Part shown: one piece after another, positions 1 to 64,000 of the stretch
Layout: the number at the start of each line of letters is the position of its first letter
Numbering within the stretch: position 1 is the stretch's first letter
Assembly: GCA_964036045.1 (NCBI GenBank)
Contig: OZ038384.1
Coordinates: 97,529,474 to 97,593,473 of the forward strand
Length of the DNA stretch: 64,000 nucleotides
Origin: Eutreptiella sp. 'Long Island Sound 2002'
Taxonomy: Eukaryota; Euglenozoa; Euglenophyceae; Eutreptiales; Eutreptiaceae
Reading direction: 5' to 3'
Program-made: the position numbers and the translations under genes
Notes under the pieces: model-generated
Databases searched by the model: none
Told to the model about the DNA's origin: nothing
Seen by the model: only the letters and a program-made list of their open reading frames with translations

Positions 1-720
1 AGTGTAGTGTTGTGTAGTTTGTTACCGTTGGTTGATCGCGTTTCTATTGGTAGCGTTGTGGTGTTCTGCTGTGTTCGTGGGTACCATCGTCCGTGGGCGT
101 GGCGCACCACGGTGTTGCCAACCCGTTGGGCGCCGTTTCCCTTTCGACCGGTGCACGCCTGGCTGGTTCGGCGTTGGCCGGCTTGCGTGTGGTCTGTTTA
201 CGGTCAAGTGGTGGCTGCAGCTGTGGTGTGGTTGGTGCGCGGTTGTCGTGGCCGCCTCATGGTCGGCCGGGCTCGTGTGGGTTCTGTTGCGCTGCTGCCG
301 GTGGTCTTATCGTCAAATCCTGCCCGTTTAGCCAGCACGTTTGTGTCCGCGTCGGTTTGTGGCGTCTTGGTTTGTACAAGTGTCGTGTAGTGTAGTTTGG
401 GAACGTTCGTGGGCCGCGTCCGCAGCGGTAGAGTCGCAGTGTTCCTCTGTGCTTGTGGCCATGGTGGTCGGGGGGCGCGGCTCGCTATGGTGTTGCTAGC
501 TCGTTGGTCGTCGCTCTCGCACCGGCCCATGCACGCCCGGCCAGCTCGGCGCTGGTCGGTGCGCGCGCGGTCTGTTCACGGTCACGTTGCGTCCGCTGTA
601 GTGGTTCTGGCGGTGTGTGGTCGTGTTAGTCGCCTCTTGGTTGGCTTGTTCGGCGTTCGTTCCTTGTCGTCGCAGCGGGCGTTCGCGCAGTCAGATTTGT
701 TGTGTGCAGGTGTCCCGCTT
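1..720. repeat. Two diverged ~380-390 bp direct repeats, A-poor
   Basis: The stretch from about 1 to 390 is loosely repeated at about 383-720. Matching landmarks include a 'gtgtagtttg' start, a block around 140-200 that recurs around 520-585 ending in 'acggtca', and similar translations in the same plus frame (RPVHAWLVRRW against RPMHARPARRW). The plus strand is markedly A-poor, about 8-12% in the first two lines. I recognise no protein family and the translated frames have no convincing start. It may be a further degraded part of the D family found downstream. Confidence 0.4.
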
Positions 721-1539
721 GTTGCGATGTTGGTCGGTGCCAGGTGTGTGGGGCCGGCACGGTACGTTTGTACTGTGCGCCGCCCGCCCGCCGCGGGAGA
801 GAAAAGCCATGACAAGTGGTCGGACCGCTGTAAAAATTTTTTTTCCCCCTGTCGGTGCCCTGTTCCCTGCCCCGCCCTGGCAGTGTTGCATGCACGATCC
901 ATTATCCGGTATTTCGTGGTGCTCCGTAGCCGTACTTCCAGTTTCGCTTGTGCCACTCATATGTACACCCCCCGTCAGTGGCAAGGCCCCGCCGGTCCCC
1001 CTCGGTGTGTCCCTGTGCTCCCCATGAGAGCCCCAGGGCGTTGCTCTAGCTCGGTGGTGCTGTGCTCGTGCTCGTGCCTGTCTGTCTGCCGTGCGCCTTC
1101 TTGTGTTGTGCGTTGCGGGTCATTCGGGTGGCGTGTCTGTGTCACGGTGCCGGGTGTGGTGGCTAGGATGGTTAGGGTGGTTCGACTTGTGCTGTGGTGT
1201 CGGGACGCTCCGTCCGACGTGGCGGGTTGGGCTCGGCGTAACACACCCGTGCCTGTAGGCTGGGGGGTCGGCGCGGCCCCGTGTGGTGAGCTTGTGGCCC
1301 CCCGCATGCCCCGGGTAGGGTTTTGGAGGACAGGAGTACCGGGTAGTGTTGCAGCCCCCCTCCCTCTCATGGACGCTGTTAACTGTCTGCGGGGGGTGTG
1401 CCCCTGGTACCATTCGCAGAGCTTATACGTGTCATAACCTTACGCGTCCCAGGCGCTCAACTCCCCGGCGGAGGTGCGCGCTGGTCCCTGCAGTGCACGT
1501 ATCTCCGGATGCTCGCCCTGGACGGTAATACTCTGGCCG
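721..1539. other. GC-rich sequence without a recognised gene
   Basis: Long overlapping ORFs exist on both strands, as expected from low A/T content, but none shows a recognisable domain. It contains a T8 run near 838. The last 100 bp weakly resemble the D-family C-terminal segment on the minus strand. No promoter, RNA gene or repeat boundary could be defined. Confidence 0.25.
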
Positions 1540-1805
1540 GTGGTTCGTTAACGTTCTCGTGGTTATCGGCCCGGCCGCGGGTTCCGCGTATTTGGCCGGG
1601 CCCTTTGCCCGGCCCCCTGTGGATCCGGCTCGCGGGAGAGGAGGGTGAGGCGGGACGACGGGTCCGGGCGTGTCGCCGCCCCGTTCCCTGCTGCAGGTGG
1701 GTCGCAGGGTCCGAGAAGCGTGGCCCTCGCCCGGGGGGTTGTAGGAGGAAGTCGTGGGGTTTCCGTGCGTGCTTGACACCACGGGTTGCGAAGGCTGGCC
1801 TCCAC
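1540..1805 (-). pseudogene. Degenerate 3' fragment of the D (RING-Ulp1) family
   Basis: About 1540-1625 matches 30400-30481 (shared cores such as 'gcccggcc' and 'ggccgcggg'), and 1625-1805 matches 34263-34440, the region downstream of the best D copy. On the minus strand 1540-1625 reads GRAKGPAKYAEPAAGP, close to GRAKGPAKHAEPAAEL at 30400-30480. The fragment stops exactly at the 5' LTR of element A and resumes at 30076, so A inserted here. The alignments were made by eye. Confidence 0.55.
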
Positions 1806-2515
1806 AGTAAGAAAAAGTCACTGCCATGTCTTTCTTGGAGGGCTTGATCCAGGCCAAGCCCCCCTTAAAACCCTTTTGTTGATGCCAAGACAAACTTAAG
1901 TGTTTTTATCTCTCTTTTGGTGCCTAAAGTACACTTTCTCAAAGTAACTAGGCTTGTGACCCTAGCCCCCCATGAAGTTCACCCCTACCACTCAACTGAG
2001 CGGAGGTACCTTCCTTCATGGAGGATATACCGAAATAAAACAGGCATTTCATGCTTCAGGCCTTGGAGGTTAAGCCTAGTGGTCTCCCACCCCAAGACCC
2101 CTATACTCAATTTTTTCTACCACTTATTGTGGTCCCACTTTGTAACTGTTTCTGAATTCAGTTGCTTGGCCAAGTCATTTTCTGTGTGGTCCTGACATCT
2201 ATGCCCCACATTCCTAACCAGCACCATTTCACCCAAAAGAGTGCACATGAAGTGCCTAATGCAATCTCTGAGGCAAGAGTCAGACCAATTTTGGTAAAAA
2301 ATCTTTTGTATTATCCATTTGTGATTGAATCTATGTGTATAAACCTGCTTTGTCTATCTGCAGCCCTTCTGTGTTACACTGGATTCCAAAACCAATCATT
2401 GATTCGATCCACATCCTGTTCTTGCTCTACTTGCTGCTTTGCTTTGCGTTTTCAACTACAAAACCTGCAGGAATACATCAAAATATCTAGGGCATAATTC
2501 AAGGACATCTTTCCG
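1806..2515 (+). repeat. Element A 5' LTR
   Basis: Matches 29366-30075 almost base for base, with about 20 differences by eye (~97% identity). It begins 'agtaag' rather than the usual TG. The shared sequence ends at 2513; the TSD position at the other end implies an end at 2515, so the 3' boundary is uncertain by 2 bp. No conserved coding is seen inside. Confidence 0.9.
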
Positions 2516-2524
2516 GTAGCAGAG
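2514..2524 (+). other. Primer-binding site of element A (tRNA-iMet type)
   Basis: The sequence 'cGGTAGCAGAG' directly abuts the 5' LTR. It differs in one position from TGGTAGCAGAG, the complement of the 3' end of animal-type initiator tRNA-Met. Its position next to the LTR is where a minus-strand primer site belongs. Confidence 0.6.
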
Positions 2525-2595
2525 ACAGTCCCTTGTGACCTTTTGAACCGACCCTGAGAAGAAGTGCAGCACAAAAGCTCAACAACAAGTTCATC

Positions 2596-4836
2596 ATGTC
2601 CACGCCAAGCGTCAGGACCTGGCCCATCGGAACTGTCCAAGTGCAAATGGGCAGCATGGCCCACCCAATGAGTGAACCACCTTACCGAGCTCCACATCAT
2701 CTCAGTGGCGCATCTGGGTCCCAAGGAGATCCAGATCGCAGAAGGGCGGAAGAAAATACAGGCCTTACCACCGAGGCCTTAGCAGCACACGGTGGAGACA
2801 GCTTCAATCACCTCCACAGACGTGTAGCTGCCTCAGTATCCAGATCCAATTGTCCAGCTTCATCCTCAACTGCCATTGAAGGACCTGAGGAGTATGAGGA
2901 GCTGAAGAAGAAGATGGATGAGTACATCCTACATGCGGAGTACTACAAATCCATCCGTGGGGAAGATGGAGAGGAGCCATTGGCTGTACATGGATCCAGA
3001 CCACGTACAGACCTAGGGTCCTACGTGCACTCTGGTCCTCCGTCCACTGCATCCCTGCCAAGACGACTAAGACCTGAGTATCCAAGACCATGTTGTCCAA
3101 CCCCAAGGGCTCCCGAAGTGGGTCCGACCCGAGTCGAAGAACAACATCATCCAAGGCCAACCTACGGTGCCCTGGATCATACGGCCGAGCTGTTGGCCAA
3201 ACTCCTGTCTGGATCAGAAGATCCAGATGTGACGGCCCTATCGGAGGCCATTAAGGCTAAACTGGGTATTGCAGAACCCTTACCCAAGCCAGAGTTGCCC
3301 TCTCTCTCTCCAGGACTGAGTACCCTGGCCGATGATATCAAGAGATCAAGGGTCTCAAGGCTGTTGCCTAAGGTCACCTGCCCCAGCCCTTTTCACCCCC
3401 GTGCCAGGACAGTGCCTATGGCTGATCTACAGGACGTGCCTGTCACAGAGATTGAGAGAAGAGGCCTGTCAGCCCTGGCACCTCTTGCCGGCGTGTCGCC
3501 TTCAGGCCTAACTCCGGGAGGTGGGAAGACGGGCAGACCAATTGCCCAGGCGAACATCCAGCTAGAATTGCCGGAGTTCGACCCCAAAAATCTGCCCGAA
3601 TGGGCAGAAGAATTTGCAGAATTCCTTTTGTCGACTGGCCAATCCCATGTGGATGTGGCCACCAAATGTTCACTGCTAAAACGCTCATGCAAAAAGAAAT
3701 TTTTGCAAAAACAGGTGAAACAGATTGTGAAAACCTGTTCTACCTGGGCAGAGGTACTCCTGAGGTTGGAGAAAACATTCCCAGTCTATGAGACTGACCT
3801 CAGCGTACGCACACAGATCGAGGAGCTACCTATGCTCCCTGAGTTTCCATCCGCTGCGCGAATTTCTGAGTATGTGTGCGACTTGGAGTACTTTTTTTCG
3901 AGGATGAACGTGGGCTCCCACGGAGCCACTGAGCCCCACCTGTGGCTCATGAGTAAGATCCCCCAGTGTACGTGGGATGATTGCCGCTCCACCTCTGAGA
4001 GGAAGAGCAGGACCCACTCGTACGATGAACTGGTGGATCTCTTGATTGAGCTAGCTCTTGAGAGAGAGAATGACTCCCACATGGAGAAATTCCTCAAGAA
4101 GCATTTGGGACGAGGTGGTACCCCTACCCCCGAACGTGGCGAAGGGAAGGGGCATAAAAATCCCACTAACACCAACCAGGGAGGTGGTAAAGGGAGGGGT
4201 AACCTACGTGGCATGAACGAGGTTCAACCTGATGCAGGCACACCCCCCCTGTTCTACTGCCGACCTGTCAATGACAAGGGGGGACCTTATCATGCCTCTG
4301 ACTGCGATCTCCGCAGTGGCTGTATGCTGCAGATGAAACGTCAGCAGCATACCAAAGATGGGAAAACTGTGACCCATCAGGACCATTTCAGGTGTACCAT
4401 CACCTGTGGTTACTGTGGCAAACGTCGTGACTACGAGGACGAATGCCACATCAAGAAACGCGAGAGTGACAAACTCAAGCGTCAGGAGGCAGAGCGCCAG
4501 AAGACCCAGACGCCCGCCAGAAATCCCCCGAACGGGGATAAAGGTCGTAAAGGAGGTGGCAAGGGGGGTGGCAAAACTGGACCCCCTAACCCCCAGAGGC
4601 GCTCATCAGCGCCCGTTGCTACACCCACTCCTGCTGCTACACCCGCTCCTGCCGCAGGTGACCCTAAGAAACGCCCCCAAGGGGATAACGCTACCCCTGA
4701 GGGGAATAATTCCAAGAAGAGGCGCTTGGCCTGGATGGCCAAGTCCCTCATGGCTGCAGGGGTGGATGTGAAATTCCCTGATGAGGAATGGGGGGCGGCT
4801 CCGAAGAGGAGGACTTGGTTTTCTGGATCCTCGTGA
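2596..4836 (+). CDS. gag: Element A Gag
   Basis: A 746-residue Gag, the structural protein of the retrotransposon particle. The ATG at 2596 follows the primer site by about 70 bp. The N-terminal 300 residues are polar and low-complexity. A capsid-like helical region lies at residues ~310-510 (LELPEFDPKNLPEW to FLKKHLGRGG). A basic Gly/Lys-rich nucleocapsid follows, with a zinc knuckle at about residue 608. The knuckle reads CGYCGKRRDYEDEC: it keeps C-X2-C-X4-x-X4-C spacing, but the usual His is Asp. The C-terminus is Pro/Ala-rich and basic. It overlaps the next frame by 49 bp in the -1 direction, the usual arrangement for gag-pol frameshifting, although I found no textbook slippery heptamer. 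Confidence 0.85.
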   Translation: MSTPSVRTWPIGTVQVQMGSMAHPMSEPPYRAPHHLSGASGSQGDPDRRRAEENTGLTTEALAAHGGDSFNHLHRRVAASVSRSNCPASSSTAIEGPEEYEELKKKMDEYILHAEYYKSIRGEDGEEPLAVHGSRPRTDLGSYVHSGPPSTASLPRRLRPEYPRPCCPTPRAPEVGPTRVEEQHHPRPTYGALDHTAELLAKLLSGSEDPDVTALSEAIKAKLGIAEPLPKPELPSLSPGLSTLADDIKRSRVSRLLPKVTCPSPFHPRARTVPMADLQDVPVTEIERRGLSALAPLAGVSPSGLTPGGGKTGRPIAQANIQLELPEFDPKNLPEWAEEFAEFLLSTGQSHVDVATKCSLLKRSCKKKFLQKQVKQIVKTCSTWAEVLLRLEKTFPVYETDLSVRTQIEELPMLPEFPSAARISEYVCDLEYFFSRMNVGSHGATEPHLWLMSKIPQCTWDDCRSTSERKSRTHSYDELVDLLIELALERENDSHMEKFLKKHLGRGGTPTPERGEGKGHKNPTNTNQGGGKGRGNLRGMNEVQPDAGTPPLFYCRPVNDKGGPYHASDCDLRSGCMLQMKRQQHTKDGKTVTHQDHFRCTITCGYCGKRRDYEDECHIKKRESDKLKRQEAERQKTQTPARNPPNGDKGRKGGGKGGGKTGPPNPQRRSSAPVATPTPAATPAPAAGDPKKRPQGDNATPEGNNSKKRRLAWMAKSLMAAGVDVKFPDEEWGAAPKRRTWFSGSS

Positions 4837-5465
4837 AAATTCGGGATCAGGTTTTTCGAGCGGTGCTTGATACCGGTGCAACACGTTCCATAGTGGCCCG
4901 GCGCCTGCTTAAGACTTTCAGGAAAACTAAGACCGTGGCCATAAGAGTAGGGGACGGGCGTACCATCCATTCTTTGGGGGGGGTCGATGTGACAATATGT
5001 CTGGGCGACGAAACCGTGACCCAACACTGCAGAGTGTTGGACACTGACGCCTTTGACATCGTCATTGGCACCGACTTTCTACGAAGAAACCCCCAGGTAA
5101 AAATGCTGTCCCTACAGCGTCCCTACTCTTTGCACTGCGACTTTGGCAGTGGGCTATTCTCCGTTCCTTTGGAGCTGTCAGGACGAAAAGAGTCTGGGCT
5201 GCGCTACGCAGCCAAGACGAACTATCGTACTGAAAACTACCAACTGGCCCGTCACGTTCTTGAAAATGGACTGGCGGCCCTTCAGGTAAACCTGGATGAG
5301 ATCCAGCCGGAATTGTTTGCGAGCCAACAACAGCACATCATGCAGTTGTACTGCTCGAAACAACTGAACAATGCTTTCCGTTTCTTCTGGAAAGCAATGG
5401 GCCTAGCGTATGCTAACCCTCCCTTCTCCCTGCTCGCGAAGGTTCTTCACCAAAATCGCTTATGA
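4788..5465 (+). pseudogene. pol: Element A Pol, part 1: aspartic protease and start of methyltransferase-like domain
   Basis: The frame is -1 relative to gag. An aspartic protease occupies residues ~15-110: VLDTGATRSIVARRL carries the DTGA catalytic motif and FDIVIGTDFL is the typical C-terminal strand. After a linker, LFASQQQHI through AYANPPFSLLAKVL (nt ~5310-5450) resembles the first half of a phage Dam-type N6-adenine methyltransferase, with NPPF as motif IV. The domain's second half lies in the +1 frame from about 5440, so a one-base-type frameshift near 5440-5460 splits it. The first codon is only the frame opening; translation would come by frameshift from gag. Confidence 0.75.
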
Positions 5466-7416
5466 GGGAGGAAGGTTTGTTATGTGCACCCCTGACTGGG
5501 GTTGCTCTGGTGAACATGCTTACTGGCGCCGTATGCTAGATCGAATGACCGTGGGAAGAGTCCAACTCCCCGACGGCCCCATCTATGTGCCTGAGGACTC
5601 AGACACAGCTAGGCAGGCCCCTGCGTGGGCCAGTTTCCTGTCCATCGTCGACGGATCTCTCAATCCTGTACCCCTGTGTGACCTGGACCAGGTGCTACTG
5701 AAAGAGATCATGGCCGAAAATCGAGGCCTGACCCTTTATGATTTCAAAAATCGATCTCCTGAGCACCTATCTGCCACACTTACAGGGTGTGAGTCTCCCG
5801 ATGACTATCTGGAACCTGCAGCTATAAAAGAGGATGCTGACGACCAACTGTCTGAGATGGCCAGCACCATTCCCTCTGTTGATCCCAGCTGTGTTGACCT
5901 AAAACATAGTGCTTTCCTAGCCCAGCTGTTGCTAGAGGAAGTAGATCTAGAGTCAACCTCTGAACCCGCTTCCCCTGTTGGGAAGCCAGTGCTACACATG
6001 CAGCCTGTGCACACAGGTGAACCCGTGGCCCAGAGCGCTGATGCTCTGGCGCGGCCTGCTGCTAATAACATGCCATTGTCTGAGCATGACACTCAAGAAC
6101 TCCGGCGGCTGTTGTACCTGAAGGCCGAAGGTATTGAGCGCCAAGAGCGGCTGCAATACCTCAGACAGACCTGGAAATACTCCATCTGGTCTGAGGAGGA
6201 CGATGCGTCCTATACGCTGCCTAATCCTGAGATACCTCTAGTGTATTCTCTACACTATGGGCAGCAATGTCCCCCTGAGTGGGACGATGGTACTGTGCCT
6301 GCCGAAACTACTGATCGGCAGAAAAAGAAAGAACATGGAAAAAGCAACCTCCATGCTGAGGAGGATTTCCTTCAGAAACTCGAGAGTCTTAACCTTGACC
6401 CCCGCCTGAAGAAACTGCTGATAACCTATGAGGAGGTGTTCGGCGCCTTGCCGCCTCCCCTTTCTTGTAAAAAACTGGTCCAGATGGTCCTGAAATTGAA
6501 ACCAGAATTTGAAAAGACGCGAGTGAGGCGTCGTCCCTATCCCGCTCCACAGGAACAGGTTGAAGAAATCGAGCGCCAGATTCAAGAATGCATTGATGCT
6601 GGCCTCGTTGAAGAGTACATTCACGGGGACTATCCCCATCACTGCAGTCCCTGTTTCCTTGTTGCTAAACCAGGGTCGACTGCCCTACGCCTTGTTGTAG
6701 ACTATGGTGAGGTCAACAAGAAAACCCAGAACCACTCAGGGAGTATTCCTAACATGGAAAACACCCTGGAGCGTATTGCCAAATGCAGGTATAAGACCAA
6801 AATGGACAAACGCTCTGGTTTCTGGCAGGTTGACCTAACCGCCACAGCTCAGGAGCTGTTGGCCTTTATAACCCCTAAGGGTCGTGTTTTCAAGTGGAAG
6901 GTTATGCCTTTCGGGGTGGCTAATGCCCCAGCGCTCTTCCAGGAGCTTATGAACAAAATTTTGTACATACTGAGGCGCAGGCCTCTGGTACAAGAGTTGA
7001 TTTCTCAGGGTGCAGAAATGGAAGCTCACATCGACGACGTGAGTTTGGGTACTAATACCAAAGAGGACCACGTCCTTCTCCTCCGTGAATTTTTCATTGT
7101 CTGTCAAGAAAACCATCTCCGAATCAAACTCGAAAAATGTGAGTTTATGAAAGAGGAGATGGAGTATTTGGGTTTCGACGTGGGGTATGGCTGGTGGAAA
7201 CCAGCCTCGTCTAAGATGCAGCCCCTACAGGACATGCAGATTCGCGATGACCCTAAGAAGGGTCTACACGATGTGAGGAGTTTTGTGGGCGCCTGTAATT
7301 TCTATCGGCGTCACATCCACAATTTTACTTACTCCTCTGCACCCCTCACTGACCTGATCAAGAAAACTACTCCTGGAGGTGGACCTCCAGAGAGGAAGAG
7401 TGTTTCCAGGAGTTGA
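5410..7416 (+). pseudogene. pol: Element A Pol, part 2: methyltransferase-like C-half and reverse transcriptase
   Basis: From about 5445 the methyltransferase-like domain continues (KIAYEGGRFVMCTPDWG, then MLDRMTVGRVQLPDG) to about 5680. An acidic linker follows to about 6470. RT occupies nt ~6480-7200: LRLVVDYGEVNKK, SGFWQVDL, VMPFGVANAPALFQELM and active-site HIDDVSLG, with both catalytic aspartates kept but His where Tyr is usual. The connection domain (VRSFVGACNFYRRHI) follows. The frame ends in a frameshift within about 7370-7405. The beginning of RNase H, including ECFQELKKKI, is read in the next frame. Confidence 0.8.
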
Positions 7417-7766
7417 AGAAGAAGATTGCCTCCTCCAACTGCCTGGGAGTGCCCCGCCCTGAGGGCGAGATAGTCCTGATCACTGATGCCAGTGATGTAG
7501 GGGGGGGAGGTACGATCTACCAATGGCAGGAGCTTAACCCCGCTGAACTAACCCACTGCCATTATCGTACTACTGGACTCAACCGTGATGGTTCGTTGAA
7601 ACATGACTATCCTACCAGTGAGTGGCGACTGGTGCCACTGGGACACTGGAATTGGAAATGGAACCAAGCGCGTTGCAACTACAGCACCTATGACCAGGAA
7701 CTCCTGGCCGGTATGTTGGTGCTATCGTCACAATCCCGACTCCTGGGATCTAACCCTATTGTCTGA
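7413..7766 (+). pseudogene. pol: Element A Pol, part 3: RNase H N-terminal half
   Basis: Continues Pol in the third frame. LITDASDVGGGGTIYQW holds the first catalytic Asp of the retroelement RNase H, and YDQELLAGMLVL supplies the Glu. The frame is cut by TGA at 7764-7766, between PIV and LCDQEPVKSF, where Trp is likely in the ancestral protein. The sequence resumes in the same frame directly afterwards, so this is a nonsense mutation and not a domain end. Confidence 0.75.
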
Positions 7767-8561
7767 CTGTGTGACCAGGAGCCTGTGAAGTCTTTTCAGA
7801 AGGGCCCACCACCAGGAAAAGCAAAGCTAAAACGGTGGTGGACTTACCTGAGCCAGTTCAGGCTGACAGTGCATCATATCCCCGGGATTAAGAATGAACT
7901 GTCTGACTATATATCGCGCAACAACTTCAATGCGCTTATTGGTGAGAGTTCTGAGGCGCTCGCCAAAGAGGCTTTCCAGCGTATGGATGTCCAGCTTGAC
8001 CTGTCCATGCGCACTGCTGGAATCCTGGAGGGTTGGAGTCTAACCGACTATCAGTCAGAGTATGAAGAAATTCTCCAAACCCTCAGCACTGGTCTCGAAC
8101 CCCGTGTCATTGACGGGCACCAGTGGTATAAAAACAATCAGTACCTCTTCTACGAGGACCGAATTGTGGTGCCTGAGGCACGACTGGATGGGTGCCTACA
8201 GTGGTCCCATCTCAGTTCTGGTCACACTGGCGCTAATCGCTCAGTGGACTTCTTCCGTGAGTGTTTCTACTCCAGTCTAACCCTGACTGAACTGAGGTCG
8301 CGTATGCAGACCATTGTGGATGCTTGTGGCTGTCATGCCAGCAAGCAGAGCGACAGTAGGGATAGCAGCCTGATCTCCAGCTTACCCATACCCTATCGTG
8401 CTAACTCTCTTCTCTACGTGGATTACATCCACGGCCTACCACGCTTTGCCGGCTATGATAGTTGCCTCGTGGTCACCTGTGGTCTCTCTCGCTTCACCCG
8501 TGTGTTCCCTTGCAATAAGAAAATCACAGGTGAGCAGACTGTGAAAATGCTGGTCGAATAA
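7767..8561 (+). pseudogene. pol: Element A Pol, part 4: RNase H C-half and integrase N-half
   Basis: In frame with part 3. LCDQEPVKSF carries a further RNase H Asp. RWWTYLSQFRLTVHHIPG and LSDYISR are the usual end of RNase H. The integrase zinc-binding region follows (HLSSGHTGANRSV, then DACGCHASKQS). The core begins with YVDYIHGLP, the first Asp of the DDE triad. TAA at 8559-8561 interrupts MLVE/WFEPYGAP and probably replaces a Gln codon. Confidence 0.75.
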
Positions 8562-9354
8562 TGGTTCGAACCCTATGGAGCACCTAAGCAGGTGCACTCT
8601 GATGAGGATGTACGCATCCGCAGTGACACTGGGTGGTACAAACGAGTGCTAAATGCCCTCAACGTGGAGGTAACCACAGGTGTGCCCTATACCCACACGT
8701 CTAACCCTCTCTGTGAGAGACAGAACCGTGTGGTGGAGCAAAACTTAAGAATCCTGATGAAACAGGAGCGCACCAAGGACTGGGTACGCCTAGTGCCCTG
8801 GGCAGTGCTGACCATGAACTCACAGCGGAGCTCTTCTACGCGTTTCACCCGTCACGAACTGTTCCATGGAGGACGACCTGCTTGGTTCTTCAAAACCCCC
8901 TTTCCTGAGGACTTCAAGAGCCCTGTGGGAGATTGGCTGGAACACGAGCAGTCTCTGGCTAACCAGGCTGGTACTAACCTGAGGCACATTCGTGACCGTG
9001 AACAGAGCCGACAGAACCGCCTACGGCGACCTGCCAGCTTCAAGGTTGGTGACCTTGTTTTGGTACACCATTCACGCCTACCCTCCTGGCCACGTAACTG
9101 CCTACAGGACCCTTACTTTGGACCCTATCGTATCATCAGGATAGATGGATCCAGGATCCATGTCAGGTGCAGTCCACGTCTAGGTGGTGAACTGCTGTGT
9201 GCACCTAAGCAGTTGAGGCACTATCACTCCCCTGACGACTTCTCTTGGGGTGAGTGGCGCCTCAGCGACAGTGAGATTGAACGTATAGACCTAGAAACCG
9301 CTGCCAGTCCAGAGGAGGCAGACGAACTCGAAGAGATGACTGCCGATGAGATTG
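8562..9354 (+). pseudogene. pol: Element A Pol, part 5: integrase C-half, cut by element B
   Basis: Same frame as part 4. APKQVHSDEDVRIRSDTG holds the second DDE Asp and NPLCERQNRVVEQN the Glu. FGPYRIIRIDGSRI is the GPY/F module of Ty3 integrases. The reading frame is native to A as far as ADEI; at 9355 it runs into the 5' LTR of element B and ends at an LTR-derived stop at 9416. The missing C-terminus is found at 26608-26850. A 4-bp duplication there (attg/atgg, one mismatch) would keep the two parts in frame. Confidence 0.8.
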
Positions 9355-9816
9355 TGAAGCGGTACCCAGAACCCCATGGCCAGGTTAGGGCATACAACCG
9401 GTCTCCGGTCCACTAACCCCATGTACGGAAGGGAAGACCGGTCTCCGGTCCACTAACCCCATGTACGGAAGGCGCCCGTTGACGCCCGGTGCGAGCCCGG
9501 CGGGAGCGTGTTCCGTGCCGTAGAGCCCCGCATCGGCAACCGATGCAACGCCAGCGGATATTTATGTATCAGAATATCAGGAATCAACAGGGTTTTATTT
9601 CCATATTGTTTCCGTCAATTTTTACGCTTCCGTTCTGATACTCACTGTTTTGACTGCTGGCGGTTGGATCGCGACTTTACCGTAACCGCCAGTTTAACTG
9701 TTTGTAATGGAAATTTTAACGCTATCCGTGACGAAGGCTCTAAAGTCTTCAGGAATTGCGTTGATGCATCCGCAATTTTCACATTCTACACTCGCAACCT
9801 TAATCCGAATTTTTCA

Positions 9817-9850
9817 GGATGTCGAAATGGGATTTTCGACTTCGACATCC
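9817..9850. repeat. Perfect 10-bp inverted repeat in LTR B
   Basis: Arms GGATGTCGAA and TTCGACATCC flank a 14-nt loop. The 3' LTR copy (about 24046-24079) keeps both arms while two loop bases changed. Confidence 0.7.
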
Positions 9851-10210
9851 CCGCACTTGATTTGACCTCTTTCGAGTGGACCTACGTGCTTCCCTATGCA
9901 CGAATCAACTTTCCTTTTATCCTGCCCTCCATTTGTCTTAAAGATATGGGCAAAACAAAGTTGATTCGTGAGGCCACTTTTGAAGGTCATATCTCGTGTT
10001 GCTTGCGAGGAATGACAATAAGGAAACGTGGGATGTATCCACAATACTCCCGACGTAATTTAGGAAGCATCATATGCCTTGCGTCTCCACACGTGCGCGC
10101 TAGTGTAATGGATCATTGTCAAGAGGGTAGAGTTTGCGTTGTAACTCTATGACCATGATATTGCGTGCGTTAAGATAACTTTCGAGTGTAGCGCGCGAGT
10201 GTTGGTGTTG

Positions 10211-10237
10211 CATAGGAACTCTCCTTGAGTTCCTATG
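10211..10237. repeat. Perfect 11-bp inverted repeat in LTR B
   Basis: Arms CATAGGAACTC and GAGTTCCTATG with a 5-nt loop. In the 3' LTR copy (about 24440-24466) the arms are unchanged and the loop differs by one base. Confidence 0.7.
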
Positions 10238-10885
10238 AGCGATTGACACAAAGTTATGCCCTTGGAGGGGCATGACATGTCGTGGGGGGAGCTACCTTTT
10301 TGGGCAATATGTGGTATGTGCCATGTGTTGTATTGCGTGCCCATTTGGCGGGTTTGGCTAAGAGCGATGGAACAGCCAATGGACCTCATATTGTGCAAGC
10401 CCCTTCTCCATACTCCCTACGATCAATTGCAAGCCTAACCTTCGTGAAGGGAAGCTTGTGTGGCGATACCAAAGCGATGCGTTGGGAGCAAGGTGTGTGT
10501 TTTGCAATTTTCCATACTTTCATGTGCCCACTTGGGAAGTAGCGCTCGTAACCTTTCAAAGCGCCCAAAGTGGAGCACATATGTGGGATCGAAGGTCATT
10601 GGTGTCAAGTCATTATGTTTAGAAGGATTAGTTGATTGCACGATCCATGCCGAAGATATTACAATATAATTGTGCGCCTTTCAAGGCACTTTTGTGTATC
10701 TTTGTGCCAATTTTGCCGTTTTTGGCCCGTCACGATGTCAAGTGGCGACCGTGTATTTCAACGTTGCGCTCAATTGACATCATGACTCAAGTATGATATG
10801 AGGGTACATATTTCGGTGCCCAACATATCTTGGACCCGGCGAATAACTCCTCGTGGGCTTGGCGTACCGTGGCCGCCATGTTGGC

Positions 10886-10906
10886 GATTTGGGACCATCC
10901 CAAATC
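10886..10906. repeat. Perfect 9-bp inverted repeat in LTR B
   Basis: Arms GATTTGGGA and TCCCAAATC are separated by cca. The same structure is present in the 3' LTR near 25115-25135. Confidence 0.65.
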
Positions 10907-12377
10907 ATGGGCTCACTTGGCGACCTTGCCATTCCCAAAACCGGAGGAGTTGGGCGACGCCCAAAAGATATGTTGGACACACATGACTTGATACCAATCC
11001 TATGGCACACTCCGGTCCAAGTCGGGGATGTGCCTTATTTGGGCCAAACCATGAGTGTGCGCATTTTTGGCCATTTTGAGCAATTTTCCACTTTTGCTGC
11101 CCGCCGTGCACTATGTTCTAACCCTCGTGCACGCCGGACGCATGGACCAATGGACCATATATGACATGGGTGTTATGGGTAATGGTCCCCATGGTCCACA
11201 CACCACGTGGGCGAAGCGGAGCCACCTTTGTTAAGGTGCTAGCCCAAAGTGAGTGTGGGCAATTTTGCCATTTTGGCATTTGTGGACCCAATTGGGATCG
11301 TCACCACGCCAGGTGGAATTGAGATCTTTGAGAGCCACGGGCATGGGAGTCTTCGTTGGACTCCTGGGAAATTGCGTATGGAATGGCAGATCCCATCTCC
11401 AAGCCGGCGTGGAGATATACTATTGGGAGTACCCCGAATTTTGGCTCATTTCGAGCAGCCAAAATGACCCCATTTTGGGACCCCAATTTCCCCCTTCCGT
11501 GTGGTCAATTGGCGGCTCCAGTTCTCTATGCCCCCAGAGAGCCCGGACCCAATTTCAAGTTGTGCACTCAGATATGGGTCCTAGGTCCTGCCTCCCCACA
11601 TGTGAGCCATTGGCCTTGCCCTGGCCGGGCGAGCCACGCGTGGGAATGACGCCAATTTTGGTGATTTTGGCATCATGACCCCACTTGACGAACACGTGGT
11701 GCCCTGATGCCGGGACCTCAGAGGGAACCAGGTTGGGTGAGGGCTCCAGAGAGTTCGTACTCGAAGGGCATAGGGTCAGTTGCCTCGTCCCTACCTCTGG
11801 CGGGTCCGGACAAGGGGTCAATTTTGGGGATTTTTGAGTTAATTTCAGTTTGGGCTGAAACAGCCCATTTTCAGCTACCAACTCCTGAGGGATAATGGCG
11901 GGGCCATACCTCTCGCTCAGAGTGAAGTTGGGACCTGCAGTTAAGGGAGCAAAGGGAGCCACTGTTGGTTGGCCTCGGAGCTCCTTGGTTCCCAGGAACT
12001 TGTCTGTGGCTGGGCGGTACATCCTCCCTATTGGCAGGGTTTCAGGGTCCGGACTGAGCAGGGCATGGGTTGTGTTTGAGCCCCCGCCCCCATCAGCCAC
12101 TGAGAGGGTCGGACCTGGGATTGGGACATGAGTTGGGACTGAGTGTCTATTGTCCTGTAATGCCCTTACCCCAGTCCAGTCTTAACCCCATGTGTACATA
12201 TCCTGGTGTGTTGCTGTACATACTTTCGTTCCCTTGTTGCAGAGTGGCAAGGATCCTGAAACGCTTTGTCACATGACACGAGCGTATTGATGCCCTTGTG
12301 AGCGTAGTGCTTTGCCTGCCTGCTCACTTGTGCGTGTCACCGCAGCGTCCTGTGGCCGGCCCCCAACGGGAACGCGT

Positions 12378-12802
12378 CAAAAGCGTTTCACCGCCGCGGG
12401 GTTACCCAGCCCTCGCGTGCCACTCGGGGCCACCAACCCCGAGCAGCGCGGCGCAGCTCGCAGCTCGCAGCGCAGCGCAGCGGCTCGCAGCGCAGCGCAG
12501 CGGCTCGCAGCGCCACCCAGCGACAGCGCCGAGTTCGTCACGGAGCCAGCAGCGCCGTCCAGAGCATCGCCCTGACCGCGCCGCGACCGTGAAGGAAGTG
12601 GACTGTCCAGGACTCCTGCATCAGCGAGTCCCATCGGCCGACCAGCAAGGCCGCGTCAACCACCTCCACAACCACCGGCTGACCAGCACCAGCCGCACTC
12701 CCAATCCAGTGCTGCAGCACCCGCCTCAACAACCACCACCAGTTCGTTGAGTAGAACGAGTGCACACCAAGGACCTCAAGACCAAGTACGCCCCCCGCTG
12801 CC
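12378..12802 (+). other. Element B leader between 5' LTR and gag
   Basis: About 425 bp of GC-rich leader. It holds short 'cgcagcgcagcggct' repeats at about 12467-12515. I found no convincing match to a TGG-initiated tRNA primer site directly after the LTR. Untranslated leader and packaging functions are expected here but cannot be shown. Confidence 0.5.
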
Positions 12803-13093
12803 ATGGTAAACTGGCAAGAAGCGGGCAGGACGTGGCCGCGGCCCCACCCCCATGCAGCGCGCCTGCTGCGTGGGTTGGCTTGGGACCAGCACTACCGCCA
12901 CAGCCACCCCCAGTGCGAAGGCGGCAGGCCCGGGAGCTTCGAGCTCCGCGAGGACATGGGGGAGGACCGCCTGCGGGCGGTGGAGGATTGGCTGCGGGCG
13001 GAAGGGTACGAGTACCGCTTCCGCCGCAAGCGCTGGAGGACCTGGACCCGGCCGGACAGGCCCGGCGAAAGGGTTGCGCCCCGACGGGATTGA
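12803..13093 (+). pseudogene. gag: Element B Gag N-terminus, frame-shifted from the main polyprotein
   Basis: The ATG at 12803 opens 96 residues of balanced composition (MVNWQEAGRTWPRP, then LREDMGEDRLRAVEDWLRAE). The main frame's translation over the same DNA, starting from ATG 12852, is Ala/Gly/Ser noise until about 13090 and becomes protein-like at IEEDENSNEYPSGA. The likely original start is therefore 12803, with a +1-type indel at about 13075-13093 joining the two frames. No named domain is recognised in this piece. Confidence 0.5.
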
Positions 13094-16000
13094 GGAGGAC
13101 GAGAACTCCAACGAGTACCCGTCGGGCGCCACGATCAATGTCTCCATGTGGGACATGATCGAAAAGAACTTCCCGGAACCGGGGAGCGAGCGCAGGCTGC
13201 AGGGCAGCAGCAGCGCGTCTCCGGGGATGAAGAAGCGGTCCGCCGGGGACAGGAAGCAGGACCGGAGGTGGCGGGAGTACCAGGAGTCCCTGGCCGCCGA
13301 AGCCGCCCAAGGCGCCAAGGGCGGAACCCCAGCCCCCCGTCCCCAACGGGCCAATGGTGGTCACCACCCCGGCCACGCCACCCTTGGTGACTTCATAGAA
13401 GTCGCCAAGCAGACCAGGGCCAAGCCCCGTCCGCTGCTCCTGAGGCCCCAGCAGGCCCCAGCAGGCCCCAGCAGCGACGTGGAGTCGGCCCACCGCGGGA
13501 GGATGCCGGCCGACCAGGCCAGCTCCAGCAGCAGCGCCGCTCCCGCTCAAAGGGACGTGGCGCGCGCCTGTGAGCGCGTCTGTGGGGTGCCCTGCAACCT
13601 TCGGGTTGCCCGGCAACGGGCCACGCAGCGGAACGCTGCCGTGGAGGGCGCCGTCGGCATCGCCCATGAGGAGGCCACCGAGTGGGGCAGAGGCATGGAC
13701 TACCACGCCTCGAAAGTGGCAGCCATTGCGGCCGGTCTCACGGCTGCGGCCGCCAATGAGGCAGTGGCTGCCCGGATCAGGGCAACCGACGAGGAAGCCC
13801 GCCGGACGCAGGAGGCCATTGCCTGCAATGAGGCCGAGGTGAAGGCGCTGGAAGAGGCGCTTGCCCAAGGGAGGGCAAAGAAGGAGGCGGAGGAAAGGGC
13901 CCACGCCGAAGCGACGGCTAAGGCCCAGGAGGACGCCGCCAAAAAGGACGCCATCGAGGCCGCGCGACGGAAGGTCGCTGAGGAGAAGGCCAGGACGGAG
14001 GCGGAGCTGGCGGCGTTGGAAGCGCAGAAGGCGCGGCTGCAGCAGGCCCGGGAAGCCGAGGCGGCTCGTGCTCGGGAGGAAGCCGAAGTGCGGGCTGCCG
14101 CAGCCACCGCCGCCGCAATGGAGGAGGCAGAGGCCAAACTCTGCCGCGAGACTCCCCCGGGAGGATCACGAGTGGAGACCCTTCGAAACCTTTTCGAAGG
14201 GGACGCCTCCTCCAAGATGACGCTGGACGAGGCCGACACGGGCAGCAGTGGGAGCAGTGGCCCTACCGCCTACCGACGGAGGAAGGGTAAGGGGAAGACC
14301 CCCGAGAGGCCACGAAGGCCAGCCGGCGGACACCCCCACGACAGTGACCCCTTTTTCACCGCCAGCGACGGGGACGAACGAGGCCGCCGACATCGCCAAG
14401 TGGTGGCTTGGACGGGCGGAGGAGGCGGAGACGTCCCCATGGAACCGGAAGGTGAGGATGAGGATCTCCCTCCTCCCTACCGGAGCTCGGAGCTTTCCGA
14501 GACCGAGACGCCCAGGTGGGGCGACATGGACGAGGATGACGACATGGACTTCGGCATCACGAAGAAGCGCCCATCCCCGGACCCACCGAGGCGACCCGGC
14601 GGAGACCCACCGGGACCCCCTGGCGGAGGACCATCAGGACCCCCTGGAGGACGCCCACCAAGTGGACCCCCTGGAGGCGGACCACCGGGCGGGGGAGGAC
14701 CCCCTGGACCGGGTGGACCCGGCGGAGGCCCTCCTGGAGGACCCCCTGGGGACCCCGATGACCCACCAGGGAACGGCGACCCGGATACCACCTGGCGGTG
14801 GATTGTCTACCTCCGCAGGAGGGTCTTTTCCCTCGAGTGCGAGGTAGACACGGGCAAGGGCGAGATGGCTCGCATCTCCAAGGTCGCCGCGCGCGCGCAG
14901 AAAGAGCTGGACATCGCCAGGGCCGAGACCAGGCAGCTGAACACGGTCATCAGCGGCCTGCAGCAGAGGCTGGACGCGCTGGAAGCCCGTGGGAGCGTCG
15001 GCAGCGACCACCCACCCCTGGAGTCTGGCTCGTCGGACGACGGCTGGGGACCCGGACCAGGTCCAGACAGACCCCACGCCCCCGGCGGAGCCCCCAGGAG
15101 TCGCCCAAGCGCCAGTTCCCCCTCTCTCACCGCCCCCTCTCACCACAGCGCGGGCCGCCGCAACGAGCGCGTGCCGCCCGGCAGTGGCAGTGAGGATTGG
15201 CGTGATGAGTGGCTCAGCGCGGAGTACCGCAACCGCCGTGCCCCACCGCGGACACCGGTACGCCCCCGGCGCCCCGCACCAGCCCTGGAGCCAATCCGAA
15301 TGGCTGGTGGACGTTATGGTGGACTCAGGGATGAGGTCCCCAGAGGAGACGTGGAGTGGGATGTCGGCGAAGGTGAGGACCTGGACCTGGACCTGGAGGC
15401 GTTCGACATCAGCCCGCCGCGTGGTGTACGACGGGAGGCCGCTGAACGCAGCCGCCGGCGGCGTGATGAGGATGCGTACATGGAAGGAGTACGGCGTGAA
15501 CATCTAGGTTCAGCGTACATGGAGGAACCACGGCGTAGCCACAGGGATTCCATGGCGGAGATGGACGTGGCGGCCGTGGGAGTCCGTGGGCGAGACCGAT
15601 GGGAACCTCGGTCGACCTCGCGGCCGGCATTCATGGTCTCTAAGGCCGCGGATGCCGCCGTGTGGGAAGACTTGAAGGACATCAAGCCCCCCATGTACGA
15701 CGGCAACCCCCTCAACCTCGACCGCTTCTTGGAGAAGCTGGACGATTGGGGGCTGACCGTCACTGAAGACCTGCCTTCCGCGGATGCGGAGAGATATGTC
15801 TTCAGACGGTTCAGGTACCGCCTGCCGGAAGTGCTCGGAGAGCTATACTTCGTGGCGACCAAGGAGGGGAGAATCAAGACGCTCAAGGAAGCCAAGAAGT
15901 GGCTCAACGAGCAGGAGCGGGTGGACGCTCCGCAGGTGGCGGCCAAGCGCTGGAAGTCCATCAAGCTTGAGCATGATGGACGGGAGATCCGCCTACGAGA

Positions 16001-19000
16001 TTGGCGAGACTTCCGAGGGAAATACACCCTCTTCCGCCGCAACGTGGAGGATTGGAACGAGGGTGACGAGCAGGCTCGCCTGCTCTCCATGCTGCCGGAA
16101 GCATGGATCAAGAGGGTCACCAAGGAGGAATCCAAGAGGGCCAAGTCCAACCACACGGTCAAGATGATGCTCCCCAAAGAGTATCATACGAACGTGGTGG
16201 CTTGGACGAAGAAGAACGTGGCCCGGGATGTCAAACGGCACTCCCTGCGGAACGCTCTCCTCATCACCGTCTCGGGCGATCGCGAGAAGACCGCGATGTG
16301 GCGCCTTGACAAGTGTGAGTTGAGCGACCAGACCATCCGTCTGCAGGCCATCCCGGCGCGGATGAGCTGCGACGAGATCCTGGACTGGGTTGGAGAGGAG
16401 GTTCTCAAGGAGTACCGGAACCTCCACCACACCCGCGGGTTGAGGCCCGGTGACCGCGACGTCAACTACGTTGGCGAGGGACCTGGCGGGGAAGCTGCCA
16501 TGGACCCAGCGGGAGCAGGCGACGATGAGACTCTCGTCGATGATGACGACAACGATGAGCCCGCCGAAGTGGCCGTGTGTGCCTTCGTGGCCAAGAACCT
16601 GAGCGCGGGGAGTAAACCGGGAAACTGGAAGCCCCTGCAGCAGGGTTGGAGGAAGCAGGAGAAGAGGGACCCTCGCCGCATTGGCGACCCTCCGCTGTCC
16701 TTTGGGGAGTTCATTCGAGCTCACCCTCAGGGCTGTTTCGTGTGCTATGGGAGGAAGCGAGGCTTCAACCATGACCACCGAACATGCCCCGTCCACAAGG
16801 CCGACACGGAGGCTTACAAGAAGGCGCACGGGTCGAAGAAGCGTGCGCCCGCGGGTATCCGGGAAGCCAAGGTGGAGGTGGACAGGGACGAGCTCTCCAA
16901 GCTGGTGTCGCAGGGGACCGAGTTGGCCAAGGAGATCCAGGAGATCAAGAGGAACTGGGTCCCCAGGTCGGACAACAAGAACAAGGAGGACAACCAGAAT
17001 GACCAGAACAAGGACAAGGACAAGAACAAGGGTAAGAAAGGGGGAAGGAAGAACGGCGTCAACGAGGTTGATGCGGAGGAGAACACCCCTTCCTCCACAA
17101 CCGACGCCCCCCAGCGGAGCCCCTGCAGCCAAGGGCCCCAGCTAGGGCGGTCGCAGGATGGTGACGTGGGAAGCGCCGAACCATCCCAGTCGGGAGTCGA
17201 TAAGCACAAAGGGGCTGCCGCGGGCGGAAGGCCCGGTCCGGCACCCAGTCGCGGAGGCGGGGTGAGGGCAAGTGAAGGCACGAACCCTTGCACCCGTCCG
17301 TCCTTCGCGACCAAGAATGTGTTTGATGTACTACAGGATCTATCCGAGAGTATCGGAGGATCACCCGGACCGCAGCTGGATGCTGCAGATGGGCAGCCTG
17401 AGCCCATTGTCCACAACCTGCACCAGTCGCTTGTTGAGCTTCTGGAACGGCCGGAGATCCTGAGTTTGCACGCCGTGCGCCGTGTCGGTCGCGAGCGGCA
17501 GTTGCATCTTAAGGTCCGTGCCTTATGCGGGGAAGTGGAAAAGGTTTTCGACGTGTTGGTCGACACGGGAGCTCAAGTCAGCTTGGTCAAGGCTGGCCTA
17601 CTCCCACCAGAGTGTCTGACCGACAGTCCGAAACCTGTCAGGCTGAAGGTGGCGAACGGCCAGTACATGGTGGGAGGCACGAAGGAAGCGGCCATCGGGC
17701 TGCAGTTCGTGAACCATCGTGAGCTGAGCCGCCCAGACCTCGGCAAGGAAATCCTCCTGCACGGTCGCTTCTACGAGGCCGAGATGGACTGGGACATGAT
17801 CGTTGGATACGACTTCATGATGGAGACGGACACCGGCGTTCTCCCGGCCCAAGCCTCCATGACCCTGTACCAGGACGACCAGCTCTCGTGGCTTTCGTCA
17901 CCTGAGCACCATGTGGAATGCCAATGGACCCACCCCGAACGCAATCAGCTCGAAGTGGCCGCGCTGGACACTGAGCCCACTGGGCCAGCAAACCAGGAGT
18001 ACGGCGTAAGGCCGGAAGTGGCGAACCGAGTGGTCGCGGACCTGGAAGCGTCGGATCTGGCCCTGGATGCGTTCTCTTCAGGAATCTCCGCCCATCTTCA
18101 GGTGTGTGAGAAGTACTGGAGCGCACAGGACTCCGCGTGGAAGAAGCACTGGGGTCCGCATCAGGGATTGATGTGGATCCATTGCCCCTGTTGGGACATT
18201 CCAAGCGCGATAGCGAAGATTCGCAAGGACCGCTCCAAGGCAGTGCTGGTTGTTCCTATGGGATGCACCGAGGAGGAAAGTACCCGACATTGGGTAGCCT
18301 CATTGACCAACATGACCTTAAACAAGGTCGTCCTACCGGCTGGAGAGAGTGTCTATCAGGACGCTAAGGGACAGCCCATGCCACCCCAGAGATGGCCAAC
18401 GGAATTCCACTATGTGGATGGGGGCCTTGATCAGGCCGACACCACGGACTTCGTGTGTGTCAACCGTATGATAGCAGAGCCCTGGCGGCAATGCTTTGCG
18501 GTTCCCCCTGTTGACATCGAAGAATCGGATTCGGAAGACCCCCTCACTGAGGAGAAGTGGGATCTGGTTCAGGGGTATATGGATCAGCCCTTTCACGACT
18601 GGGGAAACCAGCGTGAGGGCAAAGGCCAGGACAAAGCCTGGTGGGAAGTGGACTCGATCGTCTCTGGTTCCTACGATGGAGATACCTTCGTAAGGAGGGT
18701 ACCCGACCACCTGTCCAGTCAGGACGAACCAATCGGGGGTAACCCACCCACCTACGGCGATCTATTCCGAGGCGAGACCAGAGATGGCCCTTTGGGCCAC
18801 CTGGGAAGACCGCCTGAGCCGAAGACGAGCGGAGTAGCTACCCCTCAAGTAAGCTCCGTGGTTCAAGTGCCCGGAAAAGCCAAGGCGGAGTCCGACGATT
18901 GCCCCAAGATTCAGGCATTGAGGGCCAGGCTGAAGCAGAAGTATGGTGATACCTTCTTCAGCGGTAAGCCTGTGTTTCCCCCACCGGTACGTGGACCGTA

Positions 19001-19193
19001 TGGCGAGGCCAAGATACGCCTGAAGCAGGACCCCCGTGTGTATCGGCACCGGGAGTTTGCCCTGAGGGGCGAGAGGAAAGAGGCCATGGAGAAGATCCTC
19101 CGTGACTTCATCCAGAGAGGCTGGCTCGAGCCGTGCCACTCCGAATGGGCCTCTCCGTGCTTCGTCGTCCCCAAGAAGGTGGCCGGTGAATAG
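12852..19193 (+). pseudogene. gag-pol: Element B Gag-Pol polyprotein, Gag to start of RT
   Basis: A 2,113-codon frame. Residues ~295-435 are an Ala/Glu/Lys/Arg coiled coil. Residues ~575-645 are Pro/Gly-rich (GGGPPGGGGPPGPGGPGG). A capsid-like region lies at ~930-1110 (DIKPPMYDGNPLNLDRFL, WRDFRGKYTLFRR). A Cys/His motif at ~1295 (CFVCYGRKRGF, then HDHRTC) resembles a lengthened zinc knuckle. The protease at ~1565 has FDVLVDTGAQVSLV. Residues ~1737-1860 align in order with element A's methyltransferase-like domain, but NPPF is replaced by HCPC, so catalysis is unlikely. RT begins at ~2045 (REFALRGERKEAMEKIL, GWLEPCHSEWASPCFVV). TAG at 19191-19193 probably replaces Trp. Gag and Pol share one frame, with no gag-pol frameshift. 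Confidence 0.8.
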
Positions 19194-20321
19194 CAGCTCG
19201 TGGTCGACTACCGCGGCCTGAACGCCCAAACGCAGCACGACAGCTATACACTGCCCCTCATTGAGGACATGCTGCAAAAGCAACACCGGCGGAGGATCTT
19301 CACGGTGATTGACCTGTAACATGGTTATAATCATATGCCTCTCGCCGAGGAGTCCCGTGCCTGCACAGCCATGAGCACCCCACTGGGACCTCTCCAGTGG
19401 AAGGTGATGCCCATGGGCGTTACCAACGGCAATGCGGCTTTTCAGCAGATGCTGGAGAACCTGCTTGAGCCGGTGCGCGACTGTGCGGACCCCTTCGTGG
19501 ACGACGTGATCATCGCGTCCGGGGACCCCAGTATGAGCTACGAGGAGTTCCTGGAGGCACACGAGAGGGACGTCACTCGAGTGCTGGACCTTCTGGTTCG
19601 GCACAAGCTCACGGGCAGCAGTGACAAGGCCACCATTGCGGTAAGCGAGGTGGTCTTCGCTGGCCACGTAGTCGGGAACGGGCAGCGAAAGCCCATACCT
19701 GGCAAGGTGGCTGCGATTGAGCACTGGGAAAAGCCCAAAACGGTCTCTGAGCTACGGGCGTATCTGGGGTTCTGCAATTACTACTCGGGGTATATCAAGA
19801 TGTATGCCGAGTATGCAGCCCCCATGACGACCATGCTCAAGGGCAACCGAGAGGAGACCAAGAAGGGGTCCAAGAAGGCTCTGGTCTGGACAGCTGAGTC
19901 CGACCGTGCCTTTGAGGGGATGAAGCAGGCGCTGCTATCCGCAGTGGGTCTGCACCTCGTGGATCCCGACCGAGGGTTCGTCCTGCGCACCGACGCTTCC
20001 GACTACGCCATTGGCGCTGTGTTGGAGCAAGTGCTTGACGACGGGAGGCACGTGCCCGTGGCCTTCTGGAGCCCAGTCCTGGCGGAAGGCCAGAGACGGA
20101 CGTGGACGCCCCGTGAAAAGGAGGCGTATGCCATCGTCATCGCTCTCAGGAAATGGGCTGGGTACATAGCCCTCCATCCCGTCACCGTCTGCACCGACCA
20201 TCAGAGTTTGCAGTCGTGGCACAAGGAGCACGTGGACACCCCCTCAGGTCCCGCCTCCCGACGGGCAAGATGGCATGAGACCTTGGCCAAGTTCGACCTC
20301 ACGGTTGTGTATATTCCTTGA
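19194..20321 (+). pseudogene. pol: Element B Pol: RT and most of RNase H
   Basis: Same frame as the upstream polyprotein. RT motifs: QLVVDYRGLNAQTQHDSY, FTVIDL, VMPMGVTNGNAAFQQML and active site FVDDVIIASG. TAA at 19317-19319 falls in IDL-x-HGYNHM, normally a Lys position. The connection and RNase H follow: LRAYLGFCNYYSGYI, FVLRTDASDYAIGAVLEQ, PREKEAYAIVIALRKW and CTDHQSLQSW, which contain the catalytic Asp, Glu and Asp. TGA at 20319-20321 ends the piece within VVYIP-x-KDNTVADCLSRW, where Gly is expected. Confidence 0.85.
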
Positions 20322-22097
20322 AAGGATAACACCGTGGCGGACTGTCTCAGTAGGTGGGCCTATCCCGCCAGCAAGGGCATGACGGATATCTCTGCCCATG
20401 GCGATGAGGCTGAGACCGCTGAAGCCAAGAGGATCATCGAAATGGAGCGCCTGATGGAGGAGGAGGGTGCTAAATGCTTCGTCGTCATGGCGGCAGATGC
20501 CCCCCTCGCGTCGAGGGTGAGCAGAGCGGTCAGAGTACTCGCCCCTGATGGAGCTGAGTCCGACAAGCACCTCTTCCCGGAGTCTTGCCTCCAGGACGAC
20601 TGGACCGACGACTACGCCAAGTCTGAGGCCTTTGCGGCCGAGTATAGGGCTGTGACCGACCCTGATGACGGGCAGAAGTGGCCAAAGGGGCTGACTGAGG
20701 AAGGTGGCAAGCTCTACCGGAATGGTAAGCTGCTAGTACCAGAGTCCCGGGTGCTCGAGCTGTGTGAAGCTTGGCACCACCACATGCTGCACCCAGGGGT
20801 CAAGAAGCAAGCTCTTGACATGCAGCGTCGGTTCGAGATCGACCATATCGTTCTCTACACCGCCATCAAGAAGGTCAGGAAGGGTTGCTCGGTCTGTCAG
20901 GCCTGCAATCCCGATAACCGGAACGTCAAGGGGGAACCCCAATGGACCCCAATTCCTGACCAGCCCATGGAGAGCGTGGCCATGGACGTCTTCTCCATGC
21001 CCGAAGTGCACATTGGCAAGGAGACCTTTGACTGTGTGGTTCTCTGTGTGGACCGCCACAGCAGCTACGTTGTAGCCGTTCCGGCACGCAAAAAGGAGTT
21101 GCTTGCCAAGGAAGTGGCAGTCATGATGATTCGTCATTGGCTGACCGTCTTTGACATCCCCCGCACCATTTGCAGTGACCGAGGGCCCCAGTTTACTGGT
21201 GGCTGGTTCAAGGCTATGTGTTCCCTCATGGGGATACGTCATGCCAAGAGCGCCGCCTATCTCAGCCGGTCTAACGGCCGTGCTGAAGTGGCTGGACGGC
21301 AGCTGTTCGAGAAGCTGCGCAAGATCCACATCACCAATCCACGGCGGAACTGGTTTGAGGAGATGTGGCCTGCTCTGAAGGCCCATCATGACACCCCCAC
21401 TCCGGGCGGTTTGTCCCCTCACCAGAATCTGTTCGGCAGGGACCCCCTGGGTAGGGGACTTCCCTTGTCTGGTGATGGCATGGCTATGGACGCCAAGGAG
21501 TTCTTCGCGCGGCAAGAGCAAACGGCGCGGGACATCCGCCAGCAACTCGATAAGGAGCATGCTGAGCGTCAGAAGTCCGCCCCGAGCTCGACAGCTCAGA
21601 AGTTCAGGGTGGGAGACCCGGTGTGGGTGATCAGGCCCCGCCCCATGGGCACCCACCGCACCAAAACCTGGTTCACACCCGGCGAGGTGGTCCGCAGGAT
21701 TGGTGAGGACACCTACCGCATCAAGGTGGGTCACGGACAGTTCCGGGAGCGCCACGAGAGTCAACTCCGTGTGCGGGAACCCGACCTTCGTGGCCAGCAT
21801 GTGTCCCTGAGCTATGCCGCACATGAGGCTGATTCGGACGACGACTATGCTGAGCAGGACGACTATACAGTCGAGAAGATCCTGGCTCAGCGTCCGAAAG
21901 CCTCGGCACCCGGAGGTCTGGAGTTCAAAGTTCGTTGGCGAGGCTATGGGCCGTCGCACGACACCTGGGAACCCGTCTCCTCGTTCGTGCCGCGGGTCAA
22001 TACTCCCTTCATGGAGTACATCCGCAAGCACAAGACCAAGATCCATGTCTCGGACTTGGCAGCACTCACCCGGGCGATTGCAGCCAGGGGTGCCTGA
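20322..22097 (+). pseudogene. pol: Element B Pol: RNase H end, integrase and chromodomain
   Basis: Continues in frame from KDNTVADCLSRWAYPAS. The integrase zinc-binding region is WHHHMLHPGVKKQ with CSVCQACNPDNRN. The catalytic core has AMDVFSMPE, VCSD-type ICSDRGPQFTGGW and NGRAEVAGRQLFEKL, giving an intact D, D, E triad. A C-terminal chromodomain at nt ~21868-22010 reads YTVEKILAQR, FKVRWRGYGPSHDTWEPV, with the aromatic and acidic positions of methyl-lysine readers. Chromodomains in this place steer integration towards marked chromatin in other chromoviruses. A natural stop ends the protein at 22097. Domains after the TGA would not be made unless it is suppressed. Confidence 0.85.
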
Positions 22098-23583
22098 TCA
22101 GCGCCCTGAGCTCTCCCCTGATGTGTTTTCAGCGCTTGTGAGGTCGACGGATCGTCCCTTACTTGCTTGCTCTCTTACATCTTTCGGTGACCTGCCATCA
22201 GAGTGGCCATATACCCCCCCTATACCCTGGCCCCTCTCTTCAACTCTTATTTGTCACTCCCCCCCCTGCTGAATCCTTGGGAAACCAGGTAGGGCGACTG
22301 ACCTTCATATTTTCTGAGGTCTTGGGGCCTTGAAGCCCATACGACGTTGCGCAACGGATGCCGCTGTCATCGGCATTGCAAATTTTCGGTGTGTGGTCTG
22401 GTTCCATGGCACTTGCGGAATCCAGACCAGTCGACGTGTGTCTCCAGACTATATATGGCCTGCATTCAGGCGTTTTCCTGTCCACCCTCCTGCATTGCCT
22501 TATCCTAACCGGGGCGTGGTTTGGCGCTCTGTCCAGAGTGTGTTTACGCGCCTATTTACCCCATTTATTGCTTATTTTTCTGCCCCTCCAGGATATGTGC
22601 ATCTGTATGTTGAGTCTTGTCGGCTCATCACTGAGGTGTGGACTGTTTTTCCCCCGAGGGGATGCGAATCATATACAAAGGCGCCTTGAGTCGCCGTGAA
22701 CATGTTCATACACAGGGTCCAGCCTGGACCAGTACCGCAATACATATTCTTCTGTTTGAGTGCCTGTGATACCGTGTTGCCCTATTCGCTGTGTTTGGAG
22801 ATCCTGATGGCGCCAGGCGGGAAGCCCAGTTGCCTGACTACACTCCCAGCAGTCCGCCACTGTCAGTCCCAGTGTGAGCCTACCGACTCGCAGACCCTTG
22901 CAGTCGGATGGCGGCCTCCGGTGCTCCTGACCTCGGTCAGTCTGCCTGGGAAACTGGTGGATTGAGGAGTCGACGCCTCCGCCCACACTGCATGAGGACT
23001 CCCTCATGTATGGCCTTCGTGGTAATGGGGCGAGGGAAAAGCCGGCCTTGATGCCCGATCCCTTAAGGAGGAGCTCCCTTAAGATCCCTTAAGGAGTTCG
23101 GCTGTATCACTCTGGACTCGCGTCATATGGATATGGACATGGTGCGCCCGAGGAAGGACCCGTGGGGACTCTCCCCAGTCAACGGGCCTTGGGAAGCTTG
23201 GGGTAGCCTGATGGATCTTTGTGGTCGCTCTCGACCAGTGGGACCACCTCGGTCGTCGTGTGACGCCTATGTTGGCTGTGTATGCCACTGCCACTGTGGT
23301 GGTGACCGTAGCAGCCGGCACCCGGTGCGCCTGGTATGGGTTAATGGGTCCTTTGGATGCCGAACAATCGCCGCCAGGACCCGGGACCTGATACTTGATA
23401 CTATACTTGAAGTTACAAGACCCTACAGCACCATACCTGTCTTACTGTGGAGTTTGGGGCCTAACCTGCGAATCAGCCTGAAGTGAGGATGTGACACCCC
23501 CCCTTCAGGATATGGTCCTGGGTACCCGCTGCCATGCTTGGGTATTATCGAGCCCCCCCCAGGGTTTGCTCTAAGGAGGGGGG
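22098..23583 (+). other. Element B 3' untranslated region
   Basis: About 1.49 kb between the pol stop and the 3' LTR, without a supported gene. It contains short stem-forming repeats around 23055-23100, where 'cccttaagga' recurs, and a pyrimidine-rich stretch near 22205-22265. It ends in the polypurine tract. Confidence 0.6.
23573..23583 (+). other. Element B polypurine tract
   Basis: The sequence aaggagggggg lies immediately before the TGAAGCGG start of the 3' LTR, where a plus-strand primer tract is expected. Confidence 0.8.
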
Positions 23584-26500
23584 TGAAGCGGTACCCAGAA
23601 CCCCATGGCCAGGTTAGGGCATACAACCGGTCTCCGGTCCACTAACCCCATGTACGGAAGGGAAGACCGGTCTCCGGTCCACTAACCCCATGTACGGAAG
23701 GCGCCAGCTGACGCCCGGTGCGAGCCCGACGGGAGCGTGTTTCGTGCCGTAAAGCCCCGCATCGGCAACCGATGCACCGCCAGCATAGATTTATGTATCA
23801 GAATATCAGGAATCAACAGGGTTTTATTTCCATATTGTTTCCGTCAATTTTTACGCTTCCGTTCTGATACTCACTGTTTTGACTGCTGGCGGTTGGATCG
23901 CGACTTTACCGTAACCGCCAGTTTAACTGTTTATAATGGAAATTTTAACGCTATCCGTGACGAAGGCTCTAAAGTCTTCAGGAATTGCGTTGATGCATCC
24001 GCAATTTTCACATTCTACACTAGCAACCTTAATCCGAATTTTTCAGGATGTCGAAATCAGATTTTCGACTTCGACATCCCCGCACTTGATTTGACCTCTT
24101 TCGAGTGGACCTACGTGCTTCCCTATGCACGAATCAACTTTCCTTTTATCCTGCCCTCCATTTGTCTTAAAGATATGGGCAAAACAAAGTTGATTCGTGA
24201 GGCCACTTGTGAAGGTCATATCCCGTGTTGCTTGCGAGGAATGACAATAAGGAAACGTGGGATGTATCCACAATACTCCCGACGTAATTTAGGAAGCATC
24301 ATATGCCTTGCGTCTCCACACGTGCGCGCTAGTGTAATGGATCATTGTCAAGAGGGTAGAGTTTGCGTTGTAACTCTATGACCATGATATTGCGTGCGTT
24401 AAGATAACTTTCGAGTGTAGCGCGCGAGTGTTGGTGTTGCATAGGAACTCTCCCTGAGTTCCTATGAGCGATTGACACAAAGTTATGCCCTTGGAGGAAC
24501 ATGACATGTCGTGGGGGGAGCTACCTTTTTGGGCAATATGTGGTATGTGCCATGTGTTGTATTGCGTGCCCATTTGGCGGGTTTGGCTAAGAGCGATGGA
24601 ACCGCCAATGGACCTCATATTGTGCAAGCCCCTTCTCCATACTCCCTACGATCAATTGCAAGCCTAACCTTCGTGAAGGGAAGCTTGTGTGGCGATCCCA
24701 AAGCGATGCGTTGGGAGCAAGGTGTGTGTTTTGCAATTTTCCATACTTTCATGTGCCCACTTGGGAAGTAGCGCTCGTAACCTTTCAAAGCGCCCCAAGT
24801 GGAGCACATATGTGGGATCGGAGGTCATTGGTGTCAAGTCATTATGTTTAGAAGGATTAGTTGATTGCACGATCCATGCCGAAGATATTATAATATAATT
24901 GTGCGCCTTTCAAGGCACTTTTGTGTATCTTTGTGCCAATTTTGCCGTTTTTGGCCCGTTACGATGTCAAGTGGCGACCGTGTATTTCAACGTTGCGCTC
25001 AATTGACATCATGACCCAAGTATGATATGAGGGTACATACTTGGGTGCCCAACATATCTTGGACCCGGCGAATAACTCCTCGTGGGCTTGGCGTACTGTG
25101 GCCGCCATGTTGGCGATTTGGGACCATCCCAAATCATGGGCCCACTTGGCGACCCTGCCATTCCCAAAACCGGAGGAGTTGGGCGACGCCCAAAAGATAT
25201 GTTGGACACACATGACTTGATACCAATTCTATGGCACACTTCGGTCCAAGTCGGGCATGTGCCTTATTTGCCCCAACCATGAGTGTGCGCATTTTTGGCC
25301 ATTTTGAGCAATTTTCCACTTTTGCTGCCCGCCGTGCACTATGTTCTAACCCTCGTGCACGCCGGACGCATGGACCAATGGACCATATATGACATGGGTG
25401 TTATGGGTAATGGTCCCCATGGTCCACACACCACGTGGGCGAAGCGGAGCCACCTTCGTTAAGGTGCTAGCCCAAAGTGAGTGTGGGCAATTTTGCCATT
25501 TTGGCATTTGTGGACCCAATTGGGATCGTCACCACGCCAGGTGGAATGGAGATCTTTGAGTGGCAAGGGCATGGGAGTCTCTGTTGGACCCCAGGTGGAT
25601 CGCGTATGGAATTGCAGATCCGATCTCCGAGCCGGCGTGGAGATATACTATTGGGAGTACCCCGAATTTTGGCTCATTTCGAGCAGCCAAAATGACCCCA
25701 TTTTGGGACCCCAATTTCCCCCTTCCGTGTGGTCAATTGGCGGCCCCATTTCTCTATGCCCACAGGGAGCCTGGACCCAATTTCAAGTTGTGCACTCAGA
25801 TGGAAGTCCTAGGACCTGCTTCCTAACATGTCAGCCATTGGCCTTGCCCTGGCCGGGCGAGCTACGCGTGGGAATGACGCCAATTTTGGTGATTTTGGCA
25901 TCATGACCCCACTTGACGAACACGTGGTGCCCTGATGCCGGGACCTCAGAGGGAACCAGGTTGGGTGAGGGCTCCAGGGAGTTCATACTCGAAGGGCATA
26001 GGGTCAGTTGCCTCGTCCCTACCTCTGGCGGGTCCAGACGAGGGGTCAATTTTGGGGATTTTTGAGTGAATTTCAGTTTGGGCTGAAACAGCCCATTTTC
26101 AGCTACCAACTCCTGAGGGATAATGGCGGGGCCATATCTCTGGCCCAGAGTGGAGTTGGGACCTGCTGTTGACGGAGCGTGAGGAGCCACTGTTGGTTGG
26201 CCTTGGAGTCTCTTGGTTCCCAGGAACTCGCCTGTGGCTGGGCGGGACACCCTCCCTATTGGCAGGGTTTCAGGGTCCGGACTGAGCAGGGCATGGGTTG
26301 TGTTTGAGCCCCCGCCCCCATCAGCCACTGAGAGGGTCGGACCTGGGATTGGGACATGAGTTGGGACTGAGTGTCTATTGTCCTGTAATGCCCTTACCCC
26401 AGTCCAGTCTTAACCCCATGTGTACATATCCTGATGTGTTGCTGTACATACTTTCGTTCCCTTGTTGCAGAGTGGCAAGGATCCTGAAACGCTTTGTCAC

Positions 26501-26607
26501 ATGACACGAGCGTATTGATGCCCTTGTGAGCGTAGTGCTTTGCCTGCCTGCTCACTTGTGCGTGTCACCGCAGCGTCCCGTGGCCGGCCCCCAACGGGAA
26601 CGCGTCA
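23584..26607 (+). repeat. Element B 3' LTR
   Basis: The second copy of the ~3.02-kb LTR, with the same TG and CA ends as 9355-12377. Differences cluster in a short stretch at about 25555-25630, while most of the LTR is nearly identical. Chromodomain sequence of element A follows directly. Confidence 0.93.
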
Positions 26608-26850
26608 ATGGCAGTCGATGGTTACTACGTGGTTGCAGGTATTGCTCGCCACGAGTATAAACAGGGCTGGAAATTCCTTACCCTGTGGGATGGCTATGGG
26701 TTGTCTGAGGCGACCTGGGAACCTATGTCAGCCTTCATACAACCAGATGGGAGTATCAACCCAATCTTCCGCACTTACCTCGTTGAGAAAAACAAGGGGC
26801 AGCTCCTAACCCGTGCTGAGACTATGTCCCAGCGTAAGAAGCAAAACTAA
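26608..26850 (+). pseudogene. pol: Element A Pol, part 6: displaced chromodomain
   Basis: Eighty codons directly after LTR B. YYVVAGIARHEYKQGWKFL and TLWDGYGLSEATWEPM match a chromodomain (strand, Trp-x-Gly-Tyr, then Ala-Thr-Trp-Glu-Pro). It is the C-terminal module missing from element A's integrase, displaced 17 kb by element B. The ATG at 26608 is part of the presumed target duplication, so it is probably not an authentic start. The TAA at 26848-26850 would have ended element A's Pol. Confidence 0.8.
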
Positions 26851-29359
26851 TCTCCCTGTGTCAGTCTGTGCCCTGCAGACCCATGCCTATGGTTTCCAGC
26901 GTGAGCCAGGTGGCCGCTTATCAGGATTGCAGCCATCCAGCGAGTGTGTGCCTTGTTGACCAAGTGTTGCATGGGTACTGCCCTAATGTAATGACCTTGG
27001 AGAGCCAACGAAGAACGGTGGCTTACTACACCAGGGGGGAATGACAAGCAAGGTGTTATGAGGCAAGGTGTGTCTTCCCTCCTTGGGGACAAGCGAGCCC
27101 ACAGTTAGGACCCCTGACTGGTCCAGACCCATGGGGTTCTACCCTTCCTTACTGGGTTTACCATACCCCTATGTGTGCTACGTATGTCTGTGTGTGTCTC
27201 ACTTCTCTCCCCAGCGTGGCTCCCGGAGACGGGGCTTCGCTGACGTCGGACCGAAGGTCCTAATCAGGTACTATTACCACTCCTATGGCGCCCAATTTCT
27301 GTGCTGGCGCCTATCCTTGGGGTAAGACGGCAAAAGCCCTACCTACTAGAGGGGAGGGGTGGCCAAGTGTGCTAAGGGCATACAAAAAGCCCATTTTAGC
27401 TACAGGCCAAAAGCTAACGCACTCCCCTGCCCACGAGGAAAAGCACGCAGGACAGGAGACACCACTACACTACACTCACTAACGCCAGCACCGGCCTTCG
27501 AAGGCAGGGTGAGCACTCATCACTTGCACTCACCTCCTGCCAGGCCTGCTGACCCTAACCCCTACACACGCTACTGGGTGCTGCTGTCGAAGATCACTCA
27601 GGCCCTAATGGCCCTCCTGTGAAGAAGACAAGAGAACACAGCGCTCCTAAGCAGCTGTGGCCTAACAGGGGACGCCACAACGCGTTTCCCCTGCTAGGGC
27701 TTGGAGGGAAGGGGTGCTCTTGTTGCGTGCACAGCGCAGATGTCGTTGAAGTTGAACTGCCCTCGCCAGTACTGGCTGAGGCACAGTGATTTGATTTGTG
27801 ATCAGCGCCCCTGTTTTGCTGAGGCAGAAAAATGGATAGCCGCCGAAGGCAGCTGCTGCGTGCACCAATCACCCTTAACCTCTCCCACCTGTACAACAGA
27901 GGCAAATGAAGGGGTGTTTGCGGCGGAGGAACCAAGCCACACTCCAGGTATTATACCCTTCTCAGTGTGACCTATAATACACTGTCCGCAAACACGCTAA
28001 CGGATCAGCTCCCCTGTCAAGCAAGCAAGCTTTAAGAGACTCCTCAGGTTCTCTTAAAGAACGTACCGAGGAGCCTCTGGGTAACCTAAACAAGGTTTAC
28101 CGTGCGCAATTCGCGTGGCCTACCCTTTAATGCATCATGTGCACGCAGGGAAGGGAGGCTGAACCACTGACTCAACCAGGAGGTGAGCTCCTCCTGGGCT
28201 AACCTACCTTACTCACCATGCATCGTGTGAATGCCGAATTGAAACCAACACAAAACAAGCCTAAGCGTTTTAAGCAACCCTACTTTAACGCCACGGCCGC
28301 ACACGAACAAACGCTTTCTTTACTTACCTGTGAAGAAGAGGACAAGGGTGAATTTGGGGTACAGGTAAAGCGTCACAGCCTGTGGATGCCTCGATTAGGC
28401 ACATGCATCGCGAGCACAGCGCATATTCTAACCCTACGTGCGCGCTGCGCGCTCCATTCGCATCACATACCTTTCATTCCTGTTTTTACCTGTGCAGAGC
28501 ACGAGAGAATTACACCCGACCCCCGAACGAGCACAGCGTTGACAACCCTAACATTTTGACGAAACAACCAACACGAACGCAACGCGTGAGTGTGAGATGA
28601 CACTGACATACCTGAGAGATGGGTTGTTGACCTGCTCTGTGGTGTGGGCTGAATTTGAATACTTGACTCTGAAGTTTATAAAAATTTTGATGCAACTGTG
28701 CAAAAATTTCCTTTAAAACTTTAAAAACTACGGCTCATAGCTTCTTTTCCAAAAGCCGTTTACGCTTGCGCAACCCTTTTCTTGGAGTCCGCTTCCTTTG
28801 CGCTTGTCTGCGACTTTGAGTTATGTGTAAAAATGACGATTTCCCGCGTGGTTTCGTCGATTTTTAACGATTTCACTTGCTAAATCGCAGCCCCTTCCGC
28901 TAAACCGCAGGAATCACTCCCTGTCGGTTACATTTTCTATTTTTTCCAGCTCCTGGAGGTTTGTGTCCTCCATTGGGAGTATTGCTTTGCCCTGGCCCTT
29001 GGTCAGGACGTATACTAAAACGCTGTTTATACAGCGATAGCCGTCCGCATTAGAGCGTTCGACTGTACCCTAGTGGGCAAGCATATGTGCTCTAGGGAGG
29101 GAGTCCTGGGTTCAAACCCCACTACCCCCAAATCTTTTCCAAAAGTTTTCGTCGCACGCCGGCAATCTTTGAGGAATGCCCCATCGAAGGGACATCATTC
29201 ACGGTACATTACACTGTTTTTCAAGGGTACCTACAGTGTGATAGGCTTCTATGAAGGGATGAGGATGTTTTTGGTAAGTTTAATGCATTTTCTGAGGTAA
29301 TTTTGGGAATATTTGAGCCTTTTTCCTTGGTCCTACTAGCTTAGCTAACTAGTACTCCA
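26851..29359 (+). other. Element A long 3' region
   Basis: About 2.5 kb between element A's last pol codon and its polypurine tract. A 113-codon frame at 28218-28559 (MHRVNAELKPTQ) starts with ATG but shows no domain, and I do not regard it as established. The region around 28600-28960 is more AT-rich. A stretch at 29070-29130 has a tRNA B-box-like 'ggttcaaacc' but does not fold into a tRNA by eye. The length is unusual for a Ty3 3' UTR. Confidence 0.5.
28030..28059. repeat. Perfect 10-bp hairpin in element A 3' region
   Basis: Arms CTTTAAGAGA and TCTCTTAAAG enclose a 10-nt loop. A second, imperfect hairpin (ggtaacc/ggtttacc) follows at about 28079-28101. There is no T-run to suggest a polymerase III terminator. 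Confidence 0.5.
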
Positions 29360-29365
29360 GGGGGG
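29358..29365 (+). other. Element A polypurine tract
   Basis: A six-G run, in 'ccaggggggag', ends where the 3' LTR begins. Confidence 0.7.
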
Positions 29366-30075
29366 AGTAAGAAAAAGTCACTGCCATTTCTTTCTTGGAG
29401 GGCTTGATCCAGGACAAGCCCCCCTTAAAACCCTTTTGTTGATGCTAAGACAAACTTAAGTGTTTTTATCTCTCTTTTGTTGCCTAAAGTACACTTTCTC
29501 AAAGTAACTAGGGTTGTGACCCTAGCCCCCCATGAAGTTCACCCCTACCACTCAACTGAGCGGAGGTACCTTCCTGCATGGAGGATATACCGAAAAAAAA
29601 CAGGCATTTCATGCTTTAGGCCTTGGAGGTTAAGCCTAGTGGTCTCCCACCCCAAGACCCCTATACTCAATTTTTTCTACCACTTATTGTGGTCCCACTT
29701 TGTAACTGTTTCTGAATTCAGTTGCTTGGCCAAGTCATTTTCTGTGTGGTCCTGACATCTATGCCCCACATTCCTAACCAGCACCATTTCACCCAAAAGA
29801 GTGCACATGAAGTGCCTAATGCAACCTCTGAGGCAAGAGTCAGACCAATTTTCATATAAAATCTTTTGTATTATCCATTTGTGATTGAATCTATGTGTAT
29901 AACCCTGCTTTGTCTATCTGCAGCCCTTCTGTGTTACACTGGATTCCAAAACCAGTCATTGATTCGATCCACATCCTGTTCTTGCCCTACTTGCTGCTTT
30001 GGTTTGGGGTTTCAACTACAAAACCTGCAGGAATACATCAAAATATCTAGGGCATAATTCAAGGACATCTTTCTC
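29366..30075 (+). repeat. Element A 3' LTR
   Basis: Second copy of the LTR at 1806-2515. It ends at 30073-30075 and is followed by the duplication tccac at 30076-30080. The final two bases differ from the 5' LTR (tc against cg), leaving a 2-bp uncertainty in the boundary. Confidence 0.9.
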
Positions 30076-30481
30076 TCCACCACTCTCCGGGCATCTGATG
30101 CATGTGTCGGGCATGTTGACGTCCGTCTCGTCGGTTCGTCGGACCGTCAGGTGTTGCTGGGGTGTGTTGCGCGGCTGTGTGCCACCGGGTCGTCGCGGTA
30201 GGACCTGTCGCCAGGCGCGGCTCAGGGTCCTGGGGGGGCGTCCCATGCGTCGCACCGGGGCGCCGTGGAGGTTACTGAAGTTTGCGTGCACAACGGGCTG
30301 GGCGTGCCGCCCGGGTCTCCGCCTCAGTGAGGACGGAGCGTTGCCGTCAATCGCCCAGCGCCAGTGCCCGGATCCGGTGGCGTGCGCTGTTCGACAACAC
30401 CCCCGTGGTCATCAGTTCGGCCGCGGGCTCCGCGTGTTTGGCTGGCCCCTTTGCCCGGCCCCTCGCGGACCCGTTACGTGG
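30076..30481 (-). pseudogene. Degenerate D-family C-terminal and 3' fragment
   Basis: Collinear with about 34440-35010 of the best D copy. On the minus strand it encodes VLSNSARHRIRALALGD followed by TGA, matching NLCPVFAIHKIRALALGG of the protease C-terminus. The nucleophile Cys position is lost, so this copy is dead. It is the right-hand continuation of 1540-1805 after element A, and it is cut at 30481 by element E. D sequence resumes at 34263. Confidence 0.6.
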
Positions 30482-31084
30482 TGACGCGGGAGCCTGGGTC
30501 TGCTCCTTAGCACTTAGTCTTGGCGCTGGTTCAATTGCTGCTGAGCTCCCAGTTTTAGACGGCACTCGTGAGGTTTTCATTGAAAATCCTTCGACGTTTC
30601 AAATCCACGATGATTTCCAAAACCGTCAAGTGCTGCTTTTCCAAAACTTCTCACTGGAGCTCCTCCCAAACTCCCTGGCAACACGGCGAAGACACGTGAT
30701 CGTTCTTGCTTTCACGCATTGCTTTGACAAACAGTTCTAAGAACCTTGCCCGGCTCTTCGCACCATGTCTCCTGCACATGAAACACATGTAGGGCAGACA
30801 GGCGCAAATGGAGACTATTTGCGAGTATTTACATGCATACGCGGCGCTGCTCTTGGCCGCTCTTCACGTGCACGGACACATGTCTACTCTGTCCAGAATA
30901 ACTCGATATATGCGGAAATTAATAAAAATAATTATAAAAAACCTTGCCAAAAGCAGTAAAACTGCCAGGCGCTGAGGCCATGCAGATCTCTGAAAATCAT
31001 ATGATGTCGCCATTCTGCGCTTGCGTTCTGCAGCAGAGCGCGGCGACTTTAGCGGGGAATTGCGGTCTCTCTGAACCCGCTTCA
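30482..31084 (-). repeat. Element E LTR, copy 1
   Basis: Bounded by TGACGCGGG and CCCGCTTCA on the plus strand. It contains an AT-rich segment (aattaataaaaataattat) at about 30915-30935 and ~98-99% identity to the other two copies by eye. Confidence 0.8.
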
Positions 31085-31128
31085 CCCCCCCCCTTAAGAG
31101 ATTTGCCATGGCCGGCAGTTCCAAACAT

Positions 31129-31434
31129 CTACGACAGACGTATGGCCCCTTGTGGCGTCTCCACCTCAGTTTTTTTACTTTGTGACGACTCCTTGGCTTG
31201 TCTTCCGGCTGCCCCAGTGGTGGTTGTGTCCTCTGGCTTGTCGCAGCGCGAGCCTCTACCTGTTCTTCTGCACTGGGCACGTTCGGCGTTGGTGTGACTT
31301 CTGGCAGCGCGAGCTTCTACTCGGCGTTCTGCTCTTGGCACGCTGGACGCCTCCGTGGCTTCTGGCAGCGCAAGCTCACTCGGCGTTCTGCTGTCCGCCT
31401 GCTCGGACCCACGCTTCCTGAAGCTGTCGTGCAA
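31129..31434 (-). pseudogene. Element E second ORF, copy 1, frame-shifted
   Basis: Equivalent to the 119-codon frame at 32718-33077, but a one-base difference near 31408 (plus strand 'cggaccc' against 'cggccc') shifts the frame and removes the N-terminal ~17 residues. The remaining protein is rich in Arg, Glu, Ala, Ser and Thr, with no recognised domain. Confidence 0.4.
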
Positions 31435-31466
31435 GCTCTCGTTGTCTCCACTCGGTTACCGAAGCT

Positions 31467-32048
31467 TCAACGCTTGACCCACTCCTCATACAAGGCGTTC
31501 ACCGTAACCATAGGAAAGTAGTCCGGCGTCCCTGGCACTGGATAGTTCACGGGCTGCTTGTACTGTTGACGGTGCGCCACTGCACAGCGCTGTAGCTCCC
31601 ACCAGGTCTTCAAATCCTTTCCCGGGTTCTTCCTCAACCACCTGGCCACATTGTCCTCGATGACACTCCAGGTCAGGCGTTCCACGTTCTCCGTAGCACG
31701 CTCCCGTAGTACCGCCACAGCGCACACGAGTCTTTCCTCGGTAGGCTGCGCTGGCTTGGTCTCCGCGGACGTGGTCGGCGCTGGCTGGGGTCCCATTTGC
31801 TGGCTCGGCTCTGGCTTCGGCTCCGCTGGCTTGAGCTGCGCTGTCTTGGAGTTGTCTCCTCGACGCTTCGCTCGCTTCGCTTCGCGCCTGCGTTGGAGAT
31901 GGTCATCTCTTTGACGGAACCAATCTTCACCGCGGCAGTTGCTGTCTTCGTGACTCTGCGCAGCAGCGTGGCGTCCGGCCTGCTCACAAGCACTGCAGGG
32001 CATCGACTTCCGACTGAGACACAAGGGCAGACAACGGGGAACATTCAC
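31467..32048 (-). CDS. Element E first ORF, copy 1 (possible Gag-like protein)
   Basis: A 193-residue protein starting with ATG ~25 bp inside the LTR on the minus strand, where gag would lie. The N-terminus has CSACEQAGRH and a later Cys, a possible zinc-binding cluster. Next come a highly basic segment (RRREAKRAKRR) and a Pro/Glu/Ala/Gln-rich linker. The C-terminal ~80 residues are globular-looking (WSVIEDNVARWL, DLKTWWELQRC, VTVNALYEEWVKR). It is nearly identical to copy 2. I know no family for it; a structural nucleic-acid-binding role is inference from position and charge. Confidence 0.5.
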   Translation of the reverse strand: MNVPRCLPLCLSRKSMPCSACEQAGRHAAAQSHEDSNCRGEDWFRQRDDHLQRRREAKRAKRRGDNSKTAQLKPAEPKPEPSQQMGPQPAPTTSAETKPAQPTEERLVCAVAVLRERATENVERLTWSVIEDNVARWLRKNPGKDLKTWWELQRCAVAHRQQYKQPVNYPVPGTPDYFPMVTVNALYEEWVKR

Positions 32049-32072
32049 ATGTCCCGGTATTAGAACTGTTTT

Positions 32073-32673
32073 GACGCGGGAGCCTGGGTCTGCTCCTTAG
32101 CACTTAGTCTTGGCGCTGGTTCAATTGCTGCTGAGCCCCAGTTTTAGACGGCACTCGTGAGGTTTTCATTGAAAATCCTTCGACGTTTCAAATCCACGAT
32201 GATTTCCAAAAGCGTCAAGTGCTGCTTTTCCAAAACTTCTCACTGGAGCTCCTCCCAAACTCCCTGGCAACACGGCGAAGACACGTGATCGTTCTTGCTT
32301 TCACGCATTGCTTTGACAAACAGTTCTAAGAACCTTGCCCGGCTCTTCGCACCATGTCTCCTGCACATGAAACACATGTAGGGCAGACAGGCGCAAATGG
32401 AGACTATTTGCGAGTATTTACATGCATACGCGGCGCTGCTCTTGGCCGCTCTTCACGTGCACGGACACATGTCTACTCTGTCCAGAATAACTCGATATAT
32501 GCGGAAATTAATAAAAATAATTATAAAAAACCTTGCCAAAAGCAGTAAAACTGCCAGGCGCTGAGGCCATGCAGATCTCTGAAAATCATATGATGTCGCC
32601 ATTCTGCGCTTGCGTTCTGCAGCAGAGCGCGGCGACTTTAGCGGGGAATTGCGGTCTCTCTGAACCCGCTTCA
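32073..32673 (-). repeat. Element E LTR, copy 2
   Basis: Central LTR, shared by both internal units. It starts TGACGCGGG and ends CCCGCTTCA on the plus strand, followed by a C-rich tract (the polypurine tract of the unit to its right on the minus strand). Confidence 0.8.
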
Positions 32674-32717
32674 CCCCCCTCCTTAAGAGATTTGCCATGG
32701 CCGGCAGTTCCAAACAT

Positions 32718-33077
32718 CTACGACAGACGTATGGCCCCTTGTGGCGTCTCCACCTCAGTTTTTTTACTTTGTGACGACTCCTCGGCTTGTCTTCCGGCTG
32801 CCCCAGTGGTGGTTGTGTCCTCCGGCTTGTCGCAGCGCGAGCCTCTACCTGTTCTTCTGCACTCGGCACGTTCGGCGTTGGTGTGACTTGTGGCAGCGCG
32901 AGCTTCTACTCGGCGTTCTGCTCTTGGCACGCTGGACGCCTCCGTGGCTTCTGGCAGCGCAAGCTCACTCGGCGTTCTCCTGTCCGCCTGCTCGGCCCAC
33001 GCTTCCTGAAGCTGTTGTGCAAGCTCTCGTTGTCCCCACTCGGTTACCGAAGCTTCAACGCTTGACCCACTCCTCAT
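32718..33077 (-). CDS. Element E second ORF, copy 2
   Basis: A 119-residue frame overlapping the end of the first ORF by 23 bp in another frame. It is rich in Arg, Glu, Ala, Ser and Thr and predicted by eye to be largely helical or disordered (VTEWGQRELAQQLQEAWAEQ). No family is recognised. The overlap could indicate translational coupling, or that the two frames were once joined by frameshifting. The broken copy 1 weakens the case for function. Confidence 0.4.
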   Translation of the reverse strand: MRSGSSVEASVTEWGQRELAQQLQEAWAEQADRRTPSELALPEATEASSVPRAERRVEARAATSHTNAERAECRRTGRGSRCDKPEDTTTTGAAGRQAEESSQSKKTEVETPQGAIRLS

Positions 33078-33636
33078 ACAAGGCGTTCACCGTAACCATA
33101 GGAAAGTAGTCCGGCGTCCCTGGCACTGGATAGTTCACGGGCTGCTTGTACTGTTGACGGTGCGCCACTGCACAGCGCTGTAGCTCCCACCAGGTCTTCA
33201 AATCCTTTCCCGGGTTCTTCCCCAACCACCTGGCCACATTGTCCTCGATGACACTCCAGGTCAGGCGTTCCACGTTCTCCGTAGCACGCTCCCGTAGTAC
33301 CGTCACGGCGCACACGAGTCTTTCCTCGGTAGGCTGCGCTGGCTTGGTCTCCGCAGACGTGGTCGGCGCTGGCTGGGGTCCCATTTGCTGGCTCGGCTCT
33401 GGCTTTGGCTCCGCTGGCTTGAGCTGCGCTGTCTTGGAGTTGTCTCCTCGACGCTTCGCTCGCTTCGCTTCGCGCTTGCGTTGGAGATGGTCATCTCTTT
33501 GACGGAACCAATCTTCACCGCGGCAGTTGCTGTCTTCGTGACCCTGCGCAGCAGCGTGGCGTCCGGCCTGTTCACAAGCACTGCACGGCATCGACTTCCG
33601 ACTGAGACACAACGGCAGACAAGGGGGAACATTCAC
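33055..33636 (-). CDS. Element E first ORF, copy 2 (possible Gag-like protein)
   Basis: 193 residues, differing from copy 1 (31467-32048) at only a handful of positions. It keeps the CSACEQAGRH cluster, the basic patch and the WSVIEDNVARWL to EEWVKR C-terminus. Such similarity fits recent duplication of the unit. It is uninterrupted, starts with ATG just inside the LTR, and overlaps the following 119-codon frame. Function unknown. Confidence 0.5.
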   Translation of the reverse strand: MNVPPCLPLCLSRKSMPCSACEQAGRHAAAQGHEDSNCRGEDWFRQRDDHLQRKREAKRAKRRGDNSKTAQLKPAEPKPEPSQQMGPQPAPTTSAETKPAQPTEERLVCAVTVLRERATENVERLTWSVIEDNVARWLGKNPGKDLKTWWELQRCAVAHRQQYKQPVNYPVPGTPDYFPMVTVNALYEEWVKR

Positions 33637-33659
33637 ATGTCCCGGTATTAGAACTGTTT

Positions 33660-34262
33660 TGACGCGGGAGCCTGGGTCTGCTCCTTAGCACTTAGTCTTG
33701 GCGCTGGTTCAATTGCTGCTGAGCTCCCAGTTTTAGACGGCACTCGTGAGGTTTTCATTGAAAATCCTTCGACGTTTCAAATCCACGATGATTTCCAAAA
33801 CTGTCAAGTGCTGCTTTTCCAAAACTTCTCACTGGAGCTCCTCCCAAACTCCCTGGCAACACGGCGAAGACACGTGATCGTTCTTGCTTTCACGCATTGC
33901 TTTGACAAACAGTTCTAAGAACCTTGCCCGGCTCTTCGCACCATGTCTCCTGCACATGAAACACATGTAGGGCAGACAGGCGCAAATGGAGACTATTTGC
34001 GAGTATTTACATGCATACGCGGCGCTGCTCTTGGCCGCTCTTCACGTGCACGGACACATGTCTACTCTGTCCAGAATAACTCGATATATGCGGAAATTAA
34101 TAAAAATAATTATAAAAAACCTTGCCAAAAGCAGCAAAACTGCCAGGCGCTGAGGCCATGCAGATCTCTGAAAATCATATGATGTCGCCATTCTGCGCTT
34201 GCGTTCTGCAGCAGAGCGCGGCGACTTTAGCGGGGAATCGCGGTCTCTCTGAACCCGCTTCA
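33660..34262 (-). repeat. Element E LTR, copy 3
   Basis: Right-hand outer LTR. It ends exactly at CCCGCTTCA, after which the gtgg target duplication and D sequence follow. Confidence 0.8.
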
Positions 34263-34767
34263 GTGGGAGAGGAGAGTCAGGTGGGATGGCGGTCCCGGGT
34301 GTGGCGCTGCCCCCTTTCCTTGTTGCAGGCGGGTCGCTGAGGTCCGGGAAGTGCGGCCCTCGTCCAGGGGATGTGGGAAGAGGTCGCTGGGGTCGTACTT
34401 GTGTCCGGCACCGTGGGCTGCTAAGGCTAGCCCCCACTCCTTGGGTGTCCGTTGTGCGTGCTGGGCAGGTGGACGCCGTCCCCGCTGGTGTGTCCGGTCG
34501 ACGGGTGGTGCCATAGCATGTTGCGCGGCCGCGCGTTGCTGGGTTGTACGAGGGGTCGTGTTGGGCGAGGTCTGCCCGGTCGGGGTCGTTGTGGTTCGTG
34601 GCCGACCCCGCTGCCGCTGGCGTGACGGTCATCGTCCGGTCCTCTGGTGGAAGGAGGCGGTCCCAGGTCCGCCGCGCCGTTTCTTCCCTGCGCGTGGCTG
34701 GTGTGGGACTCGTGCCGTGCGCGTGCGGCCGTGCGTCGTCGCTGCAGGTCCTGTGGTTGGTCGCGGG
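34263..34767 (-). other. D-family 3' flank
   Basis: About 500 bp downstream (minus strand) of the best D copy. It matches 1625-1805 and 30076-30290, so it belongs to the repeated D unit and not to unique sequence. No terminator or poly(A) signal was identified. It shows that copies of the D 3' end lie head to tail here. Confidence 0.5.
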
Positions 34768-35316
34768 TCAGGGCCCTCGGGGGTTACCCGCACGTCGTAC
34801 AAGGGCGCTGCGGAGGGCACTGAAGAATTCGTGCACCAGGGCCGCGTGCGCCGCCCGGGCCTCCGTCTCAGTGCAGATGGCGGGCTGCAGCTGCCCACCC
34901 AGCGCCAGTGCCCGGATCTTGTGGATCGCGAAGACGGGGCATAGGTTGGGCTCAGGGGGGGTTTCCGCTGTCGGTTCCAGGATGGCCTCCATCTGCTGCC
35001 AGCCGTCGAGGTAGAATCCCCACGCCGCTGACCACGCCCTGGTGTGCGGCCAGCGGCGCCGCGCCCACCGCCAGAGGCAGTAGAGGGCGTGGCCTGGGTG
35101 CCAGGTGCCTGCCGCCCCCGACACAATGGCCGTCAGGGGGTCCGGGGGTTGGTTTGGGAGCAGGGGGGTAGGGTCGTCCGGCAGGCCCGTGGTCGGCCGG
35201 AGCATGGAGTCGACGGCCTCCAGCCTCCAATGGCTGTCCTGCGGGTGCGGGATGATCCGCACCTGGTAGTAGTGGCTATTCTCCAACACGATCATGGCGA
35301 TGGTACCGGGGTCACA
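34768..35316 (-). pseudogene. D polyprotein C-terminus: Ulp1/C48-like cysteine protease core
   Basis: In frame with the 1,027-codon piece upstream, separated only by TAA at 35317-35319. MIVLENSHYYQVRIIP supplies a candidate catalytic His (codon at 35272-35274), RLEAVDSML the Asp (about 35213), and NLCPVFAIHKIRALALGG the Cys (codon 34939-34941). The order His, Asp, Cys and the VFAI-type helix after Cys fit the Ulp1/SENP (C48) fold, which cleaves ubiquitin-like proteins. The Asp-Cys spacing (~91 residues) is longer than usual. The match is by motif only, so the assignment is moderate. Confidence 0.5.
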
Positions 35317-38300
35317 TTAGCGCGGCGGGGGTGCTGCGCGCGTCGTCTCCGGGTAGTGCGCCGTCAGGTTCGTGAGGTTGTGCCCCCTGCTACGGGCGGT
35401 CCCGCTTTCCCATGCCTCCAGGCCCTCGTGCGGTGGGATACGGAGGTTGTCGGGTCTTGGTGGTGGGGCGGCCCGCTCCCGGCCTCTGGTGGTGGGTGCG
35501 GGCCTTGGGTCTGTCGGTGGCGCTATGAGCGTGTGTACCCAGCCCAGGTGTGGGACCCACACGCCCCCTTGGGCCGGTTGGTGGGTGTTGAACCAGGAGA
35601 TCCACGCTTCAATGAGGTCGTCAGAGACCTGTGTCCCGGGGGTGACGAGCGCCTGGAGCTGTCGCACAAAGATTTGGGTTGTCGGGGCATGTGGCAGGGG
35701 GACTACGGCGAAAAGCCTGTTCGGGTCGACGTCACGGAGGTGTTCCCGGAGGGTGGCCACCAGCTCGCTCGAGGGGGTGGAAGCGTGGATGTCGTAGAGC
35801 GCCTTCAGTTCCGCGTCGTCAAAGGGATCCGTGCCCCGTTGCTGTGGCGGTCGGGGGGGCGGGGGGGGAATGGCCACCCGGTCTGGGTCCAGTGCCGCGT
35901 CAGCCCGGTAGGGGTGCCGTGAGGTGGGGCCCGGCTGTCCCCCAGGCACGTACTCCGTGGGGGGTTCCCGTTGCCAGGGCATCGAGTGGGGCGTGGCGGT
36001 GGGCAGCGGGCCAGCGGGCTCCTGGGGGCTGGAGGTCCCTGTCATCTCTGTGTCCGCCCTTGGTCCGCTCGCGTTGTGTCCCGGCTGCCGGGATGTGCCC
36101 TCTGTGGCCTGCCGGCTTCTGGACTGCGAGGAGGGCTGCTCCCCCGCCCCTTGCGTAGGGCTGGGGTCGGGCGCAGACTCCCTTGGTCGCGTGTCCGTGG
36201 CGTGTGGTCCTCTCGGTAGCGGATCGGCCGCTGACCCCGGGAGGGAGGCGGCAGATGAGCTGGACGTTTTGCCCGCTGTCTGGCGAGGGTCCGCTTGAAG
36301 CGTTGCTTGCCGCTCGCGCTCGGCCGGCGTGAGAATGGTGGGGATGTGCGTCCGCTCGGTGCGGAGCCTCTTGGACCGGCGTCTGGGGTCGGAAGTCGAT
36401 GATGTTCGCCGACCTTGGGGGTCGCGGGGGCCCCCGTGGTCCCTGTCCATATCCTCATTGAAGACTCCTCGTCGCCCTGCGGGGGGCGGCGTGCAGCTGC
36501 GGCGACGGGATCGGCCAGGGTGCCTCGTTTCTTGGCGCTGCTCCGGCGTGTCGCCTTGCACCCTCGAGGCGTGGGGACTGCCCAGGCTTCTCCGTGGGGC
36601 GAACGGCCGCAGGGGGCCGCTGTATGTGCCAGAGGGGGAACCCCTACTGGGTGGTGGACCCCGTGGGTGTTCCAGTGAGTTTGGGCGCGCCGCCTGTCTG
36701 GGGGGCTCCGGGACGTCTTGGGGCCGCGGCTGCCGGTGGCCTGAGGCGTGTCTCTGGCGGCCCGGTGATCCAGGGATGTTCCAGATATTATGGTCCTGCA
36801 TGGCCGCACGGATGCGCAGGGCGGCGCGCTGCTGCCACCGCCAGTGCAGTCTGTTCATTTCATCTGGGCTATAGGCTCCCATATGCGCCATGAGCCGGGT
36901 GGCCACATAGCGCCGTTGGTCGGGGCGGTCCATGGTGGCAGGGGGCGTGTGCCCTGTCCGATGATTAAACGTGACGTCTGCCATGGTGCGTGTTCCCTCC
37001 GCGAGGTGGCGGGACCACGAAGAAAGTACCCATCGTATGCGGACCGCCAGTTCGACCTGCTCCCCTGTGACAAGCCTGCGGATCCAGAAGCTTAGGTCTT
37101 GGGTCGCTTCTTGCTCTGCTTGTTCGCTGGGGTGGCCGGCGTCACCCTCCAAGCGTGCATAGTCCAGGTGTCCCCGGCCCCAGGGCGGGGCGGCCCCCCG
37201 CGGTGGGGCGACAGGCTCACTCGCGGTGTTGGTGGCCGCTTCCACGCGCGTGCCCTCACCTAGGGTATTGCGCTCGTCCGTAGTCCCGTCCGCCGCGCCG
37301 CTCACGGTCGTCTGCCCCTCGCCCATAGCGGCAATCCGCCCAAGGGTGGTGTAGTCGCGCTGGAGGTGCGCTTGTCCTGGCACCGTGAGGGGCGTATCGT
37401 CCGCCTGCTCGCGTTGCGGTTCCGGGTGGACGCGTGGCATCTCTGGTGCTGGGACCGCCCGGGGGTCATCCCTGCAGGAGTCCATGAAGGCATCGAAGGA
37501 GTCGTCGTCGCGGTGGTGCACACTGGGTGACGTTCCTCCTTCGTCCGCGTGCTGGGGCGTGTCGGGTGTGGTTTCCCGGGCCTCTGACCCCGCGCTGGTT
37601 TCCGGTGGATCTCGCGGCAGCGCCTCCCCTGGCGTGCTCGTGTCTGCGCGGGCCGCCAGGTGCGCCCGGGGGGCGGCGCCCGCGTGATCCGCGGTCGAGG
37701 GCCGGTGGCGGCCGTCCGCACACCCGGTGTCCGGAGCTGGCCCCTCAGGTTCCGCGTCAGGCTGGCCATCTGCCAATGCCTCGTCTCCTCCGTGTGCCGT
37801 GTCGTTCGTCAGGTCGGCACTCCGCACTGATGTCGGGTCCGTTCCTTCGCCAGGTTCCCCCATTGGTGCTGGTGTCAGCGTTCGTTGCGGGGGTCTCTGC
37901 AGTCCTTCCGCGCCCACCACGGGCGCGTCACGCTGCGTTTGGGTCAGCGGTGTAGGCGGTTCGGCGCCATCGTCCGCCGGCGGCGGTGCCCCCCGGGCGT
38001 GACCTGCCGCCACGGGTGGCGGCTCGGGTAGGCCCCCCGGGTCCGCGGGCTGCGGGGCGTCTGCCGGGGCGGCGGTGCGTGGCGGACCCGGGCCGGGGCC
38101 TGGGCCGGGGGCCGGGCGGCCGGGAGATGACGGTTCTGCCGGTCGTGCCGGTGGTCTGGTTGGTGGGGCGTGGTGCTGCTGGGGCACTGATCCGCCGTGC
38201 GTTGTGGCCGGTAGGTCCTCCGTGCCGTACGTTGCCCAAGCCCAGGGGGTTAGGCCCCCAGTGGGGCCGTGGGTGTGGAGGTGCCCGGCGTCGGAGGGCC

Positions 38301-38400
38301 GGGCGGTCGTGGCGTCGGTCGGGGTAGCAGTGTGTCCGTGTTGGGAGGTTGTCGGTCGGCGTGTACGTTGGGTCCGCTGCCGGCCGGTCAGGTGCGCCAT
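35317..38400 (-). pseudogene. D polyprotein central region
   Basis: A 1,027-codon frame, mostly disordered and rich in Pro, Arg, Gly, Asp and Thr. A folded-looking block lies at residues ~435-545 (LSFWIRRLVTGEQVELAVRI, RRYVATRLMAHMGAYSPDEM), conserved in character but unknown to me. The C-terminal ~170 residues begin the protease domain: LVTPGTQVSDDLIEAWISWF resembles the 'L-x-pG-x-L-x-D-x-x-I' entry motif of Ulp1 proteases. The ATG at 38400 is probably internal, because the frame is open upstream to a TAA at 38490-38488. Long plus-strand ORFs over the same DNA are GC-driven shadows. Confidence 0.5.
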
Positions 38401-38856
38401 GGTGCGGGCGGGGTTCCGGGTGGGCCTGTGTTGTTGCCGCTTGGCTGGCTGCCGGCCGTGGGCCGTGCGCAGGCGCGACGGGTGGTGTTAGGGGTTGCGG
38501 GCTCCCTGTGGGGCTCGGGGCCGGTACCCTGTGCGGGTGTGCGGTGCCGGGGGGCTGCCCGGGCCGCGACCCACCGCCCCCGTATTCGTGGGGCCGGGTA
38601 GGGCTCCGCTCCTGGCAGGTGATGCTAGGTGTCCCCGGCTCCCTGTGGCCGTGTGGTGTTGTGTTGGTTGTCGTTGCGCCGCCCGTTTGGACACACGCTC
38701 TTGTCGGGGGCTCTGTGGTGTGCCGGCCCTAGATGGTGCCGGACCGCCTGTAGTCCGCGTGGCGTCGGCGGCGTGTTGTTGGTGTAGTTCGGCTGCGGGT
38801 GTGGGGGGGGTGGAGGTGGATGGGTCGGGGGATGTGGAGGACGTCGCGGCCGACGT
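38401..38856 (-). pseudogene. D polyprotein linker between RING part and central part
   Basis: The same minus-strand frame continues through this stretch, interrupted by TGA at 38859-38857 and TAA at 38490-38488. In the homologous fragment at 55928-56347 the first position reads CGA (Arg), so the TGA is a later mutation. The encoded linker is Ser/Thr/Pro/Gln-rich. The upstream half of this stretch is duplicated at 55928-56347. Confidence 0.5.
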
Positions 38857-39808
38857 TCAGGCCCGTACGTTCGTGGCCCTAGTCGCTGTCGTGGCGCAGG
38901 ATCCGGGCGGGGGGGTGGTGATGGTTGTGGTGGTTCTCCGGGGGGAGTAGGATGAGCCGTCGAGCCGGGTACCTCTGGCCATCAACCTGGCCACCGCTGC
39001 ATTGCCGTATGTGCCCGGTTGTGGTGGCGGGACGTGCGGCTGCAGGGTGCGCTGTATCAGCGATTCGAGGCTGCGTGGAGGGGGTATGCCCCTCCACGTG
39101 AGGTAGGCCGCCATCAGCCTCTCGGTCGCCCCCGGGGTCATGGCCCCGCCGCGGTGGAAGAAGTTCCCCCACTCGGCGCCATGGGCGCCGCGGGCGATGC
39201 CCATCGCCCATTCCGCGTCCCCCACCAGCCAGCCGAAGGCGATCGGGAGGCGGGTGGTGAGAGTGACGACCATGTTGCGGTAGTTGTTTTGGTTCGTGGG
39301 GCTGACGTAGCCCCAACTGCCCGGCAGGTTGCCAATGGGGGGCAGACTGCCCCGTGGTGCGTCGTTGTAGTCGTTGTGGTCGGGGACGTAAACCGTGGGG
39401 TCCGCGTCCGGGTCTGGCAGCGCCCAGGTTGGTGCGCGCCAGGGGGGCGGGGGGGGGGGGTGTCGCTGGGTTCCCGTCGGTGAGGACGTCCAACCACTCG
39501 TCGGGGCTGTCCTCCCCCGCGCCGTCGTTCCAGACGTTTTGCCGGATCAGAGTCCGCAGCGTCTGGAGTGTGAGGTCCTCGTCTTGCGTTTCGCGCGGCG
39601 GCGGAGCTGTGCAGAGTCGGTGCCGTCGCCGGCAGAGTGGGCACGACCACAAGTTCGCGATGCACGGGCTGCAGAACCAGTGCAGCTGCTCCGTGCCGCC
39701 GCAGCCGAGGTCATGCCTGCGAAGGGGGTTGCCGTCGTCGTCGTTCACCTCCATGCAGACCCCGCATGGGTTCCCCGGCCGTGGATGCGGTGCTTCACCT
39801 TCGGGCAT
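38857..39808 (-). pseudogene. D polyprotein N-terminus with RING finger
   Basis: The first ATG is at 39808. Residues ~12-70 hold a C3HC4 RING: CGVC, then LGCGG, LHWFC, SPC and SCPLC. RING fingers usually recruit E2 enzymes for ubiquitin or SUMO transfer. A 12-bp G run (39449-39460, C12 in sense) marks a frameshift. Beyond it the protein continues in another frame as WALPDPDADPTVYVP, then WLVGDAEWAMGIARG and EWGNFFHRGGAMTPG, up to TGA 38857. That second frame is clearly the protein-like one. A RING upstream of a Ulp1-like protease in one frame is unusual. Confidence 0.6.
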
Positions 39809-40424
39809 CCTGAGGAGAACAACGCCCGGGCGGCGAGTCCGGGGGTGTGGCCGGCAGCGGCGCACCCCGCCGACCTAGAGCTCCAGCTGGCGGTCCCGAC
39901 CCCAGTGTACCACTGGCTACAGGCCTTCCACGTAGCTGTCCAAGTCGCGCGCGCTGGGGCCCTGTCCCAGAACGAAATAAAAAGATAGGTAAAACACGGG
40001 GAAAAAACTTTCTGAATAGCTGAAAATAAAGCTAATTAGCATAAAAAACGCTCAGGCCAAAAAGCGCGCTGCGAAACGCGTAAAAACGCGACGAGAAATT
40101 TTTCGACGTGAAATAGGTGAATAGTCTCCGCCGTAACAACTGTAACGCTCGTAGGACCCTAACGCCGTCCCTCTCGTCGTCTAACTGGCCGTAGGCGCAA
40201 AGAAAAACGCGTCGCGAGCAGCGCGTAAAACTCGAAAAGTTTTTCTAAGCCGCCGCGTCCCTTCGCCCTGCTTCTCTTCCTTTTCTTTCCTTCTCCATGC
40301 ACCTACCTCCCCTCCCTCCTGCCCCCCCTCACCCCTTTTCATCAGCTTAGGCGACCGGCCCTGGGTGAAAAGCGGTCAACCCCTAGCAAGCAAGACCACC
40401 ATCTTCGCGGTCGCGTGGCAACAC
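39809..40424. other. 5' flank of D and pyrimidine-rich intergenic region
   Basis: From about 39975 to 40260 the composition changes abruptly to A-rich sequence with repeated 'aaaacgcg'-like words. This is upstream of D on the minus strand and could hold its promoter. Around 40255-40347 a long pyrimidine tract ends in TTTTCATCAG, which resembles a 3' splice site on the plus strand. No gene is recognised. Confidence 0.35.
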
Positions 40425-40525
40425 GTAAGTCAGAAATTTCACCTTGGTATTGCTGCTTGCCTGCGTGCGTGAGTTGCGTGGAGTTTGATTTTCTAAAGAG
40501 AAACATTTTAATTTTTGGTTTTCAG
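40425..40525 (+). other. Intron-like segment upstream of the T-free tract
   Basis: GTAAGT at 40425-40430 and a T-rich stretch ending TTTTCAG at 40525 give a 101-nt candidate intron with good consensus at both ends. The downstream exon would run directly into the T-free tract. No transcript evidence is available, and the upstream exon has no convincing start codon. Confidence 0.35.
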
Positions 40526-40563
40526 GAAGTTTTCAAAGGCACAGAAAAACGGCAGGGGTTTTT

Positions 40564-42013
40564 AGCAAAGGAAAAGAGGACAAAAGGAAAAACAAACACC
40601 AGCAGCGCAGACAACCGCACAGCACAGCCAACCAGCACAGCACCGCAGGGCAGCACGGCACCGCAGGACACGGCACAGGGCGCAGGACACCACAGGACAA
40701 CGCACAGCACAGCAAGACTCCACGACACACCAGAGCAGCACCACCACACCGCAGAACGCCCAGGGAGACACCACAACGCACAGGGACACGCCACAGCACG
40801 AGGCACCAACAACAGCGCAGACGACACTGGCGCCGCACGACGGGCCGCAGGAGGGCAAAGCAAACACAAAGAGCACCGCAAAACGACAGCAGAGCACGAC
40901 AGCACAGCACCACACGACAGCACAGCGCCACAGCACACAACACAGGGAAGCAGGGCACCACAGCCAGCACAACAAGGCACCGCAGCGCACAGAGCGGAGA
41001 AGACAGGGAACGCACAGCACGAGGAAAAGAGCACGACAGCACGCGGACACCACAACGGGGCAAAAAACAGCACAGCCAACCAACAGCACAACACAGCACA
41101 GCACGACAGCCCACAGGAGGGCAAAGCAAGCCCCAACAGCACCGCAACACGACAGCAGAGCACAACAGCAGAGCACCACGCGACAGCACAGCACCACAGA
41201 ACACGACACAGGAAAGCAGGGCACCACAGCAAACCACACCAACCACAGGGAAACAGACCACGCGGCCAGACAGGGACACCGGCACCGGAACACGCCACCA
41301 GCAGACAACCACGGGCCACCAGACCCAGAACCGCACCACGGCACACCACAGCACCAGGCGCCAGCAACAGCACGCACCACACGAACAGCACAACGCGAGC
41401 GCACCAGCACAGCAAAGCACAGCACCGCACAGAGCGGAGAGGACAGGGAACGCACAGCACGGCACCCCGGGACACACACAGCACAAAGCAGAGCGGCGAA
41501 CAGCAGCACGCACCACCGCGCCACGACAAAACACACACAGCACAGAGCACACAGCGCGGGGGAACACCGGAAAACACAGCGCCGCAGAGCACAGGGCCCG
41601 AGGGCAACGGGCAGCGCCAGAGGGCACGGCGCAACAAGCAGCGGCACCCAACGAGCGCAACACAGCACAGGACAGCACAACACCGGAGGACACAACGCGC
41701 AGCAGCGCGGCGCAGCACCGCACCCAGGGACGCACAGCACACGGCACACAGCACCGAGCGGCAGCGACGAAAACCGCGGGGGGGGGGGGGCAGCAACCAC
41801 CAGGGAGCAGCCAACAGCCAAGCGGAAAGCACGAAAGAGGGACAAGCGCACGGAGAGCCGACAAGCGGAAGCCCAACAAAGCAAACAGCGCACAGCGCCG
41901 AGGCCCAGGGCACCCGGGGCCGTCAACCAGAGAAAGCCGGAGACAACGGGGGCGCACAGGGGAAGAAGAAGAAGAAAAAAAACAACCAAAAAAACACCAA
42001 GGCAACAAGCAGG
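40564..42013 (+). repeat. Thymine-free low-complexity tract, open in all six frames
   Basis: From 40564 to 42013 only three T occur on the plus strand (40719, 40828, 41923), so 40829-41922 is 1,094 consecutive nt without T. It is made of varied words such as cacagcac, gacagcag and caccgcagg, not one short period. Internal duplications exist (40987-41020 against 41429-41462; ~40850 against ~41114). Without T the plus strand can have neither stop nor ATG, and the A-free minus strand has no stop either, which explains ORFs of 460-560 codons on both strands. Plus-frame translations lack Leu, Ile, Val, Met, Phe, Tyr, Trp and Cys. I treat it as non-coding until shown otherwise. Confidence 0.85.
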
Positions 42014-42313
42014 TGTTATGGCTTCGAACAGCAGCAGCGCAACAGCGCAGCGCAACAGCGCGCAAATCGCAAGTCGCAGTCGCAATTGCGCTGACAGTCT
42101 GTGAATAATAAAGAAGCATCGAATGCCAACTCTGAATGAGCGCTGTAAGATACTTCGATCTTTGAACAGGGTTTATGTCTTCGAGATTGTGTTATTATTG
42201 GTGCCCCGTCTAAAGATCCTGCGAGGTTTGTCGATTGGGATTTTGGATTTCGGATTTTGAGAAACAAAGAGGCACAGGAGTGCAGTCGAGTTCCCAAGAA
42301 ACAAACCACAACA
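42014..42313 (+). repeat. Element C 5' LTR (300 bp)
   Basis: Starts TGTTATGGCT, ends ACAACA, and carries gcagcgcaaca-type repeats near its start and an AATAAA poly(A) signal at 42107-42112. It differs from the 3' LTR by a repeat-unit indel and a few substitutions. Confidence 0.93.
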
Positions 42314-42406
42314 AGTGGTAGCCAGCTAGGTGGCGGGGAGGATCAATCTTCGAGATCAATCTTCGACGCCGCAACGCCGTCAACTTGATTTGGACTTCGA
42401 TCTACA
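42314..42406 (+). other. Element C leader and possible primer site
   Basis: TGGTAGCCAGC begins at 42316, two bases after the LTR. It shares TGGTAGC with an initiator-Met primer site, then diverges. The tRNA is therefore uncertain. Confidence 0.45.
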
Positions 42407-44020
42407 ATGGAGCGGCCCTTCGACGACGCAGCTATGCTGCATTTCATCAGAGACAGTTTGTTTCGAAGTGATTCACCCTTGCATCACGAATTTTCGACCT
42501 CGTTAGAGAAGTTCATCGCAGAGCGCATCCCTAGTCGAGAAAGCGAGTGGTTTCCATGTCTCTCTCGTGATCTTCACAGCTGTTCGCAGAAGCTTGCGGA
42601 TACTCAAGCCAAAGTTATCGAATTGGAACAACGCATCGATGTATTGCAGGCAACAGCAGCAAGTGCTACCGCAGCAACTGGCCAGCGCATCGATACCTTG
42701 CAGTCCTCGACGGAAAATGCAACTCAAGCTGCTGCAAATGAGCTTCGACGCGTAGAACATGAATTGTCGCAATGTTACGCTCCTCTCAACGAATTTGTAC
42801 GAACTTCGAGTCCACCACCTCCGAACAACATCCAGTCTCCGCAACCACAACAACAACAGTTTCCGCAACCACCGTCTTCTTCGAATTTGAACCAACCTCA
42901 CCCTCCACAACATCCACTCCCACAGCGGCCTACTTTCGAACCACTACCCCAGTTCGTAGTTCAACGTGCTCCTTCGCAGGAGATTTTGGGACGCCGCGTC
43001 GAGCGCCTGAACAAACTGGTCAAGAGGTTCACGGGTAAACCTGCATGTGGGGAATTTCGAACATGGAAAGAAGATTTACTACGAGCCTTCACTTTGTCGG
43101 ACATCACCTCACCCGTCGATCAGGGAGCAACGATGTCATTCCTCCTCGATGGTGATGCCGCTGAGTACTATCATAGCCTGACGAAAGTTGTACAGGACTA
43201 CTGGTTCGAGCTCATGCGTGTGTTACGCCAGCGTTTCGACTGCATATCCCATGAGCCAGTGTATTTGTCGAGAATGTTGAGCTTGAAAGAGAGCGAGTTT
43301 CCCCAACATGCAGATTACGTTCGAGAATTTCGTACATGCGTTATCAAGTTGAAGGTCAACACGAATGAACTCCAGATGGGTTACCTCGTCAGCTCTCGAT
43401 TTGTTGAAGGGTTGTCGAATGACGCTGTGCGATGGCAGTACATCGTTGAAGTCCGTTCGAGATGGCGTTCTAATAATCCATTTGAATTCGATACCTTGGT
43501 AGAGACCATCGCGGAAGCCTACATTGCGGCTGGGTATCAACTGGAAGATGTACAGAACGCATCGAGAACGACATCAGATCACACCCTGGGTCCTGCAGTG
43601 TCGAGACCCCTGCCTATGATGGTCCCACCTACTTCGACTTCCACGTTTCCATCGAACCCTATGCCAATGCCACACGTCACACCGATGCCGACCCCAGCTG
43701 CGGTGCCCACGGCTTTGACCGTGGCAGAGCCGATGAATCTCGATGCAATTGCCAAGCTTCGAGAAGAGTTACATGCCTACATTGGTGAACGGTTCGGACG
43801 TCAACATGGCGGACGCCAAGATGGTCGAGAAAGCAGACGTTGCTACAACTGTGGCGAACAAGGACACTTGGCCCGCGACTGTCCAAATGGTCGACCGCCA
43901 TCCCGAGGACGAGAACGCCGGGAATCACGGTCGAACACACCGAAACGAGATCAAAGTCGAGACAGCAAGGGACAGTTTCGATCCCGCTCCAAGAGCAGAG
44001 AAAGGCCTACAACGGCCTAG
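42407..44020 (+). CDS. gag: Element C Gag
   Basis: A 537-residue Gag with an ATG 94 bp after the LTR. Residues ~55-125 form a heptad-like helical segment (KVIELEQRIDVLQATAAS). A Pro/Gln-rich linker follows. The capsid-like region spans ~205-390 (FRTWKEDLLRAFTLSDI, MSFLLDGDAAEYYHSLTKV, YVREFRTCVIKLKVNTNEL). The nucleocapsid has a canonical CCHC knuckle, CYNCGEQGHLARDC, at about residue 477, followed by an Arg/Ser-rich tail. It overlaps the protease frame, which lies in +1, so Pol synthesis would need a +1 (or -2) shift between 43925 and 44020, or an indel has separated them. Confidence 0.88.
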   Translation: MERPFDDAAMLHFIRDSLFRSDSPLHHEFSTSLEKFIAERIPSRESEWFPCLSRDLHSCSQKLADTQAKVIELEQRIDVLQATAASATAATGQRIDTLQSSTENATQAAANELRRVEHELSQCYAPLNEFVRTSSPPPPNNIQSPQPQQQQFPQPPSSSNLNQPHPPQHPLPQRPTFEPLPQFVVQRAPSQEILGRRVERLNKLVKRFTGKPACGEFRTWKEDLLRAFTLSDITSPVDQGATMSFLLDGDAAEYYHSLTKVVQDYWFELMRVLRQRFDCISHEPVYLSRMLSLKESEFPQHADYVREFRTCVIKLKVNTNELQMGYLVSSRFVEGLSNDAVRWQYIVEVRSRWRSNNPFEFDTLVETIAEAYIAAGYQLEDVQNASRTTSDHTLGPAVSRPLPMMVPPTSTSTFPSNPMPMPHVTPMPTPAAVPTALTVAEPMNLDAIAKLREELHAYIGERFGRQHGGRQDGRESRRCYNCGEQGHLARDCPNGRPPSRGRERRESRSNTPKRDQSRDSKGQFRSRSKSRERPTTA

Positions 44021-44291
44021 AAAACAATTCCGAAGACCTGGTGGCGGACGTCCTCGAGAAGAGCTGAACACCACCACCAGCACCAATAAACCCGAAAAGA
44101 ATTCGACGCTTGGAAGTGTCACTGTCGAAGGAACCGAACCTGAGCATGCGTCTCTGTTCACGGTTCGAGGGCGCATTTGCGCATGTCGTGAAGACTTCTT
44201 TGACTCCAGCGTGGAACTGTTGGTCGACTGTGGAGCGACTAGTGACTTTATGTCGATGCAAACAGCAAAGAGGGCGCGACTTCCCCTCTGA
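43743..44291 (+). pseudogene. pol: Element C protease region
   Basis: An open frame overlapping the end of gag. The useful part starts at about 44030. LLVDCGATSDFMSMQTAKR is an aspartic-protease active site with DCG in place of D(S/T)G, a variant I believe occurs in other chromoviruses. TGA at 44289-44291 interrupts it after RARLPL; the same frame continues directly as ELRNPGHVLTAGG, so this is a single nonsense change in the protease. Pol downstream is otherwise intact. Confidence 0.75.
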
Positions 44292-47200
44292 GAACTGAGA
44301 AACCCTGGACATGTCTTGACAGCAGGAGGTGTCCAAGTCGAAGTACGGTACTACACGCGAGCTTATGTTCGAGTTGGAGAGCTTGTATTTCGTCATCACT
44401 TCAAGGTCTTGAAGATTTTGCCGGATGTAGTGCTTGAACTACCATGGCTTGGAAGCTACAATCCAACTGTCAACTGGAAGGAGCGATACGCCGACATCCA
44501 ACATGGTTCGATTTCGTACCGGTTGTGTTTTGGCGAATCACGACATTCCACCCAGCTACAGTTTCAAGCAGCTTCAAAGCTGGACCTTCTTTCGATACTT
44601 TCATCCAGTTCCTCGAAAGCGAGTCCGGTTGTGAATCCTACCCCACATGCCAGCGAACACCCTGACCTACACTCGTCGACACACGTTCAGCGCAGTACTG
44701 ACACGTACGATGAGTCCAAAACGGAAGATGGTATCACCGATGAGGAGTGCAGCGATATGGAGATTGAGTACATTTCGTTGCCGAAACTCAAAAGAGAGAT
44801 CCGTCGATCTGATCTCACGGGAGATCAAGTATTTCTGTGTTGCATGCCTCGACCAGCAGTGCCGGTCGATAAAATGTATAAGATGCAAGCCAGTGATGGC
44901 AATGATGACGGGCTTGACCCTGTTCGACGCAAACTACCGAGTCGATTACACAAGTGGGCGGACCTCTACGACCGGGAGAAAGCGGAATATGGAGACCTAC
45001 CTCCGCATCGACCTGGAAGAGACCATCGAATACGCCTCGATTCGGAAGAAAATCCACCGTGGGTACACCCTTACAAAATGGATCCGAGCCAACTAGATGA
45101 ACTTCGACGACAATTGGACAAGTTGCATCGATCTGGTCGCATCAGACCATCCTCGAGTCCATACGGAGCGGGTTGCCTACTGGTGAAGAAAGCGAATGGT
45201 AAATGGCGTATGTGCGTCGACTACCGAGCGTTGAATACACGAACTGTACGAGATCGATATCCTTTGCCATCGATCCAATCCATCTTGAGTACACTGGGGG
45301 GTTCCACCGTATTCTCAAAGATTGACCTTGTTAGTGGGTTCCACCAGATCCGAATTCAAGACGAAGATATCGAGAAAACCGCCTTCAACACACAATTTGG
45401 CGCCTTCGAGTGGGTTGTTATGCCCTTTGGCCTCTGCAATGCGCCATCGACATTCCAACGCGTCGTGAATGATGTCCTTCGAGACCACTTGGGGATCTTT
45501 GTATGGGTGTACATTGACGACATCCTCGTCTTTTCGAAGGATGCGGACGAACACCAACGACACCTCGACCTGGTACATGACCTACTCCGTGAGCACCAGC
45601 TCTTCCCCTGCATCGATAAATCCACATTCTTTCAGAGTCGAGTGCCCTTCTGCGGATACATCATCAACCAAGATGGAGTACACATGGACCCCGAAAAAAT
45701 CAAGGTCATTCGAGGTTGGCCTCCACCAACTACGGTCCATGAAGTTCGACAGTTCATTGGATTGTGTGGATTTTACCAGCAGTTTGTCGAAGGGTTCCAA
45801 GCTGTCGCAGCCCCTCTGACTGCAATGTTTAAGGCAGACTTCGAGTGGGAATGGACAGCCGTCCACCAAGCTTCCTTCGACAAGCTGAAGCAGGCGATGA
45901 TCAGCGCGACACATCTCAGTGCTATCGACCCCCGACAGCCGTATCACCTGTACACAGACGCTTCGAAAGACTGCCTGGGTGCTACGCTGGCGCAACGATG
46001 TGCGCATGGGAAGTACAAGGGACATCTTCGACCTATTGCCTTCATGTCGCGGAAAATGCAGCCTGCCGAAACTCGATACCCGATTCGAGAACAGGAGTTG
46101 TGGGCCATCGTATTAGCCTTGAAACAATGGTTTCACCTACTTCGAGGACCGCAGCAGGTGCACGTGCACACTGACTACGAAAGTCTTCGATATCTCAAGA
46201 CCTGTCCTCGACCGCTGACACCACGGCAAGCACGATGGTCCCAATTCCTCGAGGAATACAACCTGACGTTGTGGTACGTGCCGGGCCTCGAGAACCCTGC
46301 GGCAGATGCCTGCTCTCGTTTAACTTCGCGGCAGTTGATGGAGATCGAAAATGCTACACGTACACGGGCTTTCGCAATCCCCCTGGTCGAAGATTGGGCT
46401 TCACCGGAAGGAGAACCTGTCGATGAGTTCCTACATGTACTCGAAGACACATTCTCTCATGACGAGGTGTGGCCCCAGCCGTACGACCACCTGTACGTTT
46501 CACTACGAAGCGGACGCTCCGTGGGGAAGGAACTTGACGCAGATGAGCTTGCGGAACCAGCCCTCCAATTCGACACCGAACCCGCCGTCGAGCCGGAGGA
46601 CCTGGAGCCGCGACCGTCGAGCGCGACAACTGCGGAGCCGGAGGACCTGAGACTGGATCCAGCACCATCGGACGAGATCATGGCTGAGAATTCACACCAA
46701 CCAAACATGCATCTCGATGAGGCGGGCAATGAGCCAGACACGTCTACTGACACCGACGACCTCCCCGATGTAAGCATGGATCGCCCCCTTCGAGTCACCT
46801 TTGGCAATGAACTTCGATACGCACCGACCATGGCGGAACTGATTCCCTGTCCACGTCACCGTGACGGCACTTTGCAATCGGTTCCCTTGCCGAAGGTTGG
46901 GTCGAACACGCCGTACCCTTCGAGTCTTAAGGGTACACACCGCCGAGTACATCGACATTATCAGTGCAAAGACTTGACTTCGACAGCTGTGTGGGCGACA
47001 GCCTATCGGGAGGACCCCCGGACGAAACACATCTACGAAGTGGCAATTCGAAGCCCTGCGGCACGACACCAGCTTCGAGATGCCAAGTTGTCCTTCGATG
47101 ATGGCAAATTCTTCCATTTGTCGATGATGGGCAAACGTGTGCTTGTCCCCCGAACGCTGGTTACGTCGATTGTGGCTATGTATCACGAGTCGGAGTTCTA

Positions 47201-48431
47201 TGGCCACTCAGGAGTCCTTCGAACCATGGCCCCGATTAAGCGCGACTATGTATGTTCACACCTACGACACTATGTCGAGCGATACATACTAAGTTGCGAT
47301 GTCTGTCAAGCGGCGAAATCAAGACGAGTCGACACCGCCAGAGTCCCAAGACCCTTGCCGGTGCCCAACACCAAATGGCACAGTGTGTCCATCGATTGGG
47401 TTTCGGGATTGCCGCCGACCACAAGGGGCCATGATGCCATCATGACTGTAGTCGACCGATTCTCCAAGCGTGGAATGTTCATCCCTTGTCGCAAGGATAT
47501 GACAGCCGACGACCTCATCTATGTGTTCCTACGTGAGGTTATTCGATTGAAAGGATGCCCTCGACAAATTGTTTCTGACCGAGACAAGCTGTTCGAGTCT
47601 CAGGCGTGGAAGGAGTTCGCCCAGCGCTTCAAGATTGAGATGCATCAAACAGTCGCCAACCGCCCTCGAGGCAATGGCCTGGCGGAGCGCAGCAATCAAT
47701 CCATCCTCCAGCGCCTGCGTACACACGGCATCTTCGGCAACAACGAGTGGGATGTCGACCTCCTGTTCGCCGAAATCCAGTTCAACAACCTGACATCCGA
47801 TAGTCTTCGACTATCCCCGTTCGAGATAGATGAAGGACGAACACTCCATTTTCCATTGGATTTTCCCCGAATGACTTCTCATGCACATGAACCATCGACC
47901 GTGAATGATTACATGCAACGAGCGGAACGTACCTTCGATTCTGTGCGTGCAATGCTTGCCGAGGAACGTCGACGCCAGATGCATGTGGTCCTGCAAATGG
48001 ACCGACACGTTCGAGTGCCTGAAGTCGGTGAACGATGGTGGGTGTTGGTGCCTGAATATCGACATAAAGGGAAACTCGATGTTGTCTGGTGCGGCCCTTA
48101 CAAAATACTCGAGGTACTGAACAAGGGTGAGAATGTCAAACTGGACATCCCTGCCCCCTTCGATGGGTTGCGAGTTTTCAATCGAGACAGCATAAAACAC
48201 TACGTCCATCGACAGGGACAGCCGGTGTGGGAGGTTCCGATGCCCCCTGTCAAAACTGGAGAATCTCCTCGACTTGTCAAGATTGTGGCTAGACGTCGAG
48301 TGGGATCTAAAAGGCGCCGCACATTCCTGTACCGTTGTGAATGGGATGACGACACATGGTCTTGGGAGTCGAGCAAGGCTCTAGAGGAGGATCCTGTGTA
48401 CCTTGAGTTCCTTCAACTCCACCCTGAGTAA
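44292..48431 (+). CDS. pol: Element C Pol: RT, RNase H, integrase, chromodomain
   Basis: An uninterrupted frame of about 1,380 codons after the TGA. Protease end: PDVVLELPWLGSYNP. RT at nt ~45060-45560: KWRMCVDYRALN, KIDLVSGFHQI, VMPFGLCNAPSTFQ and YIDDILVFSK. RNase H: YHLYTDASKDCLGATLAQ, REQELWAIVLALKQW, HTDYESLRYL. Integrase: YHESEFYGHSG with CDVCQAAKS; core SIDWVSGLPP, IVSDRDKLF and GNGLAERSNQSILQ (D, D, E intact). C-terminus nt ~48270-48400: RRRTFLYRCEWDDDTW, SWESSKAL is chromodomain-like. TAA at 48429-48431 is followed closely by a splice-acceptor-like sequence. Confidence 0.88.
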   Translation, partial: ELRNPGHVLTAGGVQVEVRYYTRAYVRVGELVFRHHFKVLKILPDVVLELPWLGSYNPTVNWKERYADIQHGSISYRLCFGESRHSTQLQFQAASKLDLLSILSSSSSKASPVVNPTPHASEHPDLHSSTHVQRSTDTYDESKTEDGITDEECSDMEIEYISLPKLKREIRRSDLTGDQVFLCCMPRPAVPVDKMYKMQASDGNDDGLDPVRRKLPSRLHKWADLYDREKAEYGDLPPHRPGRDHRIRLDSEENPPWVHPYKMDPSQLDELRRQLDKLHRSGRIRPSSSPYGAGCLLVKKANGKWRMCVDYRALNTRTVRDRYPLPSIQSILSTLGGSTVFSKIDLVSGFHQIRIQDEDIEKTAFNTQFGAFEWVVMPFGLCNAPSTFQRVVNDVLRDHLGIFVWVYIDDILVFSKDADEHQRHLDLVHDLLREHQLFPCIDKSTFFQSRVPFCGYIINQDGVHMDPEKIKVIRGWPPPTTVHEVRQFIGLCGFYQQFVEGFQAVAAPLTAMFKADFEWEWTAVHQASFDKLKQAMISATHLSAIDPRQPYHLYTDASKDCLGATLAQRCAHGKYKGHLRPIAFMSRKMQPAETRYPIREQELWAIVLALKQWFHLLRGPQQVHVHTDYESLRYLKTCPRPLTPRQARWSQFLEEYNLTLWYVPGLENPAADACSRLTSRQLMEIENATRTRAFAIPLVEDWASPEGEPVDEFLHVLEDTFSHDEVWPQPYDHLYVSLRSGRSVGKELDADELAEPALQFDTEPAVEPEDLEPRPSSATTAEPEDLRLDPAPSDEIMAENSHQPNMHLDEAGNEPDTSTDTDDLPDVSMDRPLRVTFGNELRYAPTMAELIPCPRHRDGTLQSVPLPKVGSNTPYPSSLKGTHRRVHRHYQCKDLTSTAVWATAYREDPRTKHIYEVAIRSPAARHQLRDAKLSFDDGKFFHLSMMGKRVLVPRTLVTSIVAMYHESEFYGHSGVLRTMAPIKRDYVCSHLRHYVERYILSCDVCQAAKSRRVDTARVPRPLPVPNTKWHSVSIDWVSGLPPTTRGHDAIMTVVDRFSKRGMFIPCRKDMTADDLIYVFLREVIRLKGCPRQIVSDRDKLFESQAWKEFAQRFKIEMHQTVANRPRGNGLAERSNQSILQRLRTHGIFGNNEWDVDLLFAEIQFNNLTSDSLRLSPFEIDEGRTLHFPLDFPRMTSHAHEPSTVNDYMQRAERTFDSVRAMLAEERRRQMHVVLQMDRHVRVPEVGERWWVLVPEYRHKGKLDVVWCGPYKILEVLNKGENVKLDIPAPFDGLRVFNRDSIKHYVHRQGQPVWEVPMPPVKTGESPRLVKIVARRRVGSKRRRTFLYRCEWDDDTWSWESSKALEEDPVYLEFLQLHPE

Positions 48432-48460
48432 CTGAGTAACACCCTTACTCTTCTCTGCAG
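48428..48460 (+). promoter_or_regulatory. 3' splice site / candidate 33-nt intron at the pol stop
   Basis: CCCTTACTCTTCTCTGCAG ends at 48460, a strong polypyrimidine-AG acceptor. A GTAACT at 48428 would define a 33-nt intron containing the pol TAA; its removal fuses pol in frame to the next ORF (HP-D-VVFEKLM). Alternatively, the acceptor serves a longer subgenomic splice from an upstream donor. Both are inference. Confidence 0.4.
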
Positions 48461-48479
48461 CGTGGTTTTCGAAAAACTC

Positions 48480-49055
48480 ATGCGAGGTTCCGGGTCGAAC
48501 ACCGGAGCCTCCGCCTATGGTACTACATCCCGGACGCCCCGAGCTTCCTCTCGACCTCCGCCTTCTCGAGCGACATCGTCGAACGTCATCGATGTTGACG
48601 CGATGGAACCCCCAGCGAGGACGACTTCAACTGGCCGCTGCTTGTCGGTAGCATCAGCGCCAACTCGTCCGAATCCACCTCTCGATCCATTCGAACCGCC
48701 GCACTACAGCCAGTCGGCATATGCTGGGAGCTCGAAAGGACAAGGAGGCCCGTCGAAAGGAGGCAAGGGAGGTGTGTTCCCTCGCGGGAAATTTGCGGGA
48801 ATAGCGCCGAGTGGACGAACCATCATAACAGGAGGCGCCGAAGGCTTGGAAGTGCTCGAGATAGCCCTGGCCAGCTTGCCTGTTCTGGAACCGACGAAGG
48901 GAGGGACTCCACCCGACATGCCGCCGGAACTCTGTAACCTGTACGGGCCCCCTCCCCCGGTCGATGCAGAATACTTTCGAGAGCGGTGCTCAAGCCCTGA
49001 CTGGTTCGATTCTGATGATGAAGATCTTGCTTGCTACACGGGGTACGACGACTGA
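48480..49055 (+). CDS. Element C ORF3, unknown protein
   Basis: 191 codons from ATG 48480; the frame is open back to 48461. It is Ser/Pro/Thr/Gly-rich with little predicted structure (TSRTPRASSRPPPSRATSS, SKGQGGPSKGGKGGVF) and an acidic end (PDWFDSDDEDLACYTG). There is no signal peptide or membrane segment, so it is not an obvious envelope protein. It lies in the same frame as pol and ORF4, each separated by a stop plus splice-acceptor-like sequence. Its TCGA-rich codon use matches pol, so it belongs to element C. It could be an accessory protein or an N-terminal part of ORF4. Confidence 0.55.
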   Translation: MRGSGSNTGASAYGTTSRTPRASSRPPPSRATSSNVIDVDAMEPPARTTSTGRCLSVASAPTRPNPPLDPFEPPHYSQSAYAGSSKGQGGPSKGGKGGVFPRGKFAGIAPSGRTIITGGAEGLEVLEIALASLPVLEPTKGGTPPDMPPELCNLYGPPPPVDAEYFRERCSSPDWFDSDDEDLACYTGYDD

Positions 49056-49074
49056 TCTTCCTTCTTCTGTTCAG
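49056..49074 (+). promoter_or_regulatory. 3' splice site upstream of ORF4
   Basis: TCTTCCTTCTTCTGTTCAG begins at the base after the ORF3 stop: 16 of its 19 bases are pyrimidines and it ends in CAG. A donor-like GT at 49043 would give a 32-nt intron, but that joins a different frame. A distant donor, or subgenomic splicing, fits the ORF4 frame better. Confidence 0.45.
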
Positions 49075-51518
49075 CGCCCGGATGGGTCGACAGTTCTTGG
49101 ACATCGAGGCCGAACACCTGGACATCGAGGTCATCCAGAGAGGATCCGGGTACCGGAGAGCCGAAAGTCGAAGACGACTGGGTCGACCAATCCTGGCATT
49201 CGAATGCCCCGAAAACACAAGCTTCTACTCGAACGAACCAATCCGACTCCTACTACCACGACGCCGACTCCTATTACCACGACGATGACTACAACTACGA
49301 CGCTGAACCCTGGCCACTCGAGTCCGACGACGAAGCAGAATATCCTTACGAACCCGCGCGGTCGACAGCACCACCCAGCTACGATTCTGTGCCGGTGCCG
49401 GAGTCGAAATGGCAGCCCTACAACATGCCGCAGTACAATCATGAAATCGAGACCATCGACGAACTTCGACACTTGGGAACGTTCGGATTGAAGCCACCCT
49501 ATCGATTTGGGACACATGAAGATGATCCGATGAAGACGGAGTACACTAAGCTCGAACCATCGGTACTCACTATTGCGTCGAGTACCATGGCTGGTCTTGG
49601 AAAGCCGCACACGTTCCTGAGCGAGAAACACTATGAAGTCGTGTCGAACGCAAATGCCGCCATTGTCGAGTTGGGCAAGACCTTCTGCATCGACAGTTGG
49701 GGTCGAACCGCACCATTCCCGTACGAATTGGCTCGAAGTGCCCCTGACACGTCTTTCGATGAGCATGGAAACCTTGGTGGTAAGCCAGGATACCAATGGT
49801 ATACGAAAATCGAAGTGGCTTGTCAAAACTTTCCAACGGCCCTCATGAAATGGCGACATTATGATGAAGAGCTCGATTATGGATTCCGACAAGACCTCAC
49901 CGAACATACCCTGCCGAGTCAAATTGCTCGACTCAACCGCATGCATCGAGAGATCTCGGGTATCGACGACCTGATAAACGTTGCGGATGGGATCGACCTG
50001 ATCTTCAAGTATCGACGCTTCTGGACCCATGAAAGGATGAGACGAGAAGCTCCCGTTGCCGTTTCGATTATGGGAGTTATCCGTGATCTTCAAAAGGTTT
50101 GCCAGGCGAACGACTGGCTCTTCGAAGATCGAGCCCCCTTCCTTGCGTACAAACTCGATTTGCTTCTTCGCCGACACCAACTGCGCGGCCTTCGAGGCAC
50201 CTCTCGACTTGGGTATAAACGATATGGGTGCGCTCCACATCGAACACAGGACCTTGCGGTCCAGCTCCAGGAATACTTTCGACTCGGAGAACAGATCGAA
50301 CCCTACGCGTACAACGCCGTCGCACCAGGCGCCCCCATCGACCTTGTCCAGTTGGCGACGATCTACCAGACTGGACCCGGACGACTCGGGTACCACGACT
50401 TCGATAGGGCAATCCGACGAGTTGCTGCCCTTCACTCATCGAATGAAGAGTATGTCAATCTTTTCCCTTTCGTGGATGCCCCCGATTTGGTTCGACGCCT
50501 GGGTACCTCGACATACCTCATGTCCCCCTTCGAGGCCGGATACCATGATGGACAACGTTGGCGTCGGACGGTCAAGTTTCGAAGGGACGTCTATGCTGAC
50601 GAACGGGAGGAGATCGAGAAAACCGACTCGCCTGCGAGCGACCCGTTCCACCCTGACCCCCTCGATCACCGGTTCTTGTCGATGGAGTCGAATGCCTATC
50701 AGCACCACTTCGACATTCCGTTCTTCAAGTACCTCACGCCGATCCACGAAGACTTTAAGGCTGCACATCGACGCAAGGTCAGCTGCCGGGACCAAGTCCT
50801 CGAAACGGTCATTGTCGACACGGCTTCGAGCCTTGTGACTACAGAAGCGGTTCGATTCGCTCTGCAGAGTTCCCTCGCTGACGGCCACTATGTCCATCAA
50901 CACCTCGGTCGACTCCAAGAAGAAGGTTCTCGAACCGACACGCTTGAGATCGTCGACCGATATGCCCTCGGCCCTGAGAAGGACGACATCAGCGCCGTCA
51001 TTGTCGTACGAAGACTTTCGATTGCCGACACGCCGTGGTGGCGAGTCGATACGCTAACCGGTCAGTTCTACCACAGCATGGCCGCTGGTACTGGTTCGAA
51101 GGAAACCTATCGGTGGTCTACTGGTCGACATGACGGATACTCCTTCGAGGTCACCAATCGGGCCGATCTGTGGAGTGAGGACGTTTGGAAACCGTCCAGC
51201 CTCTGGGACTTCTATTCGACCAGGGCACAAACACTGGGACCTGGACAATCTCGAGCGCTTGCCCGTGAACATGTCTTCGTATTCCAGTACAAGTGCCCCG
51301 TCGACGACCGACCTGGTGATCCCAACCTTCGATTGCTGAACCATCGATCTGGTATCCTGATTCAGAAGCGTGCCCTCGACAGTGATATCCGTCGACACTA
51401 TACGGGTCATGACACCTTCAAGTTGATGGCTGGCGTCGAGACACTAAAGGAAGTGCATGAACTATGTCGACTTCCCGTGGATCGTTCGTACACGTTCACG
51501 TGGGGCACGGACTGCTGA
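49075..51518 (+). CDS. Element C ORF4, large protein of unknown function
   Basis: The frame is open from the acceptor at 49075 to TGA 51518; the first ATG in it is at 49425 (~697 codons). The N-terminal stretch is Tyr/Asp/Glu-rich (DSYYHDADSYYHDDDYNYDA). The rest looks globular, with many Trp, Tyr, Arg and Asp (HTFLSEKHYEVVSNANAAI, FKYRRFWTHERMRREA, STSTYL-type segments, WWRVDTLTGQFYHSMAAG). I see no RT, protease, methyltransferase, signal peptide or hydrophobic segment, so I assign no function. Position after pol is where retroviral env or accessory genes sit. Intactness over 2.4 kb and element-like codon use argue that it is a real protein. Confidence 0.6.
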
Positions 51519-51640
51519 TTCGACATGTCTGGATGCCAAGTAATGGCTGATTCGACAGTCTGGATGCCAAGTAATGGCTGATTCGACAGTCTGGATGCCA
51601 AGTAATGGCTTATTCGACAGTCTGGATGCCATTAATGGTA
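51515..51640 (+). repeat. 31-bp tandem repeat, about four copies
   Basis: Unit gattcgacagtctggatgcc plus aagtaatggct, repeated from just after the ORF4 stop. The last copy is shortened ('gccattaatgg'). Confidence 0.8.
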
Positions 51641-52060
51641 TCGAATGCCTCCATATGTCCTGTCGAGCTGACAGCTGTACAGGCCTGTTGGTCTGCTGAG
51701 CATCCAGCTTCGATGTTATGGTATGTTATGGTTCGACGTGCCCACAGCCTTGCTGCGGGTACAGCGCCCGTGCAGTGTACCTGGCGAGGTTCTCTTCTGC
51801 AGCTTCCGCCGAAAGCCGCAGCCGTGGCAAAGTCGAACACGGCGTGTGAATGAGGCGCTGACGATGGGTGTCCCATGACTGCACCTCGGTGTGTGATCTC
51901 GACCAGAATTGGTCCACTGTTTCGACCAGGATTGGTCCACTGTTATGCTTCTGTAGCCAACACATGTCGAGGCCCAAAAAAATTTTTTTCTGTCTGGGCC
52001 TGCTCTCATTCGACATTGTGACGCCCGCCCAGGTGAGTGAGACCTCTTCGAGGTCTCAAC
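51641..52060 (+). other. Element C 3' untranslated region
   Basis: About 420 bp without a supported gene. A short direct repeat, 'gaccagaattggtccactgt' and its near copy, lies at about 51901-51942. An A8/T7 block follows at 51978-51991. Confidence 0.5.
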
Positions 52061-52067
52061 GGGGGGG
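52061..52067 (+). other. Element C polypurine tract
   Basis: Seven G residues followed by tag, immediately before the TGTTATGG start of the 3' LTR. Confidence 0.7.
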
Positions 52068-52070
52068 TAG

Positions 52071-52383
52071 TGTTATGGCTTCGAACAGCAGCAGCGCAAC
52101 AGCGCAGCGCAACAGCGCAGCGCAACAGCGCGCAAATCGCAAGTCGCAGTCGCAATCGCGCTGACAGTCTGTGAATAATAAAGAAGCATCGAATGCCAAC
52201 TGTGAATGAGCGCTGTAAGATACTTCGATCTTTGAACAGGGTTTATGTCTTCGAGATTGTGTTATTATTGGTGCCCCGTCTAAAGATCCTGCGAGTTTTG
52301 TCGATTGGGATTTTGGATTTCCGATTTTGAGAAACAAAGAGGCACAGGAGTGCAGTCAAGTTCCCAAGAAACAAACCACAACA
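52071..52383 (+). repeat. Element C 3' LTR (313 bp)
   Basis: Matches 42014-42313 with one extra gcagcgcaaca-type unit. AATAAA lies at 52177-52182. It is followed by the duplication cagg. Confidence 0.93.
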
Positions 52384-52710
52384 CAGGAGCGACGAAAACC
52401 GCGAGACACAAAAGGGGAGGGGAGGGGGGAGAAACCACCAAAGAGCAGCCAACGGCCGAGCGGGAGACACATACGAGGCGCGAGCGCAAGAAGAGCCAGG
52501 CAGCGGGAGGCCGAGAATAATAACCAAAGCACAGCGCCAAGGCAACAAGGAACGGCAAGGGCAGCAAGAGAGAGGGTGGCAACCCCAGCCCGGAGGGGGC
52601 CAAGCAAAGCAGAAAGACAAAGCGGCCAAAGGAAAAGGCGAGGCGCACCACAACGCGCCCGGGAGGCCGGCCCGCCCGACCCGGCCACAAAGAGCAAGCA
52701 CACGCACGCC
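52384..52710 (+). repeat. T-poor low-complexity sequence, right side
   Basis: Four T in about 330 nt. It resembles the tract left of element C: 'gcgacgaaaaccgcg' occurs here and at about 41764-41778, and 'gagcagccaac' in both. It is the continuation, or another unit, of the T-free tract split by element C. Confidence 0.65.
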
Positions 52711-52860
52711 AGCCGCCGTCCGGATGGACGAGTGCGCGCCCGGAGGGTACCCAGCCCCTGCCGGCTACGAACAGCCGCCGTCCGGATGGACGAGTGTGCG
52801 CCCGAAGGGTACCCAGCCCCTGCCGGCTACGATAGCCGCCGTCCGGATGGATGAGTGAGC
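52711..52860 (+). repeat. 62-bp tandem repeat, about 2.5 copies
   Basis: The unit starts agccgccgtccggatggacg and contains gggtacccagcccctgcc; copies start at about 52711, 52773 and 52834. Confidence 0.75.
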
Positions 52861-52885
52861 GCCCCGCAGCAACGCCCTGCACAGC

Positions 52886-55356
52886 AACACAACACACCGA
52901 GCGGGCACACCGGTGAACAGGAGCCAGTTGGCCCAGGACACCGCACACGCAAAACAACACACCGAGCGGGCGCACCGGTGAACAGGAGCCAGGAGGCCCA
53001 GGACACCGCACACGCAAAACAACACACCGAGCGGGCACACCGGTGAAAAGGAGCCAGGAGGCCCAGGACACCGCACACGCAAAACAACACACAGAGTGGG
53101 CACACCGGTGAACAGGAGCCAGGTGGCCCAGGACGCCGCACACGCAACACAACACACCGAGCGGGCACACCGGTGAACAGGAGCCAGGAGGCCCGGGACG
53201 CCGCACACGCGAAACAACGCACCGAGCGGGCACACCGGTGAACAGGAGCCAGGAGGCCCAGGACACCGCACACGCAAAACAACACACAGAGTGGGCACAC
53301 CGGTGAACAGGAGCCAGGTGGCCCAGGACGCCGCACACGCAACACAACACACCGAGCGGGCACACCGGTGAACAGGAGCCAGGAGGCCGAGGACACCGCA
53401 CACGCAACACAACACACCAAGCGGGCACACCGGCGAACAGGAGCCAGGAGGCCCAGGACACCGCACACGCAACACAACACACCGAGCGGGCACACCGGTG
53501 AACAGGAGCCAGTTGGCCCAGGACACCGCACACGCAACACAACACACCGAGCGGGCACACCGGTGAACAGGAGCCAGGTGGCCCAGGACGCCGCACACGC
53601 GAAACAACGCACCGAGCGGGCACACCGGTGAACAGGAGCCAGGAGGCCCAGGACACCACACGCGCAACACAACACACCGAGCGGGCACACCGGTGAACAG
53701 GAGCCAGGAGGCCCAGGACACCGCACATCCAACACAACACACCGAGCGGGCACACCGGTGAACAGGAGCCCGTTGGCCCAGGACACCGCACACGCAAGAC
53801 AACACACCGAGCGGGCACACCGTTGAACAGGAGCCAGTTGGCTGAGGACACCGCACACGCAAAACAACACACCGAGCGGGCACACCGGTGAACAGGAGCC
53901 AGGAGGCCCAGGACACCGCACACGCAGAACAACACACCGAGCGGGCACACCGGTGAACAGGCGCCAGGAGGCCCAGGACACCGCACACGCAAAACAACAC
54001 ACCGAGCGGGCACACCAGGGAACAGGAGCCAGGAGGCCCAGGACACCGCACACGCAACACAACACACCGAGCAGGCGCACCGGTGAACAGGAGCCAGGTG
54101 GCCCAGGACACCGCACACGCAAAACAACACACCGAGCGGGCGCACCGGTGAACAGGAGCCAGGAGGCCCAGGACACCGCACAGCCAACACAACACACCGA
54201 GCGGGCACACCGGTGAACAGGAGCCAGGAGGCCCAGGACACCGCACACGCAAAACAACACACCGAGCGGGCACACCGGTGAACAGGAGCCAGGGGGCCCA
54301 GGACACCACACACGCAGAACAACACACCGAGCGGCACACCGGTGAACAGGAGCCAGGTGGCCCAGGACGCCGCAAACGCGAAACAACGCACGGAGCGGGC
54401 ACACCGGTGAACAGGAGCCAGGAGGCCCAGGACACCGCACACGCAACACATCACACCGAGCGGGCACACCGGTGAACAGGAGCCAGGAGGCCCAGGACAC
54501 CGCACACCCAACACAACACACCGAGCGGGCACACCGGTGAACAGGAGCCAGTTGGCCCAGGACACCGCACACGCAAAACAACACACCGAGCGGGCACACC
54601 GGTGAACAGGAGCCAGGAGGCCCAGGACACCGCACACGCAAAACAACACACCGAGCGGGCACACCGGTGAACAGGAGCCAGGAGGCCCAGGACACCGCAC
54701 ACGCAACACAACACACCGAGCGGGCGCACCGGTGAACAGGAGCCAGGTGGCCCAGGACGCCGCACACGCGAAACAACGCACCGAGCGGGCACACCGGTGA
54801 ACAGGAGCCAGAAGGCCCAGGACACCGCACACCCAACACAACACACCGAGAGGGCACACCAGAGAACAGGAGCCAGGATGCCCAGGACACCGCACACGCA
54901 AAACAACACACCGAGCGGGCACACCGGTGAACAGGAGCCAGGAGGCCCAGGACACCGCACACGCAGAACAACACACCGAGCGGGCACACCGGTGAACAGG
55001 AGCCAGGTGGCCCAGGACGCCGCACACGCGAAACAACGCACGGAGCGGGCACACCGGTGAACAGGAGCCAGGAGGCCCAGGACACCGCACAAACAACACA
55101 ACACACCGAGCGGGCACACCGGTGAACAGGAGCCAGGAGGCCCAGGACACCGCACACACAACACAACACACCGAGCGGGCACACCGGTGAACAGGAGCCA
55201 GTTGGCCCAGGACACCGCACACGCGACACAACACACCGAGCGGGCACACCGGTGAACAGGAGCCAGGGGGCCCAGGACACCGCACACACAAAACAACACA
55301 CCGAGCGGGCACACCGTTGAACAGGAGCCAGGTGGCCCAGGACATCGCACACACGT
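52886..55356 (+). repeat. 65-bp minisatellite, about 38 copies
   Basis: Unit acaccgagcgggcacaccgg followed by tgaacaggagcc, a variable aggaggccc, aggacaccgcacacgc and aaaacaac. Copies differ by a few substitutions and rare 1-bp indels. The unit has one to three T on the plus strand, so all three minus frames lack stops. Because 65 is not a multiple of 3, each minus frame cycles through all three phases, giving a 65-residue protein super-repeat in ORFs of up to 1,058 codons. I regard these as by-products. There is no CRISPR-like alternation of repeats and unique spacers. Confidence 0.92.
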
Positions 55357-55927
55357 AGGGCGGCCGAGGGACAGGAAAGAACCAACACCCCATGGGTCGG
55401 ACACACTGGGGCGACCCAGCCGACCCACCGGGCCAGTGGCAGGAGCGGTACTCCAAGGCTGCTGGTCAGAGCCCGGCCAGGCTGCATCGGGGACCATGGC
55501 AAATGTCACCCGGAGCCATGGAAGCAACCGGTGACAGGCGAGCCGGTACACAGTCCAGGAGGGGGTCGCCTGCCAAGCGGAGCGGCCCCGCAACTCAAGC
55601 CACAAGGGTGAGGCGGTCGTACCGTAGACAAGCGGGAGCAATACCCCTTGTGGTGAGAGATACTCCACACGGCTGGGCAGCCCCCAGAGCTGCCGCCCAA
55701 AGGAGGGGGCATGTGGCCCTACTCATGGACACATGTGGGGACACCCTCCCACCTGGGACACATGGACCGGGTGGCCGCGACAATGCCTTCCCAAGCACAT
55801 GCGGGAGCGGCTCAGAAGGCACCTAACATAGGGCCGTGGGAGGGACAGGATGTCCCCTTGGTAAGACCTTCTTCCTGCATCGTCAAAGGAGGCATCCCGA
55901 GCTCCCGAAGATACCTACCTACCTACC
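55357..55927. other. Spacer between minisatellite and D fragment
   Basis: About 570 bp of mixed-composition sequence without a recognised gene; the frames present are short and lack known motifs. It ends in a (ccta)n microsatellite of four to five units at about 55911-55929, exactly where D homology begins. Confidence 0.45.
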
Positions 55928-56347
55928 TAGGGCTCCGCTCCTGGCAGGTGATGCTAGGTGTCCCCGGCTCCCTGTGGCCGCGTGGTGTTGTGTTGGTTGT
56001 CGTTGCGCCGCCCGTTTGGACGCACGCTCTTGTCGGGGGCTCTGTGGTGTGCCGGCCCTAGATGGTGCCGGACCGCCTGTAGTCCGCGTGGCGTCGGCGG
56101 CGTGTTGTTGGTGTAGTTCGGCGGCGGGTGTGGGGGGGGTGGAGGTGGATGGGTCGGGGGATGTGGAGGACGTCGCGGCCGACGTTCGGGCCCGTACGTT
56201 CGTGGTCCTAGTCGCTGTCGTGGCGCAGGATCCGGGCGGGGAGGTGGTGATGGTTGCGGTGGTTCTCCGGGGGGAGTAGGATGAGCCGTCGAGCCGGGTA
56301 CCTCTGGCCATCAACCTGGCCACCGCTGCATTGCCGTATGTGCCCGG
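55928..56347 (-). pseudogene. D-family fragment (RING-protein C-part and linker)
   Basis: About 98% identical by eye to 38599-39017. It encodes PGTYGNAAVARLMARGTRL and the Ser/Thr/Pro linker in one open minus frame, without the TGA present at 38857. The LINE 3' end is fused to its upstream side at 56348, within the site matching 39018. Confidence 0.8.
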
Positions 56348-56456
56348 TTTTTTGAATGTTCTTAACCGCATCAACTTGTTCTGGGGCTGACGTCCCCCAA
56401 TGAAAGTATTTACATCAACATATAAAGATATGTACACGGCTGCTCTGATGGTTAGG
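56348..56456 (-). other. LINE 3' UTR and A-run
   Basis: A short AT-richer 3' UTR ending in six A residues (sense strand). No long poly(A) or tandem tail repeat is seen. Confidence 0.6.
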
Positions 56457-57950
56457 TTAGATGAACGCTGATTTACCCTGTGGGGAAGGGGGGGGGTTCC
56501 GGAAGGGGCGGAGGGCTGAAGGGGTCGAGAGGAGGAGACAGAAAATCGCTGGATGGGCGGAAAAAATTCCGGATGTCCCGGGAGGCGTTGGAGTGGGGGG
56601 GGGCAGGGGAAGTCGGGCCTGGGCACCTAGTAAGGGTGGGCCTTGAGGGGAGAGGCAGGCGTGTTTGACGGTAGCGTGTCTTGGAGCTTGGGGGTGGGAG
56701 GGGGAGAGCAGTCTTGGCGCGCTTTGGGGGCGCCCAAACGATTGTGGCCTGTTGGGTTTGTGGTGATCGATGGCGTTTTTGTGGTGGCCGTGGGCGTGAG
56801 TGCTGAGGAGGGCGGGGAATGGCCGAGGGGGGGGGGGGGGGCGTGGTGCAGATGCGCGGCTGGACGGGCGTTTGGAATTTTTCGGCGCGCGGCGCGTGGT
56901 TGGTTGTGCTTTGGCTGACGCTGGCTTGGACGGTTTTTTTAAGGCGTGTTTAGGGAGAGGTGGGGGGTGCTGGTGTACGGGGCGGGTCCGAGGGGGCATG
57001 TGGACGGAGGTACTGTACGCACCGTGTGAAACCGAGAAGGGGTTGAGGGGGTCGCAGGGGTGCGCCCAAAGTATTGGGTCCCAAGGGAGAGGATTCGAAC
57101 ACAGCCAATCATGTGCTTGGTGGACAGCCTTGTCCAGGTGCTGTACGCGCTCCTCCAGGGCTAGGCCCAGCATGGCTCTGTGCTCGGCGCGAGTGGAGCC
57201 CGGGATCGGCTTGGAGAGGCAGGACCATAGGGACTTTGGTACCAGAGTTCTCATGAAGTTCCTGCGGTCAGCTTTTGAGGGTCCAGAGAGCCACCAGTGC
57301 AGGACAATGGGGCTGAACAGGGTTCCCCAGGAGGAGACGTATGCCTGGACGTGCTGGTCCAACGCTTTGCAGAAGGCCAGGCATGATAAAGGGTCGAAAG
57401 GATGGTGCTGTCCGCACCTGAAACAGTGGTAGTCGTGGAGCATATTGCTCCACTGGTACCCGTGCACATTGTAGCACCCGGACGCCAGTTTGAAAAACAG
57501 GGACGAAAACCAGGAAGTTTTGTTGTACAGGCTGAAGCTGGAGCCGACCGCTATGTTGCTATGGGAATGCCGCGGCAATAGGTGGCGGAATTGCTGTACC
57601 TTAAACTTGTGGAGGACAGGCAGGTGGTGTACCGCCACTGAGCCCAGTGGGGGGGGGGGGAGGAGGTCCGGGGTAAAAATCAGGCTGTGAGCTGCCCATT
57701 TAGAAAAATGGTCGCAGATTTCGTTGCCAATAAAATTGGCGTGACCTTTAATCCACATGATGTGGAGGGGGTTGGTAATGAGACGTAGGGCGCTGTGCAC
57801 GGCGACGGTCCATGTGTCGTCTCGGAACGGGCTGGGCCTACAGACTTGGCATTTCTGGAGGGTGGACACCACCTGTTCGTTGTCAATCAACAAACATACT
57901 TCGTATTGGGAAAGTTCCCTGTGGATCCAGCGAATGGCTGCTACCGCCCC
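56457..57950 (-). pseudogene. LINE ORF2 C-terminal part: RNase H C-half and Cys/His region
   Basis: After a one-base loss in the C5 run at 57947-57951 (plus strand), the frame continues as GAVAAIRWIHRELSQYEV. CLLIDNEQVVSTLQK gives the third RNase H carboxylate and GNEICDHFSKWAA the fourth. A CFRCGQHHPFDPLSC segment is the Cys/His motif often found after RNase H or at LINE C-termini. The last ~200 residues are Pro/Ser/His-rich and disordered. With the upstream frame restored all four DEDD residues would be present, so the break looks recent or a sequencing error. Confidence 0.7.
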
Positions 57951-59347
57951 CAGAACTCCGAACCCAGAGAAGAGGGATGCGGTGAGGATAGGCACAGGAC
58001 TCTGGTTGTACCGTCGGGTAGAAAGGCCGTGATGGCGGCCGCATGGCCGGACTCTCCGGAGGAGCCATCGGAATATAGCCACACCCGCTGTAGGCCGGGG
58101 GTAGGCGGCCTGGTTAGTGCCTCCGCGGCATCGTGGCATCCCCACTCGTCGAGGGACTTCTTCTCTAGGTAGTGTTGTGCCTGCAGAGCGAAGAGATGGC
58201 CGTGTCGGCTGATTCCCAGTGCGTGTGCGTTGTGCGGTGGCGCTGGGGGTTCGGGGATGGCCTCGAGAGGTCGCAAAAATTCAGGGACTAGCTGGAAGTG
58301 AGAGGGGTGGGAGTAATCCATGACGGCGTGGCATGGCATGTGCATGGTGTAGGACGTGTGGGTATCCACCGAGTAGACCCCGTCGTGGAACGAGACGTTG
58401 GCCCATTTGGAGGTGGTCTCGGTCACTCTTCCTGTGGCCTGTCCTGACTTGAACCTAACGCTTAGCTGGGTACCAGGCGTTAGATCCCGAATAGCAGTGG
58501 GTCTCCACGGGCCTATGCTGTGGAAGGATATGCCAAGGGCATGGATGGAGTCCATAAAAGAGTATTGCACCGGGTCCGAGGCCCTCTGGTTCGAGCTAAG
58601 TAAAGACTGGACGTACAGGGGGCCAACTGACTTTGGGGCAAGGCCGCAAAGGGCCCGTAGTCCATAGTTCACTGTGGCAACGTGGACGCTGTGCGGTAGG
58701 AACTTCATTCCCAACCCTCCCTTTGGGCGAGCCGCGAAACGGTCCTTGGGGGAGACTAGACGTGTGATGCTGCGAGACGCAACTCCCGCCCAGATAAGTG
58801 CCTGAAGCTTTTCGAGCTGGCTGGGGGAGAGAGAGTGGGTGATTAAGCGGTAGGCGAGTGCTGGGACCAGCTGAGAGTTCGTCAGTCGGACCTTCTCACT
58901 AAGTGTAAGAGGCAAGGGAGAGAGCCGGGCAAAATAACTCTGGATCTCCGCCTTGAGCATGTGAAACAGGCCCTTTGCCTGGTGGCAAGTGAAAAGATAA
59001 ACCCCCAGGTATTTATAGCATGTGTGCGGGCGTCCCGTTTTTTTGTTGTACGTGTGGAACTCCGAGCCCCTGGGTGTCAGAAACTCTTTTTGGGGGGCTG
59101 TGCCATTGGCGTGGACTTCGGTCTTTGACACATTCATCTCCAGTCCCCAGTCTCTGGCTGGCCCATCGAAGTAGTTGAGGCTGTTTTGGACGTAGTTGAT
59201 GTCCTCACTTCTGATCAGGATGTCGTCGATGTAGGCGTGGTGACTAGTGCGGGCATTTGCCCGGGGGGGGGGCACAGTGGCAAAAAAATGGTGCAAGAGG
59301 GAGTTGAGATAGAGAATGAAGAGTAGGGGGGAGAGGGGACATCCTTG
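57941..59347 (-). pseudogene. LINE ORF2: RT C-half and RNase H N-half
   Basis: In frame with the upstream piece after TGA at 59350-59348. QGCPLSPLLFILYLNSL and YIDDILIRSEDINYV hold the RT QG motif and the catalytic Asp pair; NVSKTEVHANG and YKYLGVYL follow, as in LINE thumbs. The RT thumb and connection run to about nt 58130. RNase H starts with VWLYSDGSSGESGH (first Asp) and SSLGSEFWG (Glu), then is shifted out of frame at the C5 run. The stop before QGC sits where Arg or Lys is nearly invariant, and CGA to TGA explains it. Confidence 0.8.
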
Positions 59348-61876
59348 TCAGAGGCCCCTGGTTTGGAGGTGTGCGTGGGGAGTGCGGCCATTGATGATGG
59401 GGCTGTCTTGGGGGAAGGAGTATAATTGCTTTATGAGAGAAATTGTGGAAGCAGAAAAATTTGCCCGTTCGAGGACGGTCCAGAGTGTGCCATGAGGCAC
59501 TGAATTAAAGGCTTTATTGAAATCGATGAACAGCGAGTAGCTCTTCTTCGATTTTGCATAAAGGGCTTTGAGGTGATACAGATGATCAGCGCATTGGTGG
59601 CCGGGAAGGCCACCGTGCTGGATTTCTGAAAGGATGTCGTGTGCAAAAGCCTGAGCGCGCAGGTGTTTGCAGGCAAAAGTGGCCAAGAGTTTGTAAATAC
59701 AGTTTAAGAGGGCAATAGGGCGGTAGTTTGAAGGGGAGAAAGGGTCGCCTTTTTTATAAAGCAAACATATTTTTGCGCATAGCCAGTGCGGCGGCAGCGG
59801 CGAGTGGAGGAAGCTGTTTAAAATGGAGTGGAAAAAACGTTGAATGGGTTCCGGACAGAGGGCCAAGATGTAGTTGTTTGTTTTGTCCGGCCCCCCGGCT
59901 TTTGATGGCTTACTGTGCTTTAAGTGGTTCTGGAACTCCTGCCAGGTCACAGGAGGTATGTGGTCGTTCTTGGCAGAAACAGGGCATGTGGGGGAGTGGG
60001 ACAGCACCTCGTCGACGAAGTCCTGGGGGGGGGCGTAATCTGGATGCCCTCCAAGATGAAGCAGGGTGTCCCCAAAAACTTTAGCTACATCCGCCGGGTC
60101 ACTCAGGAGCTCTTTGGTGGCTGGATCTGGGACTACGAGAGGCTCTAGGTCTTTAGGGCATAGGGTGCGAGCAACTGTGGTTTTCATCTGGACCCCTCGG
60201 ACCAGACTACTGTGAAGCTTTCTCTTCGCTTTGGTTTCGTCCGAGGACCGTAGGGTGTTTACCACGGACTGAACTTCCGCAATGTGCTCGGGAAATGCTG
60301 GGGAAGAAGGAGGCGGGGGTGAGCGTAATAATTTCCTGAGCTTGCCGTAGCCCTCCTGGTCCTTGCGCTGCGGTTTCGGACGCGTGATTTTGTGGTACGC
60401 AGACCCAACCTGCATAAGGAGAGAATCAGTGGCGGCGATGACCTCTTCCAATGGGGCCCTGGCAGGGGCGTCCTGGAGGTCCCGGCACCAGTCGGAGATG
60501 AGCCGTATGCTGTTGGAGAATTGTTGCTTTTCGTCACTGGAAAGCTTCCGAAAAATGCAAGGGGGGAGTGGGGGCTGAGACAGAAGGATCGGGGAGGGGC
60601 ACTTGAAGACCGCAGCCACTGGGTGGTGGTCAGAGATGGTGTAGTCCGTGAGGACCGACGCATCCAGAAGGGGAAAGTGCGACACTAGGCGAGGGGACGC
60701 AAAGATGTAATCCAGCCTTGCTTCGCTGTCCCAGCGGTCGCTTGCGTAGCGGGTGTACTGCCTGAGGGAGGGGTGCTCTGACCTGAAAGTGTCCACCAAC
60801 CTAGATGGGAGGTACTCCACTTCCCCCGTGAGCCAGTGCCACTCATGTAGATCGACCAAGCTGTGCTGGTCAAGTTCGGGATCCAGAACGCAGTTAAAAT
60901 AACCCCCCAGGACGTGATTGGGATGATCGTTGAAATAAGAAGCAAGAATTCGCTGTATGGTGTCGCGGTACGGAGCTGGGGCCCCCGTGCGCACCGGGGG
61001 GGAGTAAACTGAGAAGACGTGTAAGGGAGTTGCCTCCGGCAGGGATATTTTGGCACCACAGATAAGGCCGTTGCTGTCTCTGGGCGGGACACAGCTGGTA
61101 TATCTCGCAATGCACGGGCCTGCAATGACCGACACCCCGTGTCTGTGGCCGCAGACATTTGAGAAGACCTTAGCGCGGTCATTGCCGAAGACGTACCGCT
61201 GTGGGAGGAGAGGGGGAGAGTTGAGCTCCTGAAGGAGTATAATGTCATATCCATCGTTTAGGAAGTGCAAGATTGCCGCGGGCGTGTTCTGGCTCTTTGC
61301 CGTGTTGAAGGACACGACACGGATGGCCGGGACAGAGGGAAGAGAAGGGGGGGGGCGGCGCAAGCGTTTAGGTTTGAAGGGCTTGTGCACTTGGGGCAGA
61401 GGGGGGAAGGAGGGTGTCCGAATGGAGGAATAGCGGGCACCCAGTGGGGAGTCCGGTGTCAGAAGCGTTGGTATGTGGGCAGGGTCCTCGTTCTGTATTG
61501 AGGGGTCGGGTTCGCACTGTTCTAGTGCAGAAATCCGAGAGTGAAGTGCTTGTGCGTATGCTTTGGGCGAGTGGCGTAAGGCCGTGTCACAGGCAGTGCG
61601 AAGAGAGGCGTGTATAGCCAGGTCTGTGGAGACACTTGTGTCTGGGACCAATATTCTCGGATTGATGTGTGCTTGCTCCACAGGCAGAATCTCCGCGATG
61701 CGAGAGACGGTGGCGGTGAGGGAGGCACCGTGCACGCCCACGCGGGCGAGGACCTCTTGACACCGTCTCATGTTACTACTACTGCGGTGGCACTGACGGG
61801 TGGAAGGGGGGCAGAAAGAATATGGGGACGGGTAGCATTCGGTATACTCATCAGAGCTTCCCACAAGGGGGACCAC
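59348..61876 (-). pseudogene. LINE ORF2: endonuclease and RT N-half
   Basis: 842 codons. An APE-type endonuclease lies at ~185-420: VVSFNTAKSQ (Asn), IILLQELNSP (Glu), VFSVYSPPVR, VLGGYFNCVLDP, RLDYIFASP and YTISDHHPVAAVF (Asp-His). The invariant GDFN is GYFN (codon 60901-60899), so the catalytic Asp is Tyr and cleavage is probably lost. RT begins near residue 700: KICLLYKKGDPFSPSNYRPI, SEIQHGGLPGHQCADHLY, YSLFIDFNKAFNSVPHG with the first catalytic Asp. TGA ends it. The ATG at 61876 is probably not the true start, because an N-terminal piece lies upstream in another frame. Confidence 0.8.
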
Positions 61877-62112
61877 AGGATTTTGTGGTCTGGTACACAG
61901 TGAGCATAGATCAGCCCGGTCAGGGCATACCTGGCGGTCACAGGGGTTAAGGAATTCATGTTACGTACAAGGGGAGTGGTAGAGCGATGGCCTTGCCATG
62001 CCTGAGAACATGCAATTATGGTGATGGAGGGTATCTGGGGTCTTAAAGCGAAGATCACGTCTCGTGTGCACAGAAGGGTGACGCCGAGTGTAGGTTCCTC
62101 AATTCGTCTCAT
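61768..62112 (-). pseudogene. LINE ORF2 N-terminal piece
   Basis: ATG at 62112 overlaps the ORF1 stop by 14 nt (ATGAGACGAATTGA), an arrangement suited to termination-reinitiation. It gives 114 residues (MRRIEEPTLGVTLLCTRD, then YALTGLIYAHCVPDHK), unlike any family I know. Frame-shifting near 61800-61830 would join it to the endonuclease frame. The junction cannot be fixed by eye. Confidence 0.5.
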
Positions 62113-63949
62113 GTTGCTCTGGGTCCGGGGGCTCTGAGGATGTCGTATGGAGGCCCGTTCCTACACCAGTGTGACGGAAGACAAGGGATACCCTGGAGTC
62201 TCGGGGAATGCGCCGCTTCTCCACTGTGTCATAGTCGCGAGCTGGGATTTGGTGTTTCCATTTGTCGCGGGCTTCCCCAAAAATCAGGAGGAGGCTGCGG
62301 CGCTGCAGGAAGACTTTTTGCCTTTTCCTAAAGAGGGTGGATCAGGGGAGGGGACGCGGTTCGAAAACCATTTCCGCACCTGACCCAAAGGAGCCATCCA
62401 GGACATAAGGGCCTAGCTGAGGGACGTCTACGTGGCTCCTCAGGCCACTGCCAGGTTCACATCGAGCCACTGACCACATATTGGGGCATAAGACAGAGGA
62501 GGGCAGCACCTGGGCGCAGGCAGAGAATGCCCGTAGCCCAATCGCTTGAATAAACTCGGGAGGGGTCGGTTCAAAAGGTTCAACTTCTTTTGATTCTGGA
62601 TTGTACCTGAATCCGAAATGAAGCATTGTGCGGTGCCCCTCGGACAGCCACTGGTGATTTTCATCTGCACTGTAGGACATCACCAGGGCTTCCTCTTCTT
62701 CTGAGAAAAACTCATTGGATATGAAGGCTCCTGTTATTTCCGGGATGGGGTCGAAGACTTTCCCCGTTTGGGGCTGGAGTTGTGCGATTTTTTCTGTGAG
62801 GGAGAGAGGCTTGCTTGGGGACAAGTAATGGTCCCTCGCGAGACTTAGTTGTTCCGCGCTGCCGTAGGCAGTCGCTGCCTCGATGACTCGTGATAGGAAA
62901 TCCTGGGCTTCCGATACTAGGGGGTTGGCGGGAGCCAAAAGGTTGTCACGCGCGGCCGTGTCGGGGCACTCGGGGTGAAAGACGAGTTGGGACACAGTGA
63001 AGCCTTCTGCAAGGAGCGCGGATTCGTAATGCGCGTATTTCACTGGGTAGACTCGCACCTTAGCCATGGGGGCGCTGAAAAAGGAAATGTGCCGAATTTT
63101 CCCAAGCAGGGAGACCCCGAACATTACATCAACGTCCGGCGTGGATGACGGGGCGTGTACTTCTACCAGTTCTGGATCAGGTGGTTCAGGGAGGGGGTTG
63201 AAGCAAGCCTTCACCGGGGGGGGTGGGGGAGGGGCATCTTTGTGCAATTTCCAGGGAGAGGCGGAGAGGTCCACTTTGTGTCCCGGGTGTTTGGAGCGCC
63301 AAGAGGAGTATCCTCCCCAAGAGATCATGGCTCCCGTAGTGCCCCGATACGTGACCAGGTTATTCTCTTGGAAGAGCATGTAGCTCATGGAAGCGAGGGA
63401 GTCTCGCTGGGGGAGCAGGGGGGTGTTGTGATAGTTCATGCACACATAAAATTCGTGTTGTGTTCTGGGAATGGCTCCTAGTATACCGCACCGTCGTGCG
63501 GCTTCGCTAGTAAGGAGGGATTTCCACACGTCAATTTCTTTGAAGTCCGGCGTGGCCTGCTTGTATGCTTTTGAAGGTACAACTTTGAAAGTTTTGTCCT
63601 TCCCTAGATCGGATCCACGGATGCAAAAGACTTTGCCGAGCGTCCACAAAGGGTGTTGTAAGATGGTGGAGAGAAGCTTCTCGGCGAGGGGGGTTGGTAT
63701 GGTGTAATCGAAGCGGAACATATGTTCGGAGGATGATTGTAGAGGCTGTATGCGTTCCTCCGGAAAGAAAGCATTTTTGGAGTTGACCGAGATGTGGTCG
63801 TTTTCGAAATGGAAAAGGCGGTTGACGAGGACAAAAAAATCCCGGGCGTTGCCACGGCGCCGCCTATACTCCCCTCGTTCCCGTTTGGATTTTTTTCGAA
63901 AGCTCTTTTGGAGAAGAGACGGTGAAGTTCGGGAGCAAATGCCGTGCAA
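62099..63949 (-). pseudogene. LINE ORF1 with C-terminal AlkB-like 2OG-Fe(II) dioxygenase domain
   Basis: 535 codons to TGA 62344-62342, then 80 more in the same frame to 62101-62099. The N-terminal ~400 residues are basic at the start (RKKSKRERGEYRRRRG), then globular but unrecognised. From about residue 405: ITGAFISNEFFSEEEEALVM, CPNMWSVARCEPGSGLRSHV with HVD (HxD iron ligands) and DGSFGSGAEMVF. After the stop come LQRRSLLLIFGEARDKWKHQ (third His) and RDSRVSLVFRHT (Arg for 2-oxoglutarate). This is the order of ALKBH8/AlkB proteins, which demethylate or hydroxylate modified nucleic acids. The single TGA would truncate the active site. Acting on the element's own RNA is inference. Confidence 0.75.
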
Positions 63950-64000
63950 CTTCGAATCGTAGCGTTGTGCGCACCGCGGCCACTTGGACGGTGCCGTCTA
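63950..64000. other. LINE 5' flank or leader at window edge
   Basis: Fifty-one bases upstream of ORF1 with no recognisable feature. The LINE 5' end may be here or beyond. Confidence 0.3.

Follow-up and report, generated by a model that had tools for sequence, protein, structure and literature searches.

We analysed a stretch of 64,000 nucleotides (the window) and searched the 2.28 Gb eukaryotic assembly from which it comes. The window holds a dispersed, many-copy, non-protein-coding mobile element, a long central segment of which is almost free of thymine on the plus strand. The whole element spans 39944-42013 and 52384-55928, split by a Ty3/gypsy-type LTR retrotransposon (Table 1). This retrotransposon carries zf-CCHC gag, RT, RNase H and integrase between LTRs that match at 94% identity (42013-42313 against 52070-52383), and it is a later insertion, because several other copies of the element run from 42013 directly into 52384. 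The 125 nt between 39818, where a long flank duplication stops, and the left edge of the element are unaccounted for. An Rfam search of the 64-kb window gave no match above the gathering score, and a tRNA search of the window found none.

Table 1. Features of the element and its immediate surroundings, in window positions.
Feature	Positions	Strand	Basis or remarks
Left copy of long flank duplication	38599..39818	+	Right copy 55928-56349, resuming past a LINE in L038 1783-2596
5' leader, ordinary T content	39944..40424	+	Aligned; left limit of the match 39944-39946 for six of ten other copies, further right for four
Candidate intron	40425..40565	+	GTAAGT at 40425-40430; acceptors TTTTCAG (40519-40525) or TTTTTAG (40559-40565)
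T-free exon, part 1	40566..42013	+	Base counts, copy alignment, border motifs
Ty3/gypsy-type LTR retrotransposon (later insertion, outside the element proper)	42014..52383	+	LTRs, domains
T-free exon, part 2	52384..52637	+	Ends at AAAAG|GTGAGG-type donor
62-bp tandem units, 2.6 copies	52706..52864	+	Tandem-repeat search
65-bp tandem array, 38 copies	52879..55352	+	Array length is locus-dependent; T about 1-5% per 150 nt
3' domain	55353..55911	+	98-99% identical in at least 39 other places
(TACC)4 tail, 3' end of element	55912..55928	+	Right limit of the match 55928-55932 for eight of ten other copies

A direct base count of 40564-42013 gave 535 A, 510 C, 402 G and three T (at 40719, 40828 and 41923), with none in the 1,094 nt from 40829 to 41922, just as an earlier sequence-only reading of this DNA had reported. 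The next longest run lacking any one base in the 64-kb window, 155 nt, lies in the same tract. That reading took the piece to be 1,450 nt long and to end at 42013; its T content holds, but the limit is only the junction of the later retrotransposon, and T-poor sequence restarts at 52384. With independent letters and T at 0.22, about 1e-114 T-free runs of at least 1,094 nt are expected per 64 kb, and even with T at 0.05 the expectation for the whole genome is about 1e-16; a chance origin of the run is excluded. We also rejected an assembly artefact, because comparable no-T runs recur at many other loci, including 1,168 nt in copy C9a, 1,141 nt at L031, 1,310 nt at L041 and 1,446 nt at L043.

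The tract had further been described as something other than a simple short repeat. TRF found only short local arrays inside it, and a plain tandem repeat or satellite was rejected on these and on a lag-5 signal that is degenerate. Such a degenerate signal and an internal duplication are nevertheless present: CAGCAC is 14.7-fold over expectation, the lag-5 match is 0.437 against 0.337 expected, and two segments are internal duplicates at 70% identity, of whose 119 differing sites 117 are among A, C and G and two involve T. The tract was probably seeded by a T-free CAGCAC-like repeat, perhaps through its expansion, although expansion is by itself a poor account of divergence in which T stays absent. 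All six frames are open, as had been noted, but this is a by-product of the missing letter and carries no coding evidence; the added statement that a plus-strand peptide would have no hydrophobic residue went too far, as a T-free frame could encode Ala, Pro and Gly. A protein-coding exon, or selection for open frames, was rejected for the tract by indel lengths (of 19 distinct indels, 14 would shift the frame) and by a flat distribution of variable columns over the three phases (121, 115 and 112). In the rest of the element, coding was judged from the list of open reading frames.

Besides its own place, the tract occupies at least 39 other near-full places at 93-96% identity, a lower bound that comes from scoring 40 of 3,671 first-look candidates. 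Ten copies were taken with 20 kb each, and their ends were placed against the window copy. The four that stop inside the element do so at 40068, 40129, 40343 and 40532; the last of these (C24) could carry another leader instead of being truncated. Copies were picked for holding the tract, so deeper 5' truncation is invisible in this set. On the right, the window copy and eight of the ten others end at the (TACC)n tail, and C3 and C24 end earlier. The 60-nt flanks differ among copies. Flank duplications were found in eight of 11 copies (window included) and range from 10-17 bp up to 1.1-1.2 kb: 14 bp in C9a, a shared 17-bp string in C11 and 10 bp in C4 (possibly chance), 1,100 bp in C2 (L017/L018), 720 bp in C9b (L021/L022), and about 1.2 kb in the window copy, in two pieces of 422 bp (98.3%) and 814 bp (97.7%). 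Those of C6 and C7 lie away from the junction, and C12, C24 and C3 showed none. The variable left ends, the fixed (TACC)n right end and the flank duplications point to non-LTR-type retroposition, with the plus strand as the putative RNA strand, and the RNA was probably copied in trans by LINE-type machinery. Target-site duplications longer than 100 bp are unusual for non-LTR elements.

A minus-strand LINE (56350-64000), with endonuclease and RT domain matches, sits within the right flank duplication of the window copy, apparently by insertion; the duplication resumes beyond it, in L038. The left flank of C9b has, on the minus strand at L021:8864, another sequence whose tail is likewise TCCCGAAGA(TACC)4 and lies right where the duplicated flank starts; it is perhaps a very short copy or a member of a sister family.

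The T-free zone, about 1.7 kb long, looks like one exon between candidate splice sites. Its left border is a pyrimidine-AG, which reads TTTTTAG or, with other leaders, TTTTTCAAGTAG; its right border is GGTGAGG. Both border motifs stand at the expected places in 20 of 23 sequences of one set; the exceptions are the window and C12, with a changed donor that let the motif scan run on to a later site, and L037, which gave none. In a second set both borders are found in eight of nine sequences, the diverged L040 (below) included, and L043 is without the exact acceptor string. In the 23-sequence set, T content is about 22-35% before the zone and 3-9% in the 300 nt after it. Sixteen exons without a T-containing insert that is described below have 2-9 T in 1,190-1,983 nt, and four exons with it have 29-34 T. 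Among 20 copies the window copy alone lacks the donor-site T and has C at 52639; the other 19 keep it. Upstream, CACGTAAGT of the candidate intron is present in all 16 aligned copies that cover that part, and GTAAG is also kept in a second leader type, which aligns poorly across the candidate intron. We saw no spliced genomic copy, as all 16 of these aligned copies keep the candidate intron.

We then compared 20 aligned copies from the 40 near-full places, namely the window copy, the ten taken at length and the nine lowest-scoring ones; the leader of L033, which is of another type, was excluded from 5'-region counts unless stated. The FastTree tree was star-like and changes were placed on it by parsimony. 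The majority tract sequence of 1,431 letters has a single T (40828), kept in 20 of 20 copies. Dead copies do gain T, as is seen from the tract singletons, among which are 35 C>T, 12 G>T and 10 A>T. On terminal branches, T-making changes number 63 of 397 in the tract, 33 of 146 in 52384-52710, 34 of 152 in the leader and 18 of 70 in the 3' domain. On internal branches they number 0 of 25, 0 of 12, 10 of 37 and 0 of 2, respectively, and the 3' domain, with just two internal changes, provides no control. Among internal changes from A, C or G, the ratio of T-making to other changes is 0:37 in the tract and the second part, against 10:19 in the 5' region (p=9.5e-5; our Fisher tests treat columns as independent). 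Tract variants found in at least two copies comprise 28-29 G>A and one C>T. The shared C>T:G>A ratio is 1:29 in the tract against 6:5 in the 5' region (p=6e-4, without L033); with the L033 leader included, the 5' region has 10:6 (p=2.3e-5).

Non-T-making singletons occur at similar rates per cell in the tract (0.0093) and the 5' region (0.0089), whereas T-making singletons amount to 0.0020 in the tract, 0.0043 in the 5' region and 0.0034 in the 3' domain, with tract C>T and G>T singletons about halved or lower relative to the 5' region. In 52384-52710 singletons make T at the normal rate (0.0045), with no halving. The rates for singleton G>A are close, at 0.0084 per cell in the tract against 0.0079 in the 5' region. 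Singleton C>A is about twice as frequent in the tract (0.0035 against 0.0016), which is unexplained. These counts and rates fit a mixture in which changes that arose before insertion avoid T and changes that arose after it do not.

The copy with the other leader, L033, led to more distant relatives of the exon. Its leader is found in at least 39 other places at 95-98% identity, and nine loci with this leader type were read downstream. Seven of them carry the window-type tract at 93-96% identity, with no-T runs of 775-1,446 nt. The tract of L040 is only about 58% identical to that of the window over its full length, against 49% for one shuffled sequence, with aligned patches at 72-80%; its exon has 6 T in 1,190 nt. 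Over 626 aligned positions the window and L040 exons differ at 122, of which 121 are among A, C and G and one involves T. A shortened relative, L047, has 8 T in 500 nt and differs from L040 at 26 sites, six of them with T, which is an ordinary share; the diverged tract type is represented by these two, the one long copy and the shortened one. Since T-making changes lie on terminal and not on internal branches, and since the diverged L040 tract is nearly T-free, T appears to be largely kept out of propagating copies. The sequence-only reading had held that some strand-specific process or constraint must be at work. The copy comparison lends partial support to this, on the side of a constraint, in that internal-branch T-making changes are absent from the tract and present in the 5' region.

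The exclusion of T is not absolute. An insert of about 115 nt, ordinary in T content, is common to five of the ten fully fetched copies (C4, C9a, C12, C3 and C6), where it sits in an A-run near the tract end (insert plus A-run at L013 3931-4060, with equivalents in L011, L015, L023 and L025). In the nine copies counted, this stretch has 26-29 T in the five with the insert against 0-1 T in the four without it. The insert, which we take to be SINE-like in look, gave no match in a tRNA search. Because a lineage with this T-containing insert still spread, U in the exon RNA seems to be disfavoured at most sites and not lethal everywhere.

Our best explanation, with a probability of roughly one half, is that this is a non-autonomous, non-coding composite retroposon whose U-free main exon is kept so by selection on the sense RNA. 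Its RNA would run from a 5' leader through a candidate intron, short and T-rich, the U-free exon (about 1.7 kb, and probably founded by the CAGCAC-like repeat) and a donor-like site to VNTR arrays, a 3' domain and a (UACC)n tail. Lineages that gained T in the exon would mostly have failed to propagate, and dead copies would accumulate it, with selection on the sense RNA as the most likely cause. A U-free exon would offer no 5' splice site, U-tract or AAUAAA, so that the transcript would stay whole. Besides the spread of the T-containing insert, it speaks against this explanation that T is avoided in every context, which is beyond what splice or polyA signals alone need, and that T has not gone from the arrays, where the 65-bp units still have some and the 62-bp units about 12%. 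It is possible, though we regard it as doubtful, that the exon represents a natural U-free RNA domain selected for composition and not for sequence, in which strongly diverged tracts of a single retroposon family keep a 1.2-1.7 kb exon with essentially no U, and the mobile RNA would go unnoticed by some host step of RNA processing or surveillance that depends on U.

The founding repeat could also suffice without selection, if a T-free pentamer-like repeat had expanded and then been captured by the retroposon, and the active lineages had had too little time to gain T. The CAGCAC enrichment, the lag-5 match and the internal duplicate agree with this, as do the low number of internal-branch changes overall (25 in the tract) and the spread of the T-containing insert. 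However, at the 25-30% share of T-making changes among singletons and terminal changes elsewhere in the element, about 30 of the 119 differences between the internal duplicates should involve T, and about 30 of the 122 between the window and L040 exons, where we observed two and one. The reading is strained by L040 and we consider it unlikely, though not negligible. Far less probable is a mutational removal of T by strand-specific T->C change at each round of retroposition, for example by A-to-I editing of minus-strand cDNA in an RNA:DNA hybrid. It would account for a one-strand bias in an element copied from RNA and draws on the excess of G>A over C>T in the tract, where shared G>A is 0.0037 per cell against 0.0025 in the 5' region. 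Singleton G>A, on the other hand, is much the same in the two regions, so the quantity that is low is T-making change. Mutational loss is also at odds with the survival of the few ancestral T: all 20 copies have the T at 40828 and 19 have the donor-site T, and the 65-bp units mostly keep theirs. The ordinary T content of the 5' leader counts against it too. Hypermutation of the APOBEC or ADAR type is contradicted by the same retention of T and by the ordinary T content of the leader.

Evasion of small-RNA defence has little chance of being the cause. Zucchini-dependent cuts are typically made immediately before a U (PMC9018710) and piRNAs have a 1U bias (PMC6381166), according to the cited parts of these reports, and a U-free RNA might thus escape piRNA production; PIWI-domain genes are present in this genome, with Argonaute and PIWI clades counted together. 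Yet in the excerpt cited of the study of an artificial U-free cassette in Aedes cells, trailer piRNAs were still produced in a similar pattern and at a similar level (PMC8421150), a result that argues against simple piRNA evasion here. In addition, the leader, arrays and 3' domain of our element retain U, and the T-containing insert spread. A constraint on RNA structure or R-loops is about equally improbable. In this case the absence of A-U and G-U pairs would leave the sense RNA open, or would make an RNA:DNA hybrid more stable, and the folding energy of 997 nt is indeed -185 kcal/mol for the plus strand against -317 for the minus strand. Compared with its own dinucleotide shuffles, though, the plus strand is ordinary (z=0.97; folds at least as stable in 15 of 20 shuffles). 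G and C both stay, so another letter would have been a better one to lose, and a single U would matter little. Evasion of HUSH was rejected, since the trigger is A-rich sense RNA, as the cited portion of PMC8770142 has it, and the plus RNA would not be hidden from it.

If there is a host step that removes mobile RNAs because a given exon contains U, the element would be a natural experiment on that step, with its many copies in one genome as the replicates. U-dependent RNA surveillance, long-exon recognition or transposon defence could then be tested by simple base substitution. Even without such a host step, a one-letter exclusion on the kilobase scale that persists through divergence would be a composition constraint. 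VNTR composite retroposons as a kind are already known (SVA, LAVA); a kilobase exon kept without U is, to our knowledge, apparently undescribed, and we know of no other case in which a kilobase-scale exclusion of one letter is kept through sequence divergence. A search of open-licence papers for thymine- or uridine-free elements found nothing relevant.

The nearest known systems are the SVA and LAVA retrotransposons of hominoids, which in the cited parts of the reports are likewise non-autonomous and composite, with a central VNTR of varying copy number (PMC4432496, PMC7353768, PMC6139936). Our element has 62-bp and 65-bp arrays of varying length, a non-coding tract and a second leader type before the same tract, but it ends in (TACC)n and not polyA, and has the U-free exon of about 1.7 kb. 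LINE mobilisation in trans is demonstrated for SVA and LAVA in the same sources, and is presumed for the element here. The element behaves as an SVA does without being one, in a comparison that covered parts other than the Alu-like and SINE-R ones. The artificial 'U desert' cassette (Joosten et al. 2021, PMC8421150), as described in the excerpt, also places a wholly U-free RNA stretch beside U-containing RNA, but that cassette is a designed viral reporter insert, whereas the exon here is natural and found dispersed through a genome. HUSH-sensitive A-rich retroelements such as L1 ORF2 share a strong bias of A over T on the sense strand; L1 ORF2 is coding, with 41% A and 20% T in the cited portion of PMC8770142, whereas here T is near zero and no coding signal was found.

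GC-rich stretches with 8-14% A on one strand lie at 34000-39943 and in L012, L021/L022 and L023/L024; the ones next to C3 and C9b match each other at 67% over 1.4 kb. A minus-strand ORF of the window (35317-38400) has 9.4% T and no Pfam match. Further upstream, 12852-22097 on the plus strand contains GC-rich frames for a Ty3-like RT/RNase H and a chromodomain-integrase, adjoining a 2,113-aa ORF without a Pfam match; this sequence recurs, at 91-94%, beside copy C6 in its flank. A direct repeat of 3.0 kb (9354-12380 and 23583-26608), 96.9% identical, contains a 40-bp tandem unit.
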